Part shown: piece after piece, positions 1 to 55,355 of the stretch
How positions within the stretch are numbered: position 1 is the stretch's first letter
Layout of the letters: the number at the start of each line of letters is the position of its first letter
NCBI GenBank assembly: GCA_028293765.1
Contig: JAQGOG010000060.1
Location: 1-55,355, forward strand
From: Gammaproteobacteria bacterium
GTDB lineage: Bacteria > Pseudomonadota > Gammaproteobacteria > Steroidobacterales > Steroidobacteraceae
Direction: 5' to 3'
DNA: 55,355 nucleotides
Translations under genes and position numbers: made by a program
Notes under the pieces: generated by a model
What the model was told of the DNA's origin: nothing
Database searches by the model: none
Seen by the model: the letters and a program-made list of their open reading frames with translations, nothing else

Positions 1-252
1 CGGCCCGCAGCCGGCGCGCGGGTCCCTCGCAACGGAGGTCAGACGCAGCCGTTCAGGTCAATAGTCACCATCAGGCCTCGCAAATCCTTTGCGCCGTCCC
101 CCCGTCCTGCGAGGCGTAGCTGAGGAATACAGCGCGCGAGGTATCCGCCACGGGCAAGCCCCAGAGCTTAATCGTTGTCGTGTAGGCTGGGGCGCTCTCT
201 GAGAGCGTCACCTACCCCTGTTCGGGTAATGCCCCTATTGTCCCAACGAGGC

Positions 253-619
253 CTACACCAAGTTGCGCAAGCCGTCATCTCCGTCGCTCACCATCCGGAT
301 GGGCGTGCAGCTTCCGACACCGAACTGATGGAGCATCCAGGAATACTGATCCCATCTCCAGCGCGACGCAGCAGCGACGAACGCAAAGCGTTCGGCAAAC
401 TTGCCGTCGCGCTCGATACGACCGCCGGTCACCCGGGTTCTGCCGCGATGCAAGGCGTTGGCCATGGCGAATGTACTGATCGGGCAGCGCCTTTGGCGCA
501 TCGGGTGAGTTGCGTAGGCCGTCGCGCACCTCACGCACGGTGTCGCGGGAACAGCCGAGCGCTCCGGCGATCTCGCGTAGGCCCCCGACCTTCCGATAAC
601 CGCCGCCCAATCTCCTCAA
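253..619 (-). pseudogene. Transposase relics (IstA-like N-terminus joined to ISKra4-like piece)
   Basis: Two short coding scraps on the minus strand resemble transposases, but no frame stays open across both. The upstream part (about 619-540) carries a helix-turn-helix reading LREIAGALGCSRDTVREVR, typical of IS21 IstA N-termini. The downstream part (about 400-253) ends in RMVSDGDDGLRNLV, which resembles the aspartate-containing core of ISKra4-type transposases. Neither is near full length, and the frame changes between them. I read this as layered decay of insertion sequences. The IstA-like part is the more convincing half; the ISKra4 assignment is tentative. Confidence 0.4.
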
Positions 620-756
620 ACCGCCGCACCGTCATGCTGCGTATTCTCAACTCCTTCGTGTGGACCCACGAATCTAGCCGGATCGGGTCTGGCGGCCGGC
701 AAAATCGCCTGGTGGGGACGAGAACCGCACCGGTGCCGGCACGAGCAATCGAGTGT

Positions 757-811
757 CAATGGCGGACGTAATTGCACAGATATGGCGGACGAAAATTGCA
801 CACTCAGGCCA
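757..811. repeat. IS21-type terminal repeats
   Basis: Two near-identical short units, TGGCGGACGTAATTGCACA and TGGCGGACGAAAATTGCACA, follow each other between two divergent IstA-like relics. A third, weaker match with TCAATGGCGG lies near 1125-1134. Repeated ends of this style are characteristic of IS21-family elements, where transposase-binding sites occur as multiple terminal repeats. No intact element surrounds them. Confidence 0.45.
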
Positions 812-833
812 GGTTGGGGCTCTGTGAGCGATC

Positions 834-1043
834 GTGGAGCTGCCTAGGTACGCGCGCGAGCAACGAGTGCTGTTACGTCACTATCTGGAGCAGGGGCTGA
901 GCAAGACCGAGATTGCGCGTTCGCTGCAAGTTAGCCGGCGCACGGTCTATCACTGGATCGATACCGACGGGAATCTGAGCATCGGCGGACCTCTGGCGCC
1001 CTGCGGCGCCTCAAAAAGCGCCCCACCGGTGGTCCCCAACTGA
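834..1043 (+). pseudogene. istA: IS21-family transposase IstA, N-terminal fragment
   Basis: Starting from a GTG, about the first 45 residues match the N-terminal DNA-binding region of IS21 IstA proteins, with the helix-turn-helix segment LSKTEIARSLQVSRRTVYHW. The frame then drifts into unrelated sequence and stops after 69 codons; a full IstA has about 340-500 residues and a DDE catalytic core, which is absent here. No istB follows. The fragment sits just inside IS21-like terminal repeats at 757-811, so it is the leftover left end of an element whose body has been deleted. It is not expected to be functional. Confidence 0.7.
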
Positions 1044-1603
1044 GGAAATCGTGCAGTCGGGGATGAATTTAAGCTTGATGAGCGGCCTCCCTAAGCAAGC
1101 CACAAAGGCAGTTTGGCAATCTGTGTCAATGGCGGCTTTATTGCAAACGTTTTGACCCTTCGGATGTCAGCTGTTGGGCCAGTACCGGACCGGCAAGCGC
1201 CTCGGCAGGTTCCTCGATCGCGGACGCCTGACCGGCTAGCTGAACATCGGCGACCGATGCCAGTCCCGGACGAATCGGACCCATTCATCTGGGGCGCATG
1301 GGTGTCAGGGAGTCAACCCACAACTCACGCCTTCCGACTGCGGGAGGCACAGTGGACCCGAGCTCGCCAGCGCAGCGCTGCCGCGGCAATTGCGTACGGG
1401 AACCGTGAACTGAGTGGATTCGGGAATAAAAAGGCCTCCGGGCCAGTCATCTACACATAGACGCAAGGCGAAGGCGCACGTTCATGAGCCAATTCGCGGC
1501 GAGACGCTGCGCAGTCGCTGGGTGATGTCTCTGCGGCGGACTTAGATGACCGCCGCCAGGTACGATTCTTTACTCAATGCGACTCGTGCGTGGAGATCGA
1601 CTC
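1044..1603. other. Intergenic stretch without a supported gene
   Basis: Apart from an IS21-end-like motif near 1125, I see no coding pattern, RNA gene or clear hairpin here. Frames are open on both strands only because of high GC content. Confidence 0.5.
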
Positions 1604-1723
1604 ATGAACGGGCTCAAACTATTCGCTTCGGAGGTGATCGGCGCAGTCCTGATCAGCGCGAGTTCTGCCTGCGCGATCTTTGGAGAATGCGGATTGTCTG
1701 GTTGCCCGGGGATGACGGAATAG
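1604..1723 (+). CDS. Putative small secreted peptide
   Basis: A 39-codon frame encodes a short protein with an N-terminal hydrophobic segment (EVIGAVLISASSACAIF) that resembles a signal peptide, followed by a small Cys/Gly-containing tail with two cysteines. It lies 39 bp upstream of the more convincing gene at 1763-2101 on the same strand, so the two could be co-transcribed. I recognise no family. Its short length and location in a mobile-element graveyard make a chance frame quite possible. Confidence 0.25.
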   Translation: MNGLKLFASEVIGAVLISASSACAIFGECGLSGCPGMTE

Positions 1724-1762
1724 GAATCGACATAGGGTCAGATCGGACGACTGGAGCAGTAT

Positions 1763-2101
1763 GTGGTCGATCAAGTAGCTGAGCACGAGCTCCAATTTTC
1801 AGAAGACGATTGGCCGTTCTCTGATCCTACTAACGCGCTCGCAATCTCGACTCGTCAGGTCGTCTGGGATGGGTATCCCGTATTGCGCGTTAGCCACGAC
1901 GCCGACGGGACCTGGCAGGTTCTTTGTGGTACGACCACGGACGTGAAGGACGCTCTGGTTGTCTGTCTCGGCTGCGCATTTCAAAGACACCCGTCGATTG
2001 GAGCCCTTGCCGACATGCCGCCAGGTTGGACCGCGAGGCGGGATTCACCGGCCGGTCCCTGGAGACGTGAACCCAAAGGGACCGAATCCGACGGGCAGTA
2101 G
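1763..2101 (+). CDS. Hypothetical protein, 112 aa
   Basis: The GTG start has a GGAG ribosome-binding site six bases upstream. The protein is acidic to neutral with ordered blocks, including STRQVVWDGYPVLRVSHDAD, a CGTT turn and VVCLGC, and it ends in a Trp/Arg/Pro-rich tail (PPGWTARRDSPAGPWRREP). The pattern of short strands and conserved-looking Trp and Cys residues resembles small cytoplasmic immunity- or DUF2185-like proteins, but I cannot name the family. It is flanked by insertion-sequence debris and preceded by a possible tiny secreted peptide. Codon use looks like real coding sequence, unlike the surrounding frames. Confidence 0.55.
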   Translation: MVDQVAEHELQFSEDDWPFSDPTNALAISTRQVVWDGYPVLRVSHDADGTWQVLCGTTTDVKDALVVCLGCAFQRHPSIGALADMPPGWTARRDSPAGPWRREPKGTESDGQ

Positions 2102-2154
2102 GCTCGCCGGAGCGGACACTCGCGACCGACGGCTTCATGCCCTGAGTCGGTCCG

Positions 2155-2412
2155 TCAAGCTGTTTGAGTTGCTGGCGCGATCTGCTTGATCAGCGGTGAG
2201 CCGCGACGCTGCAGAGCGTTGAGGTAGGTTGCCTCGTCGTACGGCGTGCGCGTTTGCCAGCAACGATGCAGGATGCGTATCCATTTGTATGCCAGCGCCC
2301 GCACGGCGGTCTGGTGAGAACTGCCCTTATCGCGCTGCTGACGGTAGACAGCGCCCGCCCAGAATGACTTGTTGATCGCGTAGTGTCCACAAAATGAGCC
2401 GAAACGCGTCAA
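2155..2412 (-). pseudogene. IS110-family transposase, C-terminal fragment
   Basis: From about 2375 down to 2155 the frame reads like the extreme C-terminus of an IS110/IS1111 transposase, including AVRALAYKWIRILHRCW followed by TPYDEATYLNALQRRGSP. The N-terminal DEDD domain and the first part of the Tnp_20 domain (together about 250 residues) are missing. The upstream codons belong to the end of the neighbouring integrase-type element, so insertion of that element probably truncated the gene. It cannot encode an active transposase. Confidence 0.75.
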
Positions 2413-3578
2413 GCCGCCTCGCGATGATAGTAGCTGAGCATTCCGCCGAGTCGCTGGCGCCGTTTGACTGGGGCGTGAGGTTCGCGAACGGCGCAGAGGG
2501 GCCGCAGCAGGCGGTTTTCTAGCCCTTGATGATTTCGCTCCTCATGATAGTGGGCCACAAACTGTCTGATCGCGTGCCGAAGTGATGTCTGTCCGAAGAA
2601 GATCATTCGGTTCAGACATTCTTCTTTTATGGAACGGACAATCGTTCGGCGAAGGCGTTTAAATTCGGCGATCGCGGCGGCAGTCGGATGACTTGAAGGC
2701 CCTCGCGGGCGAGAACGCTGCGGAATGCGTCGGAGTATTTCGCATCCCGGTCGAGAATCAGATACCGCTTGCCGAGTAGGAAGCCCTCGCCCACGTCGGT
2801 AATGTTGCGCGCTATCTGCGTCATCCATGAGTCATCAGGATGAGAGGTGATGCCGGCAACCTGTACGGATCGGGAGGCGATGTCTATAAAGAACAGGATG
2901 TAATGCGTGACGAGACCCCTGATCGTGCAGACTTCGACACTCAGGAAGTCCGTCGCTGTCAGACACTCCCAGTGAGCCTTCAGAAACGTCGACCATCGGA
3001 TGCGCGTGCCTCGCTCGGGAGCGGGCTCGATACCGCTTTCTCTGAGGATATTGGCAATGGTACCCCTTCCAACCTGATGCCCGAGGTTGGCCAGCGCGCC
3101 TTGAATCCGCGTGTATCCCCAAGGCGGGTTTTCAATGGCCATACGCAGAACGAGATCGACGATTGTCTTCATGACGCGCGGCCGGCCTGGTCCGCGCCGG
3201 TGGCTGAAGTTCCACTTGGACACCACCAGTTCCCGATACCAACGCAATAAGGTGTCCGGCGTGACCAGAGTTTCGAGCCCGTTCAAGACCTTGCGCCCGA
3301 GCGCTTGCGCTTTTCTGGCGAGTCGACGGCGTTCGGAATCGGTGAAACGCAGGCGCCGCCCACCCAAGCGCTCCTTGAGCACGCGGTTCTCTTCCTGGAG
3401 ATACTCGATCACGTCCAGATGATGGCGGGTGACCCAACCGGCAAACATCATGAGCAGAAGTTTGAGGGGTGCAAACGAGGGGGACATCATGGTTCATTAT
3501 ATCGGGCGACTCGTCGCCGCGCGCTACCCGCAGCTCCGCCCCCTATTTCCGCTGAGTTCGTTCCAATTTTTGGACAGT
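2382..3578 (-). mobile_element. Degenerate DDE-integrase insertion sequence, about 1.2 kb
   Basis: The transposase pseudogene at 2409-3490 is flanked by imperfect inverted ends: TGTCCACAAAATGAGCC beginning near 2382 and, on the complementary strand, TGTCCAAAAATTGGAACG beginning near 3578. No clear target-site duplication is visible. The right end abuts the truncated IS110 fragment, so this element landed inside an older one. A second decayed copy of its transposase tail lies at 4703-4890. Confidence 0.5.
2409..3490 (-). pseudogene. DDE integrase-core transposase, single frameshift
   Basis: The first 283 codons (3490 to about 2640) encode an N-terminal helical region, a helix-turn-helix segment (PPWGYTRIQGALANLGHQVG) and most of an rve integrase core with the catalytic aspartates in TATDFLSVEV and LILDRDAKYSD. 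At about 2638-2643 one base appears to be missing in the codons for AFAERF. The reading shifts and stops, while the neighbouring frame continues with VRSIKEECLNRMIFF and runs to GGMLSYYHREAA. Restoring one base would give a protein of about 355 residues with the third acidic residue in AER. The gene is therefore recently inactivated. The family is the integrase-core transposase related to IS3/IS481. Confidence 0.85.
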
Positions 3579-3582
3579 ACGC

Positions 3583-3906
3583 GCACCATGGAAGTCTTTC
3601 CCGCGAGCTTAGGGAAGCTGAGCACGCGCTGAAGGCAGCTGACAGACCCGCCACCGCCGGACCCGACGATCGTGTCAATGACGCTCCTATCTGAGACTGA
3701 AAATAAGTGTCACTTTGCGGCTTACAGATGCTGAAACCAGGTTTTGGAACCTTGGAGTATTTCTCTGTAGAAGATTGTCGCCCTGAATTCCCATGCAGGT
3801 TGAGGCACTTATACACATTAGGCTTGGGATGGCAGATTTAGTCAGTTTCGACACCGGAATAAAGGGGGTCCGCACAGAGTCTCTCTTGCAGTAGATCACT
3901 ACCTTT
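3583..3906. other. Intergenic stretch without a supported gene
   Basis: This lies between the integrase-type element and the cytochrome b561 gene. Base composition drops towards AT in the last 200 bases, as expected for a promoter region, but I cannot name a specific box. No coding frame is convincing. Confidence 0.4.
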
Positions 3907-4620
3907 GTGGGCGAGTTAATGAGCAACAAGTCTGCGGGCTTTCCGGAACACTCCGCCGTGCGACAGTCCGATGTGCTGGAGCTGGCGCGGCCACCGTTCG
4001 ACACACTCACCATCACACTGCATTGGATGACCCTGCTGTTGGTGTTGGCCATGGTGGGTACAGGTCTGCTGTACGGTCGAATGGAAGATCGGCCCTGGGC
4101 ACCCTCCTTGCTCTCGGCCCACAGATCGCTTGGCGTGATCATCTGGATGATCACCGTCGTGCGGCTCTCCTGGCGTCTGAAAGGGGCCAGAATTCCTGGG
4201 CTTCCAACCTCCACAACGCGCCCGCACGGGTTCGCGGCGCGCTTGAGCGAATACGGGCTGTATGTACTTTTGCTCACCCAGCCCCTAACCGGTCTTGCAC
4301 AAACCGTATCGCGAGGGGCGCGGTTTGAACTGCTCGCGTGGACGATACCCTCCGTTGTATCCAAGCACTTCGGGTACATGGTGCTGTTCTATGCAGTCCA
4401 CAAGCTCGGCGCATGGTGCCTGATCGGGTTGGTGAGCCTGCATGCCTCCGCTGCGCTGTTCCACCACTTCATCCGGCGTGACGATGTGTTGGAGACGATG
4501 GCTCCCATTCTGCGGCGCAAAAGGGAACTTGATCCAGCTGCGACTGCAATCGATGTGCGTTCGGCGATTCTTTACGCGGCGAAACCCTTGGACCCTCGAT
4601 CGCACCCGCAATCGGATTGA
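3907..4620 (+). CDS. Cytochrome b561-type membrane protein
   Basis: Di-haem integral membrane electron carrier of the cytochrome b561/YceJ family. The protein has four hydrophobic segments and conserved histidines in ITLHWMTL, LSAHRSLGV, VHKLGAW and SLHASAALFHHF, the usual axial ligands on helices 1, 2 and 4. It passes electrons between quinol and periplasmic acceptors in the inner membrane; the partner here is unknown. A GTG at 3907 and an in-frame ATG at 3919 are both possible starts, and the ribosome-binding site is weak for either. The 237-residue length is slightly above the usual 180-200 because of an N-terminal extension and a charged C-terminal tail. It stands alone among mobile-element debris. 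Confidence 0.85.
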   Translation: MGELMSNKSAGFPEHSAVRQSDVLELARPPFDTLTITLHWMTLLLVLAMVGTGLLYGRMEDRPWAPSLLSAHRSLGVIIWMITVVRLSWRLKGARIPGLPTSTTRPHGFAARLSEYGLYVLLLTQPLTGLAQTVSRGARFELLAWTIPSVVSKHFGYMVLFYAVHKLGAWCLIGLVSLHASAALFHHFIRRDDVLETMAPILRRKRELDPAATAIDVRSAILYAAKPLDPRSHPQSD

Positions 4621-4702
4621 CTGCTGAGAATTCGGACCATCCCGGATGTGAGTCTGCGACCCCGTATTGTCCAGAAGCAGAGCCGAAGCCGGTCAAGCTG
4701 CT

Positions 4703-4890
4703 TGGCGGTGATAGTAGCTCAGCATTCCGCCGAGTCGCTGACGCCGTTTGACTCCCGCGTGGTGTTCGCCAACGGTGGAGGGGGACTGCAGCAGCCGGTT
4801 TCCGAGCCCCTGATGATTTCGCTCCCTGTGATAGTGGGTCATATACTGTGTGATCGCGTATCGAAGCGATACCTGATCGCGGTAGTGACG
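4703..4890 (-). pseudogene. Second relic of the integrase-type transposase tail
   Basis: This stretch is a diverged copy of 2420-2600, the 3-prime end of the transposase pseudogene. Shared blocks include GATAGTAGCT, CATTCCGCCGAGTCGCTG and TGATGATTTCGCTCC, in the same order and spacing. On the minus strand it would encode the GGMLSYYH-type C-terminus, but small indels break the frame. It marks a second ancient insertion, cut off by the reverse-transcriptase fragment that follows. Confidence 0.65.
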
Positions 4891-4932
4891 CTCATCGCTG
4901 AGCGCCCCCGCACAAAACCGAGCAGGCCCAAT

Positions 4933-5590
4933 TCAGGCACTCGGCTTCCACCTTGGGTGCGTGACGAGAAAACGAGCTTCTGGCCAGGGATGAAGGACAC
5001 GCGGTGTGGGTAGGAAATCCGCCGCCAGTCGGATGATGCGGTCCATCGTGGTTGAGTCTTTCTGGCTGCGCTTGCGAAGCGTACGCAGCCATAAGATCTG
5101 CACATGGTGATCGAACGCGACCAGACTTTTGGCGTTAGTCGGCACGGCATGATACGCAAAGTCGCCACGCACCACTTGGGCCAACCATTTTCCCTGCTCG
5201 CGGATTGATTCGTGCATTCGCCGCCGTAGTTCCCCTTTGAGAGCTTTCAACTTCGCTCGCATTCGATCCCGACGCGTCTTCCGCTTCAGTAGGAAGCGGC
5301 CGGCTCGGGAAAGGCCCGCGATATGTGTGAAGCCCAAGAAGTTGAACGTTTCCGGCTTACCAAGTCCCCGTCGGACTCGATCTCGGGCCGCAAAGCGACC
5401 GAACTCGATCAGACGAGTCTTCTCCGGGTGCAACGTCAGCACGAACTGTTCCAACCGCGTGCGCAGATCCGCCAGAAAACGCTGAGCGTCCTCCTCGTGC
5501 TCAAAGCCAGCGACGATATCGTCAGCGAAGCGCACGTACAGAACTTGCCCGCGGGCGTGACGATGTCGCCATCTCTCGGCCCATAGGTTT
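4933..5590 (-). pseudogene. ltrA: Group II intron reverse transcriptase/maturase, C-terminal fragment
   Basis: The frame is open from about 5590 to 4933 and covers the second half of a bacterial group II intron-encoded protein. It starts just before the catalytic box (VRFADDIVAGF), then gives LTLHPEKTRLIEFG and FNFLGFTH, followed by the basic thumb/maturase region. The first ATG within it is at 5535, but homology extends upstream to about 5590 (WRHRHARGQ), where unrelated sequence begins, so the first roughly 200 residues, including the fingers domain, are missing. No intron RNA domain V hairpin was identified. The fragment cannot act as a complete maturase. Confidence 0.85.
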
Positions 5591-5894
5591 CGTCGCGGGG
5601 CCTGGTGCGTTCAGCATTGATCCCATCCGCAGCAAGGCATGAGGAAGCGAACCCATTCGCAGCCTCGATTGGTCCAGGCTGGGCCCACGACCTCCGCCAA
5701 ATCGAGGGTCGATTGCAGTCCGCCCAGTTCGCCCAATTCTCCCGATCAGCAATACCTTGAAGCGGCTCGACCGCATTCTCGGCCATTGCGCGTTCGACGC
5801 AAGGGTTGCAAATTGATGCAAGGTGATGCATTCGGGGGCAAAGTGGCTGAAATCGTCGCAGCCGACCCAGAGGTGCCGTTTCCGCTATCCACTC

Positions 5895-6116
5895 TTACCC
5901 TTCCGCGGCTCGTAACCGGAATCGAGCGGCCCTCTCGGCGCCGCACCGGCGGCAGCGCCATCGGTTGCCACCCTCCGCCAGAACCACGTTGCGGCAGTCT
6001 AAAGAGTGTCCGTGGCCGCAAGCTGCTGGTATTATTAGGGTTCTTGGCGCAGCGACACTATCTGAGAGGCACACGATTTGAGTTTTGGTGGCTCCAAAGC
6101 ACTCCCCCGCTACCAA
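5895..6116 (-). CDS. Small HNH-like zinc-ribbon protein (fragment)
   Basis: A TTG-initiated frame of 73 codons contains CGHGHSLDCRNVVL followed by RWRCRRCGAERAARFR. This arrangement matches the N-terminal zinc-ribbon found in many HNH endonucleases (CxxGH-L-x-x-x-N-V then CRxC), but the HNH catalytic histidines and asparagine that should follow are absent. A diverged paralogue lies at 53254-53544, with the same start (MVAG-CF-A-KT) and the same ribbon. It could be a stand-alone small protein or the remaining head of a homing or phage endonuclease. It lies in accessory DNA with no obvious partner genes. Confidence 0.4.
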   Translation of the reverse strand: MVAGECFGATKTQIVCLSDSVAAPRTLIIPAACGHGHSLDCRNVVLAEGGNRWRCRRCGAERAARFRLRAAEG

Positions 6117-6959
6117 TCTAGATACTTACTTTCGATACCGGTCTCGGCCTCGGCTGCTCCCCAAGGCAACCTCGATTCCGCCAAAGTCCATCAGATCCGC
6201 ACCAGCGGTCTGACTGACTCTCACCATTGTCGTCTCTTCCGCGTGAGCGTCGCGACCGTTCGGGACGCGCGCATTGGCAAGACGTGGACGGATCACCCCA
6301 CCCCGCCGGACATGGCACCGCGTACGGGAGGGGGGCGCAACTGCGGGCGCGAAGCGAAAAGGCGGGACGGCTCAGCGTAACCGCAATCGCGCCCGGACCG
6401 CGTGAACTGCAAGGCGAGCGCGCGTGTCCTTGACCTCTTCAGCCATCGGATCCACACCAGCGCTGGCCACGCGTCCCGCCAGGAGGTGGGATGACGGAGT
6501 TCCCGCCAAGCGAGGCCGACATCGGCGCCCACCGCTTGGATCGATCTCCCGAACCAAGACCGTTGCAGGAATCCAATCCGGCCTCGCCCAAAAACTCGAC
6601 AATGAGAATCCCAGGTTGGGCGATATCACTGCCCGTTTGAGTTTCGGGATATTTTGACCTCAATACTTCGACAACCGCATATAGGCGCAACGCCGCCCCG
6701 GTTCCGCGCGATGACCTGCGCTGTCCCGGAACTTCCTTCCCCCGGAACAAGAACGGATATCAACCCGAGCGTCGATTGGCAGCGGATCCGCCCTCGATGA
6801 ACCGGCAACGGACCGAGTGGCCGCACCCCGGCATTGCGGGCGCAGCGCCGAACGACTCGCCTGCTGTCACTGAGGCCGACATCAACGCGGCGAGGAGAAG
6901 GGCCAGCGCGACGCAGCGGATAGGCAGAGACGCATGATTATTGCCATAGTTCCACTCGA
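6117..6959. other. 840-bp stretch without a convincing gene
   Basis: Frames on both strands overlap and none shows a recognisable domain. The minus strand near 6900-6800 has a short hydrophobic, signal-peptide-like segment (LALLLAALMSASVTAG) but no good start, and the frame decays after it. The stretch may contain the promoter of the cassette beginning at 6960. Confidence 0.4.
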
Positions 6960-7559
6960 GTGCCAGCGCCCGGAGATATGTCGCTAGCATCGCCGACACT
7001 GCTGGCTGATGAGAGCTGGTCGCCATGCTCGAAGCACGCGGTTATACTTGCATTCCTGCGCGCTGAATGGGACAAGTCACCGCAGCTGAAAGGCCGGGAC
7101 CGGCACCTCATCACGACTGCCGACATCACGGACACGAGACAAAACAATCAGAGGATGACGGCGCTGTGGTCCATCCGGGGCGCCCTACTCAAGCGCCTGC
7201 CCGGGGACACCCAATGGTTCGAGGTGAAGTATCTTCGCGAAGGGCACTTCTGGCAGCTGCACGCGATCAACTTCCTCGACTGGAATTCACCCGAAGACAT
7301 GAACGAACTCGAGAAAGTCGCGGTTCGGAGGCGCCAGCCGCTGCTCACGCCCGTCGCCAGCTGGGAGCCATCGATCCTATGGGGCCACGAAAGAAGCGGC
7401 TCGTTCACTATCATCGAGGGCAACCATCGGCTGAGCGCACTGGCAGGCACATTAGTCGAGCGCCGGAGCTGTGCGATCCCCGTTTACGTCGGGCTCTCGC
7501 CCAGTCTGTGCCATTGGCACCTTCCCGATGTGGCCGGAGATCAGACGGCGCAATCATGA
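6960..7559 (+). CDS. Conserved hypothetical protein with ParB-like EGNHR motif
   Basis: The 199-residue soluble protein has a central LREGHFWQLHAINFLDW segment and, at residues 148-162, SFTIIEGNHRLSALA. This resembles the box II (GxHR) nucleotide-binding motif of the ParB/sulfiredoxin fold. It ends with CAIPVYVGLSPSLCHWH. I infer a ParB-like or Srx-like domain but cannot name a family. A GTG at 6960 or the ATG at 6978 could start translation; neither has a strong ribosome-binding site. It is the first gene of a tight plus-strand cassette, with 22 bp to the next gene. The His/Trp-rich tail and absence of a helix-turn-helix argue against plasmid partition. Confidence 0.65.
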   Translation: MPAPGDMSLASPTLLADESWSPCSKHAVILAFLRAEWDKSPQLKGRDRHLITTADITDTRQNNQRMTALWSIRGALLKRLPGDTQWFEVKYLREGHFWQLHAINFLDWNSPEDMNELEKVAVRRRQPLLTPVASWEPSILWGHERSGSFTIIEGNHRLSALAGTLVERRSCAIPVYVGLSPSLCHWHLPDVAGDQTAQS

Positions 7560-7581
7560 GAGTCGCGCGTTGGATCTCTCG

Positions 7582-8031
7582 ATGACCGTCCCTCCCGATT
7601 GGTTCTGGAAGGCTCTGACTTCTCTGGTCGCCGCGTGGGTTGCGTGGACCAGCTGGCGACAGTATCGCGTCGCTCGCGACAAGTTGCGACTCGATCTGTT
7701 CGATCGGCGCTTGGCCGTCTTCCAGGAGGTGAGGGAGGTAATCATCGCAGCGCACGATCAAGGCGAAGTCGATCTGAAGCGGTACCGGCAAAGCACCGCC
7801 GAAGCCGTATTCCTCTTCGGAGACGATGTATACGAGTACCTCTCCGAGCTCCTGCGCAAGCTGACCGAGCTGCGTGAGCGCGGCGGGAAATTGCGCGCCG
7901 CGACTGCGATGTACCCTACATCGGCCAAGGAGGAGGAGATTGCTCTCGTGGACTGGTTCCAGAAACAGCCCGAGAGAGTCAGGGCGGTGTTCGCACCCTA
8001 CATGTCGTTTTCTGCCACAAGACTCCACTGA
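7582..8031 (+). CDS. Membrane-anchored hypothetical protein, 149 aa
   Basis: From the ATG at 7582 the protein has one N-terminal transmembrane helix (FWKALTSLVAAWVAWTSW) and then a long basic amphipathic helix (RQYRVARDKLRLDLFDRRLA) and further helices, with FLFGDDVYEYLSELLRKL near residue 80. Proteins of this build, with a single N-terminal anchor, a DLFDRRLAVF-like motif and a helical cytoplasmic body, are common orphan genes in bacteria and have no assigned function. It is the second gene of the cassette. The frame extends upstream to 7471, but that part overlaps the preceding gene and is not protein-like. Confidence 0.7.
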   Translation: MTVPPDWFWKALTSLVAAWVAWTSWRQYRVARDKLRLDLFDRRLAVFQEVREVIIAAHDQGEVDLKRYRQSTAEAVFLFGDDVYEYLSELLRKLTELRERGGKLRAATAMYPTSAKEEEIALVDWFQKQPERVRAVFAPYMSFSATRLH

Positions 8032-8047
8032 GGAATTCTTGGAGGGA

Positions 8048-8383
8048 GTGGTAAAGATCGACGACGCGGAGAGGCTACTGGACAACATTCGTTCGGCGCT
8101 CGAAGCGAACGACCCTTGGCAGCATGGCGCCTGCGTGATGCTACGGCCGGTGGAATACACGAAGGGACTCGAGCTCCCACCTTCGGTCTGTGACAATCCC
8201 GTCCCTCTGGCCGCGACACAGAAGCCGCCCGCCTATTCGTATCAGCATGAGCTACGCATTGCTCTAATCTCGTACGGCACTTGGCAGGTGGACGGGCCGC
8301 CTCCCGACTTCATCTGGGAGCGGTTGCCGCGCAAGCTCGACTACGCACGCATCGCGACTTTGCGTTTGGCGACAGCGCCGTGA
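8048..8383 (+). CDS. Hypothetical protein, probably 5-prime truncated
   Basis: The 111-residue product from the GTG at 8048 (GGAGG lies directly upstream) resembles the C-terminal half of a larger family in which a short helical segment (DAERLLDNIRSALEAN) is followed by LRPVEY and then PAYSYQHELRIALIS, a layout seen in DUF2971-like and related proteins. The N-terminal half normally carrying the rest of the fold is missing. The upstream frame continues to 7874 but overlaps gene 7582-8031 and is not protein-like. Either the gene has been trimmed so that it now depends on the neighbouring proteins, or it is a decaying remnant. It lies 16 bp after one cassette gene and 16 bp before the next. Confidence 0.5.
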   Translation: MVKIDDAERLLDNIRSALEANDPWQHGACVMLRPVEYTKGLELPPSVCDNPVPLAATQKPPAYSYQHELRIALISYGTWQVDGPPPDFIWERLPRKLDYARIATLRLATAP

Positions 8384-8399
8384 CCTGGGAGCCGCTGAT

Positions 8400-9305
8400 A
8401 TGGATCTGCCGGACGCTTTCCTAGCGCTTTCACTCGAGGAACTTCAGGCCTACCAGGCCCGGAGGCAGGAGGAAAACCTGCAGCTGGACTTCAAGCTGCT
8501 GAATGAATCAAACATGGTGCGGGGTGACGATAAGCGGCACCTCGCGCAGATGCTGTCCGCATTCGCCAACTCAAGCGGCGGCCTAATTATCTGGGGCGTG
8601 GATGCAAGACCCAATGACGATGGGGTTGATTGCGCATCAGCCTTACAAGCAATCCCGAAACTCTCACTGCTGCTAACGCGGCTGAACGAGCTTGATGGCG
8701 TGGCTGTAAATCCCATCGTTAGCGGCGTGAAGCACCGGATCATCCCCGCCGCACCCGGTAGCGACAGCGGATTCGCAGTGACGCTGGTGCCCGAAAGCGA
8801 CGCGGGGCCACACATGGCCAAGATGGGCGAGGACAGGTACTACAAACGCAGCGGACACAAGCGGTACAGGATGGAGCACTTCGATATTGCCGACATGTTC
8901 GGGCGTCGTGCGCGGCCCAAGCTTGAATTGACTGCGCGGCCGCGCTCCAATGGTACTGAAATCATCTTTGGACTGAAGAACACCGGGCGCGGGGTGGCGC
9001 GCGCCCCGTATCTGGCGATCAGCGCTCGGCTTCCATTCCGGCGCAGCCCCTACGGAATCGACGGTAATCGGAATGAGGGCATCAAAATGCTGGTGGCAGA
9101 CAACCCCGGGCCGCCGTGGCGCTATCCTGCAACGGCAGATGTCGTCATCCACCCCGGCGTCACGCTGGAGATCGGGTGCCTCACGAGCGAAAACAACGCA
9201 ACGCCGGCACCAGCGGAAGGCGTGCAGATTGCTTACTCAATCGCCTCCGAGAGCATGCAGCTGCTAGAGGGAACACACTTGGTGCCCGCTACGGACCTGC
9301 GGTGA
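8400..9305 (+). CDS. AlbA_2 (Schlafen-type) domain protein
   Basis: Residues 15-165 form an AlbA_2/Schlafen-like putative nucleic-acid-binding domain. The evidence is the early LQLDFKLLNE, the signature HLAQMLSAFANSSGGLIIWG at about 47-66, and RYYKRSGHKRYRMEHFDIADMF at its end. The remaining 130 residues look like a beta-rich module (LELTARPRSNGTEIIFGLKN, YLAISARLPF) that could sense a ligand. Relatives occur as stand-alone proteins and as parts of anti-phage or toxin-like systems; some Schlafen proteins cleave tRNA or rRNA. The ATG start has GGGAG nine bases upstream. It is the last gene of the four-gene cassette and the only one with a recognisable nucleic-acid domain, so it is the likely effector. 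Confidence 0.8.
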   Translation: MDLPDAFLALSLEELQAYQARRQEENLQLDFKLLNESNMVRGDDKRHLAQMLSAFANSSGGLIIWGVDARPNDDGVDCASALQAIPKLSLLLTRLNELDGVAVNPIVSGVKHRIIPAAPGSDSGFAVTLVPESDAGPHMAKMGEDRYYKRSGHKRYRMEHFDIADMFGRRARPKLELTARPRSNGTEIIFGLKNTGRGVARAPYLAISARLPFRRSPYGIDGNRNEGIKMLVADNPGPPWRYPATADVVIHPGVTLEIGCLTSENNATPAPAEGVQIAYSIASESMQLLEGTHLVPATDLR

Positions 9306-9574
9306 GTCGGATGCTCTGCGGATGCGTTCAAGCGGCAGGGTGTGGCATGCCGCGCTCGACACCGAAGCTGAACATCTGCGCGAGGACGGCGGCGGCCCGG
9401 TTCGCCATGACCGGGTGCGCCGCAATCCACGATCTTATCTAGCGACAGCACGCTGTCGCGGCACGTGATGGCATTGGCCGGGCGATGCCGTCAAGCAACA
9501 CGGACAGATGGCCGCCCACGACGCAAAGCGGTCCAGCGAGCGCTGGGGATTTATAGTGACTTAAAGGTGCGTCT

Positions 9575-9895
9575 TTAAGCGTTCGCTTCGCGCAAAGCCT
9601 CCTCAAATTCCGGCCGGTTTGCGACCACTACCGGCGTCTCTTTCGGATCGTCGACACGATCGGCGATATCCAGCCGGAGCCTTTTGTTGAAGTAGTACAG
9701 CAGAGCCCGCCGGACGGGAATGCGCACTTCTCCATTCTTCATGTTGTAGTCAAGTGCAACGGTCTCTTGCTGGCTCTTCGACAATTTTGGATTGGGTATC
9801 AGCGACACATCGAAAAACGACACCCACTGACAATCGAGAAATACCTCAAAAGCATCCTGCTGCTCCATCGAATCAAGGCAACCGATCTGCGGCAC
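9575..9895 (-). CDS. Hypothetical protein, 106 aa
   Basis: This minus-strand frame is in a slightly AT-richer patch and has a plausible composition. Segments such as ALDYNMKNGEVRIPVRRALL and RLRLDIADRVDDPKETPVVV read like a folded alpha/beta protein, and it ends in EFEEALREANA. No family is recognised and no ribosome-binding site is obvious. On the opposite strand, coding-like sequence begins within it near 9850, so one of the two is probably a shadow or a remnant. Confidence 0.35.
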   Translation of the reverse strand: MPQIGCLDSMEQQDAFEVFLDCQWVSFFDVSLIPNPKLSKSQQETVALDYNMKNGEVRIPVRRALLYYFNKRLRLDIADRVDDPKETPVVVANRPEFEEALREANA

Positions 9896-9959
9896 GACAT
9901 CGATGCGGCGCTGAAGCGCGTGGAGTCAGGCATCCATTGCCGCTGCGTCTCACTCAGCC

Positions 9960-10206
9960 CAGCCGCGAGTTGATCGGGCACCTGAATCGTTTCGGCCAAT
10001 TCCGCTACCTGGAGGTTTCATACTATGTGAGGGGATTCGAGGTCGTCGCGCTCGACCACGTGGTTTGGGAGCTGCGGCGCTATTGCCAACCGCTGAATGT
10101 AATAGCAAAACTGCCGGACGGTTCAGAGAGGCCACTTCGGGTCGGCGTCGGCACAAATAACCCGGCAGACCTGGTTTACCACAGTGCGCTTGCATTGCGC
10201 CGAGGC
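9960..10206 (+). pseudogene. Possible gene remnant
   Basis: The plus strand carries protein-like sequence here, with LNRFGQFRYLEVSYYVRGFE and then VALDHVVWELRRYCQPLNVI, more convincing than the minus-strand frame. A neighbouring plus frame just upstream (HRIKATDLRHDIDAALKRVE, near 9870) would join it with a frameshift. The downstream end runs into the oppositely oriented dehydrogenase gene. It could be the tail of a broken gene of unknown family. Confidence 0.25.
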
Positions 10207-10212
10207 GCAGAA

Positions 10213-11202
10213 TCATTGCGGTTGGCCGCGCCCCGAGAGCACCTCCGGATTGACCACATTGATTGGAGCCCCTATCGCGTAGGCGTTGATCTGGTCGAAC
10301 ACATCGGAAAACTGCAGATCCCACTCCTCGCCGGTCACATAACCGATGTGTGGTGTGCAGATGACATTGTCCATGTGAAGTAGAGGATGCCGCGAATTGA
10401 GCAGCGGTTCCTCTTCATAGACGTCTACGGCCGCCATACCGGGTCTTCCGGCCTCAAGTGCTGAGACCAATGCACCGGGCTCGATCAACGCTTCCCGGCT
10501 CGTGTTGACGATCAGCGCCGATGGTTTCATGTGTGCGAGATCCAATGCGCCAACGGTGTGTCGCGTGGCTTCGACGAGCCGCATGTGCAGGGAGATGATG
10601 TCGCATGTCTCGAAGAAGTGCTGTTTGCTCTCGGACACGGCCCAACCTTCGGCCTGCGCCTTTGCTCGTGACGCTTCTCTCGCCCAAATCAGCACGTTCA
10701 TACCAAAGGCACGACCATATCCAGCGACAGCCTTGCCGATACGCCCGTAACCGAAGATGCCCAGCACCTTCTCGCGCAAGGTCGTGCCGACACCCACCTG
10801 CCAACGCCCGGCCTGCAGCGATTGCATTTGCTGCGGTATCTGGCGCGCCGCAGCAAGTATGAGTCCAAAAGTCAGTTCTGCGGTTGCGTACGAGGGCGTA
10901 CCAGGGTGCTGACTCGACGAGACGACGACACCGAGTCGAGTACATGTGTCGACGTCAATGTGCGGATAGACGCTGCGTTGGCTGATGAGTTTGAGATGGG
11001 GTAGTCGCTCGAGAAGCGGTGTCCGAATCTTCGTGCGCTCGCGGATCAGGACCAGGGCTTCGGTGTCATGCAGTCTTTGCGAAAGTCGGTCGATATCCTC
11101 AACGTGATCGTTCCAGACGGTAACGTTGTGGCCTTCCAGCTTGCCAAAGCACGGCAGAGTTCGCAACGTGTCAAAGTAGTCGTCCAGAATCGAAACTCTC
11201 AT
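10213..11202 (-). CDS. D-2-hydroxyacid dehydrogenase family protein
   Basis: NAD-dependent oxidoreductase of the D-isomer 2-hydroxyacid dehydrogenase family, which interconverts 2-keto and D-2-hydroxy acids. The Rossmann motif GYGRIG is at residues 151-156, and the catalytic triad is visible as R236 (NTSREAL), E265 (DVYEEEP) and H285 (CTPHIGY). The 329-residue length is normal. Its start overlaps the stop of the upstream small gene (11199-11450) by four bases, so the two are translationally coupled. The exact substrate cannot be read from sequence. In this catabolic neighbourhood it might reduce or oxidise a keto acid released by aldol cleavage, but no gene links it directly. Confidence 0.9.
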
Positions 11203-11450
11203 CGCGCTCCCTGAGTCGACTTCGTCGCAGCAAGCTCTTTCGTTGACAAGAATATCTTACCGGCGTCGCTCAAAATCACCTTCCCGGTACCGGGTTCGTG
11301 GTCAATCAATCCATCAAGGCAAGCGTCTTCCCAAATCGATAAACGGGGGCAGGACGTACGCCACGCCTCCATTAGCTCTGCATAGTCGCGCGGGCGGACA
11401 GCGATCCATTCGAGCATCTGCCGTCTGAGAGCGGTGGTCGTCGCAGTCAT
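11199..11450 (-). CDS. Small winged-helix-like protein
   Basis: From the ATG at 11450, which has AAAGG about eight bases upstream, the 83-residue product has a helical N-terminus ([20 protein letters not shown]) followed by [20 protein letters not shown] and a beta-hairpin-like [11 protein letters not shown]. This is the shape of a minimal winged-helix domain. Similar small proteins occur upstream of catabolic dehydrogenases without assigned function. An upstream in-frame ATG at 11531 would add 27 residues that do not look conserved. It overlaps the dehydrogenase start by four bases and is the operon's first gene, so it may be a local regulator. Confidence 0.65.
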
Positions 11451-11747
11451 AGCGTGGACCTTTAGATCGTTCCCTCGCAGAAGAGGCACGTGAGATTCTT
11501 GCATAATTGCCAATAGCAAGCACGCGCACAAGTTAGCGAGTCCGAAGCCGGATTGCCGGCCGGTCGGTCGGTCGCCGTAATGAGCAGCACGCGCGCTGGC
11601 TGTTACACGATATTCGGCGCTGCCGTAGACTAGAGTCGGCCTGAAATGCGGTTGAACAGGAATCTAGTCCGCGCTCGCCCGCGATCGTTGCGGATAAGGT
11701 TCCCTGCCCGCATAAGCAGGGCCAGGTCACGGGCCGCGCTGCGGTGT

Positions 11748-11960
11748 TCAGTTCGCGTCCGCGTAGACCTTGATCAGGTCGGTGAGAAAATCTCTTCCCA
11801 CAAACACTGAACGTATGCTGCGGCGCTCGTTGAGGCCGTGCGCGCCTTTGCCTTCGGGATCTCCCCAGCCGCCGGTACGCACGCCTTCGAGCCTGCCATC
11901 GGTTGGCGCCTCAATCCCCGGCCAGCGGCGGATTGGGTCGCGCCCGCAATCCCCTGCGCC
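11748..11960 (-). pseudogene. Possible M20-type metallopeptidase C-terminal remnant
   Basis: The last roughly 65 codons of a minus-strand frame read like the C-terminus of an M20/ArgE-type hydrolase: GGWGDPEGKGAHGLNERRSI and then GRDFLTDLIKVYADAN. In M20 enzymes a conserved HxxNE-like motif near the end carries a metal-binding glutamate. The rest of a roughly 400-residue enzyme is missing, and the upstream frame is not protein-like. The assignment rests on this short block only. Confidence 0.35.
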
Positions 11961-12129
11961 ACCTCTGGATCTTTGCATTGATAGGGTTTGCATTGGGCAC
12001 CGCCGGCGCAATTGCCACCATTCCCATGAATCTCGCCCCGCATGGTACCCGATGCTGCTGGCGGTCAGTGCCTTCCCATGCACCTGGTTTGGTTGGGTGC
12101 TATATCGAGCGCAGCATGTTGGAGTATGA
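11955..12129 (+). pseudogene. Frameshifted two-helix membrane protein remnant
   Basis: One plus frame encodes LWIFALIGFALGTAGAIATI followed by PMNLAPHGT. An adjacent frame takes over with WYPMLLAVSAFPCTWFGWVL and then YRAQHVGV before a stop. Together they make a consistent small protein with two transmembrane helices joined by a short loop, which implies a frameshift near 12040. No start with a ribosome-binding site is seen upstream. Family unknown. Confidence 0.35.
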
Positions 12130-12447
12130 GTTACCAGGCTTTGCATCCGACCGAGGTTACGAATGACCGGAGGCATACCCGAGCGTTAGGCCCGGTCGCG
12201 GATGGTCCCTGAGTCGGCAACGCGTCCCCTTCAGTGGCGTGGAACGGCTGCTTTCGGGCGGCGCGCCGAGCCGACTGATCGACCGGTTCTGTTGGCCGGC
12301 GCTGCCGCCGGACGGACGAGTGCTGTCGACCCTTACCTGGCTGTGGAAATGCTCATTAGCAGACGTTCCCAAACGAGCAAAGCGGCCTGCCGACGGCTCC
12401 GGGCGACACAAGACGACCGGCTGAGCTCGAAATAATCCATCGCCAGG
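12130..12447. other. Intergenic stretch without a supported gene
   Basis: Only GC-driven open frames are visible here. No domain, repeat or strong hairpin was recognised. Confidence 0.4.
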
Positions 12448-12620
12448 TCAGCTTGGTTTGAAGCAAGCACGAGGATCAACCTGGCTGAGATCGACGGCGT
12501 CGATTTCTGCCCGTGTGGCTTGAACGGACAATAGGCAGCCGTGAACGCGTTTTCCGGTGGCGGGATCGAAGGCGTTCACCCAGCCGCTGCTCGGGCTCCG
12601 GACGATTTCCTCACCTGAGC
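12448..12620 (-). pseudogene. Unassigned coding-like remnant (secreted or propeller type)
   Basis: A minus-strand frame immediately after the cytochrome c gene contains SGWVNAFDPATGKRVHGC, which is reminiscent of a propeller strand of PQQ-type dehydrogenases. It then gives AEIDAVDLSQVDPRACFKPS before a stop. It lacks a start and a full domain. It may be the tail of a deleted gene; the match is to a short motif and could be coincidental. Confidence 0.25.
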
Positions 12621-12652
12621 GCGCAGCCGACGCGTGCGCCGGTGATTCGCGC

Positions 12653-13003
12653 TCAGTACGAGAGCGCCTTCAGCAATGGAATTTCCGACGCCGCCTTTCC
12701 CTTCGGAACGCTTTGTAGATACGCGAAGATCGCCGCAACATCGCTGTCGGGCATGACGACGGCGGAGTACAGGGGCATTCGCACTCGCGGTTTGCGCAGC
12801 TGCATGATGACCCCCTCATAGGGAATCGGCCCCGGCGCGAGACGCGGGCCCGCGCCGCCTTGGCCGTGTGTGCCGTGGCACTGGTCGCAGCCTGTCGCCG
12901 TGTAAAGCTGTTTGCCGCGTGCGACGTCGTTGGGTTTATCGGCAGCGAAAGCGCCCGTGGCTATCGCGCACACCAGAATCATGGGAACAAAGGCGAATTG
13001 CAT
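12653..13003 (-). CDS. Class I c-type cytochrome, exported
   Basis: The 116-residue precursor has a signal peptide ([16 protein letters not shown], cleavage expected after residue 20). A single haem c site CDQCH lies at residues 39-43, with a candidate distal methionine in RMPLYS and VVMPDSD. This is the layout of a small soluble mono-haem cytochrome c that accepts electrons in the periplasm. The start has GGGAG nine bases upstream and lies 15 bp after the thiamine-diphosphate enzyme gene, so the two are almost certainly co-transcribed. That pairing suggests the cytochrome is the electron acceptor of the exported enzyme. Confidence 0.9.
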
Positions 13004-13018
13004 CGTGGCACTCCCGCG

Positions 13019-15019
13019 TTACCGACCCTGCGAAACCACATCCACCAGCGCCGGCTCGCCGCGCTTCACCGTCGCGATCGCGCGCTTCAGCGCCGGCCCA
13101 AGATCGCGCGGATTCTCGATGGGCCCTTCGCCGTGCAAGCCCAGGCTTTTCGCCATCATGGCGTAGTTGATGTTCGGATTGTCGATCGCACAGCCAATGT
13201 GCACTCGATCGATGCCTCGCTGCCGTCGGTTCGCAATGGCCTGAAGCTGCATGATCTCCGTGTGATAGCAGCGGTTGTTATGCACGATGTAGAGCAGCGG
13301 GATGCGCTCGTGCGCGGCGGTCCAGAGGATGCCTGGCCCGAACATGAGATCGCCGTCCCCAACGAAGCTCACACTGAGCCGCCCATATTTCTGGTTGGCG
13401 AGTGCGGCACCGAGTGTGGCGGGAGCGATGTAGCCGATGCCGGCAGCGCCCCATCCGCCGATGTATTGGTAGTGACGATCCGCAGTCCAAAGCTGCTGCG
13501 ACCAGCTACCCTGCATTCCAGACGGTGAAACGAGCGACCAGTCTTCATTTTTGATCTGCTCGTAAAGCTCCATGTACAGGCGCGCCGTGGAAATGGGGCT
13601 GTCGTCCCACCCATTTGCAGCGGCTTCCTTCGCCATCGCGAACTCTTCGCGATGCGCGTCGGCGAACGCTTTGCCCCGCGCTTCGCGCGCGGACTTGCGA
13701 CCCGAGGGCAACTGACGCCTTACCTCTTCGATCAGCATCGGCAGCGTGGCCTCCGCGTCTGCCTCCATTGCCAGATCGACCTCGGACGTGTACCGCTGCA
13801 GATCCTGGTAATTACCTTTCGGCATCAGCTCGACAGACGAGACGGTGATTCTCCTGGCGCCCGGCTTCAACGCCGACGACGTGTTGCCGCGAGCATCCAT
13901 GCGCGCAAAGAGGGTGAATGGATCCCCCGGCTCGAGGGCGAGCACGACATCCGCATCGCTCATCACCTGCCGCGAGCGACGGCTCTGATTCAGCGGATGG
14001 CGCCACGGGAAGTTCATGCGATTGCCGCTGTCGCAGACGGGCGCTTGCAGCGCTTCCGCTAGCTCTACGAGCAGCTTGAGACCTTCAGGCGTGCGAGCTG
14101 CCCGATCGGCATAGATCACGGGATTTTCGGCATTCGCTAACAGGCGCGCCACTTCCTTTACTGCGCCCTGCTCGCCTGCGGGTGGCGAGATGCGCGGAAG
14201 CTTGGGGATCGGAGGCGCTCGGTCTTTCCCGCCGGGGATCTCGTCCTCCTGCATGAGCGTGTCGACGGCCAGCAGCGTTGGGCCGTACGGCGGCGTCATC
14301 GCGAACTTCCACGCGCGAAAGGCAGACTCGCTGAAGTGCCGGAGCGAGCCAGGCGTGTCATCCCACTTCGTGAAGTCTCGGACCATCGCAGGGCCGTCGC
14401 TTGCGGCGTGCATCCAGTCGACCGCGTTGGGGCGACGTGCAGCGTCGATCCACGCGCCCACCATCATGAAGATGGGCACCCGATCCGCGTAGGCATTGTA
14501 GATCGCCATCGCGCCGTGTTGCAGGCCCACCGTCGTGTGCATCATGCACGCCATCGGTTTGCCTTCGATCTTCGAGTAGCCGTGGGACATCGCGACCGAC
14601 GCTTCTTCATGCATCGTCGTGATGAACCGGAGATTGGGCTGCGTGAGCATGCCGTAGTTGATCACCGCCTCGTGTATGCCCATGAAGGTGTTGCCAGGCG
14701 TAGCGGCGAAGTACTCGATGCCAAGGCTGCGCAGTACGTCGACCATGTAGTCGCCGCCGCAGCTTGAGTACGTGACGGATCGATCGCGAACGCTGCTTTC
14801 TTCAGAGCGAGGCGTCGCGCCCGCGGGACGCGGCAGACTCGCGTCAACTTTCGCGCCACCTGTTGAGGCCGCAGCCGACGAAGCTGAGCCCGGCAAGCCC
14901 TGTTCCGTCTGCGCACTGGCCACAGACGCCGCCGCAGCCACGCCGCCCAACGCCGCACCTTTTAAAAAGTGCCTGCGCCCGACGTGCGCTGCTTTCTCGC
15001 GATCTCCCGGTGCCGCCAT
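13019..15019 (-). CDS. Tat-exported thiamine-diphosphate-dependent enzyme
   Basis: A 666-residue member of the acetolactate synthase/pyruvate oxidase/benzoylformate decarboxylase superfamily. The N-terminus has a twin-arginine signal (GRRHFLKG at 14-21, hydrophobic stretch, AxA site near 36), so the folded enzyme should be moved to the periplasm. The catalytic glutamate of the pyrimidine domain is E138 (MHEEAS), and the diphosphate/metal motif runs from GDG at 554 to NN at 581-582. Substrate residues do not allow a specific name; decarboxylation of a 2-keto acid is expected. Tandem dyad repeats at 15101-15142 lie upstream, and a cytochrome c gene follows after 15 bp. Export of this enzyme class is unusual. 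Confidence 0.85.
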   Translation of the reverse strand: MAAPGDREKAAHVGRRHFLKGAALGGVAAAASVASAQTEQGLPGSASSAAASTGGAKVDASLPRPAGATPRSEESSVRDRSVTYSSCGGDYMVDVLRSLGIEYFAATPGNTFMGIHEAVINYGMLTQPNLRFITTMHEEASVAMSHGYSKIEGKPMACMMHTTVGLQHGAMAIYNAYADRVPIFMMVGAWIDAARRPNAVDWMHAASDGPAMVRDFTKWDDTPGSLRHFSESAFRAWKFAMTPPYGPTLLAVDTLMQEDEIPGGKDRAPPIPKLPRISPPAGEQGAVKEVARLLANAENPVIYADRAARTPEGLKLLVELAEALQAPVCDSGNRMNFPWRHPLNQSRRSRQVMSDADVVLALEPGDPFTLFARMDARGNTSSALKPGARRITVSSVELMPKGNYQDLQRYTSEVDLAMEADAEATLPMLIEEVRRQLPSGRKSAREARGKAFADAHREEFAMAKEAAANGWDDSPISTARLYMELYEQIKNEDWSLVSPSGMQGSWSQQLWTADRHYQYIGGWGAAGIGYIAPATLGAALANQKYGRLSVSFVGDGDLMFGPGILWTAAHERIPLLYIVHNNRCYHTEIMQLQAIANRRQRGIDRVHIGCAIDNPNINYAMMAKSLGLHGEGPIENPRDLGPALKRAIATVKRGEPALVDVVSQGR

Positions 15020-15100
15020 CGTTCATGCCCCCCTACAACAACGCGACGCGAACAGCCCGAGCACTCTACATGGGGCCGGCGTCACGAGATCGCGAAAGTC

Positions 15101-15142
15101 CCGTGAGAATCCATCACGTCACCGTGAGAATCCATCACGTCG
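15101..15142. promoter_or_regulatory. Tandem 21-bp dyad repeats, putative operator
   Basis: Two direct copies of a 21-bp unit (CCGTGAGAATCCATCACGTC plus one base) sit back to back and differ only in the last base. Each contains the inverted repeat CGTGA-N7-TCACG. They lie 82-123 bp upstream of the thiamine-diphosphate enzyme gene. Two dyads one repeat length (two helical turns) apart are a typical arrangement for cooperative binding of a dimeric regulator. The regulator is not identified. Confidence 0.55.
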
Positions 15143-15318
15143 CCTGAGCAACCCCGGGAGAAGTGAGCACCTTCGGAAGCGTCTCGAGAGACACGAGCGT
15201 CCCCGGCGACGTCCCTTCTGCAATATAGGCTGCCGCGCAGAGTGATCATCGTCTCGGCATGTACAGAATTGCGCGACGTCGAACTGGGCGGTCCGACGTC
15301 ACGCGACGCGCGGTCTGA

Positions 15319-15582
15319 TTACTTTGCGGGCGGCGGTCCACCCGGGCGCGGCATCTTGGCCATGGCGTCCTTGCATCCAGCGCTCAGCTTGTCGTCGTTC
15401 GCGCGCAGGCACTGGAAAATCTCACGGCCCTGCTTGCCGTCGCACAGGCTCTTCTCGTCGGTAGCGCATGCCTTGTGCGTCGCTTCGCGGGCGGCCAGAT
15501 GTTCCGGTGACGGAGGGTTCTGGGCTTGAGCAACCATCGCCCCCAGCAGCGACGTGGCAATGACAATCGCGGACAGTTTCAT
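15319..15582 (-). CDS. Small exported Cys-rich repeat protein
   Basis: From the ATG at 15582, with AGGGGA eight bases upstream, the product is 87 residues long. A signal peptide (AIVIATSLLGAMVAQA) is followed by a mature part with spaced cysteines in HKACATDEKSLC, FQCLRAND and SAGCKDAM. This spacing matches single Cys-rich GLG1/FGFR-type repeats found in short periplasmic proteins of proteobacteria. Function is unknown in bacteria. The tail is proline-rich (PRPGGPPPAK). It lies upstream of, and in the same direction as, the thiamine-diphosphate enzyme gene, but 299 bp away, so it has its own transcription unit. Confidence 0.8.
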   Translation of the reverse strand: MKLSAIVIATSLLGAMVAQAQNPPSPEHLAAREATHKACATDEKSLCDGKQGREIFQCLRANDDKLSAGCKDAMAKMPRPGGPPPAK

Positions 15583-15758
15583 GGCAAGTCCCCTCATTTT
15601 TATGGAAGTGTGCTGGCCGCTGCCCGCCCACTTCAACTGGGACGCACGGCTCGCGCCGGGGCCGATGATAGCAAACACGACACCAGCCTCCGTACGATGT
15701 TGGAAAGAGCAACCGCGTCCCGGTCAGACTCCCGAGCATCGCGGCGCCCCGGACTTCG

Positions 15759-16385
15759 TCAATGAACCGTCGCACGACTTCTCCTGGTCTGCCATTTCTT
15801 CTCTCCCGAACGGTGCCACCACATGAGCGCACCTGTGATGGACAAGACACCCGGCCCCAACCCGAGGACCGCCCACAGAATCTTGACCGAAAGCCCAAAA
15901 GCCCGCCCGAAATGCAGACGCACCACAGGCGCGACCACATCATCGCTCACCGCGCTGAACGCGTTAGGAAACGCAAAGTACAGCGCCGTCATCACCCAGA
16001 TCACTATAAAAATCAGAAGCCAGAACCCGAGCGCGTTGTGCAGCTCGCGGTTGAAGCGCCGCCCGCTCACCCGCGCGCGGATCGTGATACTCCGCAACCA
16101 GTAGCCGCGGCGCGGCCACCATAACACCAGTCCGGTGATGAGCATCAGCGCCACGGTCATGGCGCCGATTCCGTTCACCAGGAGGCCGGTACGCCCGCCA
16201 AGCAGGTGATCGTGGAACTCCGCCAGTCCGGTGACGAACGCCGGCTCACATCGCGACGGACAAAACGCCCGGTTCATCTCGAGGCGGAACACGATTGCGC
16301 TCCCCGAGAGGCAGATCGCCAGGATGTACAGCCCGCTGGCCAGGCCCGTCCACAGGTGCACCTGGAAAAGCGCCCTTCGCATCAT
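15759..16385 (-). CDS. PepSY-associated transmembrane protein
   Basis: The 208-residue membrane protein begins ALFQVHLWTGLASGLYILAI, the hallmark first helix of PepSY-associated TM proteins, with further helices GIGAMTVALMLITGLVLWWP, LHNALGFWLLIFIVIWVMTA and a final GALMWWH. Conserved histidines in QVHLWTG, ELHNALG and RLHFGRAFG could bind haem. Larger relatives act in iron/siderophore reduction or in flavin-linked electron transfer across the inner membrane. Its ATG overlaps the stop of the decayed PQQ-dehydrogenase fragment at 16382-16660 as ATGA, so it was once the second gene of an operon with that quinoprotein. Two adjacent ATGs make the exact start uncertain by one residue. Confidence 0.8.
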   Translation of the reverse strand: MMRRALFQVHLWTGLASGLYILAICLSGSAIVFRLEMNRAFCPSRCEPAFVTGLAEFHDHLLGGRTGLLVNGIGAMTVALMLITGLVLWWPRRGYWLRSITIRARVSGRRFNRELHNALGFWLLIFIVIWVMTALYFAFPNAFSAVSDDVVAPVVRLHFGRAFGLSVKILWAVLGLGPGVLSITGALMWWHRSGEKKWQTRRSRATVH

Positions 16386-16660
16386 TCCCCGTGATGGGCC
16401 GGTGTCGGCCCCGCGGCGGCCGGCGATGCGAACTGGGTCCGCGTGCCCTCCTTCACATCGAGCACGTAGAAGGATCCGTTGTTCGAGGCGTGCACCGCGA
16501 CGTGACGCTTCTGCACGTCGGTGGTCAGATCAGCCATCGTAATCTGTGCGGTATTGTCATAGTCCTAGCTGTCGCGCGGCGTCATCTGGTAATGCTACAC
16601 GTACTCGCCGGTGTTCGTCCGCAGCGCCACCATCGAGGACAGATAGAGATAGTTGTTACC
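16382..16660 (-). pseudogene. PQQ-dependent dehydrogenase, C-terminal fragment with two amber codons
   Basis: The minus-strand translation matches the propeller region of quinoprotein dehydrogenases: NNYLYLSSMVALRTNTGEYV, stop, HYQMTPRDS, stop, DYDNTAQITMADLTTD and then NNGSFYVLDVKEGT. Family members have Trp at both stop positions (EYVWHYQ and DxWDY). Here both TGG codons are TAG, at 16595-16597 and 16565-16567. The N-terminal two thirds of the roughly 600-residue enzyme are absent. The reading frame after the stops is otherwise intact to the terminal TGA, which overlaps the start of the PepSY gene. Confidence 0.75.
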
Positions 16661-16692
16661 TGCTCGTAGGCCAACTTGAGGGGGATGCTCGT

Positions 16693-17436
16693 ATGTGCAG
16701 TCGGTTCGTTCGATCGCTGGCCTTGTTGACGGCGCTGACACTGTCCGTGGTAGCCACCCACGCCGGCGCGCAGTCATCCGCCAAGGACGCAGCCACACCT
16801 GGCGCAAAGGGCGGCGGCGCGCCCGCTCCGCGGGCCCCGGGCGAGGCCCCGCCCGTCACCCGTCCCGGCGTGTTCTTCAAAGAGGAATGGAAGCCGCCCG
16901 CCACCAAGCACGGCGAGCATCCCCTCACTGCAGAGTCGAACGACAACCCCAACCTCGAGATGACCTTGTACGTGCCCTCAGGGCAAGCCGACATCACAGG
17001 CACACCGGGTGACGAAAACAACCCCACGCATGCGTACTTCGGCCTGTGCACCTCGCCATGCGCCGTCGCGTTCAAAGACAAGAGCCACTTTGCAGATTTG
17101 ACGGGTCTCGCCCGTATTCGGTGGAACACCAAGACTTCGGGGTTCCATCAGGTGCGGCCGATCGTGAAACTCTCCGACGGTACGTGGCTAATCGGCGATC
17201 ACGCGGACGCCTCGCCACGTGATTGGCTGGTCAGTGAGATCTCACTCGCTGATGTTCGCTGGCTCAAGCTCGACATCTCGCGTGTGGTGACCCAAGGGGT
17301 ACTGCTCGATAAGGTCGATCTCAGCAAGGTCGACGAGATCGGCTTCGCGGATCTGATGCCCGGCAGCGGGCACGGCCCGGGCGGCTGGTCGGATGTGGCG
17401 CAGTTAGAGGTGTACGGGAAACCTGTCGCGCGTTAG
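16693..17436 (+). CDS. Exported hypothetical protein, 247 aa
   Basis: The ATG at 16693 gives a clear signal peptide (SLALLTALTLSVVATHAGAQ) followed by a low-complexity Gly/Ala/Pro linker of about 35 residues. A compact domain of about 180 residues then follows, with a CTSPC pair and segments TGLARIRWNTKTSGFHQVRP, WLIGDHAD, DVRWLKLDIS and WSDVAQLEVYGKP. The strand pattern at the end resembles galactose-binding-like or jelly-roll domains. Such proteins occur near PQQ and aromatic-degradation genes with no assigned role. It is transcribed away from the decayed quinoprotein. The earlier in-frame start at 16546 would add a non-protein-like leader. Confidence 0.7.
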   Translation: MCSRFVRSLALLTALTLSVVATHAGAQSSAKDAATPGAKGGGAPAPRAPGEAPPVTRPGVFFKEEWKPPATKHGEHPLTAESNDNPNLEMTLYVPSGQADITGTPGDENNPTHAYFGLCTSPCAVAFKDKSHFADLTGLARIRWNTKTSGFHQVRPIVKLSDGTWLIGDHADASPRDWLVSEISLADVRWLKLDISRVVTQGVLLDKVDLSKVDEIGFADLMPGSGHGPGGWSDVAQLEVYGKPVAR

Positions 17437-17455
17437 CCTCGGCTGCGGGCCGCTA

Positions 17456-18775
17456 CTACGGCTGCCCGGCGAGCGCCACGGCGTCCAGACGATCCGGCTG
17501 AGCCGAAATGTGATCCCAGGTGCTGTGAGCGGGACGCGCGCTGGTGACGAGCAGCTTGCTCGCCATCTCGGTCCCATTGATTCCGGAGACCTCGTACAGG
17601 GCCTCGAAGGGTGTACCAGCCGTGAGCCGCTCCCGTAGCGCGCGCAGCCTGGCGGGATCCGTCAGCGCCTCGCCCGCCTGAATCAAGCCGACGTCGCGCG
17701 TGCCGGCGATCACGAGCACCTGATTGCCACTCGGCCCCTCGAATCCAGTGACGAGACTATAGTCCCGGTACATCTGCGAGGCCGCGGCAGCGGTGGGACG
17801 ATCCGACTGGCGCAGATACCGGTCTCCGGCCTGACTCGCATAGCGCACCTTGGTGCGGTTGTCGGTGAGCTCGTCGAACGTGCTGCCCACCGAGAAGCGG
17901 GAGCCCGAGAACGCGCCGTCATACAACATGCCGAGGCCACTCAGATAGCCGACGTAGACCACGTCCGTCGACTTCAGATCATCCGGGACCAGGTCCGACA
18001 TCATAGTCACGTTGACGCGGCGATGAGTGTCTGCCAGCAGTGGCATGATGTTCGCCATGACGTGCGCACTGGATGTAGGCAGATACGCAAGCTGCACGTC
18101 CATGTACTTGTCCTTCATCCCCTGATGGCCCCTCAGGTACTGGTCGAGATCCGCCCGCGAGTTGATGAAGAACTCCCGTACCAACCGTTGCGGCTGCGAG
18201 AGCTCACCGTTTTCCGCGAAGATGTAGTAATCGCCCAGCACGACGGTGATCGGGCGCGTATCACCCAGCAACTTCGCCCACACCGGGCTCTGCCGGATGG
18301 CAGCAAACTGTCGCGCGGGAGTCCGCGGCCAGAACACGCCCGCCGCGATCGCCATGAGGATCAGCGTTGCGGCGGTTGCAAGCGTCGCGATCTTCCATGG
18401 ATTGCGCACCCGGGGAGCGGGCTCGGCGGCGGGCTCTTCGACGACCGGAGCCTGAGTGTTCTCGAGGACGAGTCGGTACTGACCCCTGGGAATGGTCAGC
18501 CGTGCCGGTCCCAACTCCGCATGAGCCGTGTAGAACTCTTCGAATTTGCGACGCAGCTTGTGGATGCAGACCCGGACCGCCGCATCCGAGGACACGTCGA
18601 AATCGGTGCTCCGGCCGAAGACCTCCACCGCGATCACCGACTCCTTCGGGACCCTGCCACTGCGGGTGCACTCGACAAGGTAGTCGAACAGCTTCTGCAA
18701 CTGGTCGGAACGACCAAAAAGATCGCTCGCGCGGATGCGTTCCGCATGCAGGTAGAGAGGGTTCGTTTCGGACAT
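17456..18775 (-). CDS. Membrane-anchored winged-helix transcriptional regulator (CadC-like architecture)
   Basis: Residues 1-105 form an OmpR/ToxR-type winged helix (SDQLQKLFDYLVECTRSG, AVEVFGRSTDFDVSSDAAVR, VCIHKLRRKF, LTIPRGQYRL). A proline-rich linker follows, then one transmembrane helix at about 129-149 (IATLATAATLILMAIAAGVF) and a periplasmic domain of about 285 residues. One-component regulators of this build bind DNA from the membrane in response to periplasmic signals. The periplasmic part contains VVLGDYYIFAEN and GFEGPSGNQVLVIAGTRDVG, which suggests a folded sensor of unknown ligand. A set of TTAAC repeats 36-76 bp upstream (18811-18851) is a candidate autoregulatory site. Confidence 0.85.
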   Translation of the reverse strand: MSETNPLYLHAERIRASDLFGRSDQLQKLFDYLVECTRSGRVPKESVIAVEVFGRSTDFDVSSDAAVRVCIHKLRRKFEEFYTAHAELGPARLTIPRGQYRLVLENTQAPVVEEPAAEPAPRVRNPWKIATLATAATLILMAIAAGVFWPRTPARQFAAIRQSPVWAKLLGDTRPITVVLGDYYIFAENGELSQPQRLVREFFINSRADLDQYLRGHQGMKDKYMDVQLAYLPTSSAHVMANIMPLLADTHRRVNVTMMSDLVPDDLKSTDVVYVGYLSGLGMLYDGAFSGSRFSVGSTFDELTDNRTKVRYASQAGDRYLRQSDRPTAAAASQMYRDYSLVTGFEGPSGNQVLVIAGTRDVGLIQAGEALTDPARLRALRERLTAGTPFEALYEVSGINGTEMASKLLVTSARPAHSTWDHISAQPDRLDAVALAGQP

Positions 18776-18810
18776 GGGGGCCGGCAGTCAAACTGCTATT
18801 CAGGGAGGCG

Positions 18811-18851
18811 TTAGGGGGATGTTAACACGCAAGATTAACGGGCACGTTAAC
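18811..18851. promoter_or_regulatory. Phased TTAAC repeats, putative operator
   Basis: TTA-containing units occur at 18811 (TTAGG), 18822 (TTAAC), 18835 (TTAAC) and 18847 (TTAAC), a spacing of 11-13 bp that places all four on one face of the helix. They lie directly upstream of the winged-helix regulator gene. Direct repeats of this sort are typical for OmpR-type DNA-binding domains. Similar TAAC/TTAA words recur at 19724-19775 ahead of the DUF6644 gene pair. Confidence 0.5.
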
Positions 18852-18969
18852 AGCGCGGTCGCGCAACCGAAACCCGGTAGTCCCCGTACCAGATCAGGTA
18901 GAAACGGGCATGACCTCCCAGGTGCGAGGACTTCGACCCCGCCTCCCTCGCCCGGGGGTCAGCCGGATT

Positions 18970-19578
18970 TCAGGTCTGGGGCACTTTCTGGTTCGGGTAC
19001 CAGAAGGTCACGTGGCAGGCTTCGCAGGCCTCGTCGATGTCGCCCCCGGCCTCGAACAGGCCTTGGACGTCCTTGTTGTCGATCGCCGTCATGGCCTTCT
19101 GGGCGGTCGCCCGCAGCGCCTTGGCAAATCCGATCAGGGCGCCGCGATTGGCGTCGATGTGCTGATCAATCTCAACAGGAGAGAGCTCGCCCTCCGCGGC
19201 CTTGGTGCCGGGGGGCGCGGCGTGCCGGCCCTTCATGACGACCAGATTCATCGATTCCATCAAAGTCACGGCATGGCGTCGAACCGCCGCCCAGTCCTCG
19301 TTGGTCTTCGGTTGCGTTTCCTCGACACCCTTGCGCGTCGAGGTCAGCGCAACCGAGTCCCACAGGCCATCGGCCGCGGGGTCAACGGTCGAGGCCATCA
19401 GCTCACGGATCGTCGCCGTAATCTCGAACGGTGATTCCTGCGATGTGTCACCGTCAGAGTTCGCGCCCTTCGCGGCGTCGGACACAGCTTGGGCAGCGGG
19501 CGGCGAGGAACTCTGCGAACAGGCTGCGAGCGCGAGGAGCAGCGCCGCCACCACCAATCTGAAGCCAAAAGCAATCAT
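18970..19578 (-). CDS. Haem-binding lipoprotein (cytochrome c'-like)
   Basis: The 202-residue precursor has a lipoprotein signal ending LLALAAC (lipidated Cys at residue 20). A Ser/Ala linker follows, then a helical domain with the haem c motif CEACH at residues 185-189 close to the C-terminus. Four helices ahead of a C-terminal CxxCH are the layout of cytochrome c'/c-556 type proteins. The protein would be membrane-tethered in the periplasm and could carry electrons or bind small ligands. It is divergent from the DUF6644 pair at 19803-20835, with which it may share a promoter region. Confidence 0.8.
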   Translation of the reverse strand: MIAFGFRLVVAALLLALAACSQSSSPPAAQAVSDAAKGANSDGDTSQESPFEITATIRELMASTVDPAADGLWDSVALTSTRKGVEETQPKTNEDWAAVRRHAVTLMESMNLVVMKGRHAAPPGTKAAEGELSPVEIDQHIDANRGALIGFAKALRATAQKAMTAIDNKDVQGLFEAGGDIDEACEACHVTFWYPNQKVPQT

Positions 19579-19802
19579 TTGCGCGGTTCCCCCGTTGTAA
19601 AGCCAAATTCTTCGCAGGGCATCGACTGTGGCCGAGCGCTATCGCACGCACAATCCCCTTGCCTCGAACAATACAACTCCTATTTGCAACACGTCCACGG
19701 CTTCGTCGCGATCACGGGCCCGCTAACGTTGCGATAACCGTTAATCGTTGCGTAATCGATGAGCGCTGGTATTAACTGAGACCCCACAGAAGGGGAAACG
19801 CA

Positions 19803-20288
19803 GTGATTCAAGCCTTCAGCGAATGGCTCGCCGCGACGAGCCTGAGCCGGTTGTTCGCAGACCTCGGTTGGTTCGTTCCAACCGTACAGACCATTCACAT
19901 CCTCGCGATCGCGGCAGTCGTCACTCTGCTGAGCATGCTGAACTTTCGTCTGCTGCGGATTACGCGCAGCGGGCCCTCTTTACAGAGCCTTGCGGCTGGC
20001 TACGTCCCCTGGGTCTGGCGTTCGCTGGTAATCCTGCTCGTTTCGGGCATCCTCCTCACGATGACGGAACCGTCGCGCGAGCTGATGAACAACGCCTTCC
20101 GGCTCAAGATGCTGCTGGTCCTGGTCCTTACCGTCCTGACAGTCATCCTGAGGTCCACGTTGCGCCACGATCCCGAGTACTGGACGACCACTCCGCAACG
20201 GCGGCTGCTCGGGGGCACGATTGCCGCCGTCAGCCTGATTCTATGCGTGAGCATCGTGGCCGCCGGCCGGCTCATCGCCTACGTCTGA
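19803..20288 (+). CDS. DUF6644 family membrane protein (IAY-type)
   Basis: The 161-residue protein has four predicted transmembrane helices. Family marks include a conserved His in the first helix (VQTIHILAIAAVVTLLSMLN), a PWVWRS motif before helix 2, EPSRELMNNAFRLKM before helix 3 and a C-terminal AAGRLIAYV. It begins with GTG. A second DUF6644 gene ending in GRWIGF follows after 58 bp, and the same two-type pair is found again at 43834-42852. Function is not known for this family; the conserved membrane histidine suggests a possible haem or quinone role, but this is inference. Confidence 0.8.
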   Translation: MIQAFSEWLAATSLSRLFADLGWFVPTVQTIHILAIAAVVTLLSMLNFRLLRITRSGPSLQSLAAGYVPWVWRSLVILLVSGILLTMTEPSRELMNNAFRLKMLLVLVLTVLTVILRSTLRHDPEYWTTTPQRRLLGGTIAAVSLILCVSIVAAGRLIAYV

Positions 20289-20346
20289 CCTCCATCGCCT
20301 TTCGTCTCCCCCCACGCACACAAGAATTACTCCAAAAGCCGCCCCG

Positions 20347-20835
20347 ATGAGCACACTGGATCTGATGCACTCCCTCGAGCAACTGCCGTTCGCGCAGGCC
20401 ATCTCCGAGTCGACCTGGCTGTTCCCGTTCTTCGAGACGGTTCACGTCCTCGCGCTGACACTCGTCGTCGGCTCGGTGGCGATGATGGACCTGCGTCTGC
20501 TGGGTATCGGCAGCCGCGACCGAACGATCACCGAGCTGACCCGCAGCGTGCTGCCCTGGACCTGGGCCGCCTTCGGTATCGCGGCAATCTGCGGTCTGTT
20601 GCTGTTCAGCTCCAAGGCCGCGACCTACTACGTCAACATTCCATTCCGCATCAAGATCGTGTGCCTGCTGTTCGCCGGCGTGAACATGCTGGTGTTTCAC
20701 TTCGTGACGGCAAGGAACGTTGCCGCCTGGGACAGCGGCAGGACGCCGTCGGCCGCGCGGGTGGCCGGCGTAGTTTCGCTGTCGCTATGGGTGGTGATCG
20801 TCGCGACGGGACGGTGGATCGGGTTCACGACCTGA
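20347..20835 (+). CDS. DUF6644 family membrane protein (WIGF-type)
   Basis: A 162-residue four-helix membrane protein and a paralogue of the preceding gene. It has FFETVHVLALTLVVGSVAMM in helix 1, LPWTWAAFG before helix 2, YYVNIPFRIKI before helix 3, FVTARNVAAWDSG and the C-terminal motif TGRWIGFTT. The closest relative in the window is 42852-43334, which shares RxVAAWD and GRWIGF. This means the two subtypes diverged before the two gene pairs did. It probably forms a hetero-oligomer with the upstream product. A GC-rich inverted repeat at 20855-20899 follows the stop codon. Confidence 0.8.
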   Translation: MSTLDLMHSLEQLPFAQAISESTWLFPFFETVHVLALTLVVGSVAMMDLRLLGIGSRDRTITELTRSVLPWTWAAFGIAAICGLLLFSSKAATYYVNIPFRIKIVCLLFAGVNMLVFHFVTARNVAAWDSGRTPSAARVAGVVSLSLWVVIVATGRWIGFTT

Positions 20836-20854
20836 TACGAAGAGGCGCAGCGTC

Positions 20855-20899
20855 GAGGCGGCGAGCACTCCCGGAGGAAATCCGCAAGATCGCCGCCTC
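20855..20899. terminator. Candidate bidirectional hairpin
   Basis: GAGGCGGCGA (20855-20864) pairs perfectly with TCGCCGCCTC (20890-20899) across a 25-base loop, between two convergent genes. There is no T-tract, so a factor-dependent or transcript-stabilising role is as likely as intrinsic termination. Confidence 0.4.
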
Positions 20900-20912
20900 G
20901 CGTTGAGCCATC

Positions 20913-21629
20913 TCAGCCCAAGCCGTCGATTACCCGAAGATCGGCGGCCGAATCCACATAACGCAAGCCAGCCTTCTCCAGCGGCGCGCGCAAGTTGTAC
21001 AAATCGAGACTGAGTTCGCCGGCTGCAAGGCGTATGCGTTTTTCTTCTTCGTTCACGACCCGCGCACGGCTCGCTTTCAGTACTTCACCAGCCTGGGTTC
21101 GCGGAACGATCACGATTCCGTCGTCGTCGGCGATAACCACATCGCCAGGATTCACCAGCATTCCTGCGCAGACGACTGGCACGTTCACCGCACCCACGGT
21201 AGTCTTAACCGTGCCTTGCGCCGACACTGCCTTACTCCAGACTGGAAATCTCATCCCGGTGAGATCACGCACGTCGCGACAGCCGGCGTCGATCACGAGA
21301 CCGACCGCACCGCGGGCACGAAATGAGGTCGCCAGGAGATCGCCGAAATATCCATCCGTCGATGGACCGCTGATTGCCGCGACGACGATGTCCCCCGGTT
21401 TCACCAGTTCGGCCGCAACGTGCAACATCCAGTTGTCTCCCGGATGAAGCAGCACGGTGACCGCACTCGCGCCGAGCCGAGCGCCAGGATAGATTGGCCG
21501 CATATACGCCTGCAGCAAACCGCTGCGGCCCTGAGCCTCGTGGACCGTCGCAACTCCAAGCTCGCCGAGCGCACGGACCGTGGCTTCATCCGCCCTTTCA
21601 ATATTCCTCACTGCGACACTTCTAAACAT
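20913..21629 (-). CDS. ligK: 4-carboxy-4-hydroxy-2-oxoadipate aldolase (RraA family)
   Basis: Class II aldolase of the RraA/HMG-aldolase fold. It is predicted to cleave 4-carboxy-4-hydroxy-2-oxoadipate to pyruvate and oxaloacetate, the last step of gallate and protocatechuate 4,5-cleavage pathways. The start at 21629 has GGAG eight bases upstream and gives 238 residues. Very close matches to the LigK/GalC pattern are [41 protein letters not shown] (D97), [20 protein letters not shown] (R118, D119) and [19 protein letters not shown]. It is divergent from the LysR gene at 21736, the usual position of a pathway-specific activator. An upstream in-frame ATG at 21686 would run into the shared promoter and is less likely. 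Confidence 0.85.
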
Positions 21630-21735
21630 TAGCGTGCTCCGATTCGTGATATACGCATAAAATTTAATGGCTGGGTACGGTAGCATTTATCACGTACCCC
21701 ATTTCCATCCCGTTTTTCGAAGATGGTATGAAAGA
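21630..21735. promoter_or_regulatory. Divergent promoter region of aldolase and LysR genes
   Basis: This 106-bp gap separates the start codons of the LigK-like aldolase and the LysR regulator. It is AT-rich (ATATACGCATAAAATTTAA) and contains the inverted arms CGTGATA (21645-21651) and TATCACG (21688-21694), 36 bp apart, consistent with a LysR recognition site plus a second half-site. ATTCGTGATATACGCAT also fits the loose T-N11-A LysR box. Confidence 0.5.
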
Positions 21736-22719
21736 ATGAAAACGACCGAGAAAGATCCAACCGCCCGCACCGTGACTCACGGAGAGCAGATACTCAGAAA
21801 ACTGCTGCTGACGCGGTTCAGCATGCGACAGCTGGTCGCCTACATTGCCGTGTACGACTATCGCAATATTCAGGCTGCCGCGCACCAGCTGTACTTGGAC
21901 CATTCGACGGTGTCCAAGAGCATCTCCGAGATCGAAGCAGCCCTGAACATGAAGCTCTTTGTCCGGCATACGCGCGGCGTCACACCGACGGCCGCCGCGG
22001 ATGTTTTCTACCGGCATTCCAAGCAGATCGCCAATCAGTGCACCCGGACCGCTGCCGAACTTGCACGAATCACGACCGGCGCGGCAATACACGTCGTGAT
22101 CGGCTGCGTATCCTATCTCGACACCATCGCCATCAAAGCCGTATCACGCTTCAAGCTGCAGCATGACGGCAAGCTGGTCGTTCGACTGTTGTTCGGACAC
22201 ACCGCCGATCTGCACAAGCGCCTCAAGCTCGAGGAAATCGACCTGGTGATCTGCCGCCTGGGCACGCACGCGGAACAACCCGATATTCATGCGGAAGCGG
22301 TTTACGACGTCGGTGACATCATCGTCGTAAGACCCGATCATCCCTGCGCCAGCCAACCGGACATCACACTCAAGGATTTGCTCCAATACCCCTGGATTCT
22401 GCCGCCACCAAACAATCCGTTCAGAAGTCATCTCGAGTCGATGTTCCATCAGGAAGGCCTGCCGCTGCCAAGCGACGTCTTCGAGATCGCGTCAACTTTC
22501 GCGGCCCGCGGTATTCTGCTCGACAATCCCAATGTCGTCTGCACGTTGCCATCCAATAGCATCTCCAGCGATCTTCGACAAGGCTCTCTGTTGCAGTTAA
22601 ACCTGCCGATCAAACTGAGCCAGCCGCCGGTCGGCGTGCTGCACAGACCCGGCGTGACGATGGACGCATACGCCGAGAGTCTCATCCTCTCTCTACGCGA
22701 GACAGTCACGGAACCCTAG
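21736..22719 (+). CDS. LysR family transcriptional regulator
   Basis: Residues 29-90 carry the LysR helix-turn-helix (FSMRQLVAYIAVYDYRNIQA, AAHQLYLDHSTVSKSISEIE, LFVRHTRGVTPTAAA). The rest is a substrate-binding-protein-like effector domain with VIGCVSYLDTIAIKAV, DLVICRLG, VYDVGDIIVVRPDHP and PWILPPPNNPFR. The 327-residue length from the ATG at 21736 is normal once its 20-residue extra leader is allowed for. It is transcribed divergently from a LigK-like aldolase, so by analogy with GalR in gallate clusters it probably activates the ring-cleavage genes in response to an aromatic acid or pathway intermediate. The effector cannot be deduced. Confidence 0.9.
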   Translation: MKTTEKDPTARTVTHGEQILRKLLLTRFSMRQLVAYIAVYDYRNIQAAAHQLYLDHSTVSKSISEIEAALNMKLFVRHTRGVTPTAAADVFYRHSKQIANQCTRTAAELARITTGAAIHVVIGCVSYLDTIAIKAVSRFKLQHDGKLVVRLLFGHTADLHKRLKLEEIDLVICRLGTHAEQPDIHAEAVYDVGDIIVVRPDHPCASQPDITLKDLLQYPWILPPPNNPFRSHLESMFHQEGLPLPSDVFEIASTFAARGILLDNPNVVCTLPSNSISSDLRQGSLLQLNLPIKLSQPPVGVLHRPGVTMDAYAESLILSLRETVTEP

Positions 22720-22750
22720 TCCATTGGCAAAAGTCGCCTGCGGGCTGCGC

Positions 22751-22837
22751 GTCGACCTTCGGTCGACCAAACGCGCTCCCGGCGCGTTTGTGCGGACAGC
22801 GACTCCGTTTTCGCTGGCAAAAGGCGTGACTTTTGCC
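22751..22837. repeat. Cluster of three perfect hairpins between convergent genes
   Basis: Three consecutive palindromes fill the gap between the LysR gene and the LigJ-like gene: GTCGACC-TTC-GGTCGAC (22751-22767), AAACGCGC-TCCCG-GCGCGTTT (22769-22789) and GGCAAAAG-GCGTGA-CTTTTGCC (22816-22837). All stems are perfect, 7-8 bp. GGCAAAAG also occurs once at about 22726-22733. The set resembles a REP/BIME-like palindromic unit and can also act as a bidirectional terminator. Confidence 0.55.
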
Positions 22838-22873
22838 CGGGGCGCGTAGCCGGCTACTCAGGGGACGGTCGCT

Positions 22874-23872
22874 TCAGATCTTGAACAGCTTGCGAGCATT
22901 ATTCTCCAGGATGCTCGCCTTGTCCTCGTCTGACAGCCATTCGATCGCACGAATCTGCGGCACGATGTGGTCGAAAGTGCAGCCCGTATCCGGGTCGATC
23001 GCCGAGCCCACACCAGGGCACTCTGCCCCATACAACACGTGCTCCACACCGACCGTCTTGATCAGCAGTTCGAGCGCGTCCTTGGTGTAGAGAACGGTGT
23101 CGTAGTAAAGCCTGCGCATCCGATCGCGAAACCGGCCATGCTTGCTGCGCACTGACGCCGAATCGAAGCGCCCAAGCTGATACGGTATGGCGCCACCGCC
23201 GTGCGAGATGAGTACCTTGAGCTTCGGAAAATCCTCGAGCACCGCGGAATTCACCAGCCCATAGACAGCCGTCGTCTCTTCGTTGATGAAGTGCAGCGTA
23301 TACGGTTCGCGGTCCGGTTCGCGCGACCCAGTCGCGTGAACGTGCGCCACCACATCCAGTTCCACCAGCTTCTCATACAGGGGATACCAGTACGGATCGC
23401 CGAGCGGTGGTGCCTTGACCCCACCGTTCTCGCCGGGATCGGGGTTCAACACCACGCCCTTGAAGCCCAGCGTCTTCACGCAACGCGTCAACTCCTCGAA
23501 TGTGTCCTCGAGCGGCACGCCGGGCATCTGGGGCAAGCCGCCAATGCCATGGAACTTGTCCGGCATCAGTTCGACGCTGCGGCGAATCAGATCGTTCGTG
23601 ACCGTTGTCCAGCCATGCACGATCTTCGCGGGCTTCTCCGAGTGCATCATCTGGAACGGGCGCGGTGAAATGAACTGCACATCGATCTGGCAGGACTTCA
23701 TGTGATCCAGATGACCCAGCGGCGCCATCTCTTTCGCATTCCAGGCCGCGAGAATCTCCTGATCGGACAGCGTCAATCCGCCGTTGTGGCTTCCCCGATG
23801 TGAAACCAGACCCGCCTTGTAAGCCCAATAGGCCTTAGGCCCTGACAGATGTGCGTGGCAATCGATGATCAT
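22874..23872 (-). CDS. ligJ: LigJ-like 4-oxalomesaconate hydratase (amidohydrolase superfamily)
   Basis: The 332-residue TIM-barrel protein begins MIIDCHAHLSGPK, giving the first metal-binding HxH (H6, H8). It continues with HVHATGS, LKVLISHGGGAIPY (active-site His) and YDTVLYTKDALELL, ending with EHVLYGAECPGVGSA. Length and motif order match the LigJ/OMA-hydratase branch of the amidohydrolase superfamily, which adds water to 4-oxalomesaconate to give the substrate of the LigK aldolase. It is the last gene of a long minus-strand operon and lies 62 bp after the secreted proteins. The nearby aldolase and LigB-type dioxygenase complete a plausible three-step route. Closely related decarboxylases in the superfamily are the main alternative. 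Confidence 0.75.
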   Translation of the reverse strand: MIIDCHAHLSGPKAYWAYKAGLVSHRGSHNGGLTLSDQEILAAWNAKEMAPLGHLDHMKSCQIDVQFISPRPFQMMHSEKPAKIVHGWTTVTNDLIRRSVELMPDKFHGIGGLPQMPGVPLEDTFEELTRCVKTLGFKGVVLNPDPGENGGVKAPPLGDPYWYPLYEKLVELDVVAHVHATGSREPDREPYTLHFINEETTAVYGLVNSAVLEDFPKLKVLISHGGGAIPYQLGRFDSASVRSKHGRFRDRMRRLYYDTVLYTKDALELLIKTVGVEHVLYGAECPGVGSAIDPDTGCTFDHIVPQIRAIEWLSDEDKASILENNARKLFKI

Positions 23873-23934
23873 GGTGCCCTGTACGCCTTTGCCGAATACT
23901 CACTGCAGCGACTCATTCCAGTTCTCCTAAGCGA

Positions 23935-24660
23935 TCACATCTTATGATCGCGAACACAGACATTTTCCTTCAGGTCGTAACCGGGCTGACGCACCAGAGT
24001 AAAGCGGGTGCTCCAGGGCTGCGAGAAGGTCTCCGGATCCGTGAGGGTCAACTCGCCGTTGATCCGGTCAGGACCGTCGAGGGTATAACGTTCTTGAACC
24101 TGTAGCTTTTCACTGTGCGGCAGACCGGAGTAATCCAACCAGGTCTGGTCGTGTTGGCCGATCGTGTCGATCACCAGTGTCTTGCCGTCCCAGTGTCCAG
24201 CCGAATAGCCCAGCCAGTGCGGATCCAGATCGTCATCCCACTTCGGCAGTGGACGGCGCAAGCTGACGATGCGGAACGTGTGGTTGGTCTCATAGACCAG
24301 ATTCACCCGATCCTTATCCTGCGCAATCAACATTGGATACGACGCATAGATGATTCGCGGCACGCCCTGTATCCAGCAATTGGCGCTTGGATCGCTCTTG
24401 GGGTTCGCCTTCAGCGCCGCCTGATTCGCGGTGTACTTGGCCTTGGCGGCCGGCAGCAGCGGCGGCTCTTTACCGTCAGTGGTCTTGAGAGCGCGGATCG
24501 GGGTCGGCATGGCCCACTTGCCGGTCAAATCAGGTGTACCCGGATCGGGACGCTGCGCGGCAGGCAGATGCGACCATGCATCGGAGTCGGCTGCACTGAC
24601 AACGCCGGCCAGCATGGCCGCGGCCACGGCAAGCAACACGGGTTTGAATACGAATTTCAT
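23935..24660 (-). CDS. Exported protein of the W-G-x-TLV family, 241 aa
   Basis: A signal peptide (PVLLAVAAAMLAGVVSAA) precedes a mature beta-rich protein. It shows PDLTGKWAMPTP, NCWIQGVPR, NHTFRIVSLRRPLP, GYSAGHWDGKTLVIDTIG and a terminal RQPGYDLKENVCVRDHKM with a Cys that could pair with that of NCW. The core G-Y-S-x-G-x-W-x-G-x-TLV-I-x-T followed by a K-V-x-E-R strand is shared with 24657-25547, 25585-26535 and the N-terminal half of 45108-47102, so all are one fold. No enzymatic residues are obvious; a periplasmic binding or lipocalin-like role is possible. Its start overlaps the preceding gene's stop as ATGA. Confidence 0.75.
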   Translation of the reverse strand: MKFVFKPVLLAVAAAMLAGVVSAADSDAWSHLPAAQRPDPGTPDLTGKWAMPTPIRALKTTDGKEPPLLPAAKAKYTANQAALKANPKSDPSANCWIQGVPRIIYASYPMLIAQDKDRVNLVYETNHTFRIVSLRRPLPKWDDDLDPHWLGYSAGHWDGKTLVIDTIGQHDQTWLDYSGLPHSEKLQVQERYTLDGPDRINGELTLTDPETFSQPWSTRFTLVRQPGYDLKENVCVRDHKM

Positions 24661-25547
24661 TTGATGATTACCCTACCGTCCGAGGTCGTCTCGACGTTAC
24701 GATTGTTTTCTTCGCAGGAATACTCAGTGATGCCGTCCGCGCCCAATGTGGCCGCCATGTCCGAGCGATAAGGCCAGTGGCGCACTACAGTGAACGCCTT
24801 GGTGAAATGCTCGGGGTCGTCGATGGTGATACGGACGACGAGATCGGTATACCCTTGTGAGGTCTTCTGCTTTTGGAAGCGCTCCGTGACCTTCAGCCTG
24901 GTCCCGTGCGAAGAGTGGAAGTCCAGTGGTGTTTTATCATTGAAGTGGGACGTCTCCACAACGAGAGTATCCCCTTCCCAACGACCCGTTGAATAACCCA
25001 GGAAGCTTTGCGGCGTATCCTGCGGCGCCTCCTTGCGATCCAGGTGAATGATGCGCAGGTTGTGACCGACCTCGTGCAACATCAGGATTTCGCCCGGGAG
25101 GTAGACGAAGCGAACTGGGTAGGGCGCAAAACTCAAGCGCGGCACACCGTGCGGGAAGCACTGGCTCGCTGCGTCGGTGAGCACGGCACCGTTGGCCTCG
25201 GCATCGATCAGATGCTGCGTCCTTTTGGCCTCCTCGGGCGTGAAAGGAGCCCCCTCCCCATTTTCCTGTAACAAGTTGATGTTGCCGCCGGGTAGCTGCC
25301 ACAGACCCGTAAAATCACGCGGCTCTGCGGGCGGGGGCGTAGGCTCCCAGGTCTTGCGCTGTGCCTGATTTCCGCCTGACCTTCTGGCGAGCCACTGCTC
25401 GGCAGTCATCGGAGTCGAGCGTCCCTTGTTATCCGTATCGAGCTGCGCTTGCTCGGCCGGTGTCAGCTTGCGCACCGTGCCTTCCTGTGCAACCACGGTA
25501 GTCGCCATGCCCGCGACTACAAGGACACAAACCAGAAACTGTCTCAT
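24657..25547 (-). CDS. Exported protein of the W-G-x-TLV family, 296 aa
   Basis: A signal peptide (FLVCVLVVAGMATTVVAQ) is followed by a charged helical linker with LTPAEQAQLDTDNKGRS, then KTWEPTPPPAEPRDFTGLWQ and the family domain. The domain shows QCFPHGVPRLSF, LMLHEVGHNLRIIHLDRKEA, GYSTGRWEGDTLVVETSHFN, HSSHGTRLKVTERF and ITEYSCEENNRN. It is about 50 percent identical by eye to the neighbouring 25585-26535 product, so the two arose by tandem duplication. The HEVGHN segment resembles a metalloprotease HExxH but lacks the required spacing and lies in a beta context, so I do not call it a protease. It lies 37 bp downstream of its paralogue in the receptor operon. Confidence 0.75.
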   Translation of the reverse strand: MRQFLVCVLVVAGMATTVVAQEGTVRKLTPAEQAQLDTDNKGRSTPMTAEQWLARRSGGNQAQRKTWEPTPPPAEPRDFTGLWQLPGGNINLLQENGEGAPFTPEEAKRTQHLIDAEANGAVLTDAASQCFPHGVPRLSFAPYPVRFVYLPGEILMLHEVGHNLRIIHLDRKEAPQDTPQSFLGYSTGRWEGDTLVVETSHFNDKTPLDFHSSHGTRLKVTERFQKQKTSQGYTDLVVRITIDDPEHFTKAFTVVRHWPYRSDMAATLGADGITEYSCEENNRNVETTSDGRVIIK

Positions 25548-25584
25548 ATTGCGTCTCCCCTACAGCAGCCGAGGCTTTGGGCTC

Positions 25585-26535
25585 TCACTTGTCCTTCACG
25601 ATGCCTGCGGCATTCGGCTCGTTGCGGTTATTCTCTTCGCAGGAATACTCCGTGATGCCTTCGGCCCCCTCCGTGTTGGCCAGATCAGAGCGGAAGCCTA
25701 ATTTGCGCGATATCGAGAACACCTTGTAAAAGTGATCCGGGTCGTCGATCGTGATCCGAACTGCCAGATCGGTGTGTCCATCGGAAGTCTTTTCCTGGGT
25801 GAAGCGCTCGACGACCTTGAGATTCGGTCCATGCGAGGTGACCGAGTCGAGCCGTGTCCTCTCGTTCATATGAGTAGTTTCAACGACGAGCGTGTCGCCT
25901 TCCCAATGTCCCACTGAGTAACCGAGGAAAGTCCGCGGCGTACCCCTGGGAGCCTCCTTCTGATCCATATGGATGATGCGCACGTTGTGAGCCACCTCGT
26001 GCAGCATCACAATCTCCCCCGGCAAATAAGCAAAACGGATCGGATAGCCGGGGGTGATGAGCAGCCGCGGCGTGCCGTGTGGGAAACACTGGGTCGAAGC
26101 ATCCGTGACCACGTTGCCAGCCTCTTCCGCCTTGATCAACGCCACGGTCGATTTGGCTTCCGCGGCCGTGAAGGGCGCCTGATTACCGTCATCCTGTATC
26201 AGGTCGAGGCGCCCGTCGATCATGGCCCACGTACCGGTAAAGTCCCGCGGGTCCGCCGGTGGCGGCGTGGGCTCCCAGGTCTTGCGCTGCGCCGCCACCT
26301 CTGCAGCGATTTGCTGCGGGGTTTTTTTGCTGCGGCGACCCAAATCAATGGGCGGGATGCGCACGATCTTGTTGTTGATGGCTTGCTGCGCTTGCTGCTG
26401 CTCGAGAGACAACCGCGCAAACGACCGCTGCCCGGTGGCAGCCGGTGCTTCCTGCTGGGCTGCCACGGCGTTCACAAACCCCAACCCCGCGCCGCAAACC
26501 GCAAGGATCAACAATCGCTTCGTGCTCGTCTTCAT
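25585..26535 (-). CDS. Exported protein of the W-G-x-TLV family, 316 aa
   Basis: A signal peptide (RLLILAVCGAGLGFVNAVAA) is followed by a Gln-rich linker and the same domain as the downstream paralogue: TWEPTPPPADPRDFTGTWAM, QCFPHGTPRLLITPG, MLHEVAHNVRIIHMDQKEAP, GYSVGHWEGDTLVVETTHMN, HGPNLKVVERFTQEKTSDGH and ITEYSCEENNRNEP. Conserved Cys in QCF and YSC probably form a disulfide. It is the first gene after the TonB-dependent receptor (121 bp gap), which suggests the secreted trio works with substrates taken up through that receptor. No catalytic residues are apparent. Confidence 0.75.
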   Translation of the reverse strand: MKTSTKRLLILAVCGAGLGFVNAVAAQQEAPAATGQRSFARLSLEQQQAQQAINNKIVRIPPIDLGRRSKKTPQQIAAEVAAQRKTWEPTPPPADPRDFTGTWAMIDGRLDLIQDDGNQAPFTAAEAKSTVALIKAEEAGNVVTDASTQCFPHGTPRLLITPGYPIRFAYLPGEIVMLHEVAHNVRIIHMDQKEAPRGTPRTFLGYSVGHWEGDTLVVETTHMNERTRLDSVTSHGPNLKVVERFTQEKTSDGHTDLAVRITIDDPDHFYKVFSISRKLGFRSDLANTEGAEGITEYSCEENNRNEPNAAGIVKDK

Positions 26536-26656
26536 GCCCGTCTCCGCAAATCTTTACTGCGACACGCACACCGAAGCATGTGCTGCGGTGTCGCTCACCC
26601 GCCTTCGGAAAGGCACCGTTTGGGGACACCCCCAATTAAAGCACCTTACCACCAGA

Positions 26657-29569
26657 TTAGAACTTGTAGTCCACGCCGACGCGGAACACCCGGCCCAGAA
26701 AATTGTACGTGTTTGGGAACGTGGTTAGCTGTGAACCACCCGCAATCGGATCCTCCGCGTTGGTGACGTTCATGATCGCCGCCGTGACACTGCTGCTACT
26801 GTTCCAGGGCATCTGGTAGCGGTACAGCAGGTCGAGAGTGGTGAACGACTTCGACTGCGTACCCGCATTGGTCGCGGGATTCGGAACCTGGAGCGTCATA
26901 GGCGGCAGATAACGCACCGTTGCCAGCAGTGAGTGGGCGCCAGCCATGACCCCCGCCTGAAGGTTCGCGGTGTAATGCGGAATGGGAACACCGAAAGTGC
27001 TGTCGTTATAACGGCCGACGCCGTTGTAAATCACACCGCCCTGCTGCATCAGGTACTCCTGCGTAAGCGTACCGTACAGGCGCATGGGAAACTGCAGACC
27101 AAGCCCGTCCGTCTTCACCCGATACTTGAAGTCATAGTCGAAGCCATGGGTATGCAGAAACCCTTGGTTCGCGTAGGTCGTGGTGAACTGCAGGATGTCG
27201 TTTCCAGACATGCAATTCGCCGGTCGCGGGCCCTGGCCCGGTTTCCACCTGCCCGTAATCTCGCAGATCTCATTTGGAGCACCCGCGGCCAACACGATCC
27301 GCGGATCGGCGATGAACCCGTCCGCCTCATCAGCAGTCAGAATCTGCTGTGCATTCTGTGCTGCAATCAAATCCTTGAAGTTGATGTTCCAGTAATTGAT
27401 GTCCACAGAGAAATTGTCGGTGACGTCCCACGTCACACCGATGTTCCAGTTCCGTGAGGTTTCAGGGTGCAGATTCGGGTTACCCGACAGCAAGCCACGC
27501 GCATTGATGGTATCGCCACCGATCTGCTGGGCTGACGTACCGCCGGTGGATTGGGCAAACATCGACGCGGGCCCCGGGGCTTGGAACGAGGTACCGGCCG
27601 AGCCGCGAATGAACAGGCCCTTGACCGGTGTCCACAGCAGTCCGAGCTTCGGATTGAACCTGCCGAAACTACCCGCACCGTCGTAACTCGTCTTCTCGTA
27701 GCGGCCCGCAAGCTGCACCTCCAGAGCCTTGGCTGGGTACATCACCATTTCGGCGAACGCGGCATTGGTGGCATTGGAGCCCGAGAAATCCGACTGGGCA
27801 AAGGCTGCACCGTTGAATCCCCAGTACCCGATCTGCTTGGAACCGTCATCCCACTGTTGGGAGAAGTCCAATTCGCGCCGCTCCACACCGATGGCAAGGC
27901 CCGTTGTGCCGCCCGGCATGTCCCAGAGCTTGCCGGTAGTGATGGCGTCGTAGGTCTTCAACTGGCCCGAGTCGTGCGTGGTACGCATCCCGATCAGCCA
28001 ATTTGTCAGGGCGGGATTGTTGTAGGCCGGGTCGCCCGGCTTAACCAGCGCCGCGATGGCGAACGGATCCCAGAACTGGCAGGTGTCCTTGCCACGATGC
28101 GCGCCGGTCGGATCGGTGCCTGGTGTGAACGCACACGCCCGCCCACCATAGCCATTCACCGCCAGGCCCACGCGATTGATAATCGTGTCGTGCCCCGCGA
28201 AGTTCGTGTCATTCCACGAGTCACCAAACCCGACCTGCCAGTCAAAGCCCGTGTTGCCGAAGTTGCCAGCGAGGCGACCTGAAACGCGGAAGGTGTCCTG
28301 ACCGCTGGTGCGGATGTCTCCATCCAATCCATCGTCGACCCAAGGTGAGAGAATGCGTCCCTTGTAGAGATAGCCGGTGATATTGGTCTGCCCGTTGACC
28401 GGATTCGGAAAACTCGGGAACATTCTCGCCGTCGCGAGCGCGCCTGGATTATTCGCAGGAACCAGCGGAAACAAACTCGGCGTCGCGGTCGCCGGAGTCA
28501 CATAGCCAAACGGGATTTGATAACGCGTCCGCGCGTATCCGACCTCGAAGTCGCCGGTGATCGTATCGGTGAACTTGTGCGATATCGTCGTCAAGGCGTT
28601 GATGCGCTGTGACTTGGGTTGCAGCGCACGCCCGAGCGCGTTGTAGAGCAGGCACGATGGCGTGCCTGTCTTGTTGACCACGCCATTCGCCAGGCCACTG
28701 GGGCCACCACTACCGAGCTGCGGGCTGCCGCACAGCGGATCCGGAATCGAAGCCGCTACCGCTGAAGGCTGAGTGGCGCCAGCGACCCGATACTGGAATG
28801 TCGCCGGATTGCCAAAACCGGACGTCAGAGCGTACTTCAGACGGTCCGCGCCGTAGCGATCATCGGTGAGCAGGACTTCCGTCGTTTGGTATTCCAAACC
28901 GGCGACTATGCTGGTGGTATCGCCGTGACTGCCCCAGAGCAAGCCGACATTCGTATCGGGCCGGTCGTGAGTCGTATCCTGGATGCGCTGCAGATCCGTT
29001 TTGACCTCGAAGCCGGAAAAATTCCTCTTGGTGATGAAGTTCACGACACCAGCGACCGCGTCGGCGCCATACAGCGCCGAGGAACCGTCGGTAAGCGTCT
29101 CGACTCGATCGATCATGATCGACGGTGCGAGGTTGTTGACGTCGACGTAACCATAGCCTCCATCGGCAATCTGGCGCCCGCCGTTCAGCAGCACCAGCGT
29201 GGCGCCTGCCCCCAGCCCGCGCAGGTTCACCGTGGTCGTCGGCGAGTTGCCTGCATCGACACCACCACCCTGGGTATTGACGGTAGCCATCGACCCCACG
29301 TTCTGCGGCAAGTCCTTGAGACTCTCCGCGACTGAATTGCGCTGCGAGTCGTTCAGGTCTTCGCTACTGAGGACGGTCAGCGGCTGCGGCCGGTCCGCGG
29401 GACGCTTGATGAAAGAGCCGGTGACAACGACCTCCTGTAGGCCATCGTCCGCGTGAGGCGCGGCCTCGGTAGCTGCCTGAGCAAACGCGCTCTTCGGTGT
29501 CATAACGCTGGTTGCCAAGGCACACGTTACGGCGGCCATCACCGCCCTGTTACAGCGAGAATAGATCAT
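26657..29569 (-). CDS. TonB-dependent outer-membrane receptor, 970 aa
   Basis: The start at 29569 has a long G-rich Shine-Dalgarno region and gives a signal peptide (AAVTCALATSVMTPKSAFA). A plug domain follows, starting at GLQEVVVTGSFIKR and including PTTTVNLRGLGAGATLVLLN and LYGADAVAGVVNFITKRNFS. A barrel of about 22 strands ends in the typical terminal aromatic (FRVGVDYKF). The plug pattern VVVTGSxIxR is that of oligomer/aromatic receptors common in Sphingomonadales and Steroidobacter. It probably imports the substrate of the adjacent catabolic genes. It is the second gene of an operon with the decarboxylase homologue upstream (182 bp gap) and the secreted trio and LigJ downstream. An upstream in-frame ATG at 29665 lacks signal-peptide character. 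Confidence 0.9.
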   Translation of the reverse strand: MIYSRCNRAVMAAVTCALATSVMTPKSAFAQAATEAAPHADDGLQEVVVTGSFIKRPADRPQPLTVLSSEDLNDSQRNSVAESLKDLPQNVGSMATVNTQGGGVDAGNSPTTTVNLRGLGAGATLVLLNGGRQIADGGYGYVDVNNLAPSIMIDRVETLTDGSSALYGADAVAGVVNFITKRNFSGFEVKTDLQRIQDTTHDRPDTNVGLLWGSHGDTTSIVAGLEYQTTEVLLTDDRYGADRLKYALTSGFGNPATFQYRVAGATQPSAVAASIPDPLCGSPQLGSGGPSGLANGVVNKTGTPSCLLYNALGRALQPKSQRINALTTISHKFTDTITGDFEVGYARTRYQIPFGYVTPATATPSLFPLVPANNPGALATARMFPSFPNPVNGQTNITGYLYKGRILSPWVDDGLDGDIRTSGQDTFRVSGRLAGNFGNTGFDWQVGFGDSWNDTNFAGHDTIINRVGLAVNGYGGRACAFTPGTDPTGAHRGKDTCQFWDPFAIAALVKPGDPAYNNPALTNWLIGMRTTHDSGQLKTYDAITTGKLWDMPGGTTGLAIGVERRELDFSQQWDDGSKQIGYWGFNGAAFAQSDFSGSNATNAAFAEMVMYPAKALEVQLAGRYEKTSYDGAGSFGRFNPKLGLLWTPVKGLFIRGSAGTSFQAPGPASMFAQSTGGTSAQQIGGDTINARGLLSGNPNLHPETSRNWNIGVTWDVTDNFSVDINYWNINFKDLIAAQNAQQILTADEADGFIADPRIVLAAGAPNEICEITGRWKPGQGPRPANCMSGNDILQFTTTYANQGFLHTHGFDYDFKYRVKTDGLGLQFPMRLYGTLTQEYLMQQGGVIYNGVGRYNDSTFGVPIPHYTANLQAGVMAGAHSLLATVRYLPPMTLQVPNPATNAGTQSKSFTTLDLLYRYQMPWNSSSSVTAAIMNVTNAEDPIAGGSQLTTFPNTYNFLGRVFRVGVDYKF

Positions 29570-29751
29570 CCCCCCTCCCCCTGAGCCTAGTGATCGAACG
29601 GTCCGGCGCTGTTGTACAGCATCTACATAAGAATTATTCAGCCGGCGGAGTCTTCCAAAAAGCACTCATGCATCGGTATGGAACATGGATATTGCGGCGT
29701 GGCGTTTCTCCCATAACGAATTTTCCGTGGCTCCCCACGGCGCGGCTCTGT

Positions 29752-30741
29752 TCAGGTCTTGGGCAGGTCGAGATTGAAGAGCTTTATCGCGTTGCCACGG
29801 CCGATCTTGCGCCGTTGCGCATCGCTGACGACCCGACTCGAGTCGTACCAGGATGAGGCATCTTCCATCTTCTCGAACGGATAATCTGCCGAAAAGTAGA
29901 CCTTGTTTTCATCGAGCACATCGAGCGTGCAGCGGAATGCCGGATCGTTGAAATTGCCGCTCGTGGTGATGTGGAAGTGATCGCGGAAGTAGTCGCCGAG
30001 CGGTCGCTGGCCACGATACTCGCGGCGCGAAAAGCGCATGCGCGCATCGATGCGCCAAAGGCCGAATGGAATATTCTCGCCGAGGTGGCCGATGCAGATG
30101 CGCAGATTCGGGAAATCATCGAAGAGCCCCGAGCCACACAGCCGCAAAGAATGAATCGATGTTTCCACCGCAAAACCCCACGGCGCGCTCATCAGCCAGG
30201 GGTGGCCCGCGTAGTTCTGTGCCTGCGATGGAATCTGCATGCGCGGATGCAGGTAGAACGGCACGTCGAGCTTCGACACCGTTGCCCAGAAAGTCCGGTA
30301 CTCCGGCAAGTCGTAGTATTTGGCATTGTCCTCGGTACCCACCTGCTGGAATCCGTTCACCAGTGCGCCCTTGAAACCCAGCTCATTCACGCAGCGCTCC
30401 AGCTCGCGGGCAGCCACATCAGGGTCATGCATCGGCAACGCGGCCAACGCCGCATAGCGCTTCGGGTGCCTCGCAACGGCATCCGCCATCGCTTCATTGG
30501 CCTTCTGCGCGATCTGCAGCGCCTGCTTCGGGTCCGGAATTCTTTGTACACCCGGGGCATTCAGCGAGAGGAGCGCGAACTCGATGCCCGCTGCATCCAT
30601 GTGGCCGAGACGTTCGGAATCCAGATCGAGCAATTGTCGCGTGAAGTCATCCCAGGCACCGGAATCACCTGCAAAACTGCGCGACTGCTCGAGAGTATCC
30701 TCGATTGCAAAATGCTCTTCGAAGGCAATTTTCCCATCCAT
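29752..30741 (-). CDS. Hydroxybenzoate decarboxylase of the gamma-resorcylate type (amidohydrolase superfamily)
   Basis: The 329-residue TIM-barrel metalloenzyme closely resembles 2,6-dihydroxybenzoate (gamma-resorcylate) and 2,3-dihydroxybenzoate decarboxylases. All metal and catalytic positions are seen: E8 and H10 (FEEHF), H165 (FYLHPR), H219 (CIGHLGEN) and D286 (FSADYPFE). Other family blocks are LLSLNAPGVQRIPD, LGFKGALVNGFQQ and HITTSGNF. These enzymes remove CO2 from ortho-hydroxylated benzoates without cofactor other than a divalent metal. The precise substrate is not readable. It opens the minus-strand receptor operon and is divergent from the MFS transporter gene at 30992, so import and decarboxylation are likely co-regulated from the 250-bp gap. 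Confidence 0.85.
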   Translation of the reverse strand: MDGKIAFEEHFAIEDTLEQSRSFAGDSGAWDDFTRQLLDLDSERLGHMDAAGIEFALLSLNAPGVQRIPDPKQALQIAQKANEAMADAVARHPKRYAALAALPMHDPDVAARELERCVNELGFKGALVNGFQQVGTEDNAKYYDLPEYRTFWATVSKLDVPFYLHPRMQIPSQAQNYAGHPWLMSAPWGFAVETSIHSLRLCGSGLFDDFPNLRICIGHLGENIPFGLWRIDARMRFSRREYRGQRPLGDYFRDHFHITTSGNFNDPAFRCTLDVLDENKVYFSADYPFEKMEDASSWYDSSRVVSDAQRRKIGRGNAIKLFNLDLPKT

Positions 30742-30991
30742 ATCGATCCTCTAGTGAAATCGTCGTGCGCACCTGACGGAGCAGTCCATGATCCATGTGA
30801 TGTCGGGTTTTCACAATGGCGTTTTCCCCATGACGCAGTTCCAAACGTGCACACTAACCCCACGTGCCGCTCGCCTAAACTCACGCGGCTGGCGCATACC
30901 GTTGCTGCCGAAAACAGGCGCTGTGGGTATGCTGCACGCATAAGGTCGCGCAGACAGGCAGCAATTGAACAGAAGTTTCATAAAGGGGGGT
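30742..30991. promoter_or_regulatory. Divergent promoter region, decarboxylase and MFS genes
   Basis: This 250-bp gap lies between oppositely transcribed genes and must hold both promoters. I could not identify a dyad or repeat strong enough to name. The bases just before 30992 contain GGGGG as ribosome-binding site of the transporter gene. Confidence 0.4.
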
Positions 30992-32290
30992 ATGGCCACG
31001 AACACGTCATCACATGAGCATGAGCTGATTCGCAACTGGCCGATTCTCGTGGTCGCCTTCATCCTCGTCTTCCTCGCCTTCGGCATACCCACCTACTCGC
31101 TACCGTTCATGTACGGCCCGGCGATGAAGGAGTTCGGCTGGTCGAACGCGGAAGTCAACCTGCTGTCGACCGCAAAGTTCGTGATCGGCGCGGCCGCGGC
31201 GCTCGGCATGGGTATCCTCGTCGATCGACTCGGTGGCCGACTCGCAGTACTGATCGGCACGGCCGCTGGCGGCGTCGGCATGGCGATGTTCCTGTTTGCC
31301 ACCAATCTGCCCATGTACTACCTCGCTGGCGCGATGCTCGGCTTTTCGGCATCGTCGATCGTGGCCGCGATGAAGGTCATCATCTCGCGGCTTTGCACGA
31401 TCCATCAGGGGGCTGCCATGGGCATCGTGCTCACCGCGACCAGCACGGGCGGTGTGGTGATGCCGTGGATCTGGGCGCCGCTGCTGCAGGCGGGTTGGAA
31501 CTGGCGCACGATCATCGCCATGATGAGCGTCGGCCCCTTCCTGATCGCGGCGCCGCTGTGGGTGATCTTCGTCGCCAGGAGCAAAAAGCTCGGCCCCACC
31601 ATCAATGCGCCAACGCCCCTCCAGAACAAGCTCTCCACGTGGCAGCATTTCAAGCTGATCAGTCAGGACAAGAACTTCTGGCTGATTGCGGTCGGCATTT
31701 TCCTGGTTTCCGGCGTCGACCAGGCCGTACAGCAGAATACGGTGCAGTTCCTGATGCACAACAAAGGCATGATCATCGACAAGATCGCGTGGGCAGCGAG
31801 CCTGATTGCGGTCCTCGGCGTATTCGCCAAGATTGCCTCCGGCTGGTTCTACGATCAGACCTCGATTCGCGGCATCCGCTTTTTCTACATGCTGCTGGCC
31901 CTCTCGACCTGGCTGATCCTGCCGGTGGCGGGGGCGTTGACGCTGACGTTGTTCATCGTCACTCGCGGCATGGCGCATGGCGGCATGATCGTCGACGTGC
32001 CCATTCTGACGCGCCATTACTTCGGTCTGGAGCGCATGGGCCTCACGATCGGCATCATGTCGGTAGCCGTCAATCTGGGTTACGCGTCAGGTCCGCCCGT
32101 GCTGGGCTGGCTGGCTGACATCAACCACGGCTCGTTCGCGAACGGCATGTTGATCTACGGCGCGGTGGCCGCGGCGGCGGTTATCTCGCTCCTCCGTGTC
32201 ATACCGCGTTTCTGGATGCCACCAGCGAAGCGCCGCGAACAGGAGGCAGCCGCGCAGGTCGCATCCAACATGGTGCCGCCGACCGCATAA
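30992..32290 (+). CDS. MFS transporter
   Basis: The ATG at 30992 follows AAAGGGGGT, a good ribosome-binding site, and gives 432 residues with twelve predicted transmembrane helices. The MFS signature between helices 2 and 3 is GILVDRLGGRLAVLIGTAAG. Other helices are FAFGIPTYSLPFMYGPA-like at the N-terminus and MAHGGMIVDVPILTRHYFGL in the C-half. The sequence style is that of the monocarboxylate/oxalate-formate branch of MFS carriers. Beside aromatic-catabolism genes it is probably an aromatic-acid or pathway-product transporter, comparable in position to GalT. Two RraA-family genes follow 78 bp downstream in the same direction. Confidence 0.9.
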   Translation: MATNTSSHEHELIRNWPILVVAFILVFLAFGIPTYSLPFMYGPAMKEFGWSNAEVNLLSTAKFVIGAAAALGMGILVDRLGGRLAVLIGTAAGGVGMAMFLFATNLPMYYLAGAMLGFSASSIVAAMKVIISRLCTIHQGAAMGIVLTATSTGGVVMPWIWAPLLQAGWNWRTIIAMMSVGPFLIAAPLWVIFVARSKKLGPTINAPTPLQNKLSTWQHFKLISQDKNFWLIAVGIFLVSGVDQAVQQNTVQFLMHNKGMIIDKIAWAASLIAVLGVFAKIASGWFYDQTSIRGIRFFYMLLALSTWLILPVAGALTLTLFIVTRGMAHGGMIVDVPILTRHYFGLERMGLTIGIMSVAVNLGYASGPPVLGWLADINHGSFANGMLIYGAVAAAAVISLLRVIPRFWMPPAKRREQEAAAQVASNMVPPTA

Positions 32291-32368
32291 CGCGCGCGCA
32301 ATCCCATCGTCCACATTATCCGGCTGTGAGAAATCATACCTCCACAGCCTTCTTCCACTGAGGGATCC

Positions 32369-33019
32369 ATGAACGACCCCAATCTCCAACGCGCAGCGCA
32401 CCTCGATACCGCGACGCTCAGCGATGCGATGGACAAGCTCGGCATCGCCGGGCAGTGCCTCGGCATCAAGCCGCGCGACCACTCGTTTCGAATGACCGGA
32501 CGTGCGTACACGATTCTTTACGGTCCGCTCGATGCTGAAAAGCCGGGAACGGTCGGAGACTACATCGACGATCTGCCACCTGGCACCGTAGTTGTGCTCG
32601 ACAACGGCGGCCGCGAAAATGCCACCGTCTGGGGAGACATCCTGACCGCCGTCGCACGCTATCGGAAACTGGCAGGCACGGTCATCGATGGGGCGAACCG
32701 TGATGTTCACCTATGTTTATCGCTCGGCTACCCTATCTACAGCAGAAGCTATTCAATGCGCACCGGCAAGGACCGCGTGCAGGTGGACGCCGTGCAGGTG
32801 CCGGTCACCATTGGTGATGCGCGTGTACTGCCAGGCGATCTGCTGCGCGGCGATGCCGATGGCGTCGTCGTGATCCCACGCTCACGCGAGGAAGAAGTCC
32901 TCGAGATTGCCGAGCACATCGAGGCGTCCGAGCAGCAGATTCGCAATCTCGTGGAGTCGGGCCTCAGCCTGCGCGAGGCGCGCGAGAAATTGCAGTACCA
33001 CAACCTTCAGTCAAAATAG
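32369..33019 (+). CDS. RraA family aldolase/decarboxylase-like protein
   Basis: The 216-residue protein with the RraA/HMG-aldolase fold begins with LDTATLSDAMDKLGIAG, has GDYIDDLPPGTVVVLDNGG and the catalytic layout G-D (89-90, TVWGDIL) then VIDGANRDV (R111, D112). It ends with VLPGDLLRGDADGVVVIPR and a helical tail. Retention of Asp90, Arg111 and Asp112 suggests metal-dependent aldol or keto-acid decarboxylase activity rather than an RNase E inhibitor role. It is followed immediately, with no spacing, by another RraA gene. The pair may encode two subunits of one enzyme or two enzymes acting on different 4-hydroxy-2-keto acids. Confidence 0.85.
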   Translation: MNDPNLQRAAHLDTATLSDAMDKLGIAGQCLGIKPRDHSFRMTGRAYTILYGPLDAEKPGTVGDYIDDLPPGTVVVLDNGGRENATVWGDILTAVARYRKLAGTVIDGANRDVHLCLSLGYPIYSRSYSMRTGKDRVQVDAVQVPVTIGDARVLPGDLLRGDADGVVVIPRSREEEVLEIAEHIEASEQQIRNLVESGLSLREAREKLQYHNLQSK

Positions 33020-33694
33020 ATGAAGACTTCGACTCTGCACGGCGATTTTCGCGGGCGTCTGGCGCTACTCGATAGCTGCGCTATCTCCGATGCTCTCGAT
33101 TCACTCGGCCTGCCGCCGGCGGTCGTGGGTCTGGCCCCACTTTCCGTGGTCAAACCAATTTGCGGACCGGTAATGACCGTGAAGCTCATCGCCGGCAAAC
33201 CGCAGCACAGCCCACGGCATCTGTGCACGGCGGCAATCGAATCCGCAGCGCGCGGCGACGTGATCGTCATCGAGCATTCCTCGGGCGTGGAATGCGCAGG
33301 CTGGGGTGGCGTACTCAGCGTTGGAGCGCAAGTCAAAGGTGTCGAGGGTGTGGTCATCGATGGTCCCGCGCGCGATATCGATGAAGCACGCGCACTGGGC
33401 TTCCCGGTCTATGGTCGGAGCCCCATCGCGCGCACGGCACGCGGCCGGGCCTACGAGATCGAATTCAACTGCGAGATAAGAATCGGCGAAGTTCGCGTGG
33501 TTCCTGGCGATGTCGTATTTGCCGATTCGAGCGGTGTCGTCTTCCTCCCAGCCGCACAGATCGAAGAAATCGTGCGCCGGGCGGCAAGGATCGTCGAGCG
33601 CGAACGCCTGATGGTACAGGCGCTGCGCGCCGGCGACCGGATCACCGAAGTCGTCGGGCGCAACTACGAGGAAATGCTGACGAAGCTCGACTGA
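33020..33694 (+). CDS. RraA family protein lacking the GD aspartate
   Basis: The 224-residue RraA-fold protein starts at the base after the preceding stop codon. It keeps SCAISDALDSLGLPP, VVIDGPARDIDEARALGFPV (R118, D119) and VVPGDVVFADSSGVVFLP. Where active aldolases have G-D before the conserved helix, it has AGWGGVLSVGAQ, so the aspartate is glycine. A branch of the family with WGG at this place exists, so this may be a functional variant with another substrate. Its last 31 bases overlap the end of the dioxygenase gene on the other strand, so the two transcripts are tail-to-tail and share sequence. Confidence 0.85.
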   Translation: MKTSTLHGDFRGRLALLDSCAISDALDSLGLPPAVVGLAPLSVVKPICGPVMTVKLIAGKPQHSPRHLCTAAIESAARGDVIVIEHSSGVECAGWGGVLSVGAQVKGVEGVVIDGPARDIDEARALGFPVYGRSPIARTARGRAYEIEFNCEIRIGEVRVVPGDVVFADSSGVVFLPAAQIEEIVRRAARIVERERLMVQALRAGDRITEVVGRNYEEMLTKLD

Positions 33695-34716
33695 GCTGTC
33701 TTAGTCCAGGTGATGAAACCCTGAGCAGTTCCTGTGCCGGCTTCGCTGCGATAGCACGGAACGTAATCGATCAGCCCGCCGGCCAGATCAGTCGTCTGGA
33801 AAAGACAGCCCGCAGCCGAGATCCAGTTAAACAACTCCGACGTGCCATCCACCATGTAGCTCGGATCAACCGAGCGCATGAACACTTCGTCGCGTTTCTC
33901 GATGGCTGTGATCAGATGGCGGTCGAACTCTTCGTTGATCACGAAGTGCGTCATGCCACCCGAGCCGAAGATCGCGACCCGAAGATCATTGTCCCACTCG
34001 TTCACGACACGGTGAACAAGCTTGCCCAGCTCGAAGCAGCGCCACGGACGCGGCTGGTTCGGCGGGAAGAACGTGTTCGTGATGATCGGCAGCGTCGGCA
34101 CGACATGGTCCCGCATGACACGGCGCACGAGGAACGCAAACGAGTGCGGCGTGCCATCGTGATGATGCTCAGGTGCAAGCTCCGGCCAGCAATCCGATGC
34201 CGCAAAGTCCCAACCCGAATCGAGTCCCGTCGAGATGAGCCTGCGCGCAAGCTCCGGCATACCAGGATAATCGACCCGCTGCTCCGGCCGATTCGCCCAT
34301 TCGGATTCGCGGATACCCGGAGCCAGGCCAGCAAGGCGCTGCTCGGAAAGCGGGCCATTCCAAAAGGTGTCGCCGTGGTAGACCGTGAAACACGGCTGCA
34401 TCGACGCCAACACGAGCTCGCGCTGGTCGTTGCCGAAGATCACGCAACAATCCGGCCTGACGCTGGCCCAAACCCGCGCAAGCTGGTCGATGGCAGCCTG
34501 GTTGGCCGCATGCTTCGCCGTGCGCGCCTCCAGCGTTATCTGCTCGGCAAGACCTTCGCCACGGCGCAGCTCAACGAGCTCATCGAATGAATAAGTCTTG
34601 CCCTTGTACGCGTGCCTGCGCCTCCGATCCGCAGGCAGGCGCAGCATCCATTGCTCGGGGGTCGTGTTGAGCTGCGGACCGTGCGTTGTCCAGACACCGA
34701 GAACTATTTTTGCCAT
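33664..34716 (-). CDS. Class III (LigB-type) extradiol ring-cleavage dioxygenase
   Basis: The 350-residue single-chain enzyme of the LigB superfamily has an N-terminus (MAKIVLGVWTTHGPQLN, H12) that matches the iron-binding start of LigB, DesB and DesZ. Further blocks are VRPDCCVIFGNDQREL, VYHGDTFW (H114), GTPHSFAFLVRRVM (H191), LPIITNTFFPPNQPRP and FGSGGMTHFVINEEFD (H257). It should cleave a catechol- or gallate-type ring next to a hydroxyl using non-haem Fe(II). The RGK-like YKGKTYSFDELVELR insert is most like 3-O-methylgallate or gallate dioxygenases. It runs convergently into the RraA gene and divergently from the DUF6152 gene at 34938. With LigJ- and LigK-like genes nearby, gallate or methylgallate is the best-guess substrate. 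Confidence 0.85.
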   Translation of the reverse strand: MAKIVLGVWTTHGPQLNTTPEQWMLRLPADRRRRHAYKGKTYSFDELVELRRGEGLAEQITLEARTAKHAANQAAIDQLARVWASVRPDCCVIFGNDQRELVLASMQPCFTVYHGDTFWNGPLSEQRLAGLAPGIRESEWANRPEQRVDYPGMPELARRLISTGLDSGWDFAASDCWPELAPEHHHDGTPHSFAFLVRRVMRDHVVPTLPIITNTFFPPNQPRPWRCFELGKLVHRVVNEWDNDLRVAIFGSGGMTHFVINEEFDRHLITAIEKRDEVFMRSVDPSYMVDGTSELFNWISAAGCLFQTTDLAGGLIDYVPCYRSEAGTGTAQGFITWTKTAQSSFVSISS

Positions 34717-34836
34717 GAGATTCCACTTTGATGTGCCCCGATCAGTGAGGCCTGCCTGCGCCGGAAGCGATGACCGAAGAGCAGGATCTTAACAGTCTAC
34801 AGAAGCTCGAGAAACTCCGGAACGGATGTGCGCACA

Positions 34837-34869
34837 TTGCACTTCGCCCCTGGCGTGTTGCACTTCGCC
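34837..34869. promoter_or_regulatory. Two direct 12-bp repeats, putative operator
   Basis: TTGCACTTCGCC occurs at 34837-34848 and again at 34858-34869, exactly 21 bp apart, or two helical turns. The repeats lie in the gap between the divergent dioxygenase (start 34716) and DUF6152 (start 34938) genes, about 70 bp before the latter. The regulator is not identified. Confidence 0.45.
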
Positions 34870-34937
34870 ACCGCAGAGCACGCCATGTACATTCCTCCTC
34901 TACGTCGACATACGCCGTTTATCGAGAGAGCGATGCC

Positions 34938-35300
34938 ATGAAGACCGCAATCTATTCCGCAGCCGCAGTTGCGACTGTGTTCGCAGCGACCGCATCGGCG
35001 CATCACTCCTTCGCGATGTTCGATCAGTCGAAGGAAACGACGCTCGACGGCACACTGAAAGCGCTGCAATGGACCAACCCTCACATCTGGGTGCAGGTCG
35101 TCGCCAAGGACCCAGCCTCAGGCCAGAACGTCGAGTGGTCCATCGAGGGCGGCAGCCCGAACAACCTCTCCAGCAAAGGCTGGTCGCGCAACGTGATGAA
35201 GGCGGGTGACCACGTCACTATCGTCATTCACCCGCTCAAGAACGGCCAGCACGGCGGCAGCCTCATGAAGCTCACCGTCAACGGGAAGACACTCACCTAA
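34938..35300 (+). CDS. DUF6152 family exported protein
   Basis: The 120-residue precursor has a signal peptide ending ATASA, and the mature protein begins HHSFAMFDQSKE. The family core contains LKALQWTNPHIWVQV, VEWSIEGGSPNNLSSKGWSR, KAGDHVTIVIHPLKNGQHGG and a C-terminal strand. This is a small beta-barrel-like periplasmic domain, function unknown. Its near twin is 35496-35873, and a more distant relative is 44710-45111. The predicted mature N-terminus with two histidines is noteworthy because amino-terminal His can bind copper. The frame is open upstream to 34770, but the signal peptide fixes the start at 34938. Confidence 0.85.
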   Translation: MKTAIYSAAAVATVFAATASAHHSFAMFDQSKETTLDGTLKALQWTNPHIWVQVVAKDPASGQNVEWSIEGGSPNNLSSKGWSRNVMKAGDHVTIVIHPLKNGQHGGSLMKLTVNGKTLT

Positions 35301-35315
35301 CCCTGCGCGCCATTG

Positions 35316-35370
35316 GTTTTTTCGCCGGGTGCTATGAGGATATTCGCGTCGTTATGTCAACCGACCGAAA
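35316..35370 (+). repeat. Dispersed intergenic repeat, short copy
   Basis: The sequence GCCGGGTGCTATGAGGATAT and following bases match the right half of the copy at 50921-51061, with ATGAGGATATT and CGTCGTTATG in common. The end ACCGACCGAAAATTG resembles ends of some IS21-type elements. This copy lies just after the DUF6152 gene, in a convergent gap. Confidence 0.5.
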
Positions 35371-35445
35371 ATTGCCCCACCCCGGGCCGCTGGGCGCGCT
35401 CGCCCTCGCCGCCGAAGTGTCCGGGATAACTGGCTAGAGGCTCGC

Positions 35446-35478
35446 AGGCGCCTGCCAACGCTTCGGTGGCAGGCGCCT
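35446..35478. terminator. Bidirectional hairpin terminator candidate
   Basis: AGGCGCCTGCCA (35446-35457) pairs perfectly with TGGCAGGCGCCT (35467-35478) over a nine-base loop. It lies between the two convergent DUF6152 genes, 18 bp from the stop of the minus-strand gene. The strong 12-bp stem lacks a T-tract. Confidence 0.6.
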
Positions 35479-35495
35479 CGCGGCAAACACGGCAC

Positions 35496-35873
35496 TCAGG
35501 CCGGCCGACCGCCGCCGACTGGCTTGCCGTCAACGGAGACGCGCATGAGGCTGCCGCCCTTCTCGCCGTTCTTCAGCGGATGAATGACGACCTCGACATG
35601 GTCACCGGCCTTGAGCGAGGTCCGCTTCCAGCCCTGATGAGACAGGCCGTTGGGGCTGCCGCCCTCGATCGACCACTCCACGCCCTTGCCGCTGGCGTCC
35701 GGCACCAGTACCTGCACCCAGATGTGCGGGTTGGTCCACTGCACTTCCTTGATGACGCCGACCAGCTTTGCTTCCTTCCCCTGATCGAACATTGCAAACG
35801 AGTGGTGCGCGAGCACTGTTCCGGAGGCCGGGGCCAGGAGGGCGGCGGCAACGATGGCTACGTGTAACTTCAT
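35496..35873 (-). CDS. DUF6152 family exported protein
   Basis: From the ATG at 35873, preceded by GGAAGGAAAG, the 125-residue precursor has a signal peptide (VAIVAAALLAPASGTVLA). The mature part begins HHSFAMFDQGKEAKLVG. WTNPHIWVQVLVPDASGK, VEWSIEGGSPNGLSHQGWKR and AGDHVEVVIHPLKNGEKGGS align almost residue for residue with the 34938-35300 product, so the two are close paralogues placed tail to tail. This copy is the last gene of the ankyrin-DUF1592-DUF1552 operon, 16 bp downstream of DUF1552. Its role in that operon is unknown; a periplasmic metal- or ligand-binding accessory is possible. Confidence 0.85.
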   Translation of the reverse strand: MKLHVAIVAAALLAPASGTVLAHHSFAMFDQGKEAKLVGVIKEVQWTNPHIWVQVLVPDASGKGVEWSIEGGSPNGLSHQGWKRTSLKAGDHVEVVIHPLKNGEKGGSLMRVSVDGKPVGGGRPA

Positions 35874-35889
35874 TTCTTTCCTTCCTGAG

Positions 35890-37242
35890 TTATATCGCCA
35901 GCCGTCCGGTGCTGTCACCGAAGCGGTCGGCCTTGATGTCGAACTTGTCCAGGATGCTCAGCAACAGATTGCCCGTCGGCACCGTGCGGCTCGCGACGGC
36001 GATGTGCTTGTCGCCCTTCATCTTGCCGGAGGCGCCGCCGACCAGGACGGCAGGCACGTCGTAGTGCAGGTGCTGGTTGGAGTCGCCCATGTTCGACCCG
36101 TAGAGGATCAGCGAGCGATCCAGCAGTGTGCCGTCGCCTTCCTTGATGTCGTTCAGCTTCTTCACGAGGTACGCGAGCATCTTCACGTGATAGCGGTTCA
36201 GTTTCGCGTACTCCGCGATGCGACCCGCATCCTCGGCGTGATGCGAGCCGCCGTGGAAGCTGATGTTGGTGCCGCTTTCCGGATACACGCGGCCGGTGAG
36301 ATCGCGAGCGTAGAGCATTGTCGCCACGCGCGTGATGTCGCCCTGAAAGGCGAGCGACAGCAGGTCAGACTGAATCTGGATGTGCTCGTGGAACGACTCC
36401 GGCACGCCGTAGGGGACGGCCACGCTCGGCACCTGCGACGACGCTTTGGCCGCGATGCCGAGGCGACGCTCGATCTCGCGCACGTCGTCCGTGAACTGCT
36501 CCAGACGCACGCGGTCGCTGTGCGAAACTTCCGGCAGCAGCTCTTTCAGGCTGCCGTTGACGGAATCGAGGATGCTCGCCTGTCGCTCGCGGCGCGCCTT
36601 GCGCAGCTCGGGCGAGCTGCCGTCGCCGAACATGCGCTCGAAAATAGTCTGCGGATTGATCTCCATGGGCAGCGGCCGGTCGGGCGCCTGCCAGGAAATC
36701 GTGTTCGTGTAGACGCAGCTATAACCTTCACCACAGCTCGTGGAATTCGCGCCCGGATCTTCCAAACCGATCTGCAGAGAGGGCAGCAGCGTCTCGCCGC
36801 CTATTTTCTGCGCGATGACCTGATCGATGCTGGTGGCGACATGGATATCCGCACCCGTCGTCTTCTTCGGCTTTTCAGCAGTGAGGTACGCGGCGGCGAC
36901 GAAGTGATCAGCGCCCGTCACGCCCGGCGGATTCTCCGACGACTGGGCCCACATGCCGCTCGTAATGATTGTCTGCTTGCGGAACGGCTCGAGCGGCTCG
37001 TATATGAACGGAAACTTGAAGCCGGCCTGCGTGCTCTCCGGCACCCAGTATCCCGGCGCCGCGCCGTGCGGCACGAACGCGCCGACGAAGCGCGTCGGCA
37101 GCACCTTCGCTTCCACGGCTCGGGCTCCACGGGCTGGCAGCATCGATTCTAGGAATGGCAGCGCTATCGTCGCGCCCACGCCGCGCAGGAACGTTCGGCG
37201 CGGCAACTTCCGGTTCGTCAGGAAATACATAGCCTCACTCAT
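35890..37242 (-). CDS. DUF1552 family exported protein
   Basis: The 450-residue protein has a Tat-type signal (LPRRTFLRGVGATIALPFLE) and the features of DUF1552: GAFVPHGAAPGYW, LGLEDPG-like QIGLEDPGANSTSCGEGYSC, ISWQAPDRPLPMEINPQTIF, a mid-protein helical region, then GGSHHAEDAGRIAEYAKLNR and SLILYGSNMGDSNQHLHYDV. These histidine-rich blocks (SHHAED, NQHLHYD) look like an alkaline-phosphatase/sulfatase-type metal site, as in related DUF1501 proteins. The family is usually encoded beside DUF1592 cytochromes. Its start overlaps the stop of the DUF1592 gene as ATGA; an internal ATG four codons later is equally plausible. The reaction is unknown. Confidence 0.9.
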   Translation of the reverse strand: MSEAMYFLTNRKLPRRTFLRGVGATIALPFLESMLPARGARAVEAKVLPTRFVGAFVPHGAAPGYWVPESTQAGFKFPFIYEPLEPFRKQTIITSGMWAQSSENPPGVTGADHFVAAAYLTAEKPKKTTGADIHVATSIDQVIAQKIGGETLLPSLQIGLEDPGANSTSCGEGYSCVYTNTISWQAPDRPLPMEINPQTIFERMFGDGSSPELRKARRERQASILDSVNGSLKELLPEVSHSDRVRLEQFTDDVREIERRLGIAAKASSQVPSVAVPYGVPESFHEHIQIQSDLLSLAFQGDITRVATMLYARDLTGRVYPESGTNISFHGGSHHAEDAGRIAEYAKLNRYHVKMLAYLVKKLNDIKEGDGTLLDRSLILYGSNMGDSNQHLHYDVPAVLVGGASGKMKGDKHIAVASRTVPTGNLLLSILDKFDIKADRFGDSTGRLAI

Positions 37243-39761
37243 CCTTCCGGCAGGTGGTGAACCGCCGTTGTTGTCGAGGCAGTGCCGGACTTCGCGGGTC
37301 CAGCCGTGCCTTCGCTCTTGTCCCGGTCACCGCTCGGCGCAACGTTCATCTGGAACACGTCGCTCGCCGTAATCGCTTCGATGATCGTCTTCAGCTTGTA
37401 GCCATCGCGTGCCGAGGTGTGCACGATATTGCGCACGGTCGGCATGTCGTCGTACTCCACACCGCGCCCGAGCGCGTACGTGAGGAGGTTCGCCGTGACG
37501 TTCTGTACGTACTGATCCTTGTACTTCAACACCCAAGTGCGGACGCCGGCGACGCCGTCGACAGCGGTGCCGTCGTACATCACGTCCTTCGCATTGATCA
37601 GCTGGCCGCTCTGGTCGACCGTGCGTGTATGGCCCACGGCATCGAACGGCTCGAGCGCGAACCCGATGGGATCCATCATCTTGTGGCAGCCCGCACATTG
37701 CGGCTTGTCGCGGTGTGCAGCGAGCGCTTCCCGCATCGTCGGCACCTTGCCGTTGCCGGCCTGGTCCGTGGTCTTCGCATCGAGCGCGGGCACGTTGGCT
37801 GGCGGATCCGGCGCCGGCGTGCCGAGGAGCGTGCGCAACACCCACTGGCCACGAATTACAGGCGATGTACGGCCGGGCTGCGACGACACCGTCAACATCG
37901 CGCCCGTGCCGAGAATGCCCTGGCGCGCGGCCAGGTCACCTTCGAGCTTCACGCGACGGAACTCGCTGCCACGAATGCCGGTCATGGCGTAGTGCTTGGC
38001 GAGACGCTCGTTCACGAACGTGTAGTCCGCCGCGAGCAGGTCTACGACGCTGCGATCTTCCTGCAGCAGGCTGGTGAAGAGCAGTTGCGCTTCCTCGCGG
38101 AAGGCCTCGCGCAGGTTGTCATCGAAGTCCGGAAACTGATCGACGACCGGATCATGGGCCTGCAGGCTGCGCAGCCCGAGCCACTCCGAAGCGAAGTTTC
38201 TCGTGAGTGCTGCCGCGCGCGGGTCGCCCAGCATGCGATGCACCTGCTTCTGCAGAACGTCCCGCTTCGTGAGCTGCTTCGACTCCGCGAGCTGCAGCAG
38301 CGTGTCGTCCGGGACGCTGCTCCAGAGGAAGAACGAAAGCCGCGAAGCGAGCTCGAGATCGCTTATGTGATAGGGGGCACCCGGCGCAACGCCGTTCGGC
38401 GTATGTTCCACGCGAAAGAGGAACTTCGGATCGACGAGCACTCGCTGCACCATCGCTTCGATGCCGGCATCGAACGAACCATTGCGCCGACCGGTTGTGT
38501 AGAAGCTCATCAGCATGTCCACGTTCTGCGGTGTCGCGTAACCGCGATACGCGCGATCTGCCAGCGTCGTCGTGATCTGACGCGCGCAGGGCTCTTCATC
38601 GCTCGGATTCGATGGGTGGCACACGAAGATGCGTTCGCGGCTCGGCGAATCCGCCGCGCCCTTGGCCTCCGTCGGCCCATCGATGCGGACGCTGCCGACA
38701 TGCGGGTAGAAGGTGAAGCCGGGCAGGCCACCGGTTTCGATCGTGCTGCGATCGAAGGCGTGGTTCATGTCCAGGCCCGGCGCGAAGTTGGTCGCCAGGA
38801 ACGTGACGCCTATCTTGTGCGGGCCGGCCGTGACGGGCAGCTTGACGTCGATGGGCTTCAGCTGGCCAGCGGCGCCGCCTTCGTCATCCGCTGTGGCTGC
38901 GAAGCGGCGACCCACGCCAAGAGCCTTGTCCCAGTCGATCTTGGCAACGCGCTTGTCATCCACGTACACGAGCAGTTGTTCGCCCCTGATCTCGCCGAAC
39001 GGGCGGTCGCTGCCCATGTTGCCGAGGGTCACGGCGATCACCTTGAAGGTGTAGTTGCCGTCCGACGGGAACGTGTGATCGATCTGGATGCCGCCGCGCG
39101 TGCCTAGGGGCAAGCCTTCAACGTGATAGTTCTGCGTCGTATCCTGAGGAATGCGGTACGTCACCTGCGCGGGAGAGGCCGCTTCGCCAATCGCGACGCT
39201 GCTCACCCGAGTCGCGGCCGAAAGGTACGCCTCGAGCAGAGCAGAGGAAAGCGTCAGCGCACCCGCCTGGTTATCAAAGCCGCGGCTCGAATCATCGGCC
39301 GGCAGGAATTTCGACGTATCGATATCCAGGGCGAGCAGATCGCGCACGGCGTTCGCGTATTCGGCGCGATTCAGACGATGCAACTGCGGAACGAAAAGAC
39401 TCGCCTTCTCGTGCGCGTCGATTTTCGTCTCGAGGGAGTGGATCAGATCGCGGACCGCGGCCGGGTCGGGCCGATCCTTGCCTGCGGGCGGCATCATGCC
39501 GACGCGCAGCTTCTTCAGCATTTTCTCGGTGACCTTCGCCTCGTCCTGCGGAGCCAGCGGATCGTAGGTCTCGAATTCGAGGCCGCCCGCATAATCCGTG
39601 TAGTTATGGCAGACGATGCAGTACTTATCGAGCAACTGGCGCTGGGCCGTGCCAACCTTCTCGTCGTTACCCGCCGAAGCGATGAGCGGCGTCAGGAGCA
39701 CACTGCCGCCAACGACGGCTATCAGGGACCACTTAGTCATTCTTCGTGAATTCATTTGCAC
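37239..39761 (-). CDS. DUF1592 family multi-domain haem protein (planctomycete-type)
   Basis: The 840-residue exported protein has the DUF1587-DUF1592-DUF1588-DUF1585 order. After the signal peptide (LIAVVGGSVLLTPLIASA) comes a haem motif CIVCH (48-52). The segments LHRLNRAEYANAVRDLLALD (DUF1587), a carbohydrate-binding-like middle, LELASRLSFFLWSSVPDD (DUF1592), FVNERLAKHYAM (DUF1588) and a second haem motif CAGCH (689-693) in CAGCHKMMDPIGFALEPFD follow, then the DUF1585 tail. Such proteins are proposed c-type cytochromes of large periplasmic or surface redox complexes in Planctomycetes and some proteobacteria. It overlaps the upstream ankyrin gene by 10 bp and the downstream DUF1552 gene by 4, so the three are translationally linked. 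Confidence 0.9.
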   Translation of the reverse strand: MQMNSRRMTKWSLIAVVGGSVLLTPLIASAGNDEKVGTAQRQLLDKYCIVCHNYTDYAGGLEFETYDPLAPQDEAKVTEKMLKKLRVGMMPPAGKDRPDPAAVRDLIHSLETKIDAHEKASLFVPQLHRLNRAEYANAVRDLLALDIDTSKFLPADDSSRGFDNQAGALTLSSALLEAYLSAATRVSSVAIGEAASPAQVTYRIPQDTTQNYHVEGLPLGTRGGIQIDHTFPSDGNYTFKVIAVTLGNMGSDRPFGEIRGEQLLVYVDDKRVAKIDWDKALGVGRRFAATADDEGGAAGQLKPIDVKLPVTAGPHKIGVTFLATNFAPGLDMNHAFDRSTIETGGLPGFTFYPHVGSVRIDGPTEAKGAADSPSRERIFVCHPSNPSDEEPCARQITTTLADRAYRGYATPQNVDMLMSFYTTGRRNGSFDAGIEAMVQRVLVDPKFLFRVEHTPNGVAPGAPYHISDLELASRLSFFLWSSVPDDTLLQLAESKQLTKRDVLQKQVHRMLGDPRAAALTRNFASEWLGLRSLQAHDPVVDQFPDFDDNLREAFREEAQLLFTSLLQEDRSVVDLLAADYTFVNERLAKHYAMTGIRGSEFRRVKLEGDLAARQGILGTGAMLTVSSQPGRTSPVIRGQWVLRTLLGTPAPDPPANVPALDAKTTDQAGNGKVPTMREALAAHRDKPQCAGCHKMMDPIGFALEPFDAVGHTRTVDQSGQLINAKDVMYDGTAVDGVAGVRTWVLKYKDQYVQNVTANLLTYALGRGVEYDDMPTVRNIVHTSARDGYKLKTIIEAITASDVFQMNVAPSGDRDKSEGTAGPAKSGTASTTTAVHHLPEG

Positions 39762-41488
39762 AGGTCGGTGATGCAGATCGAAGCCAGCGTCCGCCCGTCC
39801 GGCGGCACCGGCAGATTCCGCTCCTTCATCATCTTGCGCAGGAGCGCAGCAGTTAGCGGATGCGCAATGGCCGATTGCACGCCGATGCGCACGAGCCCGT
39901 CTGCGTAATCGATGGCTTGGAAGCGCAGGCCCGAGAGTGAGTTGATGGTGTCCCGGCTGCCGATGTCACGCAGCGACAGATCGGCTCCGTGCTGTACGAG
40001 CAGCTCGATCACATCGTTGCGACCCTTGTGTCCAGCTCCCATCAGCGCCGTGCGACCGTCGATCCGGTCCTGCGCATTCACGTCGGCGCCGAGATCCAGC
40101 AGCATTTTCACGGTCTCGAGCGTCTGCTGGGGTGTCCACTCATACGTGACGCCCTCGACCCAGCCGATGCCACTCGCCACCATTAGCGGCGTCACGTTGT
40201 CAGCCGTGTTGATCTTCGGATCGGCGCCGTGCTCCAGCAGCAGCTTCAACAGCACGAGGTCGCCTGACTGCGCGGCACGCAGGAACGGCGTCGCCCCCTC
40301 TTCCAGGAGCCACTGGTGCGTGAAGATGGTGCGCGTCTCGGTGCTCGAGCGCATGCGCAGGTTCGGGTTCGCGTGGGACGCAAACAGCCGCTTGATGTAG
40401 TCGAGATGGTCCATGTCCGGCTTGGGCGTGGGATAGTCGCCGCCTTCGATGTTCCTGTTGTCTGTTGCGATGTAGAGCGGGGTCCAGCCGCCTTCATTGG
40501 CGATGTTCGGATCGGCGCCGTGATCGAGCAGGAAGACGCCAATCTTGTAGTAGCGGTTCTGTGTGGCAACGAGCAGCGCCGTCCAGCCGAACTCGCTGCG
40601 CTGGTTGACGTCGGCGCCCGAGTCGACCAGCACTTTCACCGTCTCCAGGCTGCCTTCACGAACAGCGAACTGCAGCGGCGTGAGACCGCCCCACCGCTTG
40701 GCAGGGGGCTTGGCGGGCTTATCCAGCGGGAACGCGGCAAGCGAGCGCTTCGCGAATTCGCGTTCTTTGGCCAGAATCGTGTCTTCCTCGGCGCGCGCTT
40801 TGGGGTCATTCGAGGGCTTCACGCCTTCGAAGGTTATCCCGCGGCCGCTGATGAAATCCTCAATTCGGTTGCGGCCCGGCGGCGCAAGATAGGGAGGGCG
40901 ACCCGGCGCGGTGGTGCCCGAACGGGCGCTGACATCGGCACCCTTTGAAATCAGGAAACGAACCGCATCGGCGTTGGAGTTCGCGGCGGCCCACATCAGG
41001 GCGGTCGTGCCGCGGAGCTTTTCTTTCTCGTCGACCTTAGCCCCTTTTTCCAACAGGGCAGCCATGACCGGAACGCGGCCCGTGCGGGCCGCCATCATCA
41101 GCGGCGTCTCGCCGTTGGCAAGGGTCTGGTTGGGATCGGCGCCCGCCTTCAGCAGCTCCTTCACCAGATCGGCACTGCCGTTCTCGCACGCGAGCGACAG
41201 CGGCGTCATGCCGTTTTCCATCGCGGCGGCCGGATTGGCGTGCGCGCGCAGGAGTGCTCCCGCTAGCTTCACGTCGCCGTGGTAAGCAGCCCAATGCAGG
41301 GCCGTACTGCCATCCGGTTGCGGCGCGTTCACGTCAGCCTTGGTGGCGATCAGCGTTACGACGCGCGTGGCGTCGTAACGCATCGCCGCGTCGGCAACGT
41401 CGCTCGCGGCCAGGGCATTGCCGTGAATCAGTCCAAGCGAAAGCGCCGCGAAAACCGCCACCCTCCGGATGGAAGGACCCGCACGCAT
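39752..41488 (-). CDS. Exported ankyrin-repeat protein
   Basis: From the ATG at 41488 the product is 578 residues with a signal peptide (VAVFAALSLGLIHGNALA). Ankyrin repeats follow, for example DGSTALHWAAYHGDVKLAGA, NGMTPLSLACENGSADLVKE, NGETPLMMAARTGRVPVMAA, GLTPLQFAVREGSLETVKVL and GWTALLVATQNRYYKIGVFL. About ten repeats are interrupted by a charged helical insert around residues 225-270. The tail (GRTLASICITDLCK) has two cysteines. Exported ankyrin proteins linked to DUF1592/DUF1552 genes occur in several soil bacteria and may scaffold the haem complex. A start at 41542 adds 18 residues before the signal and is less likely. A truncated relative is at 52565-53020. Confidence 0.85.
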   Translation of the reverse strand: MRAGPSIRRVAVFAALSLGLIHGNALAASDVADAAMRYDATRVVTLIATKADVNAPQPDGSTALHWAAYHGDVKLAGALLRAHANPAAAMENGMTPLSLACENGSADLVKELLKAGADPNQTLANGETPLMMAARTGRVPVMAALLEKGAKVDEKEKLRGTTALMWAAANSNADAVRFLISKGADVSARSGTTAPGRPPYLAPPGRNRIEDFISGRGITFEGVKPSNDPKARAEEDTILAKEREFAKRSLAAFPLDKPAKPPAKRWGGLTPLQFAVREGSLETVKVLVDSGADVNQRSEFGWTALLVATQNRYYKIGVFLLDHGADPNIANEGGWTPLYIATDNRNIEGGDYPTPKPDMDHLDYIKRLFASHANPNLRMRSSTETRTIFTHQWLLEEGATPFLRAAQSGDLVLLKLLLEHGADPKINTADNVTPLMVASGIGWVEGVTYEWTPQQTLETVKMLLDLGADVNAQDRIDGRTALMGAGHKGRNDVIELLVQHGADLSLRDIGSRDTINSLSGLRFQAIDYADGLVRIGVQSAIAHPLTAALLRKMMKERNLPVPPDGRTLASICITDLCK

Positions 41489-41513
41489 GGCCCCTGACGC
41501 CATAGCGACAGAA

Positions 41514-41655
41514 ACTCTGCCGAAAGCGCGACACTCCAGCATTAAGCTTCCCCCTCGAAAGCCGAAAATCGTGGTATGGAAAGTTAGCGCGAGGCGAACG
41601 TCTCGCGCTAAGGGGATATTTCACGTCGTCATGTCGCGACGCCCAGTGAACCAAA
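41514..41655 (+). repeat. Dispersed intergenic repeat, long copy
   Basis: About three quarters of positions match 50921-51061, including CCGAAAGCG, CCCCTCGAA, GTTAGCGCGAGGCGAA and GGATATTTCACGTCGT in the same order. This copy lacks the GCCGGGTGC segment present in the other two. It overlaps the start of the ankyrin gene and its upstream region, so it may carry that operon's promoter. Confidence 0.55.
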
Positions 41656-41868
41656 CAGCTCGGGCGAAGTCACCCCCAAGGGCAAACCTCATAAAACACA
41701 AGAAGTATTAAGATACCTATAGATACGATACGCCGTGCCGTCCCGAGGCCGGCTGGGCACGCGAGAGGCAGGTTCGACCTCCCCCGCTGCGCCTGGTGCG
41801 CGCAGCAATCGGTCGGGTCAACGCCGAGGAAGTTGCCCCCCGGAACCGGCGCGTGCGGCCGCTCCGCC
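41656..41868. other. Intergenic stretch without a supported gene
   Basis: The stretch contains an AT-rich patch (AAGTATTAAGATACCTATAG, 41701-41720), which could hold a promoter of the ankyrin operon or end the hydrolase operon. No hairpin or gene is convincing. Confidence 0.35.
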
Positions 41869-42795
41869 CTACTTCTTGTGTGCGTCGAAGAAATCGAAGA
41901 TCTGCTTGATCACTTCGGGCTGAGCCCAGGCATCCGTGTGCATGCCGCCGGTTACCGGCAGCCAGGTTGCGGCAACGCCTTGTGCTTTGGCGTGCTCGAC
42001 CATCGCCTTGCTGGCATCGAAGACCATGGAGCTATCCATGTCGCCATGGACGACAAGCACGGGCACTTTCCTGAGCTTCTGGTAGGGGAAGCTCGCGTCC
42101 TCGAGCGGGGCTGCGCTTGGCGAAATCGCCGTCCAGCGTCGCGGGAACTTCGCCGCATAGGTCCACACGGCGCTGCCGCCTGACGAGTTGCCCATGAGGT
42201 AGATGCGCTGAGGGTCGGCGTTGTATTCCTTTGCTACCAGATCCGTTACGAAGAGCACATCCTGTTCGGCGCGCTCGAAGTCCTGCGCTGTGGGTGGGGT
42301 TTGTGCCGCCTGCGCCGGGTTGGCACCGGCTCCGCCGCCTGGAGCCGGACGAGCGCCCGCACCCGGCGCCAGCCGAGGCACTACCACCATTTTATACGGC
42401 ACGTTCCAGCCACCGACGCCGGTTGCGTTCGCGTGGTAGCCCGTCACGGCAGCGACGATGTAGCCGCGCTCCTCCGCGGTTTTCGCGAGGGTTGGATTCG
42501 CCATCGGGCGATGAAAGGGGGCAGTCGCGGGCTGCGCGGCGCCGTGCGTGACGATCACCAGCGGCAGTTTCGTCGACGCAGTCCATTTCGTGGGAACGTA
42601 CAGGTGATAGGCGATCGTTTCTCCCGTACCCGGAAACTCGTAGCTGCGGTCCTGTTCGCCCTTGCTCTGGTATTGCGGACTCTTCGGGTCGGGCACCGGT
42701 GCGCTGTGGGCCGATGCGCCGTGGGAGATAGTGGGGCCGGCCACGATGAGACCGGCAGCGAGCCACAGCATGAGCACTGTCAAAATGCGCTTCAT
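41869..42795 (-). CDS. Exported alpha/beta hydrolase (esterase/PHB-depolymerase type)
   Basis: From the ATG at 42795, preceded by GGGGATGGGAAG, the 308-residue precursor has a signal peptide (VLMLWLAAGLIVAG) and an alpha/beta hydrolase fold. The nucleophile is S204 in MGNSSGGSA, the acid is D252 or D254 in HGDMDSSM, and the base is H286 in GGMHTDAW. The oxyanion-hole strand is LPLVIVTHGAAQP. A Pro/Gly/Ala-rich insertion at 143-170 (PGAGARPAPGGGAG) interrupts the lid region. Similar exported enzymes hydrolyse polyesters, feruloyl or other ester bonds. It is the last gene of the long receptor operon, so it may release an ester-linked aromatic taken up there; the substrate is inference only. Confidence 0.85.
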   Translation of the reverse strand: MKRILTVLMLWLAAGLIVAGPTISHGASAHSAPVPDPKSPQYQSKGEQDRSYEFPGTGETIAYHLYVPTKWTASTKLPLVIVTHGAAQPATAPFHRPMANPTLAKTAEERGYIVAAVTGYHANATGVGGWNVPYKMVVVPRLAPGAGARPAPGGGAGANPAQAAQTPPTAQDFERAEQDVLFVTDLVAKEYNADPQRIYLMGNSSGGSAVWTYAAKFPRRWTAISPSAAPLEDASFPYQKLRKVPVLVVHGDMDSSMVFDASKAMVEHAKAQGVAATWLPVTGGMHTDAWAQPEVIKQIFDFFDAHKK

Positions 42796-42851
42796 CTTCC
42801 CATCCCCCGGAACTGACCAGTTCCCGTGCGGCAGCCGATTTATAGATAACT

Positions 42852-43334
42852 TCATAGTGAGAATCCGATCCAGCGGCCCGTCATGATGACACCGCACCAC
42901 AACGCCACCGAGAGGACCCCGGCGAAACGGGCCGCGAAAGGCGGCTTCGCGGCACCATCCCAGGCGGCCACGGTGCGGAAGGTGACCAACTCGAAATAGA
43001 GCATGTTCACCGCCGCCAAAATCATCAACACCAACTTGAGCCGGAACGCGCCATTCTCGTAATAAGCGACAGAATTGGAGGAGAAAAGCAGAAACCCGGT
43101 AATCACGGCAAGGATGAAGCCAGCCCATGTCCAGGGCAGCAAGCGGCTTGAAATGTTGCGGAAGGAAAGCCGCGTCGAGGTCAGACCGATCAACCGGGTG
43201 TCAACCAGGAAGATCGTGCCCACCACGGCGGCGAGCGCGATGACATGGACGCACTCGACCTTCGGGAACCAGTCCTCGGCAACAGCGATGCCCAGTCTGG
43301 TCGCACCCAGCCACTGCAGGAATTCAAGAAGCAC
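42852..43334 (-). CDS. DUF6644 family membrane protein (WIGF-type)
   Basis: A 160-residue four-helix membrane protein with the family marks PKVECVHVIALAAVVGTIFL, LLPWTWAGF, AYYENGAFRLKLVLMILAAV, FRTVAAWDGAAKPP and the C-terminal TGRWIGFSL. It is closest to 20347-20835. It follows the IAY-type paralogue at 43358-43834 by 23 bp, the same order as in the other pair. The conserved His in helix 1 could ligate haem. No known function. Confidence 0.8.
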   Translation of the reverse strand: MLLEFLQWLGATRLGIAVAEDWFPKVECVHVIALAAVVGTIFLVDTRLIGLTSTRLSFRNISSRLLPWTWAGFILAVITGFLLFSSNSVAYYENGAFRLKLVLMILAAVNMLYFELVTFRTVAAWDGAAKPPFAARFAGVLSVALWCGVIMTGRWIGFSL

Positions 43335-43357
43335 TTGGATTCACCCCCAAAAAACTG

Positions 43358-43834
43358 TCAGTAGTAAGCAATCATCCGGCCGGCAACAATGATGGAGCAC
43401 CAGACGAGCATGTACACCACAGCCACGGCTTTGTTGACGGGAGCAGTTGCGCCAGACCGCTGCGCGCGGCGCGCCCACGCGGCAATGGCTGAAGTCATGC
43501 TGACTGCCAGCGCGACCAACGCCATCTTGATGTAAAAGACCGGCTTTGGCAGCGAACGGATGGGCTCGGCAATGATCAGCAGCGAACCGGTCACCAGCAG
43601 AAGAGCCACGAAGATCCAGATCGCCGGCACGAATCGGCGGCCCAAACTGTCGAGCGACTCGGAATCGAACCCTCCGCCCGCAAGCTTCAACGCCAACGCC
43701 AGTCCAAGCGCGAACACGCAGGCCAGGCAGAGGATATGCACCATCTGGATACTGGCAATCATGCCGTGCGTTCTCTGGATGAACTGGCTGAATGCAGTGG
43801 CTGTGACCGAATGGTAGAAATCGGTTGAAGTCAA
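43358..43834 (-). CDS. DUF6644 family membrane protein (IAY-type)
   Basis: The best start, judged by alignment with 19803-20288, is a TTG at 43834, which gives 158 residues; the frame is open further upstream to 43927. It has a conserved His in SIQMVHILCLACVFALG, VPAIWIF before helix 2, EPIRSLPKPVFYIKM before helix 3 and the C-terminal AGRMIAYY. A Ser/Ala-rich polar loop AWARRAQRSGATAP separates the last helices. It lies between a secreted protein (43887) and the WIGF-type partner (43334) in the receptor operon. Confidence 0.75.
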   Translation of the reverse strand: MTSTDFYHSVTATAFSQFIQRTHGMIASIQMVHILCLACVFALGLALALKLAGGGFDSESLDSLGRRFVPAIWIFVALLLVTGSLLIIAEPIRSLPKPVFYIKMALVALAVSMTSAIAAWARRAQRSGATAPVNKAVAVVYMLVWCSIIVAGRMIAYY

Positions 43835-43886
43835 TTTATGGACCCGTTTGAGTAGGGTTCGTAGGCGCCAGCATCGCGAACAATCA

Positions 43887-44651
43887 TCAGTTGGCGGCGC
43901 AAGGAGTCGGATTCCAGCCCTGTCCATCCGGGATTTTCTTGAAGTTGGCGCTCGTGATGTACGGACGGCTCAGATACTTCGAATCCTTCACGATCTGCGT
44001 GACGATGAGCCACGAGTCGCCGTTCGGCGCGGTCTGACGTTCATAGTATTCAGTCAACACCGTCGCATCGCTGTATGGGGCGCCGTTCTTGCGCAGATAC
44101 CCTGGTTTGAGCCCGGTGGTCACGGCTTTGAGCGAACCACCCATGCCAGCAGCGGCTGGACCAGCCGGCTTGTGCCATTCGGCGTGCGTCGAGCCCTGCC
44201 AGGACGGCTCGCCAGGCTTTACAGGCGGACCGAACTTGAGCAGTCGCGTCTGCGTACCGGCGTCGGTATCGATGCGCAGGGTGTCACTGCTTTCCCACTT
44301 GATGCGCAGGCGGCCCGGGACGCGCATGATGTTTCCGGCGCCATACGCGCGGCACTGCTCACCATCGGCGGCATCCTGTTTTGGATCCCACGTGCCCCCT
44401 ATGCGCCGGCCTTCCGCATTGAGGGGCAGACCCTCGAATACACCCTTGTTCGGCGTGACCATGCGGAACTTCCAGTCCCCCGTCACCACCGAAACCCAGT
44501 CTCCGGTGAGGTCCACGGTCGTCGCGGCTTGCGGCGTCTGGGCAGGACGTTGAGCGGGCGCCTGGGCGTTGGTTCCCGCGGAGGAGACCAGCGCCGCGAG
44601 CGCGGCCAGCATGGCAAGAGCCACAGGGCGTGACGGTGTTATTCTATTCAT
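43887..44651 (-). CDS. Exported hypothetical protein, 254 aa
   Basis: From the ATG at 44651 the precursor has a signal peptide (PVALAMLAALAALVSSAG) and an Ala/Gln/Pro linker. A beta-rich domain beginning DLTGDWVSVVTGDWKFRMVT follows, with EQCRAYGAGNIMRVPGRLRI, DTLRIDTDAGTQTRLLKFG, WQGSTHAEWH, YSDATVLTEYYERQT and WLIVTQIVKDSKYLSRPYIT. The order DLTGxW, a Cys-containing strand, xTLxIxT, TEYYER and VTQIVxDxxYL matches the N-terminal domain of the neighbouring 45108-47102 fusion and, more distantly, the secreted trio at 23.9-26.5 kb. It therefore belongs to the same lipocalin-like exported family. It lies 53 bp upstream of the DUF6644 pair. Function unknown. Confidence 0.75.
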   Translation of the reverse strand: MNRITPSRPVALAMLAALAALVSSAGTNAQAPAQRPAQTPQAATTVDLTGDWVSVVTGDWKFRMVTPNKGVFEGLPLNAEGRRIGGTWDPKQDAADGEQCRAYGAGNIMRVPGRLRIKWESSDTLRIDTDAGTQTRLLKFGPPVKPGEPSWQGSTHAEWHKPAGPAAAGMGGSLKAVTTGLKPGYLRKNGAPYSDATVLTEYYERQTAPNGDSWLIVTQIVKDSKYLSRPYITSANFKKIPDGQGWNPTPCAAN

Positions 44652-44709
44652 GTTGTTTCCGAAGCGGGTCTTGTCGGTCACGGCGATCCGTGTGATGTGG
44701 CCGATGCGT

Positions 44710-45111
44710 TCAATCGACTTTTTCGCCCTTGAGGCCCCAGGTCAAACCATCCCTTGGGCGAACCAACGAGACGATTTGGGCGCGCTGCTCGCCCTTCACA
44801 CGCGAAGGCGATGCGACGATCTTGACGAGATCGCCGACTTTCAACGTGCCAGGATTGATACCCTGAGTCGCCAGTGAAGCCGTGCCGCTCCACTCGATGG
44901 ACCAGCGCACGTTGCCGCTCTTGCCGTCTGGAACCTCGAGCTGAATGTACGAATGCGGATTGCGGAATCCGAACTGCGTAATCTTGCCTTCCAGGTTGAT
45001 GTGATGGTCGACGTCAAACGTCGCGGCATACGAGTGATGCGCTTCGGCAACGCCCACGGTCAGCGTGGCCGCCAGTGCCACTAAGACACGTGCAGACTTG
45101 GGGGCAGTCAT
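44710..45111 (-). CDS. DUF6152 family exported protein
   Basis: The 133-residue precursor has a signal peptide (VLVALAATLTVGVAEA). The predicted mature N-terminus is HHSYAATFDVDHHINLEG, then FRNPHSYIQLEVPDGKSG, VRWSIEWSGTASLATQGINP and LKVGDLVKIVASPSRVKGEQ. It is the most divergent of the three DUF6152 proteins here but keeps the NPHxxIQ and RWSIE cores and the leading histidines. Its start overlaps the stop of the MBL-fold fusion gene as ATGA, so its translation is coupled to that gene. It probably acts in the periplasm beside the fusion. Confidence 0.85.
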   Translation of the reverse strand: MTAPKSARVLVALAATLTVGVAEAHHSYAATFDVDHHINLEGKITQFGFRNPHSYIQLEVPDGKSGNVRWSIEWSGTASLATQGINPGTLKVGDLVKIVASPSRVKGEQRAQIVSLVRPRDGLTWGLKGEKVD

Positions 45112-47102
45112 TGTGCAGCTCCTTTTTTCCCGCGTGCAGCCGCCGGGAGGGTTCGATAAACAGCTTCGGTGAATTGCGCTGAGGTCCAGCTCTTGTCCAG
45201 CCCATAGCGGACATCGAAGTCCAGGGTTATTTTTGCGGCAAGCACTTGGGCGAGAGTCTTGCCTTCGTTCTTCAGCTTCTGGATGCGGTCATGAATGATC
45301 ACGACCATGTTGCGATATGACGCCAGATCTCCCGCATCCGACAGACGGCCTCGTCCTGGGATGATCCAGGTTCCGCCCTGCGAACGGTATTCCGCGGCCG
45401 CAAGGTCGAGGATGTGGTTGAGCCCATCGATCACACCATCGATGGTCCCCCCCGTCTTGACGTTGATCATGGGATACGTGACCGTGGAGAAAATGTCTCC
45501 CGTGCTGATCACCTCGGAACGGCGGAACTGGACGATGCTGTCGCCGTCGCTGATCGCTTTCGGCTCGTGGAAGATTTCCACTCCTTCGCCATTGACGTAC
45601 TCACTGATTTTGTTGAATTTCCAGGAATAGGTGTCGCTCGGAACAGCTTCGAGCGGTAAGGCGTCGCCTCCCGGCGCGTTCTGCATCGTGGTCAACACAT
45701 TTTCGTGTGCAATGACGGCTGCGGTTGCGGCGGCACCCTGCTCGACGTTCGTACCGCCCTTGCGCGCGAAGTAACCCGCCTTCGCGAGCACAGCGTTGCC
45801 TCCCACATGATCCGGCGAAGCATCCGTGTTGATGATGTAGCGGATTGGACGCGCTGGCGCCGGCGATGCAATGATCGCGTTCATGGCTGGACTGGCCCAG
45901 CTCGGAAGCCCGATGCATTCCGAGCCGTTACAGTCGTTCGGTCTGACGGCGGCAGTCGCCTGAGCCTGCAGGCGGGTGATCGCGGCAAGCACTTTGGCCG
46001 ACATGTCGCGTGAGCCGGCATCCACGACGAGCACGCCGCTCTTGCCCACGGATACGGTGATATTCGTGCCATCGGCGACGAGCATGTAGACATTGCCCTG
46101 CACGGGCAGGACATGGACCTCGCCGTCGCGCGGGCTTTGCTCCTCGACAGCCTTCTGCACCGACACGGCAGAACGCGAAATCGGCGGCTTGGCGTTCTTG
46201 CCGCTGACCCGGTATTCGGGATATGCCGTCACGGCGCCGCCACGAGTGGGTTCAACCGGAACCCAGTTCTCCTTCACCAGCCACTCCTGCAGCGCGGTGT
46301 TTTCACCGGGCAGAAAGTGCGGGACAAAGCTGGGACTGCCACCACCATCGCCGAGCGCCGTCGTCACACAGGACTCCATTTGCACGGCCGAATTGGGTTC
46401 GTACTCGTAGGTCGTCGAGACGACGTAAGGCTCATCCAGGTAGACCGGATCGTCGACGATCTGCGTGACGGTCAGGTACTCGTCGTGACGGGTCAGGTAT
46501 TCCGTCATCGTATAAATGTCGCTGGTCTGGGGCCCGCCACGTTGCAGGAACCCGTCCTTGAAATGCGTGGTCTTGATGACCAGGGTGTCCCCTTGCCATT
46601 CGGCAGTCGCAAAACCAGCCCAGCTATGCGGGGCATAGCCCGGCGGATGGGGACGGTTATCCAGGTAGACCGGACGGTCGAGGGAGCGCCAGTACTGGAA
46701 ATGGTAACCCGTCACATCGCGTGTCAGAGGGTCGAGGTCCTTCAGGATGCGCGCGCCACCGACACCACGCCACGAGTGCGGCGCGGAATGTGGACGGCAG
46801 CGATATTCCGCGGTACCCCAGATGGATTCGGCCGACGTATCGGCGCGCATCCGCCCCGCATCATTGAACGGCATCCCGAGATATTGACCCAGCAACGGCT
46901 GACCCGGATCTTCATCGTCGTGAAGCGTCCACTCACCCATCAGATCCGGTGGTGTCCTGTCCCGGCCAACCAGGGCCTGAGTCCAGCCCGGAACGGCGAG
47001 CGCGACGCCGAATACGAGCGCGAATGCGCCATGCAGTGTTCTGCGCACGAACCCGCGCGTTTGGTTGCGCGGAATGCGGGCACCAAAAGAAGTGTGAGCC
47101 AT
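45108..47102 (-). CDS. Exported fusion: W-G-x-TLV domain plus MBL-fold domain
   Basis: The ATG at 47102 has AGGGGGATC upstream; the 664-residue product has a signal peptide (TLHGAFALVFGVALAVPG). Residues 50-280 are the exported lipocalin-like domain seen in neighbouring genes (LMGEWTLHDDEDPG, WQGDTLVIKTTHFKDG, TEYLTRHDEYLTVTQIVDD). Residues 340-660 have a metallo-beta-lactamase fold: HVLPVQGNVYMLVADGTNIT, SGVLVVDAG, YIINTDASPDHVGGN, AHENVLTTM and WIIPGRGR. In place of HxHxDH the protein has D427-A-S429-P-D431-H432, and the later PGHG is PGRG (R584). At least three histidine ligands are therefore missing, while D431, H432, H466 and D536 remain. It may bind one metal or none. It lies between the TonB receptor and DUF6152 genes. 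Confidence 0.85.
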   Translation of the reverse strand: MAHTSFGARIPRNQTRGFVRRTLHGAFALVFGVALAVPGWTQALVGRDRTPPDLMGEWTLHDDEDPGQPLLGQYLGMPFNDAGRMRADTSAESIWGTAEYRCRPHSAPHSWRGVGGARILKDLDPLTRDVTGYHFQYWRSLDRPVYLDNRPHPPGYAPHSWAGFATAEWQGDTLVIKTTHFKDGFLQRGGPQTSDIYTMTEYLTRHDEYLTVTQIVDDPVYLDEPYVVSTTYEYEPNSAVQMESCVTTALGDGGGSPSFVPHFLPGENTALQEWLVKENWVPVEPTRGGAVTAYPEYRVSGKNAKPPISRSAVSVQKAVEEQSPRDGEVHVLPVQGNVYMLVADGTNITVSVGKSGVLVVDAGSRDMSAKVLAAITRLQAQATAAVRPNDCNGSECIGLPSWASPAMNAIIASPAPARPIRYIINTDASPDHVGGNAVLAKAGYFARKGGTNVEQGAAATAAVIAHENVLTTMQNAPGGDALPLEAVPSDTYSWKFNKISEYVNGEGVEIFHEPKAISDGDSIVQFRRSEVISTGDIFSTVTYPMINVKTGGTIDGVIDGLNHILDLAAAEYRSQGGTWIIPGRGRLSDAGDLASYRNMVVIIHDRIQKLKNEGKTLAQVLAAKITLDFDVRYGLDKSWTSAQFTEAVYRTLPAAARGKKGAAQ

Positions 47103-47243
47103 GATCCCCCTGCCTAGTCTCGTAATGACAACATCATATGCTTGCGCTAAAACCCCCGGCTCTGGCAATTCATCACACTGACGAACCGCCGGCGCCAGAA
47201 GCCGGCGGCGCGCTGCGCGCCGCCGGCCTCATGGGGGATACCA

Positions 47244-50200
47244 TCAAAGCCTGGCTTTGATGGAGAGGTAGAACCTCCGGCCAAGGACGTCATAGACGCT
47301 GGGATTGGTATTTCCCGCCCCATCGGTGACACCAGGCTGCGCACCCACGATCTGTGGCTGTCGATCAAACAAGTTATCGATGCCAAGCCTCATGCTGAAG
47401 TTCCGCGTGAACTCATAGCCTGCGGACAGATTGAACAGGTCGTACTTCCCGGATGGCAGGATGGTGGTGGTGGGCTGCGATGCTGCTATCGAGTTCTCGA
47501 TGGATGGCAAGTGCGTCCATTGCAGTTCCACGCTTGCCGGCCCGACCCCGTAGCTCACGCCCGCGAGCGTACGGTAGCTGTAATACGACCCGGTGCCATC
47601 GAGCTGGACGATGGCGGCGGTGGGAGCGGTCTGTTGTTTGAAGGAGATCAGCCAGGTACCGGAGACGTGGAAGCCCAACGCACCAGGAAGGTCGTGGCCG
47701 AACATGTCCGCTAGCGCCGCCCTCCAGTTGAAAGTGAAATCCAGTCCCTTGGTGTCGAGAGTTCCCAGGTTGCTATACAGCGCAGAGGTATACGCGCGAC
47801 CGCCATTGGATGTCTGCCGCGCAATCAATTTGCAGAATGAATTGTTCGGGTCGTACGTCGGATTGCTGATGCCGTTGTAGTTGAAGCAGTTCTGGTACAC
47901 GGTTACCGAGTCGATCACCCCGATCGTATCGGTCAAGGCGATCTTGTAGTAATCCACGGTAGCCGTCATCGAGCTCAGGGCGGGGCTGGTGAAGGGCGAA
48001 CGAAGCACCGTGCCAATCGTGACTGTACGAGCCTTCTCCGGCCTCACATTGGGATTTCCCGAGATGATCTCGTTTTCCGATTGGAGAAAGGTTCCGCTCC
48101 CGCCCGCGTAAGTGTTGGGATCAGAGAAGTAAGGCGAGGTGGGATCGTATTTTCCGATGATGGAGCTGCATAGCTGCTGGACCTTGCCCCGATTGGCATT
48201 GGAGGCCACATTTCCCCATGGAGCCGTCGTATTGGCGCCCGCACAGGGATCTCCATATACAAAAGTTATGGGTTTCACGGAGGCGCCGATATACAGTTCC
48301 GACACGTTGGGCGCGCGCACGGCGTACTGCACGCCTCCGCGGATGGTGACGAAACTGGTCGGCGCCCAGTTCAGCAGAGCCTTCCAGGTCGAAGTGTTGC
48401 CCGCGGTGTTGTACTCGGAAAAGCGGTCACCCAATTCCACGTTCAGGGACTTGGCCGCCGGCAGATCCTTCAACAACGGTACCAGCAGCTCCGCATAGGC
48501 CTCCTTGATTTCGGTGGCGCCCTGCGCTCCCGCAGTGGTGAAGTTCCCCATCACCGTCTCGTAGACCGAGTTCGAATTCAGGTCCGGGTCCGGTGTGAAA
48601 ACGCCATAATCCCGCCGCCAATCCAGACCCAGGGAGCCGCGTACCTCGCCCGCGGGCAAATTGAAAATCCCGCCCTGGGATGTCACTTCAACGACGTCCT
48701 GCCGCAGTTGGGTGCGCGTGTTCAGGTTCATGCCGATGGCATTGAGGCAGTCCTGCGATGGTGTGAACGACGCCGCGGAGAATACGGGCAGGCCGCTCGT
48801 GCAGGTCACCGAGGCGCCCAGACCGGCACTCAGGCCGCTGTTGGCGTAGCCGGCGCCGTAGCCGCCCAGATTCAGGTTGGTGCCGTTGCTCGCAGTGTTC
48901 AATACCTGTCCGTAGCGCTGCACCGAGGCAAAGCCCGATTTCATGTTGTCGTCGATGTTGGTCTCGCCATGCGACACATACCCTTCCCAGGTCCAGTCCT
49001 TGAACGGCAGCGCACCGTCCAATCCCACCATGACCTGGAAAACCGTGGTCGAAATGTCGGCAATCCGGGGACCCAGGTAACTCAGCGTGCTCTCCAGCGT
49101 CCAGGGAGCATCACGATTCCGGCGCGAATCCAGCAACGTCGCAAGCTGCACCGGCATTGGATAATTCGCGCGGGTCGCCGCACAGTTTGCATTGGTGCCC
49201 GCTGCCAGAGTCTGCGTCGAACAGTAAGGCAGCGAGATGACCCATGAGGAACGCGATGGCGACGCCAGCGCGAGCGATTGCACGGTGTTCGACTCGAAGT
49301 TTCCCTGGAAGAACGCCGTCAAATTGTCGTTGAGCTGGTAGTTCACCTTCGAGAACATCGAGTAACGCGTCATTGGACTGGACACGTACGAATTCGCGAA
49401 GTGCTGATTCAGGATGCCGTTCTGATAGGCCTGCCTCGATGTGTTTGGCGGCAGCGCGCTGTCGAACCCCGCCGTGCTGGCCGCGGCATTGCCAGCCACA
49501 TAGGAGTTCTTGAACAACGATCCGTCGGTGTTGAACCAGACCGCGGTGCTGGTGGGAACCTTGATGTTTCCAAAGATTGAATTGACCGCGGCCTGAGACG
49601 GCGCATTGCCGTTAGGACTGTAGTCATTGAACGAGAATAGCTGCGCCATGGCGCTGTTGCTGTAGGGATCCGACCAGGAATCGGTGAAGAAAGAACGATT
49701 CGACTGATACACCGCATCGCGCTTGGACCATTCGAGAATGGTGATGATATTGCCCTTGTGTTCCGCGAAGTCGGTGCCCAGGGTCGCGCTCAGGCGCGAT
49801 TCCATGCCGTCCCCCTTCTGGGTGACGCCGGTCTGGGCATCGAGCTCAGCGCCCTGGAAATGGCTCTTGAGCCTGAAATTGACCACGCCAGAAATCGCAT
49901 CGGCGCCATACACAGCCGAGGCGCCGCCGGTAACGACTTCAACGTGATCGATGGCCGCCGCAGGGATGGAATTGACGTCTACCACCAGCGTCGTATTGGA
50001 CGGCTGGGCGCGGCGTCCGTCCAACAGTACCAGCGTGCGATTGGCACCCAGCCCGCGCAGGTCGATAGTGGCGGCGCCGGGAACATCGGTGGCGCTCGGC
50101 GAGTTGTCATTCGTCACGAACTGGGTCTGGGCCGGGACGAACTGTGGAAGCTGATTCAACGCATTCTCGACACCCACCGTGCTGATGTTCGTGAGCGTGT

Positions 50201-50468
50201 CGGAGGTGACTGTGACGAGTGGGCTCGAGGACTGCAGGTCTGCGCTGCGCTGAATGCGCGAGCCGGTGACCACCACCTCCTGGATCTTCCCGGACTGAGC
50301 TTCAGGCGCCTCCTGCGCCCGTGCCGGCTGATACATCGCCGTGGCCAGGACAACCGCGATCGCAGTGTGCACGAAGTACTGCAAATCAGGCCGTACTCCA
50401 CGCGGGGAATTCGCCACCACCTGGAATTTCGCGGCGTGCCGCGGCCACACATCATGTCTTGTAGTCAT
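47244..50468 (-). CDS. TonB-dependent outer-membrane receptor, 1074 aa
   Basis: The start at 50468 follows GGTGAGGGG. The N-terminal signal is internal to a 50-residue leader (TAIAVVLATAMYQPARA) and is followed by KIQEVVVTGSRIQRSADLQS, a plug with TIDLRGLGANRTLVLLDGRR and VYGADAISGVVNFRLKSHFQ, and a long beta-barrel ending FYLSIKARL. It resembles the large VVVTGSRIxR receptors of Sphingomonadales/Steroidobacteraceae that take up aromatic or sugar-derived oligomers. It heads an operon of seven genes in the same direction down to 41869, all encoding exported or membrane proteins, so the imported substrate is probably processed in the periplasm. Confidence 0.9.
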   Translation of the reverse strand: MTTRHDVWPRHAAKFQVVANSPRGVRPDLQYFVHTAIAVVLATAMYQPARAQEAPEAQSGKIQEVVVTGSRIQRSADLQSSSPLVTVTSDTLTNISTVGVENALNQLPQFVPAQTQFVTNDNSPSATDVPGAATIDLRGLGANRTLVLLDGRRAQPSNTTLVVDVNSIPAAAIDHVEVVTGGASAVYGADAISGVVNFRLKSHFQGAELDAQTGVTQKGDGMESRLSATLGTDFAEHKGNIITILEWSKRDAVYQSNRSFFTDSWSDPYSNSAMAQLFSFNDYSPNGNAPSQAAVNSIFGNIKVPTSTAVWFNTDGSLFKNSYVAGNAAASTAGFDSALPPNTSRQAYQNGILNQHFANSYVSSPMTRYSMFSKVNYQLNDNLTAFFQGNFESNTVQSLALASPSRSSWVISLPYCSTQTLAAGTNANCAATRANYPMPVQLATLLDSRRNRDAPWTLESTLSYLGPRIADISTTVFQVMVGLDGALPFKDWTWEGYVSHGETNIDDNMKSGFASVQRYGQVLNTASNGTNLNLGGYGAGYANSGLSAGLGASVTCTSGLPVFSAASFTPSQDCLNAIGMNLNTRTQLRQDVVEVTSQGGIFNLPAGEVRGSLGLDWRRDYGVFTPDPDLNSNSVYETVMGNFTTAGAQGATEIKEAYAELLVPLLKDLPAAKSLNVELGDRFSEYNTAGNTSTWKALLNWAPTSFVTIRGGVQYAVRAPNVSELYIGASVKPITFVYGDPCAGANTTAPWGNVASNANRGKVQQLCSSIIGKYDPTSPYFSDPNTYAGGSGTFLQSENEIISGNPNVRPEKARTVTIGTVLRSPFTSPALSSMTATVDYYKIALTDTIGVIDSVTVYQNCFNYNGISNPTYDPNNSFCKLIARQTSNGGRAYTSALYSNLGTLDTKGLDFTFNWRAALADMFGHDLPGALGFHVSGTWLISFKQQTAPTAAIVQLDGTGSYYSYRTLAGVSYGVGPASVELQWTHLPSIENSIAASQPTTTILPSGKYDLFNLSAGYEFTRNFSMRLGIDNLFDRQPQIVGAQPGVTDGAGNTNPSVYDVLGRRFYLSIKARL

Positions 50469-50649
50469 GCCCCCTCACCTTCTTTTTTCTGAATAGATGG
50501 CACTTGTGCGTCACAAACAAAACACAAGCACCAGAAACCTCGCGCAGACTCTAGGTCTTCACTTACGCGCGAACCTCCACGAGCGTCGGACCGAGGAATC
50601 GATCATCGACGGCGGCGCTGGTGCCACGAGCACGCCTGGACGCATGGCT

Positions 50650-50930
50650 GGGAAACCTTCGAGGATTTCGTTGAGTGGTATAAGCGGCGCATCGGCTGGA
50701 AACGGGCCAGGGTTCCTGCACTTGCACTTGCACGCGCAAAGGCCGGGGATACGATCCTCGTCGCTGACACAACGCGCATATTCCGCTCTCAGGACCTGGC
50801 GCCGCGGGTCACGCGGCTGAAGTTCCGTGATATCCGCGTCATCGGCGTGCTCGATGGCTTCGACTCGAACAGCGCGCACGCTGGAATGCAGGCGGATGCC
50901 CTGGCGGCAGGGACTTTTCCGAAAGCGTGA
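50650..50930 (+). pseudogene. Serine-recombinase N-terminal domain remnant
   Basis: The plus frame ending at 50930 reads AKAGDTILVADTTRIFRSQD and then RVTRLKFRDIRVIGVLDGFD before SNSAHAGMQA. This matches the centre of the resolvase/invertase catalytic domain, where a D-x-x-R-x-x-R segment and a GVRVI-x-V-x-DG strand are conserved. The N-terminal catalytic serine region and the recombinase and zinc domains are missing. The fragment directly adjoins the dispersed repeat at 50921-51061, so that repeat may be part of the old element's end. Confidence 0.6.
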
Positions 50931-51061
50931 CACCTCAACATTAGACTCCCCCCTCGAAGCCCAAAATCGCCGGGACGGAAGTTAGCGCGAGGCGAATGTC
51001 GCACGCCATGGTTTTCCCGCCGGGTGCCATGAGGATATTTCACGTCGTTATGCAACGCCGA
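50921..51061 (+). repeat. Dispersed intergenic repeat, long copy with both halves
   Basis: This copy contains the left half shared with 41514-41655 (CCGAAAGCG to GTTAGCGCGAGGCGAA) and the right half shared with 35316-35370 (GCCGGGTGCCATGAGGATAT to CGTCGTTATG). It begins at the end of a serine-recombinase relic and ends about 80 bp before the cytochrome c' gene. Confidence 0.55.
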
Positions 51062-51143
51062 CTGAAAACCTTTCGTTAGACTCGGCGCGCAAGGGAGCCA
51101 GCTCCCACCATCGCCTCACATGGCCTCCAAGGGGATCTCTCGA

Positions 51144-51632
51144 ATGAAACGTTTTGTGAAGTCGTCCAGCCTCATTGCGTTATGCGCCCTTGCACCCATC
51201 GCCACTGTCCTGGCTCAGGAGGCGGGGCCGCCGACGCCCGAGCAGGTGGCCGAGCAGGCTGTACTGACGCGCCAGGGACTGTTGAAGGTGATGGGCCAGT
51301 ACATGGCCCCACTGGGCGGTATGCTCAAGAACAAAGTGCCGTTCGACGCGGCGGTGGCCGCCAAGAGCGCAACCCACATCGGTGAGCTCGGCGGCATGAT
51401 TCCAGACGTGTTCACCTTTGACACGCGCAACAAGACGAGCGCGAAAACCAAGGCGCAAGACGGCATCTGGACCAACCAGGCCGATCTCAAGGCGAAGGCC
51501 GACGACCTCGTCAAGGCAGCCACGGCCCTGCAGGAAGCCGCCAAAGGCGGCGACAAGGGTGCGACGCTGAAAGCGGCCGGCGCGGTCGGCAAGGCGTGCG
51601 GCGCCTGCCACGACAATTACCGCAACAAGTAA
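51144..51632 (+). CDS. Cytochrome c'
   Basis: From the ATG at 51144 the 162-residue precursor has a signal peptide (SSLIALCALAPIATVLAQ) and an all-helical mature domain with the haem motif at the C-terminus: CGACHDNYRNK (C152, C155, H156). Typical cytochrome c' elements are RQGLLKVMGQYMAPLGGML early, and KTKAQDGIWTNQADLKAKAD before the final helix. These proteins carry a five-coordinate haem in the periplasm, bind NO or CO and may protect from nitrosative stress. A cytochrome b gene converges on it from the other side of a strong terminator; such c'/b561 pairs are common. A start at 51120 would add eight residues. Confidence 0.9.
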   Translation: MKRFVKSSSLIALCALAPIATVLAQEAGPPTPEQVAEQAVLTRQGLLKVMGQYMAPLGGMLKNKVPFDAAVAAKSATHIGELGGMIPDVFTFDTRNKTSAKTKAQDGIWTNQADLKAKADDLVKAATALQEAAKGGDKGATLKAAGAVGKACGACHDNYRNK

Positions 51633-51651
51633 CGCGACCGCTGCAGTTGCA

Positions 51652-51682
51652 ATCAGGCCTGACCTAACGCGTCAGGCCTGAT
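51652..51682. terminator. Strong hairpin terminator of the cytochrome c' gene
   Basis: ATCAGGCCTGAC (51652-51663) pairs perfectly with GTCAGGCCTGAT (51671-51682) over a seven-base loop, 20 bp after the stop codon. It is followed by TGTAT, so the intrinsic T-tract is short. Confidence 0.75.
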
Positions 51683-51848
51683 TGTATAAGCGCTCAGGTT
51701 TTGAGAGGCAACCTTCCGAACGGCGCGCTGCGCCGGCTAGCGCGGGGTTCAGGCTTGCGGCGCGCGCATTGCGCGCTCATAGGCGTCATAGGTGGGCCAG
51801 TGGCCCTCAGGTTGGTCGCATCGACCCGCAGGAAAGGTGGGCGCAGCC

Positions 51849-52541
51849 CTAATAAGTGCTGTCGGCGACCACTGGCGCGTGCGCCAGCAGCCAGTACACG
51901 AACCCCGCCGCCACCAGGCTCGCCACCACCGCCTTTATCAGCTGCGAGCTGCTGATCGCCTCGTGCTCCGGCACCAGGGTCGAGGACAGGTGCCCATGCA
52001 ACATCGGTACGACGAGGTTTTGCCGCTTGTACAAGCCGTAGAAAACGATCGCCGCGATGTGCAGGCACACCACGCCGAGGATGATGTTGAAATTGATGCT
52101 GTGAATGCTCGAGAGCGTGCTCGCGGTGCTCGAGCTCACTGACGGGTTATAGGGCCCCGCCCACACGACATCATCGGTAGTGAACAGCCCTGTCGTGGCC
52201 TGCACGGCCACCAGCACGAGCATCAGGATCACCATCAGCCCGCCGACCGGATTGTGGCCGATGCTGCGGACACTGTCGCGGTGGAAGAGGCTCTTCATGT
52301 AGAGCCAGATGGCCGCAGGGTTGCGGATGAAGCTGCCGAAGCGCGCATGCTTCGGGCCGAAGATGCCCCATAGGATGCGAAACACCAGCAGGCCGATGGT
52401 CCAGTAGCCCAGGTAGAAGTGCCACTGCATCCAGTCGAAACCCAGCTTCGCGGTCACGTAGGACGCGATCATGCTCGTCACGAGAAGCCAGTGGAACAGC
52501 CGCAAAGGCAAGTCCCAGACGAGGCGTTTGTCGTTGGTCAT
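51849..52541 (-). CDS. Cytochrome b (Ni/Fe-hydrogenase b-subunit/b561 type)
   Basis: The 230-residue inner-membrane protein begins VWDLPLRLFHWLLVTSMIAS, the hallmark first helix with a haem-ligating His. WMQWHFYLGYWTIGLLVFRI (second ligand), GHNPVGGLMVILMLVLVAVQ, an external loop and SIHSINFNIILGVVCLHIAA with the remaining histidines follow, then a C-terminal helix (KAVVASLVAAGFVYWLL). It should carry two b haems and connect quinol with a periplasmic partner, most simply the cytochrome c' encoded next to it. It lies 23 bp downstream of the truncated ankyrin gene on the same strand. Confidence 0.9.
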   Translation of the reverse strand: MTNDKRLVWDLPLRLFHWLLVTSMIASYVTAKLGFDWMQWHFYLGYWTIGLLVFRILWGIFGPKHARFGSFIRNPAAIWLYMKSLFHRDSVRSIGHNPVGGLMVILMLVLVAVQATTGLFTTDDVVWAGPYNPSVSSSTASTLSSIHSINFNIILGVVCLHIAAIVFYGLYKRQNLVVPMLHGHLSSTLVPEHEAISSSQLIKAVVASLVAAGFVYWLLAHAPVVADSTY

Positions 52542-52564
52542 TGATTCGGTCTCGAGTTGTGTCG

Positions 52565-53020
52565 TCAGAGCTGACGCGCGACTGGCGCATCCGCCTGGTA
52601 TTGCTTAATCAGGGCGGCCGTCGCCTCGTGCACTTCGATGCTCGTGCCGCCGCGACCGTGCCCGCCGGCGCGTCCCATCGCCGAATCCAGGGGCGTCATG
52701 CCCTTGCCGTCCTTAGCGTTGATGTTGGCGTTGTGGGCCATGAGGTCCTTGATCACGTCATCGTAGCCGAAGAGCGCGGCCCCGTGTAGTGCGGTCTGGC
52801 CCCGGTTGTCCTTCGCGTTGACATCCCCGCCCGCCTTCACGATGAGATCGATGCAGGCAACCTGGTCGGGCCGGTTCTTGAAGCGTCCGCGGGTGTCGAT
52901 CTCGTTCGAGCCCAGGCCGGCAGCGGCCATGACCGGGGTGATCCCCTGGATGTTTGGCAAGTTTGGATTCGCGCCATGCTCGAGCAGCAGTCGCGTGGCT
53001 TCCACCAGGTAGCGCGCAAG
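52565..53020 (-). pseudogene. Ankyrin-repeat protein, 5-prime truncated
   Basis: From about 53020 the minus strand encodes ankyrin repeats (YLVEATRLLLEHGANPNLPN, GITPVMAAAGLG, IDLIVKAGGDVNAKDNRGQT, LHGAALFGYDDVIKDLMAHN, KDGKGMTPLDSAMGRAGGHG) and a complete C-terminus. Upstream of 53020 the frame stays open to 53242, but the sequence is no longer ankyrin-like. The signal peptide and first repeats are lost at a junction with HNH-like accessory DNA. The fragment is a relative of the exported ankyrin protein at 39752-41488. It might still be expressed from a chance start ahead of the cytochrome b gene. Confidence 0.75.
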
Positions 53021-53253
53021 GACAGCGCAACCATACTTTTGCCGTCCTAATTCCAGGACTGGTGTCGCGGAGCGCTTTGTGTCCCCAGAGGGTGGAGATG
53101 CTAGGCGCGTGAGCGCCGATGTAGCGAAGCTAGGTCCAAGCGATGATGCGGATGGTCGCGCGACGGTGCATTCCGTTGCGCATTGTTGCATCGTGCCGTC
53201 CAGGCCTGCGTTGGAGCGGGATCGGCAAGGCACCTGCAACATGCGGGTCGTGG

Positions 53254-53544
53254 CTACATCGCAATTTGCACGACTAGTAATCCGCGCCCACCAGAATTAA
53301 CCTTTCGCTCATGGTATGGAACCCATGCCGCTGTCTTATGCCGCGCTCGAAATTCGGCCGCTCGTTCTCGTCCACAACGGCGACAGCGCCACCGACGCTC
53401 TCTTTGGTCTACCTTCACGTTCTCGGCTGTGAGCGGACAACCCTTGCCGCAAGTATCTGGTATCGCCAGCGGCTTGCGCGTAAGTCCCATGGAAAAGCAC
53501 ACCACGTTGGTTTTGGCTGCTTCAAAGCACGCCCCCGCTACCAA
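53254..53544 (-). CDS. Small HNH-like zinc-ribbon protein, paralogue of 5895-6116
   Basis: A TTG-initiated frame of 96 codons starts MVAGACFEAAKTNVVCFSMG and carries CGKGCPLTAENVKV then RWRCRRCGRERAAEFRARHK. About half of the first 70 residues match the product of 5895-6116, including the odd start and the CRRCGxERAAxFR ribbon. The motif order (CxxG-x-P-LTxENV, CRRC) is that of the N-terminal zinc ribbon of HNH endonucleases; the nuclease core is absent. The C-terminal 25 residues may be non-coding drift. It lies upstream of the truncated ankyrin gene, near the junction. Confidence 0.4.
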   Translation of the reverse strand: MVAGACFEAAKTNVVCFSMGLTRKPLAIPDTCGKGCPLTAENVKVDQRERRWRCRRCGRERAAEFRARHKTAAWVPYHERKVNSGGRGLLVVQIAM

Positions 53545-53761
53545 GTTACGGTAATTGAATGGCCGCTGGTTTTTGAGCGGCGTTTTACCCGTAAATCGGC
53601 GATGCGCTCCCGCGCTCCCGTGCGCAAGCCCACCTAGCTCCCCGGAACAATACGAACTACTGCCCCGCTACCCGGTTCGCCGTGGCGGCCGATAGCCCCG
53701 CGCATTCGGTTTGGCTGCGGGCTGCGGGCGCGACCGCAATCGGCACTCTATGCCGCCGCGA
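53545..53761. other. Intergenic stretch without a supported gene
   Basis: A short motif CCCCGCTACC recurs at the upstream edge of the HNH-like frames (about 6107, 53535) and again near 53667. Otherwise nothing was recognised. Confidence 0.3.
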
Positions 53762-54010
53762 CTAATGCGGATTCCTCGGGACGCCCCGCGGTCTCGGTTG
53801 CGCGACGGCGACGAGTTCGGCGTCTTTCGCCCCGCACTTCGAGCAGCGCATCCGTGGGGCGAGCTGCTCGAATGTCGCCGACCAACCGGCGATCCTAGCT
53901 AGGGCTTCCGGGTCAACGTCGCGCCACGTCTTGGAGGTCATGCAGGTCACGCGCACGAGGAAAAGGCCGAAGCAGTCGTCTAGTTTCTTGATGTGGGATA
54001 GCGTGCGCAC
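53762..54010 (-). CDS. Small zinc-ribbon protein, 82 aa
   Basis: A GTG start at 54010 gives a protein with VRTLSHIKKLDDCFGLFLVR, then SKTWRDVDPEALARIAGW and ATFEQLAPRMRCSKCGAKDA, ending QPRPRGVPRNPH. I recognise the pattern of a widespread small family in alphaproteobacteria and relatives in which a DPxALA helix is followed by LRPRMRCSKCG and a Pro-rich RPRG tail; it has no assigned function. The first CxxC of the usual ribbon is reduced to a single Cys (VRVTCMTS). Frames upstream to 54136 do not look conserved. It sits divergently from the broken csrA gene, 125 bp away. Confidence 0.6.
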   Translation of the reverse strand: MRTLSHIKKLDDCFGLFLVRVTCMTSKTWRDVDPEALARIAGWSATFEQLAPRMRCSKCGAKDAELVAVAQPRPRGVPRNPH

Positions 54011-54135
54011 CCCGAGAATCGTGCCGCGGGTTGCTGCGGCGGTCCATGCAGTAGCGAGTATGGTGGTGTACTGTACGGGCGCCGACCGCCTCGCGGTCGG
54101 GACCTGCAGGATCAGGAGTTCAGGGGGACAAAACA

Positions 54136-54350
54136 ATGCTCATACTGACGCGCAGAGTCGGTGAATAATCAGAAGCTTTCGATTAGGCGAGACGACCATG
54201 ATCGGCAATGACGTAACGGTCACAGTGCTAGGGGTCAAAGGCCAGCAGGTGCGCGTTGGCATCAACGCACCGAAGGACGTTGCCGTCCACCGGGAGGAGA
54301 TTTACGAGCGCATCAAGAGCGAGATGCAGACACCGGATGATGCGCACTGA
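54136..54350 (+). pseudogene. csrA: csrA interrupted by a 26-bp palindromic insertion
   Basis: The sequence encodes MLILTRRV, then a 26-bp insertion (54160-54185), then [20 protein letters not shown] and [20 protein letters not shown] up to the stop at 54350. Removing the 26 bases restores a complete 62-residue CsrA/RsmA, a dimeric RNA-binding regulator of translation, with its usual VxGxxxQxVRIGxxAP core intact. The insertion creates a stop after ten codons and shifts the frame. An internal ATG at 54198 could give a 50-residue product without the first beta-strand, which is needed for RNA binding. The ribosome-binding region CAGGGGGA upstream of 54136 is intact. Confidence 0.9.
54160..54185. 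repeat. 26-bp palindromic insertion in csrA
   Basis: The core TAATCAGAAGCTTTCGATTA (54166-54185) is an imperfect palindrome centred on AAGCTT. The insertion begins GGTGA, and the restored gene resumes with GGCGA (54186-54190), like a five-base target duplication with one change. No other copy was noticed in the window. Confidence 0.7.
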
Positions 54351-54432
54351 GCGGCGGATCGCGTAACGCACCGACAAGGCTGCCTGCTCGCGGGGCGGCC
54401 GTTCCTTGCTCCTGCTGCCGTTAGCGGGCAGA

Positions 54433-54675
54433 TCAGTTTGAAGTAAGGCGCTTGATGTAGAACATTGCCGCCCCAGCGGTGCCGCCCGCTACTCCCCACC
54501 AAAATCCCTCGAATCTAAATGGGCTGTTGATCCAATAGCCAAAACTTACGCCGCCATCAGCTCCCTGACCCACACCGTAGACAACATAGCCGGTGATAGT
54601 TCCAGCGAGAGCCCCGACTGCGATCCCCAAACCAAGTGCAATTCGATGGCGCTTTGGCCAGTTCAACGGATTCAT
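54433..54675 (-). CDS. Small membrane protein, 80 aa
   Basis: The start has AAGGAGC eight bases upstream. The protein has two predicted transmembrane helices, the first GLGIAVGALAGTITGYVVYG and the second FWWGVAGGTAGAAMFYIKRL, separated by an aromatic loop (GYWINSPFRFEGFW). The basic N-terminus (NWPKRHR) should stay in the cytoplasm. It resembles small glycine-zipper-like inner-membrane proteins without known function. No operon partner is evident. Confidence 0.7.
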   Translation of the reverse strand: MNPLNWPKRHRIALGLGIAVGALAGTITGYVVYGVGQGADGGVSFGYWINSPFRFEGFWWGVAGGTAGAAMFYIKRLTSN

Positions 54676-54856
54676 ATATTTGCTCCTTGACCGTTGTGAT
54701 TGAGATGAGGCGCGACTCTCGCTGATTATCTAGAACCGCTGCCGGTGCCAACTGGGTCAATCAGCGGCTCGTCATTGATCTTCGGACTGTTGACCCGTGT
54801 GTACTCACTTGGTGAGCGACCATGACGTCTTGCGAATACTGCCGCAGCGCACTGAG

Positions 54857-54881
54857 AAGGCCGCCGCTGATGGGCGGCCTT
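54857..54881 (-). terminator. Terminator of the small gene at 54887
   Basis: AAGGCCGCC (54857-54865) pairs with GGCGGCCTT (54873-54881) across a seven-base loop, starting six bases after the stop codon of the minus-strand gene 54887-55069. The strong GC stem with flanking A/T bases fits an intrinsic terminator and supports that small gene being real. Confidence 0.65.
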
Positions 54882-54886
54882 TCTAT

Positions 54887-55069
54887 TCAGTAGCTAAACG
54901 AACTGCTAGTCGAATAACTTGCGCTGCTGACGAAGCTCGAATGCGCAGGCTGACTCTGGTACCACACGGGATGTTCCATATGGGAATGAAGGTGCCCGGG
55001 CTCGAGTAGTGTACCGGCGATACTCAAAACCGAGAGCCCAACGCCGGGATACATGACGGTCTTCTTCAT
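54887..55069 (-). CDS. Small protein, 60 aa, His/Ser-rich
   Basis: The ATG at 55069 has AGGTG upstream. The product begins KKTVMYPGVGLSVLSIAGTL, a basic plus hydrophobic stretch like a short signal or membrane anchor. It continues with EPGHLHSHMEHPVWYQSQPA, rich in histidines, and ends in a serine-rich tail (SSASYSTSSSFSY). The histidine cluster could bind a metal. A terminator-like hairpin lies directly downstream. No family recognised. Confidence 0.5.
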   Translation of the reverse strand: MKKTVMYPGVGLSVLSIAGTLLEPGHLHSHMEHPVWYQSQPAHSSFVSSASYSTSSSFSY

Positions 55070-55245
55070 CGTGGCACCTATGTCCAACCAAGGGAAGGCC
55101 AGTGTATTCGACCGAGGTTATTTGTTCTATCAGTCGCAGTGTTTTGCTGGTCAGTGTCGATTCTTCTTCTGCTCGGCCCGGTCTGCCTCTACAGGCTCGA
55201 AGGTGTAACTGGATCGCTCATTGACGAATGAGCCCGTCAGTGGCG

Positions 55246-55355
55246 CTAGTCCTCAATCACCGTGGTCGGGTCCTTCCGCAGATTGGGCCGCTGGTATTCG
55301 GGGTCGTTCTTCTCCACGCAACTGAAGATGAACTCCGTGGATTCCCCGTTGAACC
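55246..55355 (-). CDS. C-terminal end of an unidentified gene (partial)
   Basis: The minus-strand frame entering from the right edge of the window reads FNGESTEFIFSCVEKNDPEY then QRPNLRKDPTTVIED before a TAG. Charged and ordered composition suggests real coding sequence. The start lies outside the window and the family is not recognised. Bases 55070-55245 downstream of it hold no supported gene. Confidence 0.4.
   Translation of the reverse strand, partial: FNGESTEFIFSCVEKNDPEYQRPNLRKDPTTVIED

Follow-up and report, generated by a model that had tools for sequence, protein, structure and literature searches.

Thiamine diphosphate (ThDP) chemistry is generally taken as cytoplasmic. The locus described here, at positions 12,653 to 15,142 of a 55,355-nucleotide contig from a gammaproteobacterium of the Steroidobacteraceae (hereafter the window, meaning that whole stretch of DNA), raises the question of what a ThDP-dependent enzyme with an export signal might do beside a c-type cytochrome. 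The initial annotation read the pair as an oxidative 2-oxo acid or acyloin enzyme that is folded with its cofactor inside the cell, exported, and passes electrons to its own cytochrome.

The ThDP gene (13019..15019, minus strand) encodes a Tat-signal protein of 666 aa. A predicted Tat signal peptide covers residues 1 to 36 (14912..15019, minus strand); the consensus RRHFLK named in the annotation is present at residues 15 to 20, an AxA-type site was judged by eye to lie near residue 36, and HVGRRHFLKGAALGGVAAAA close to the N terminus is a textbook twin-arginine signal. Pfam returned the N, M, and C domains of TPP_enzyme in order, all above cutoff (72.7, 46.9, and 85.3 bits), and gave only these, with no Fe-S cluster domain in the protein. 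The conserved E138 and GDG...NN motifs named in the annotation held up in an alignment of 25 homologues, in which E138, G556, D557, N581, and N582 were invariant and G554 and D555 were at least 90% conserved. We take E138 to be the catalytic Glu and G554 D555 G556 ... N581 N582 to be the GDG-x24-27-NN motif.

The structure model of the enzyme (pLDDT 76.7, falling below 50 for nearly all of residues 1 to 78, ahead of the catalytic part) places its fold in the benzoylformate decarboxylase (BFD)/acetohydroxyacid synthase group. Among the matches listed, the closest solved relatives were benzoylformate decarboxylases, with acetohydroxyacid synthase and glyoxylate carboligase as near ties; since the listed solved matches are just 17 to 23% identical over the aligned part, the substrate is not readable from them. 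Benzoylformate decarboxylase and its relatives are non-oxidative. The window protein did not pass the BFD model (NF005485, 137 bits versus a cutoff of 493), it differs from that group in its Tat signal and cytochrome partner, and in the alignment no His lies opposite what we take to be His281 of BFD, which falls in a gap-rich stretch. The same genome has a separate BFD-like gene, of which a 208-aa piece scored 369.9 bits. The best-scoring model for the window protein, ten relatives, and a Caballeronia protein was NF006203 (PRK08327, thiamine pyrophosphate-requiring protein), and this was not passed either: the window protein reached 241.5 bits versus a cutoff of 456, and the other proteins, Tat-less relatives included, also stayed below 456 (highest, 270.4; three of the ten relatives were pieces of 309 to 362 aa).

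The second gene (12653..13003, minus strand) encodes a predicted exported mono-haem c-type cytochrome of 116 aa with one CXXCH motif, an RMP distal-Met-like motif, and matches to Pfam Cytochrome_CBB3 and Cytochrom_C. By its CXXCH, predicted export signal, and distal Met, it is a class I cytochrome c as judged from sequence. The ThDP gene comes first, and the 15-bp spacing reported in the initial annotation was confirmed (13004..13018, minus strand); so short a gap is consistent with a single transcript for both genes. A second copy in the same genome (60% identity, contig C32) has the same arrangement and the same 15-bp gap, with a LuxR-type regulator gene before it, an AraC-type regulator gene after its cytochrome, and a benzoylformate-decarboxylase-like gene about 3 kb away (L138 9209-10819). 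TatC and CcmF are encoded in the window genome.

Upstream of the pair, two tandem 21-bp direct repeats (15101-15121 and 15122-15142), 95% identical, each hold a GTGA-N7-TCAC dyad and lie 81 bp from the ThDP start codon. The tandem dyads described by the annotation are thus real as two repeats upstream of the pair, but they do not stand as a conserved part of the system: when about 300 upstream bases were scanned per gene, the tandem arrangement was found in the window and in no other of the scanned family genes, a single dyad being present upstream of L105. We therefore dropped the dyads as a system component and regard them as a candidate operator of this locus only.

The annotation had proposed a survey of Tat-bearing homologues for the cytochrome neighbour. 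Merging identical copies reduced 135 pooled ThDP genes to 121 distinct ones, 112 of which scored above 350 bits to the family. A Tat signal was found in 106 of these 112, with 18 N termini that failed a stricter filter judged by eye; the remaining six are L022 (RG for RR), L028 and L085 (genes running to the contig end), L057 (with an apparent disturbance of the N-terminal frame), and L115 and L116, which belong to the Tat-less relatives. A small exported cytochrome c gene follows on the same strand in 86 of the 106 members having at least 500 bp of downstream sequence, pairing being defined as a haem motif within 700 bp downstream of the ThDP gene on that strand. Applied to 516 other genes at the same 80 loci (at least 200 aa, from our own heuristic gene calls), this rule gave 15 with a downstream cytochrome, so the adjacency exceeds chance. 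None of 11 controls, comprising five other ThDP genes of the window's own genome and six Tat-less relatives, had a cytochrome downstream. Most homologues thus keep both features, and the exported-pair reading survives well.

Across the 115 genes with enough sequence, 83 had both the Tat signal and the cytochrome, 17 the Tat signal only, 3 the cytochrome only, and 12 neither (Fisher P = 2e-6, which is merely descriptive because the genes are related). The three with the cytochrome only are L022, L028, and L057, whose N termini are variant, cut, or disturbed. For the 17 Tat-bearing members (of 100 with enough sequence) that had no same-strand cytochrome within 700 bp downstream, several arrangements were seen. 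L070 and L086 have a cytochrome nearby on the opposite strand, L062 has one farther downstream, and in L036, L043, L044, and L055 the slot holds a gene of 486 to 493 aa (Abhydrolase_10 in L036), a replacement that may reveal a non-oxidative branch or a substrate.

Without a limit on flank length, the loci gave 92 cytochromes, whose start codons were set by script. The gap to the ThDP gene has a median of 10 bp and is at most 147 bp in 90 of the 92 pairs (306 and 325 bp in the other two). Eighty-five of these cytochromes are mono-haem and seven are di-haem, 89 of the 92 have a hydrophobic N terminus, and the MP motif is conserved in the consensus of 81. The cytochromes of L081 and L090 have a long extension at the C terminus, which by eye resembles a cupin. 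Adjacency persists in different phyla and in members as distant as about 40% enzyme identity (L012 and L014).

A FastTree phylogeny of the 121 ThDP rows contains one clade of 110 rows with 99% local support, which holds all 106 Tat-bearing genes and four with cut or variant N termini. The six Tat-less relatives fall outside it, and none of them has the cytochrome. The branch order among the Tat-less rows is unsure, since FastTree gave a long-branch warning for them and several forks were drawn open. Inside the clade the early branches all carry the cytochrome, and the presence pattern requires 12 changes; on the simplest reading, the Tat signal and the cytochrome entered the family together and adjacency was lost later in places. 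Enzyme and cytochrome distances over 81 complete mono-haem pairs correlated with a Mantel r of 0.763, compared with a null maximum of 0.246 in 2000 permutations. This co-divergence shows joint inheritance of enzyme and cytochrome, not contact between them. Together with the lack of any other widely shared neighbour, it supports the wording "its own cytochrome" in the initial annotation.

We also searched for genuine fusions of the two proteins. None was found with the cytochrome part of a joined query (193 candidates, 2 matches), a search that reaches only cytochromes sharing short words with the L041 cytochrome. P0125, which joins ThDP and cytochrome parts, was rejected as a frameshift artifact because its family match ends at about residue 489, the sequence beyond that point is out of frame, and the cytochrome's signal peptide is still present inside it; in P0126 the cytochrome is joined to a different domain (PF13709).

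The family is large. A protein search gave 7477 relatives at E ≤ 1e-60 among the 8000 candidates scored. Of the 120 database proteins listed, 114, counting that of the window, show RR.[FLMIVYW] within their first 60 residues; the other six start late in the sequence and may still have a Tat signal. Where the listed members have a name, it is mostly acetolactate synthase large subunit or thiamine pyrophosphate-dependent enzyme, and one is named solely after its Tat signal. Scanning GTDB species genomes gave 342 stretches that encode a relative, and the best 80 of these were used, a set biased to close relatives because only the top matches were kept. Family members are mostly from Acidobacteriota (MAGs), with others from Alpha-, Beta-, and Gammaproteobacteria and Eremiobacterota, and one record among the best 80 of the 342 is labelled Acidimicrobiia.

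In an even draw of 297 Acidobacteriota genomes, at least 12 hold the family at E ≤ 1e-150, a count that includes two carriers known beforehand (G332, the centre, and G334) and that may be low, as up to four candidates were scored per genome. Sixteen of the 17 loci from this sample are Tat positive (L131 by the stricter filter). The cytochrome is present at 14 of these 16, counting that of L124, which follows after 325 bp; the Tat-less locus has none. Of 274 genomes sampled from the class to which the window belongs, 1, the genome of the window itself, has the family at E ≤ 1e-100, and the family is therefore accessory there. A search of relatives found 5 of 60 genomes positive at E ≤ 1e-80, again with the window's own included, and nine genomes chosen as carriers have 1 to 7 matches each at E ≤ 1e-60, a figure that also counts Tat-less relatives. 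This patchy distribution resembles that of accessory catabolic genes.

Nine plasmid records match at E ≤ 1e-60, and three were examined. On Caballeronia zhejiangensis p3, a Tat-signal ThDP protein has an annotated di-haem c-type cytochrome 8 bp downstream, in a neighbourhood with a ring-hydroxylating dioxygenase, PdxA, and an MHS transporter. In Novosphingobium sp. KACC 22771, two cytochrome c open reading frames in a row follow a Tat-signal ThDP gene (L135 9686-10398). No annotated cytochrome lies within 5 kb of the ThDP gene of Phyllobacterium zundukense (34% identity), which adjoins a tripartite tricarboxylate transporter.

We then considered which other genes accompany the pair. When the genes of the window and of the 80 loci were clustered, with antisense and out-of-frame shadow clusters put aside by eye, no third widely shared gene emerged beside the pair, as no other gene-like cluster exceeded 8 of 81 loci. 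Among 112 same-strand neighbours picked from 335 listed, the commonest Pfam family was MFS_1 (9), and alpha/beta hydrolases and alcohol dehydrogenases came next, a mix like that of catabolic islands; this tally rests on the first 25 of 108 families. Zinc alcohol dehydrogenase reached 5 at most, and aldehyde dehydrogenase and PQQ repeats 2 each. No common pathway emerged from these 112 neighbours and ten genes near the closest relatives. The neighbourhoods of the pair give a hint of aromatic or carboxylate breakdown.

In the window, positions 20913-34716 encode a LigB-type protein, three RraA-like and two Amidohydro_2 proteins, a LysR regulator, a TonB receptor, and an MFS protein, a set which we take to resemble a protocatechuate/gallate 4,5-cleavage island. 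It is a possible source of 2-oxo acids; the cluster starts at a distance of about 6 kb and is separated from the pair by other genes. Between the two lie genes for a PepSY-TM protein (15759-16385) and two DUF6644-type membrane proteins (19803-20835, the first just under cutoff). Elsewhere, 34770-39761 encodes a DUF6152 protein followed by a DUF1552 protein whose start is Tat-like and a CXXCH-bearing PSD/DUF1592 protein, a combination usual in planctomycetes. An open reading frame with an FADD-type motif at 4933-5535 looks by eye like what is left of a group II intron reverse transcriptase.

Taken as a whole, we think it fairly probable that the enzyme is a periplasmic ThDP-dependent 2-oxo-acid or acyloin dehydrogenase with its own cytochrome c as electron acceptor. 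The enzyme would fold in the cytoplasm with ThDP and Mg, be exported by Tat as a folded oligomer, and in the periplasm cleave its substrate, a 2-oxo acid or else an acyloin or a diketone. The partner cytochrome c would oxidize the electron-rich ThDP enamine in one-electron steps, with release of the free carboxylate (plus CO2), and electrons would pass on to cytochrome c oxidase. The sequences themselves establish the genes, the Tat signals, the ThDP motifs, and the conserved, co-diverging pair; from these we infer the export, the oxidative reaction, the direct electron transfer, and the absence of a flavin. Several points weigh against this reading: 17 of 100 Tat-bearing members lack the adjacent cytochrome, the fusion search gave no genuine case that would support contact, the nearest named enzymes are non-oxidative, and the solved matches are distant. 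The cytochrome is taken as the acceptor because it is the sole widely shared partner, and the enzyme group by itself makes a 2-oxo acid the most likely substrate. Tentatively, the proposal could be carried further, to an exported ThDP dehydrogenase free of flavin and iron-sulfur clusters that passes electrons from the enamine directly to haem c, one at a time, in many soil bacteria, with several paralogues per genome for different substrates.

The proposal can be set beside several known systems. PoxB is cytoplasmic and uses FAD and quinone; like it, the window enzyme is proposed to feed respiration by ThDP-dependent oxidative decarboxylation, and it differs in its Tat signal and cytochrome c. 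The 2-oxoacid:ferredoxin oxidoreductases oxidize the ThDP intermediate in one-electron steps. This mode of oxidation would be common to both, whereas the window enzyme is without an Fe-S domain and its acceptor would be haem c; PMC5020499 names TPP and a 4Fe-4S cluster in those oxidoreductases. According to PMC8159350, the ThDP enamine gives single electrons to various acceptors, which makes direct transfer to haem chemically reasonable. Pnao and NicA2 are described in PMC9396064 as catabolic enzymes that use an operon-encoded cytochrome c, CycN. These likewise pair an oxidase-like family with an operon cytochrome c, but they are flavin amine oxidoreductases and not ThDP enzymes. A literature search, with most subscription journals and bioRxiv outside its coverage, turned up no description of an exported ThDP enzyme with a cytochrome among the papers listed, in agreement with the earlier remark that no described system of this type is known; in PMC8880074, PMC3195088, and PMC6050957, several of the relevant terms occur in mutually unrelated mentions.

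Other explanations must be weighed against this one. The enzyme could be a periplasmic non-oxidative ThDP lyase that yields an aldehyde, the cytochrome serving a separate periplasmic dehydrogenase that oxidizes the product. The benzoylformate decarboxylases closest to it among the listed solved structures would suit such a role, as would the two aldehyde dehydrogenases and two PQQ-repeat proteins among the 112 neighbours; however, no dehydrogenase family is common beside the pair (at most 5 of 112), whereas the cytochrome is, and the enzyme and cytochrome co-diverge, so that we regard a lyase as unlikely. Less likely still is a flavoprotein whose middle domain binds FAD as in pyruvate oxidase, with electrons running from ThDP through FAD to cytochrome c. 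The near ties in the fold matches, acetohydroxyacid synthase and glyoxylate carboligase, bind FAD, and the window enzyme does have the TPP_enzyme_M domain. Against this, it fell far below the pyruvate oxidase model (NF006377, 66.8 bits versus a cutoff of 742, not passed), and what we take to be the FAD motif of that group is not visible after FPWRHP, in an alignment that contained no proven FAD binder.

The adjacency might also be a passive operon habit, the cytochrome being a general periplasmic carrier and the ThDP enzyme doing unrelated work. This would accommodate the 17 Tat-bearing members with no cytochrome in place and the four loci whose slot holds a 486- to 493-aa gene, but it sits poorly with an adjacency that spans phyla and reaches about 40% identity at a median gap of 10 bp, and with its absence from all six Tat-less relatives; we consider it quite improbable. 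That the protein is not exported at all, or is inactive as a ThDP enzyme, seems hardly credible given a twin-arginine motif with a hydrophobic stretch in 106 of 112 members, the invariant E138, and the retained GDG and NN motifs.

The periplasmic dehydrogenase with its own cytochrome thus remains our preferred reading. We regard the system as a novel setting and a novel partner for an established enzyme superfamily; should direct transfer from ThDP to haem be shown, it would amount to more. If true, a conserved exported ThDP branch tied to cytochrome c would give organic acids a respiratory entry that bypasses CoA, NAD, and uptake, and Tat would be exporting a ThDP holo-enzyme. Since the family is large and its named members, among those listed, mostly bear acetolactate synthase or generic thiamine pyrophosphate enzyme names, there is probably a respiratory enzyme under a wrong assignment in many soil genomes. 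The recurrence of the pair in many soil bacteria suggests an undescribed route by which electrons from organic acids enter respiration outside the inner membrane.
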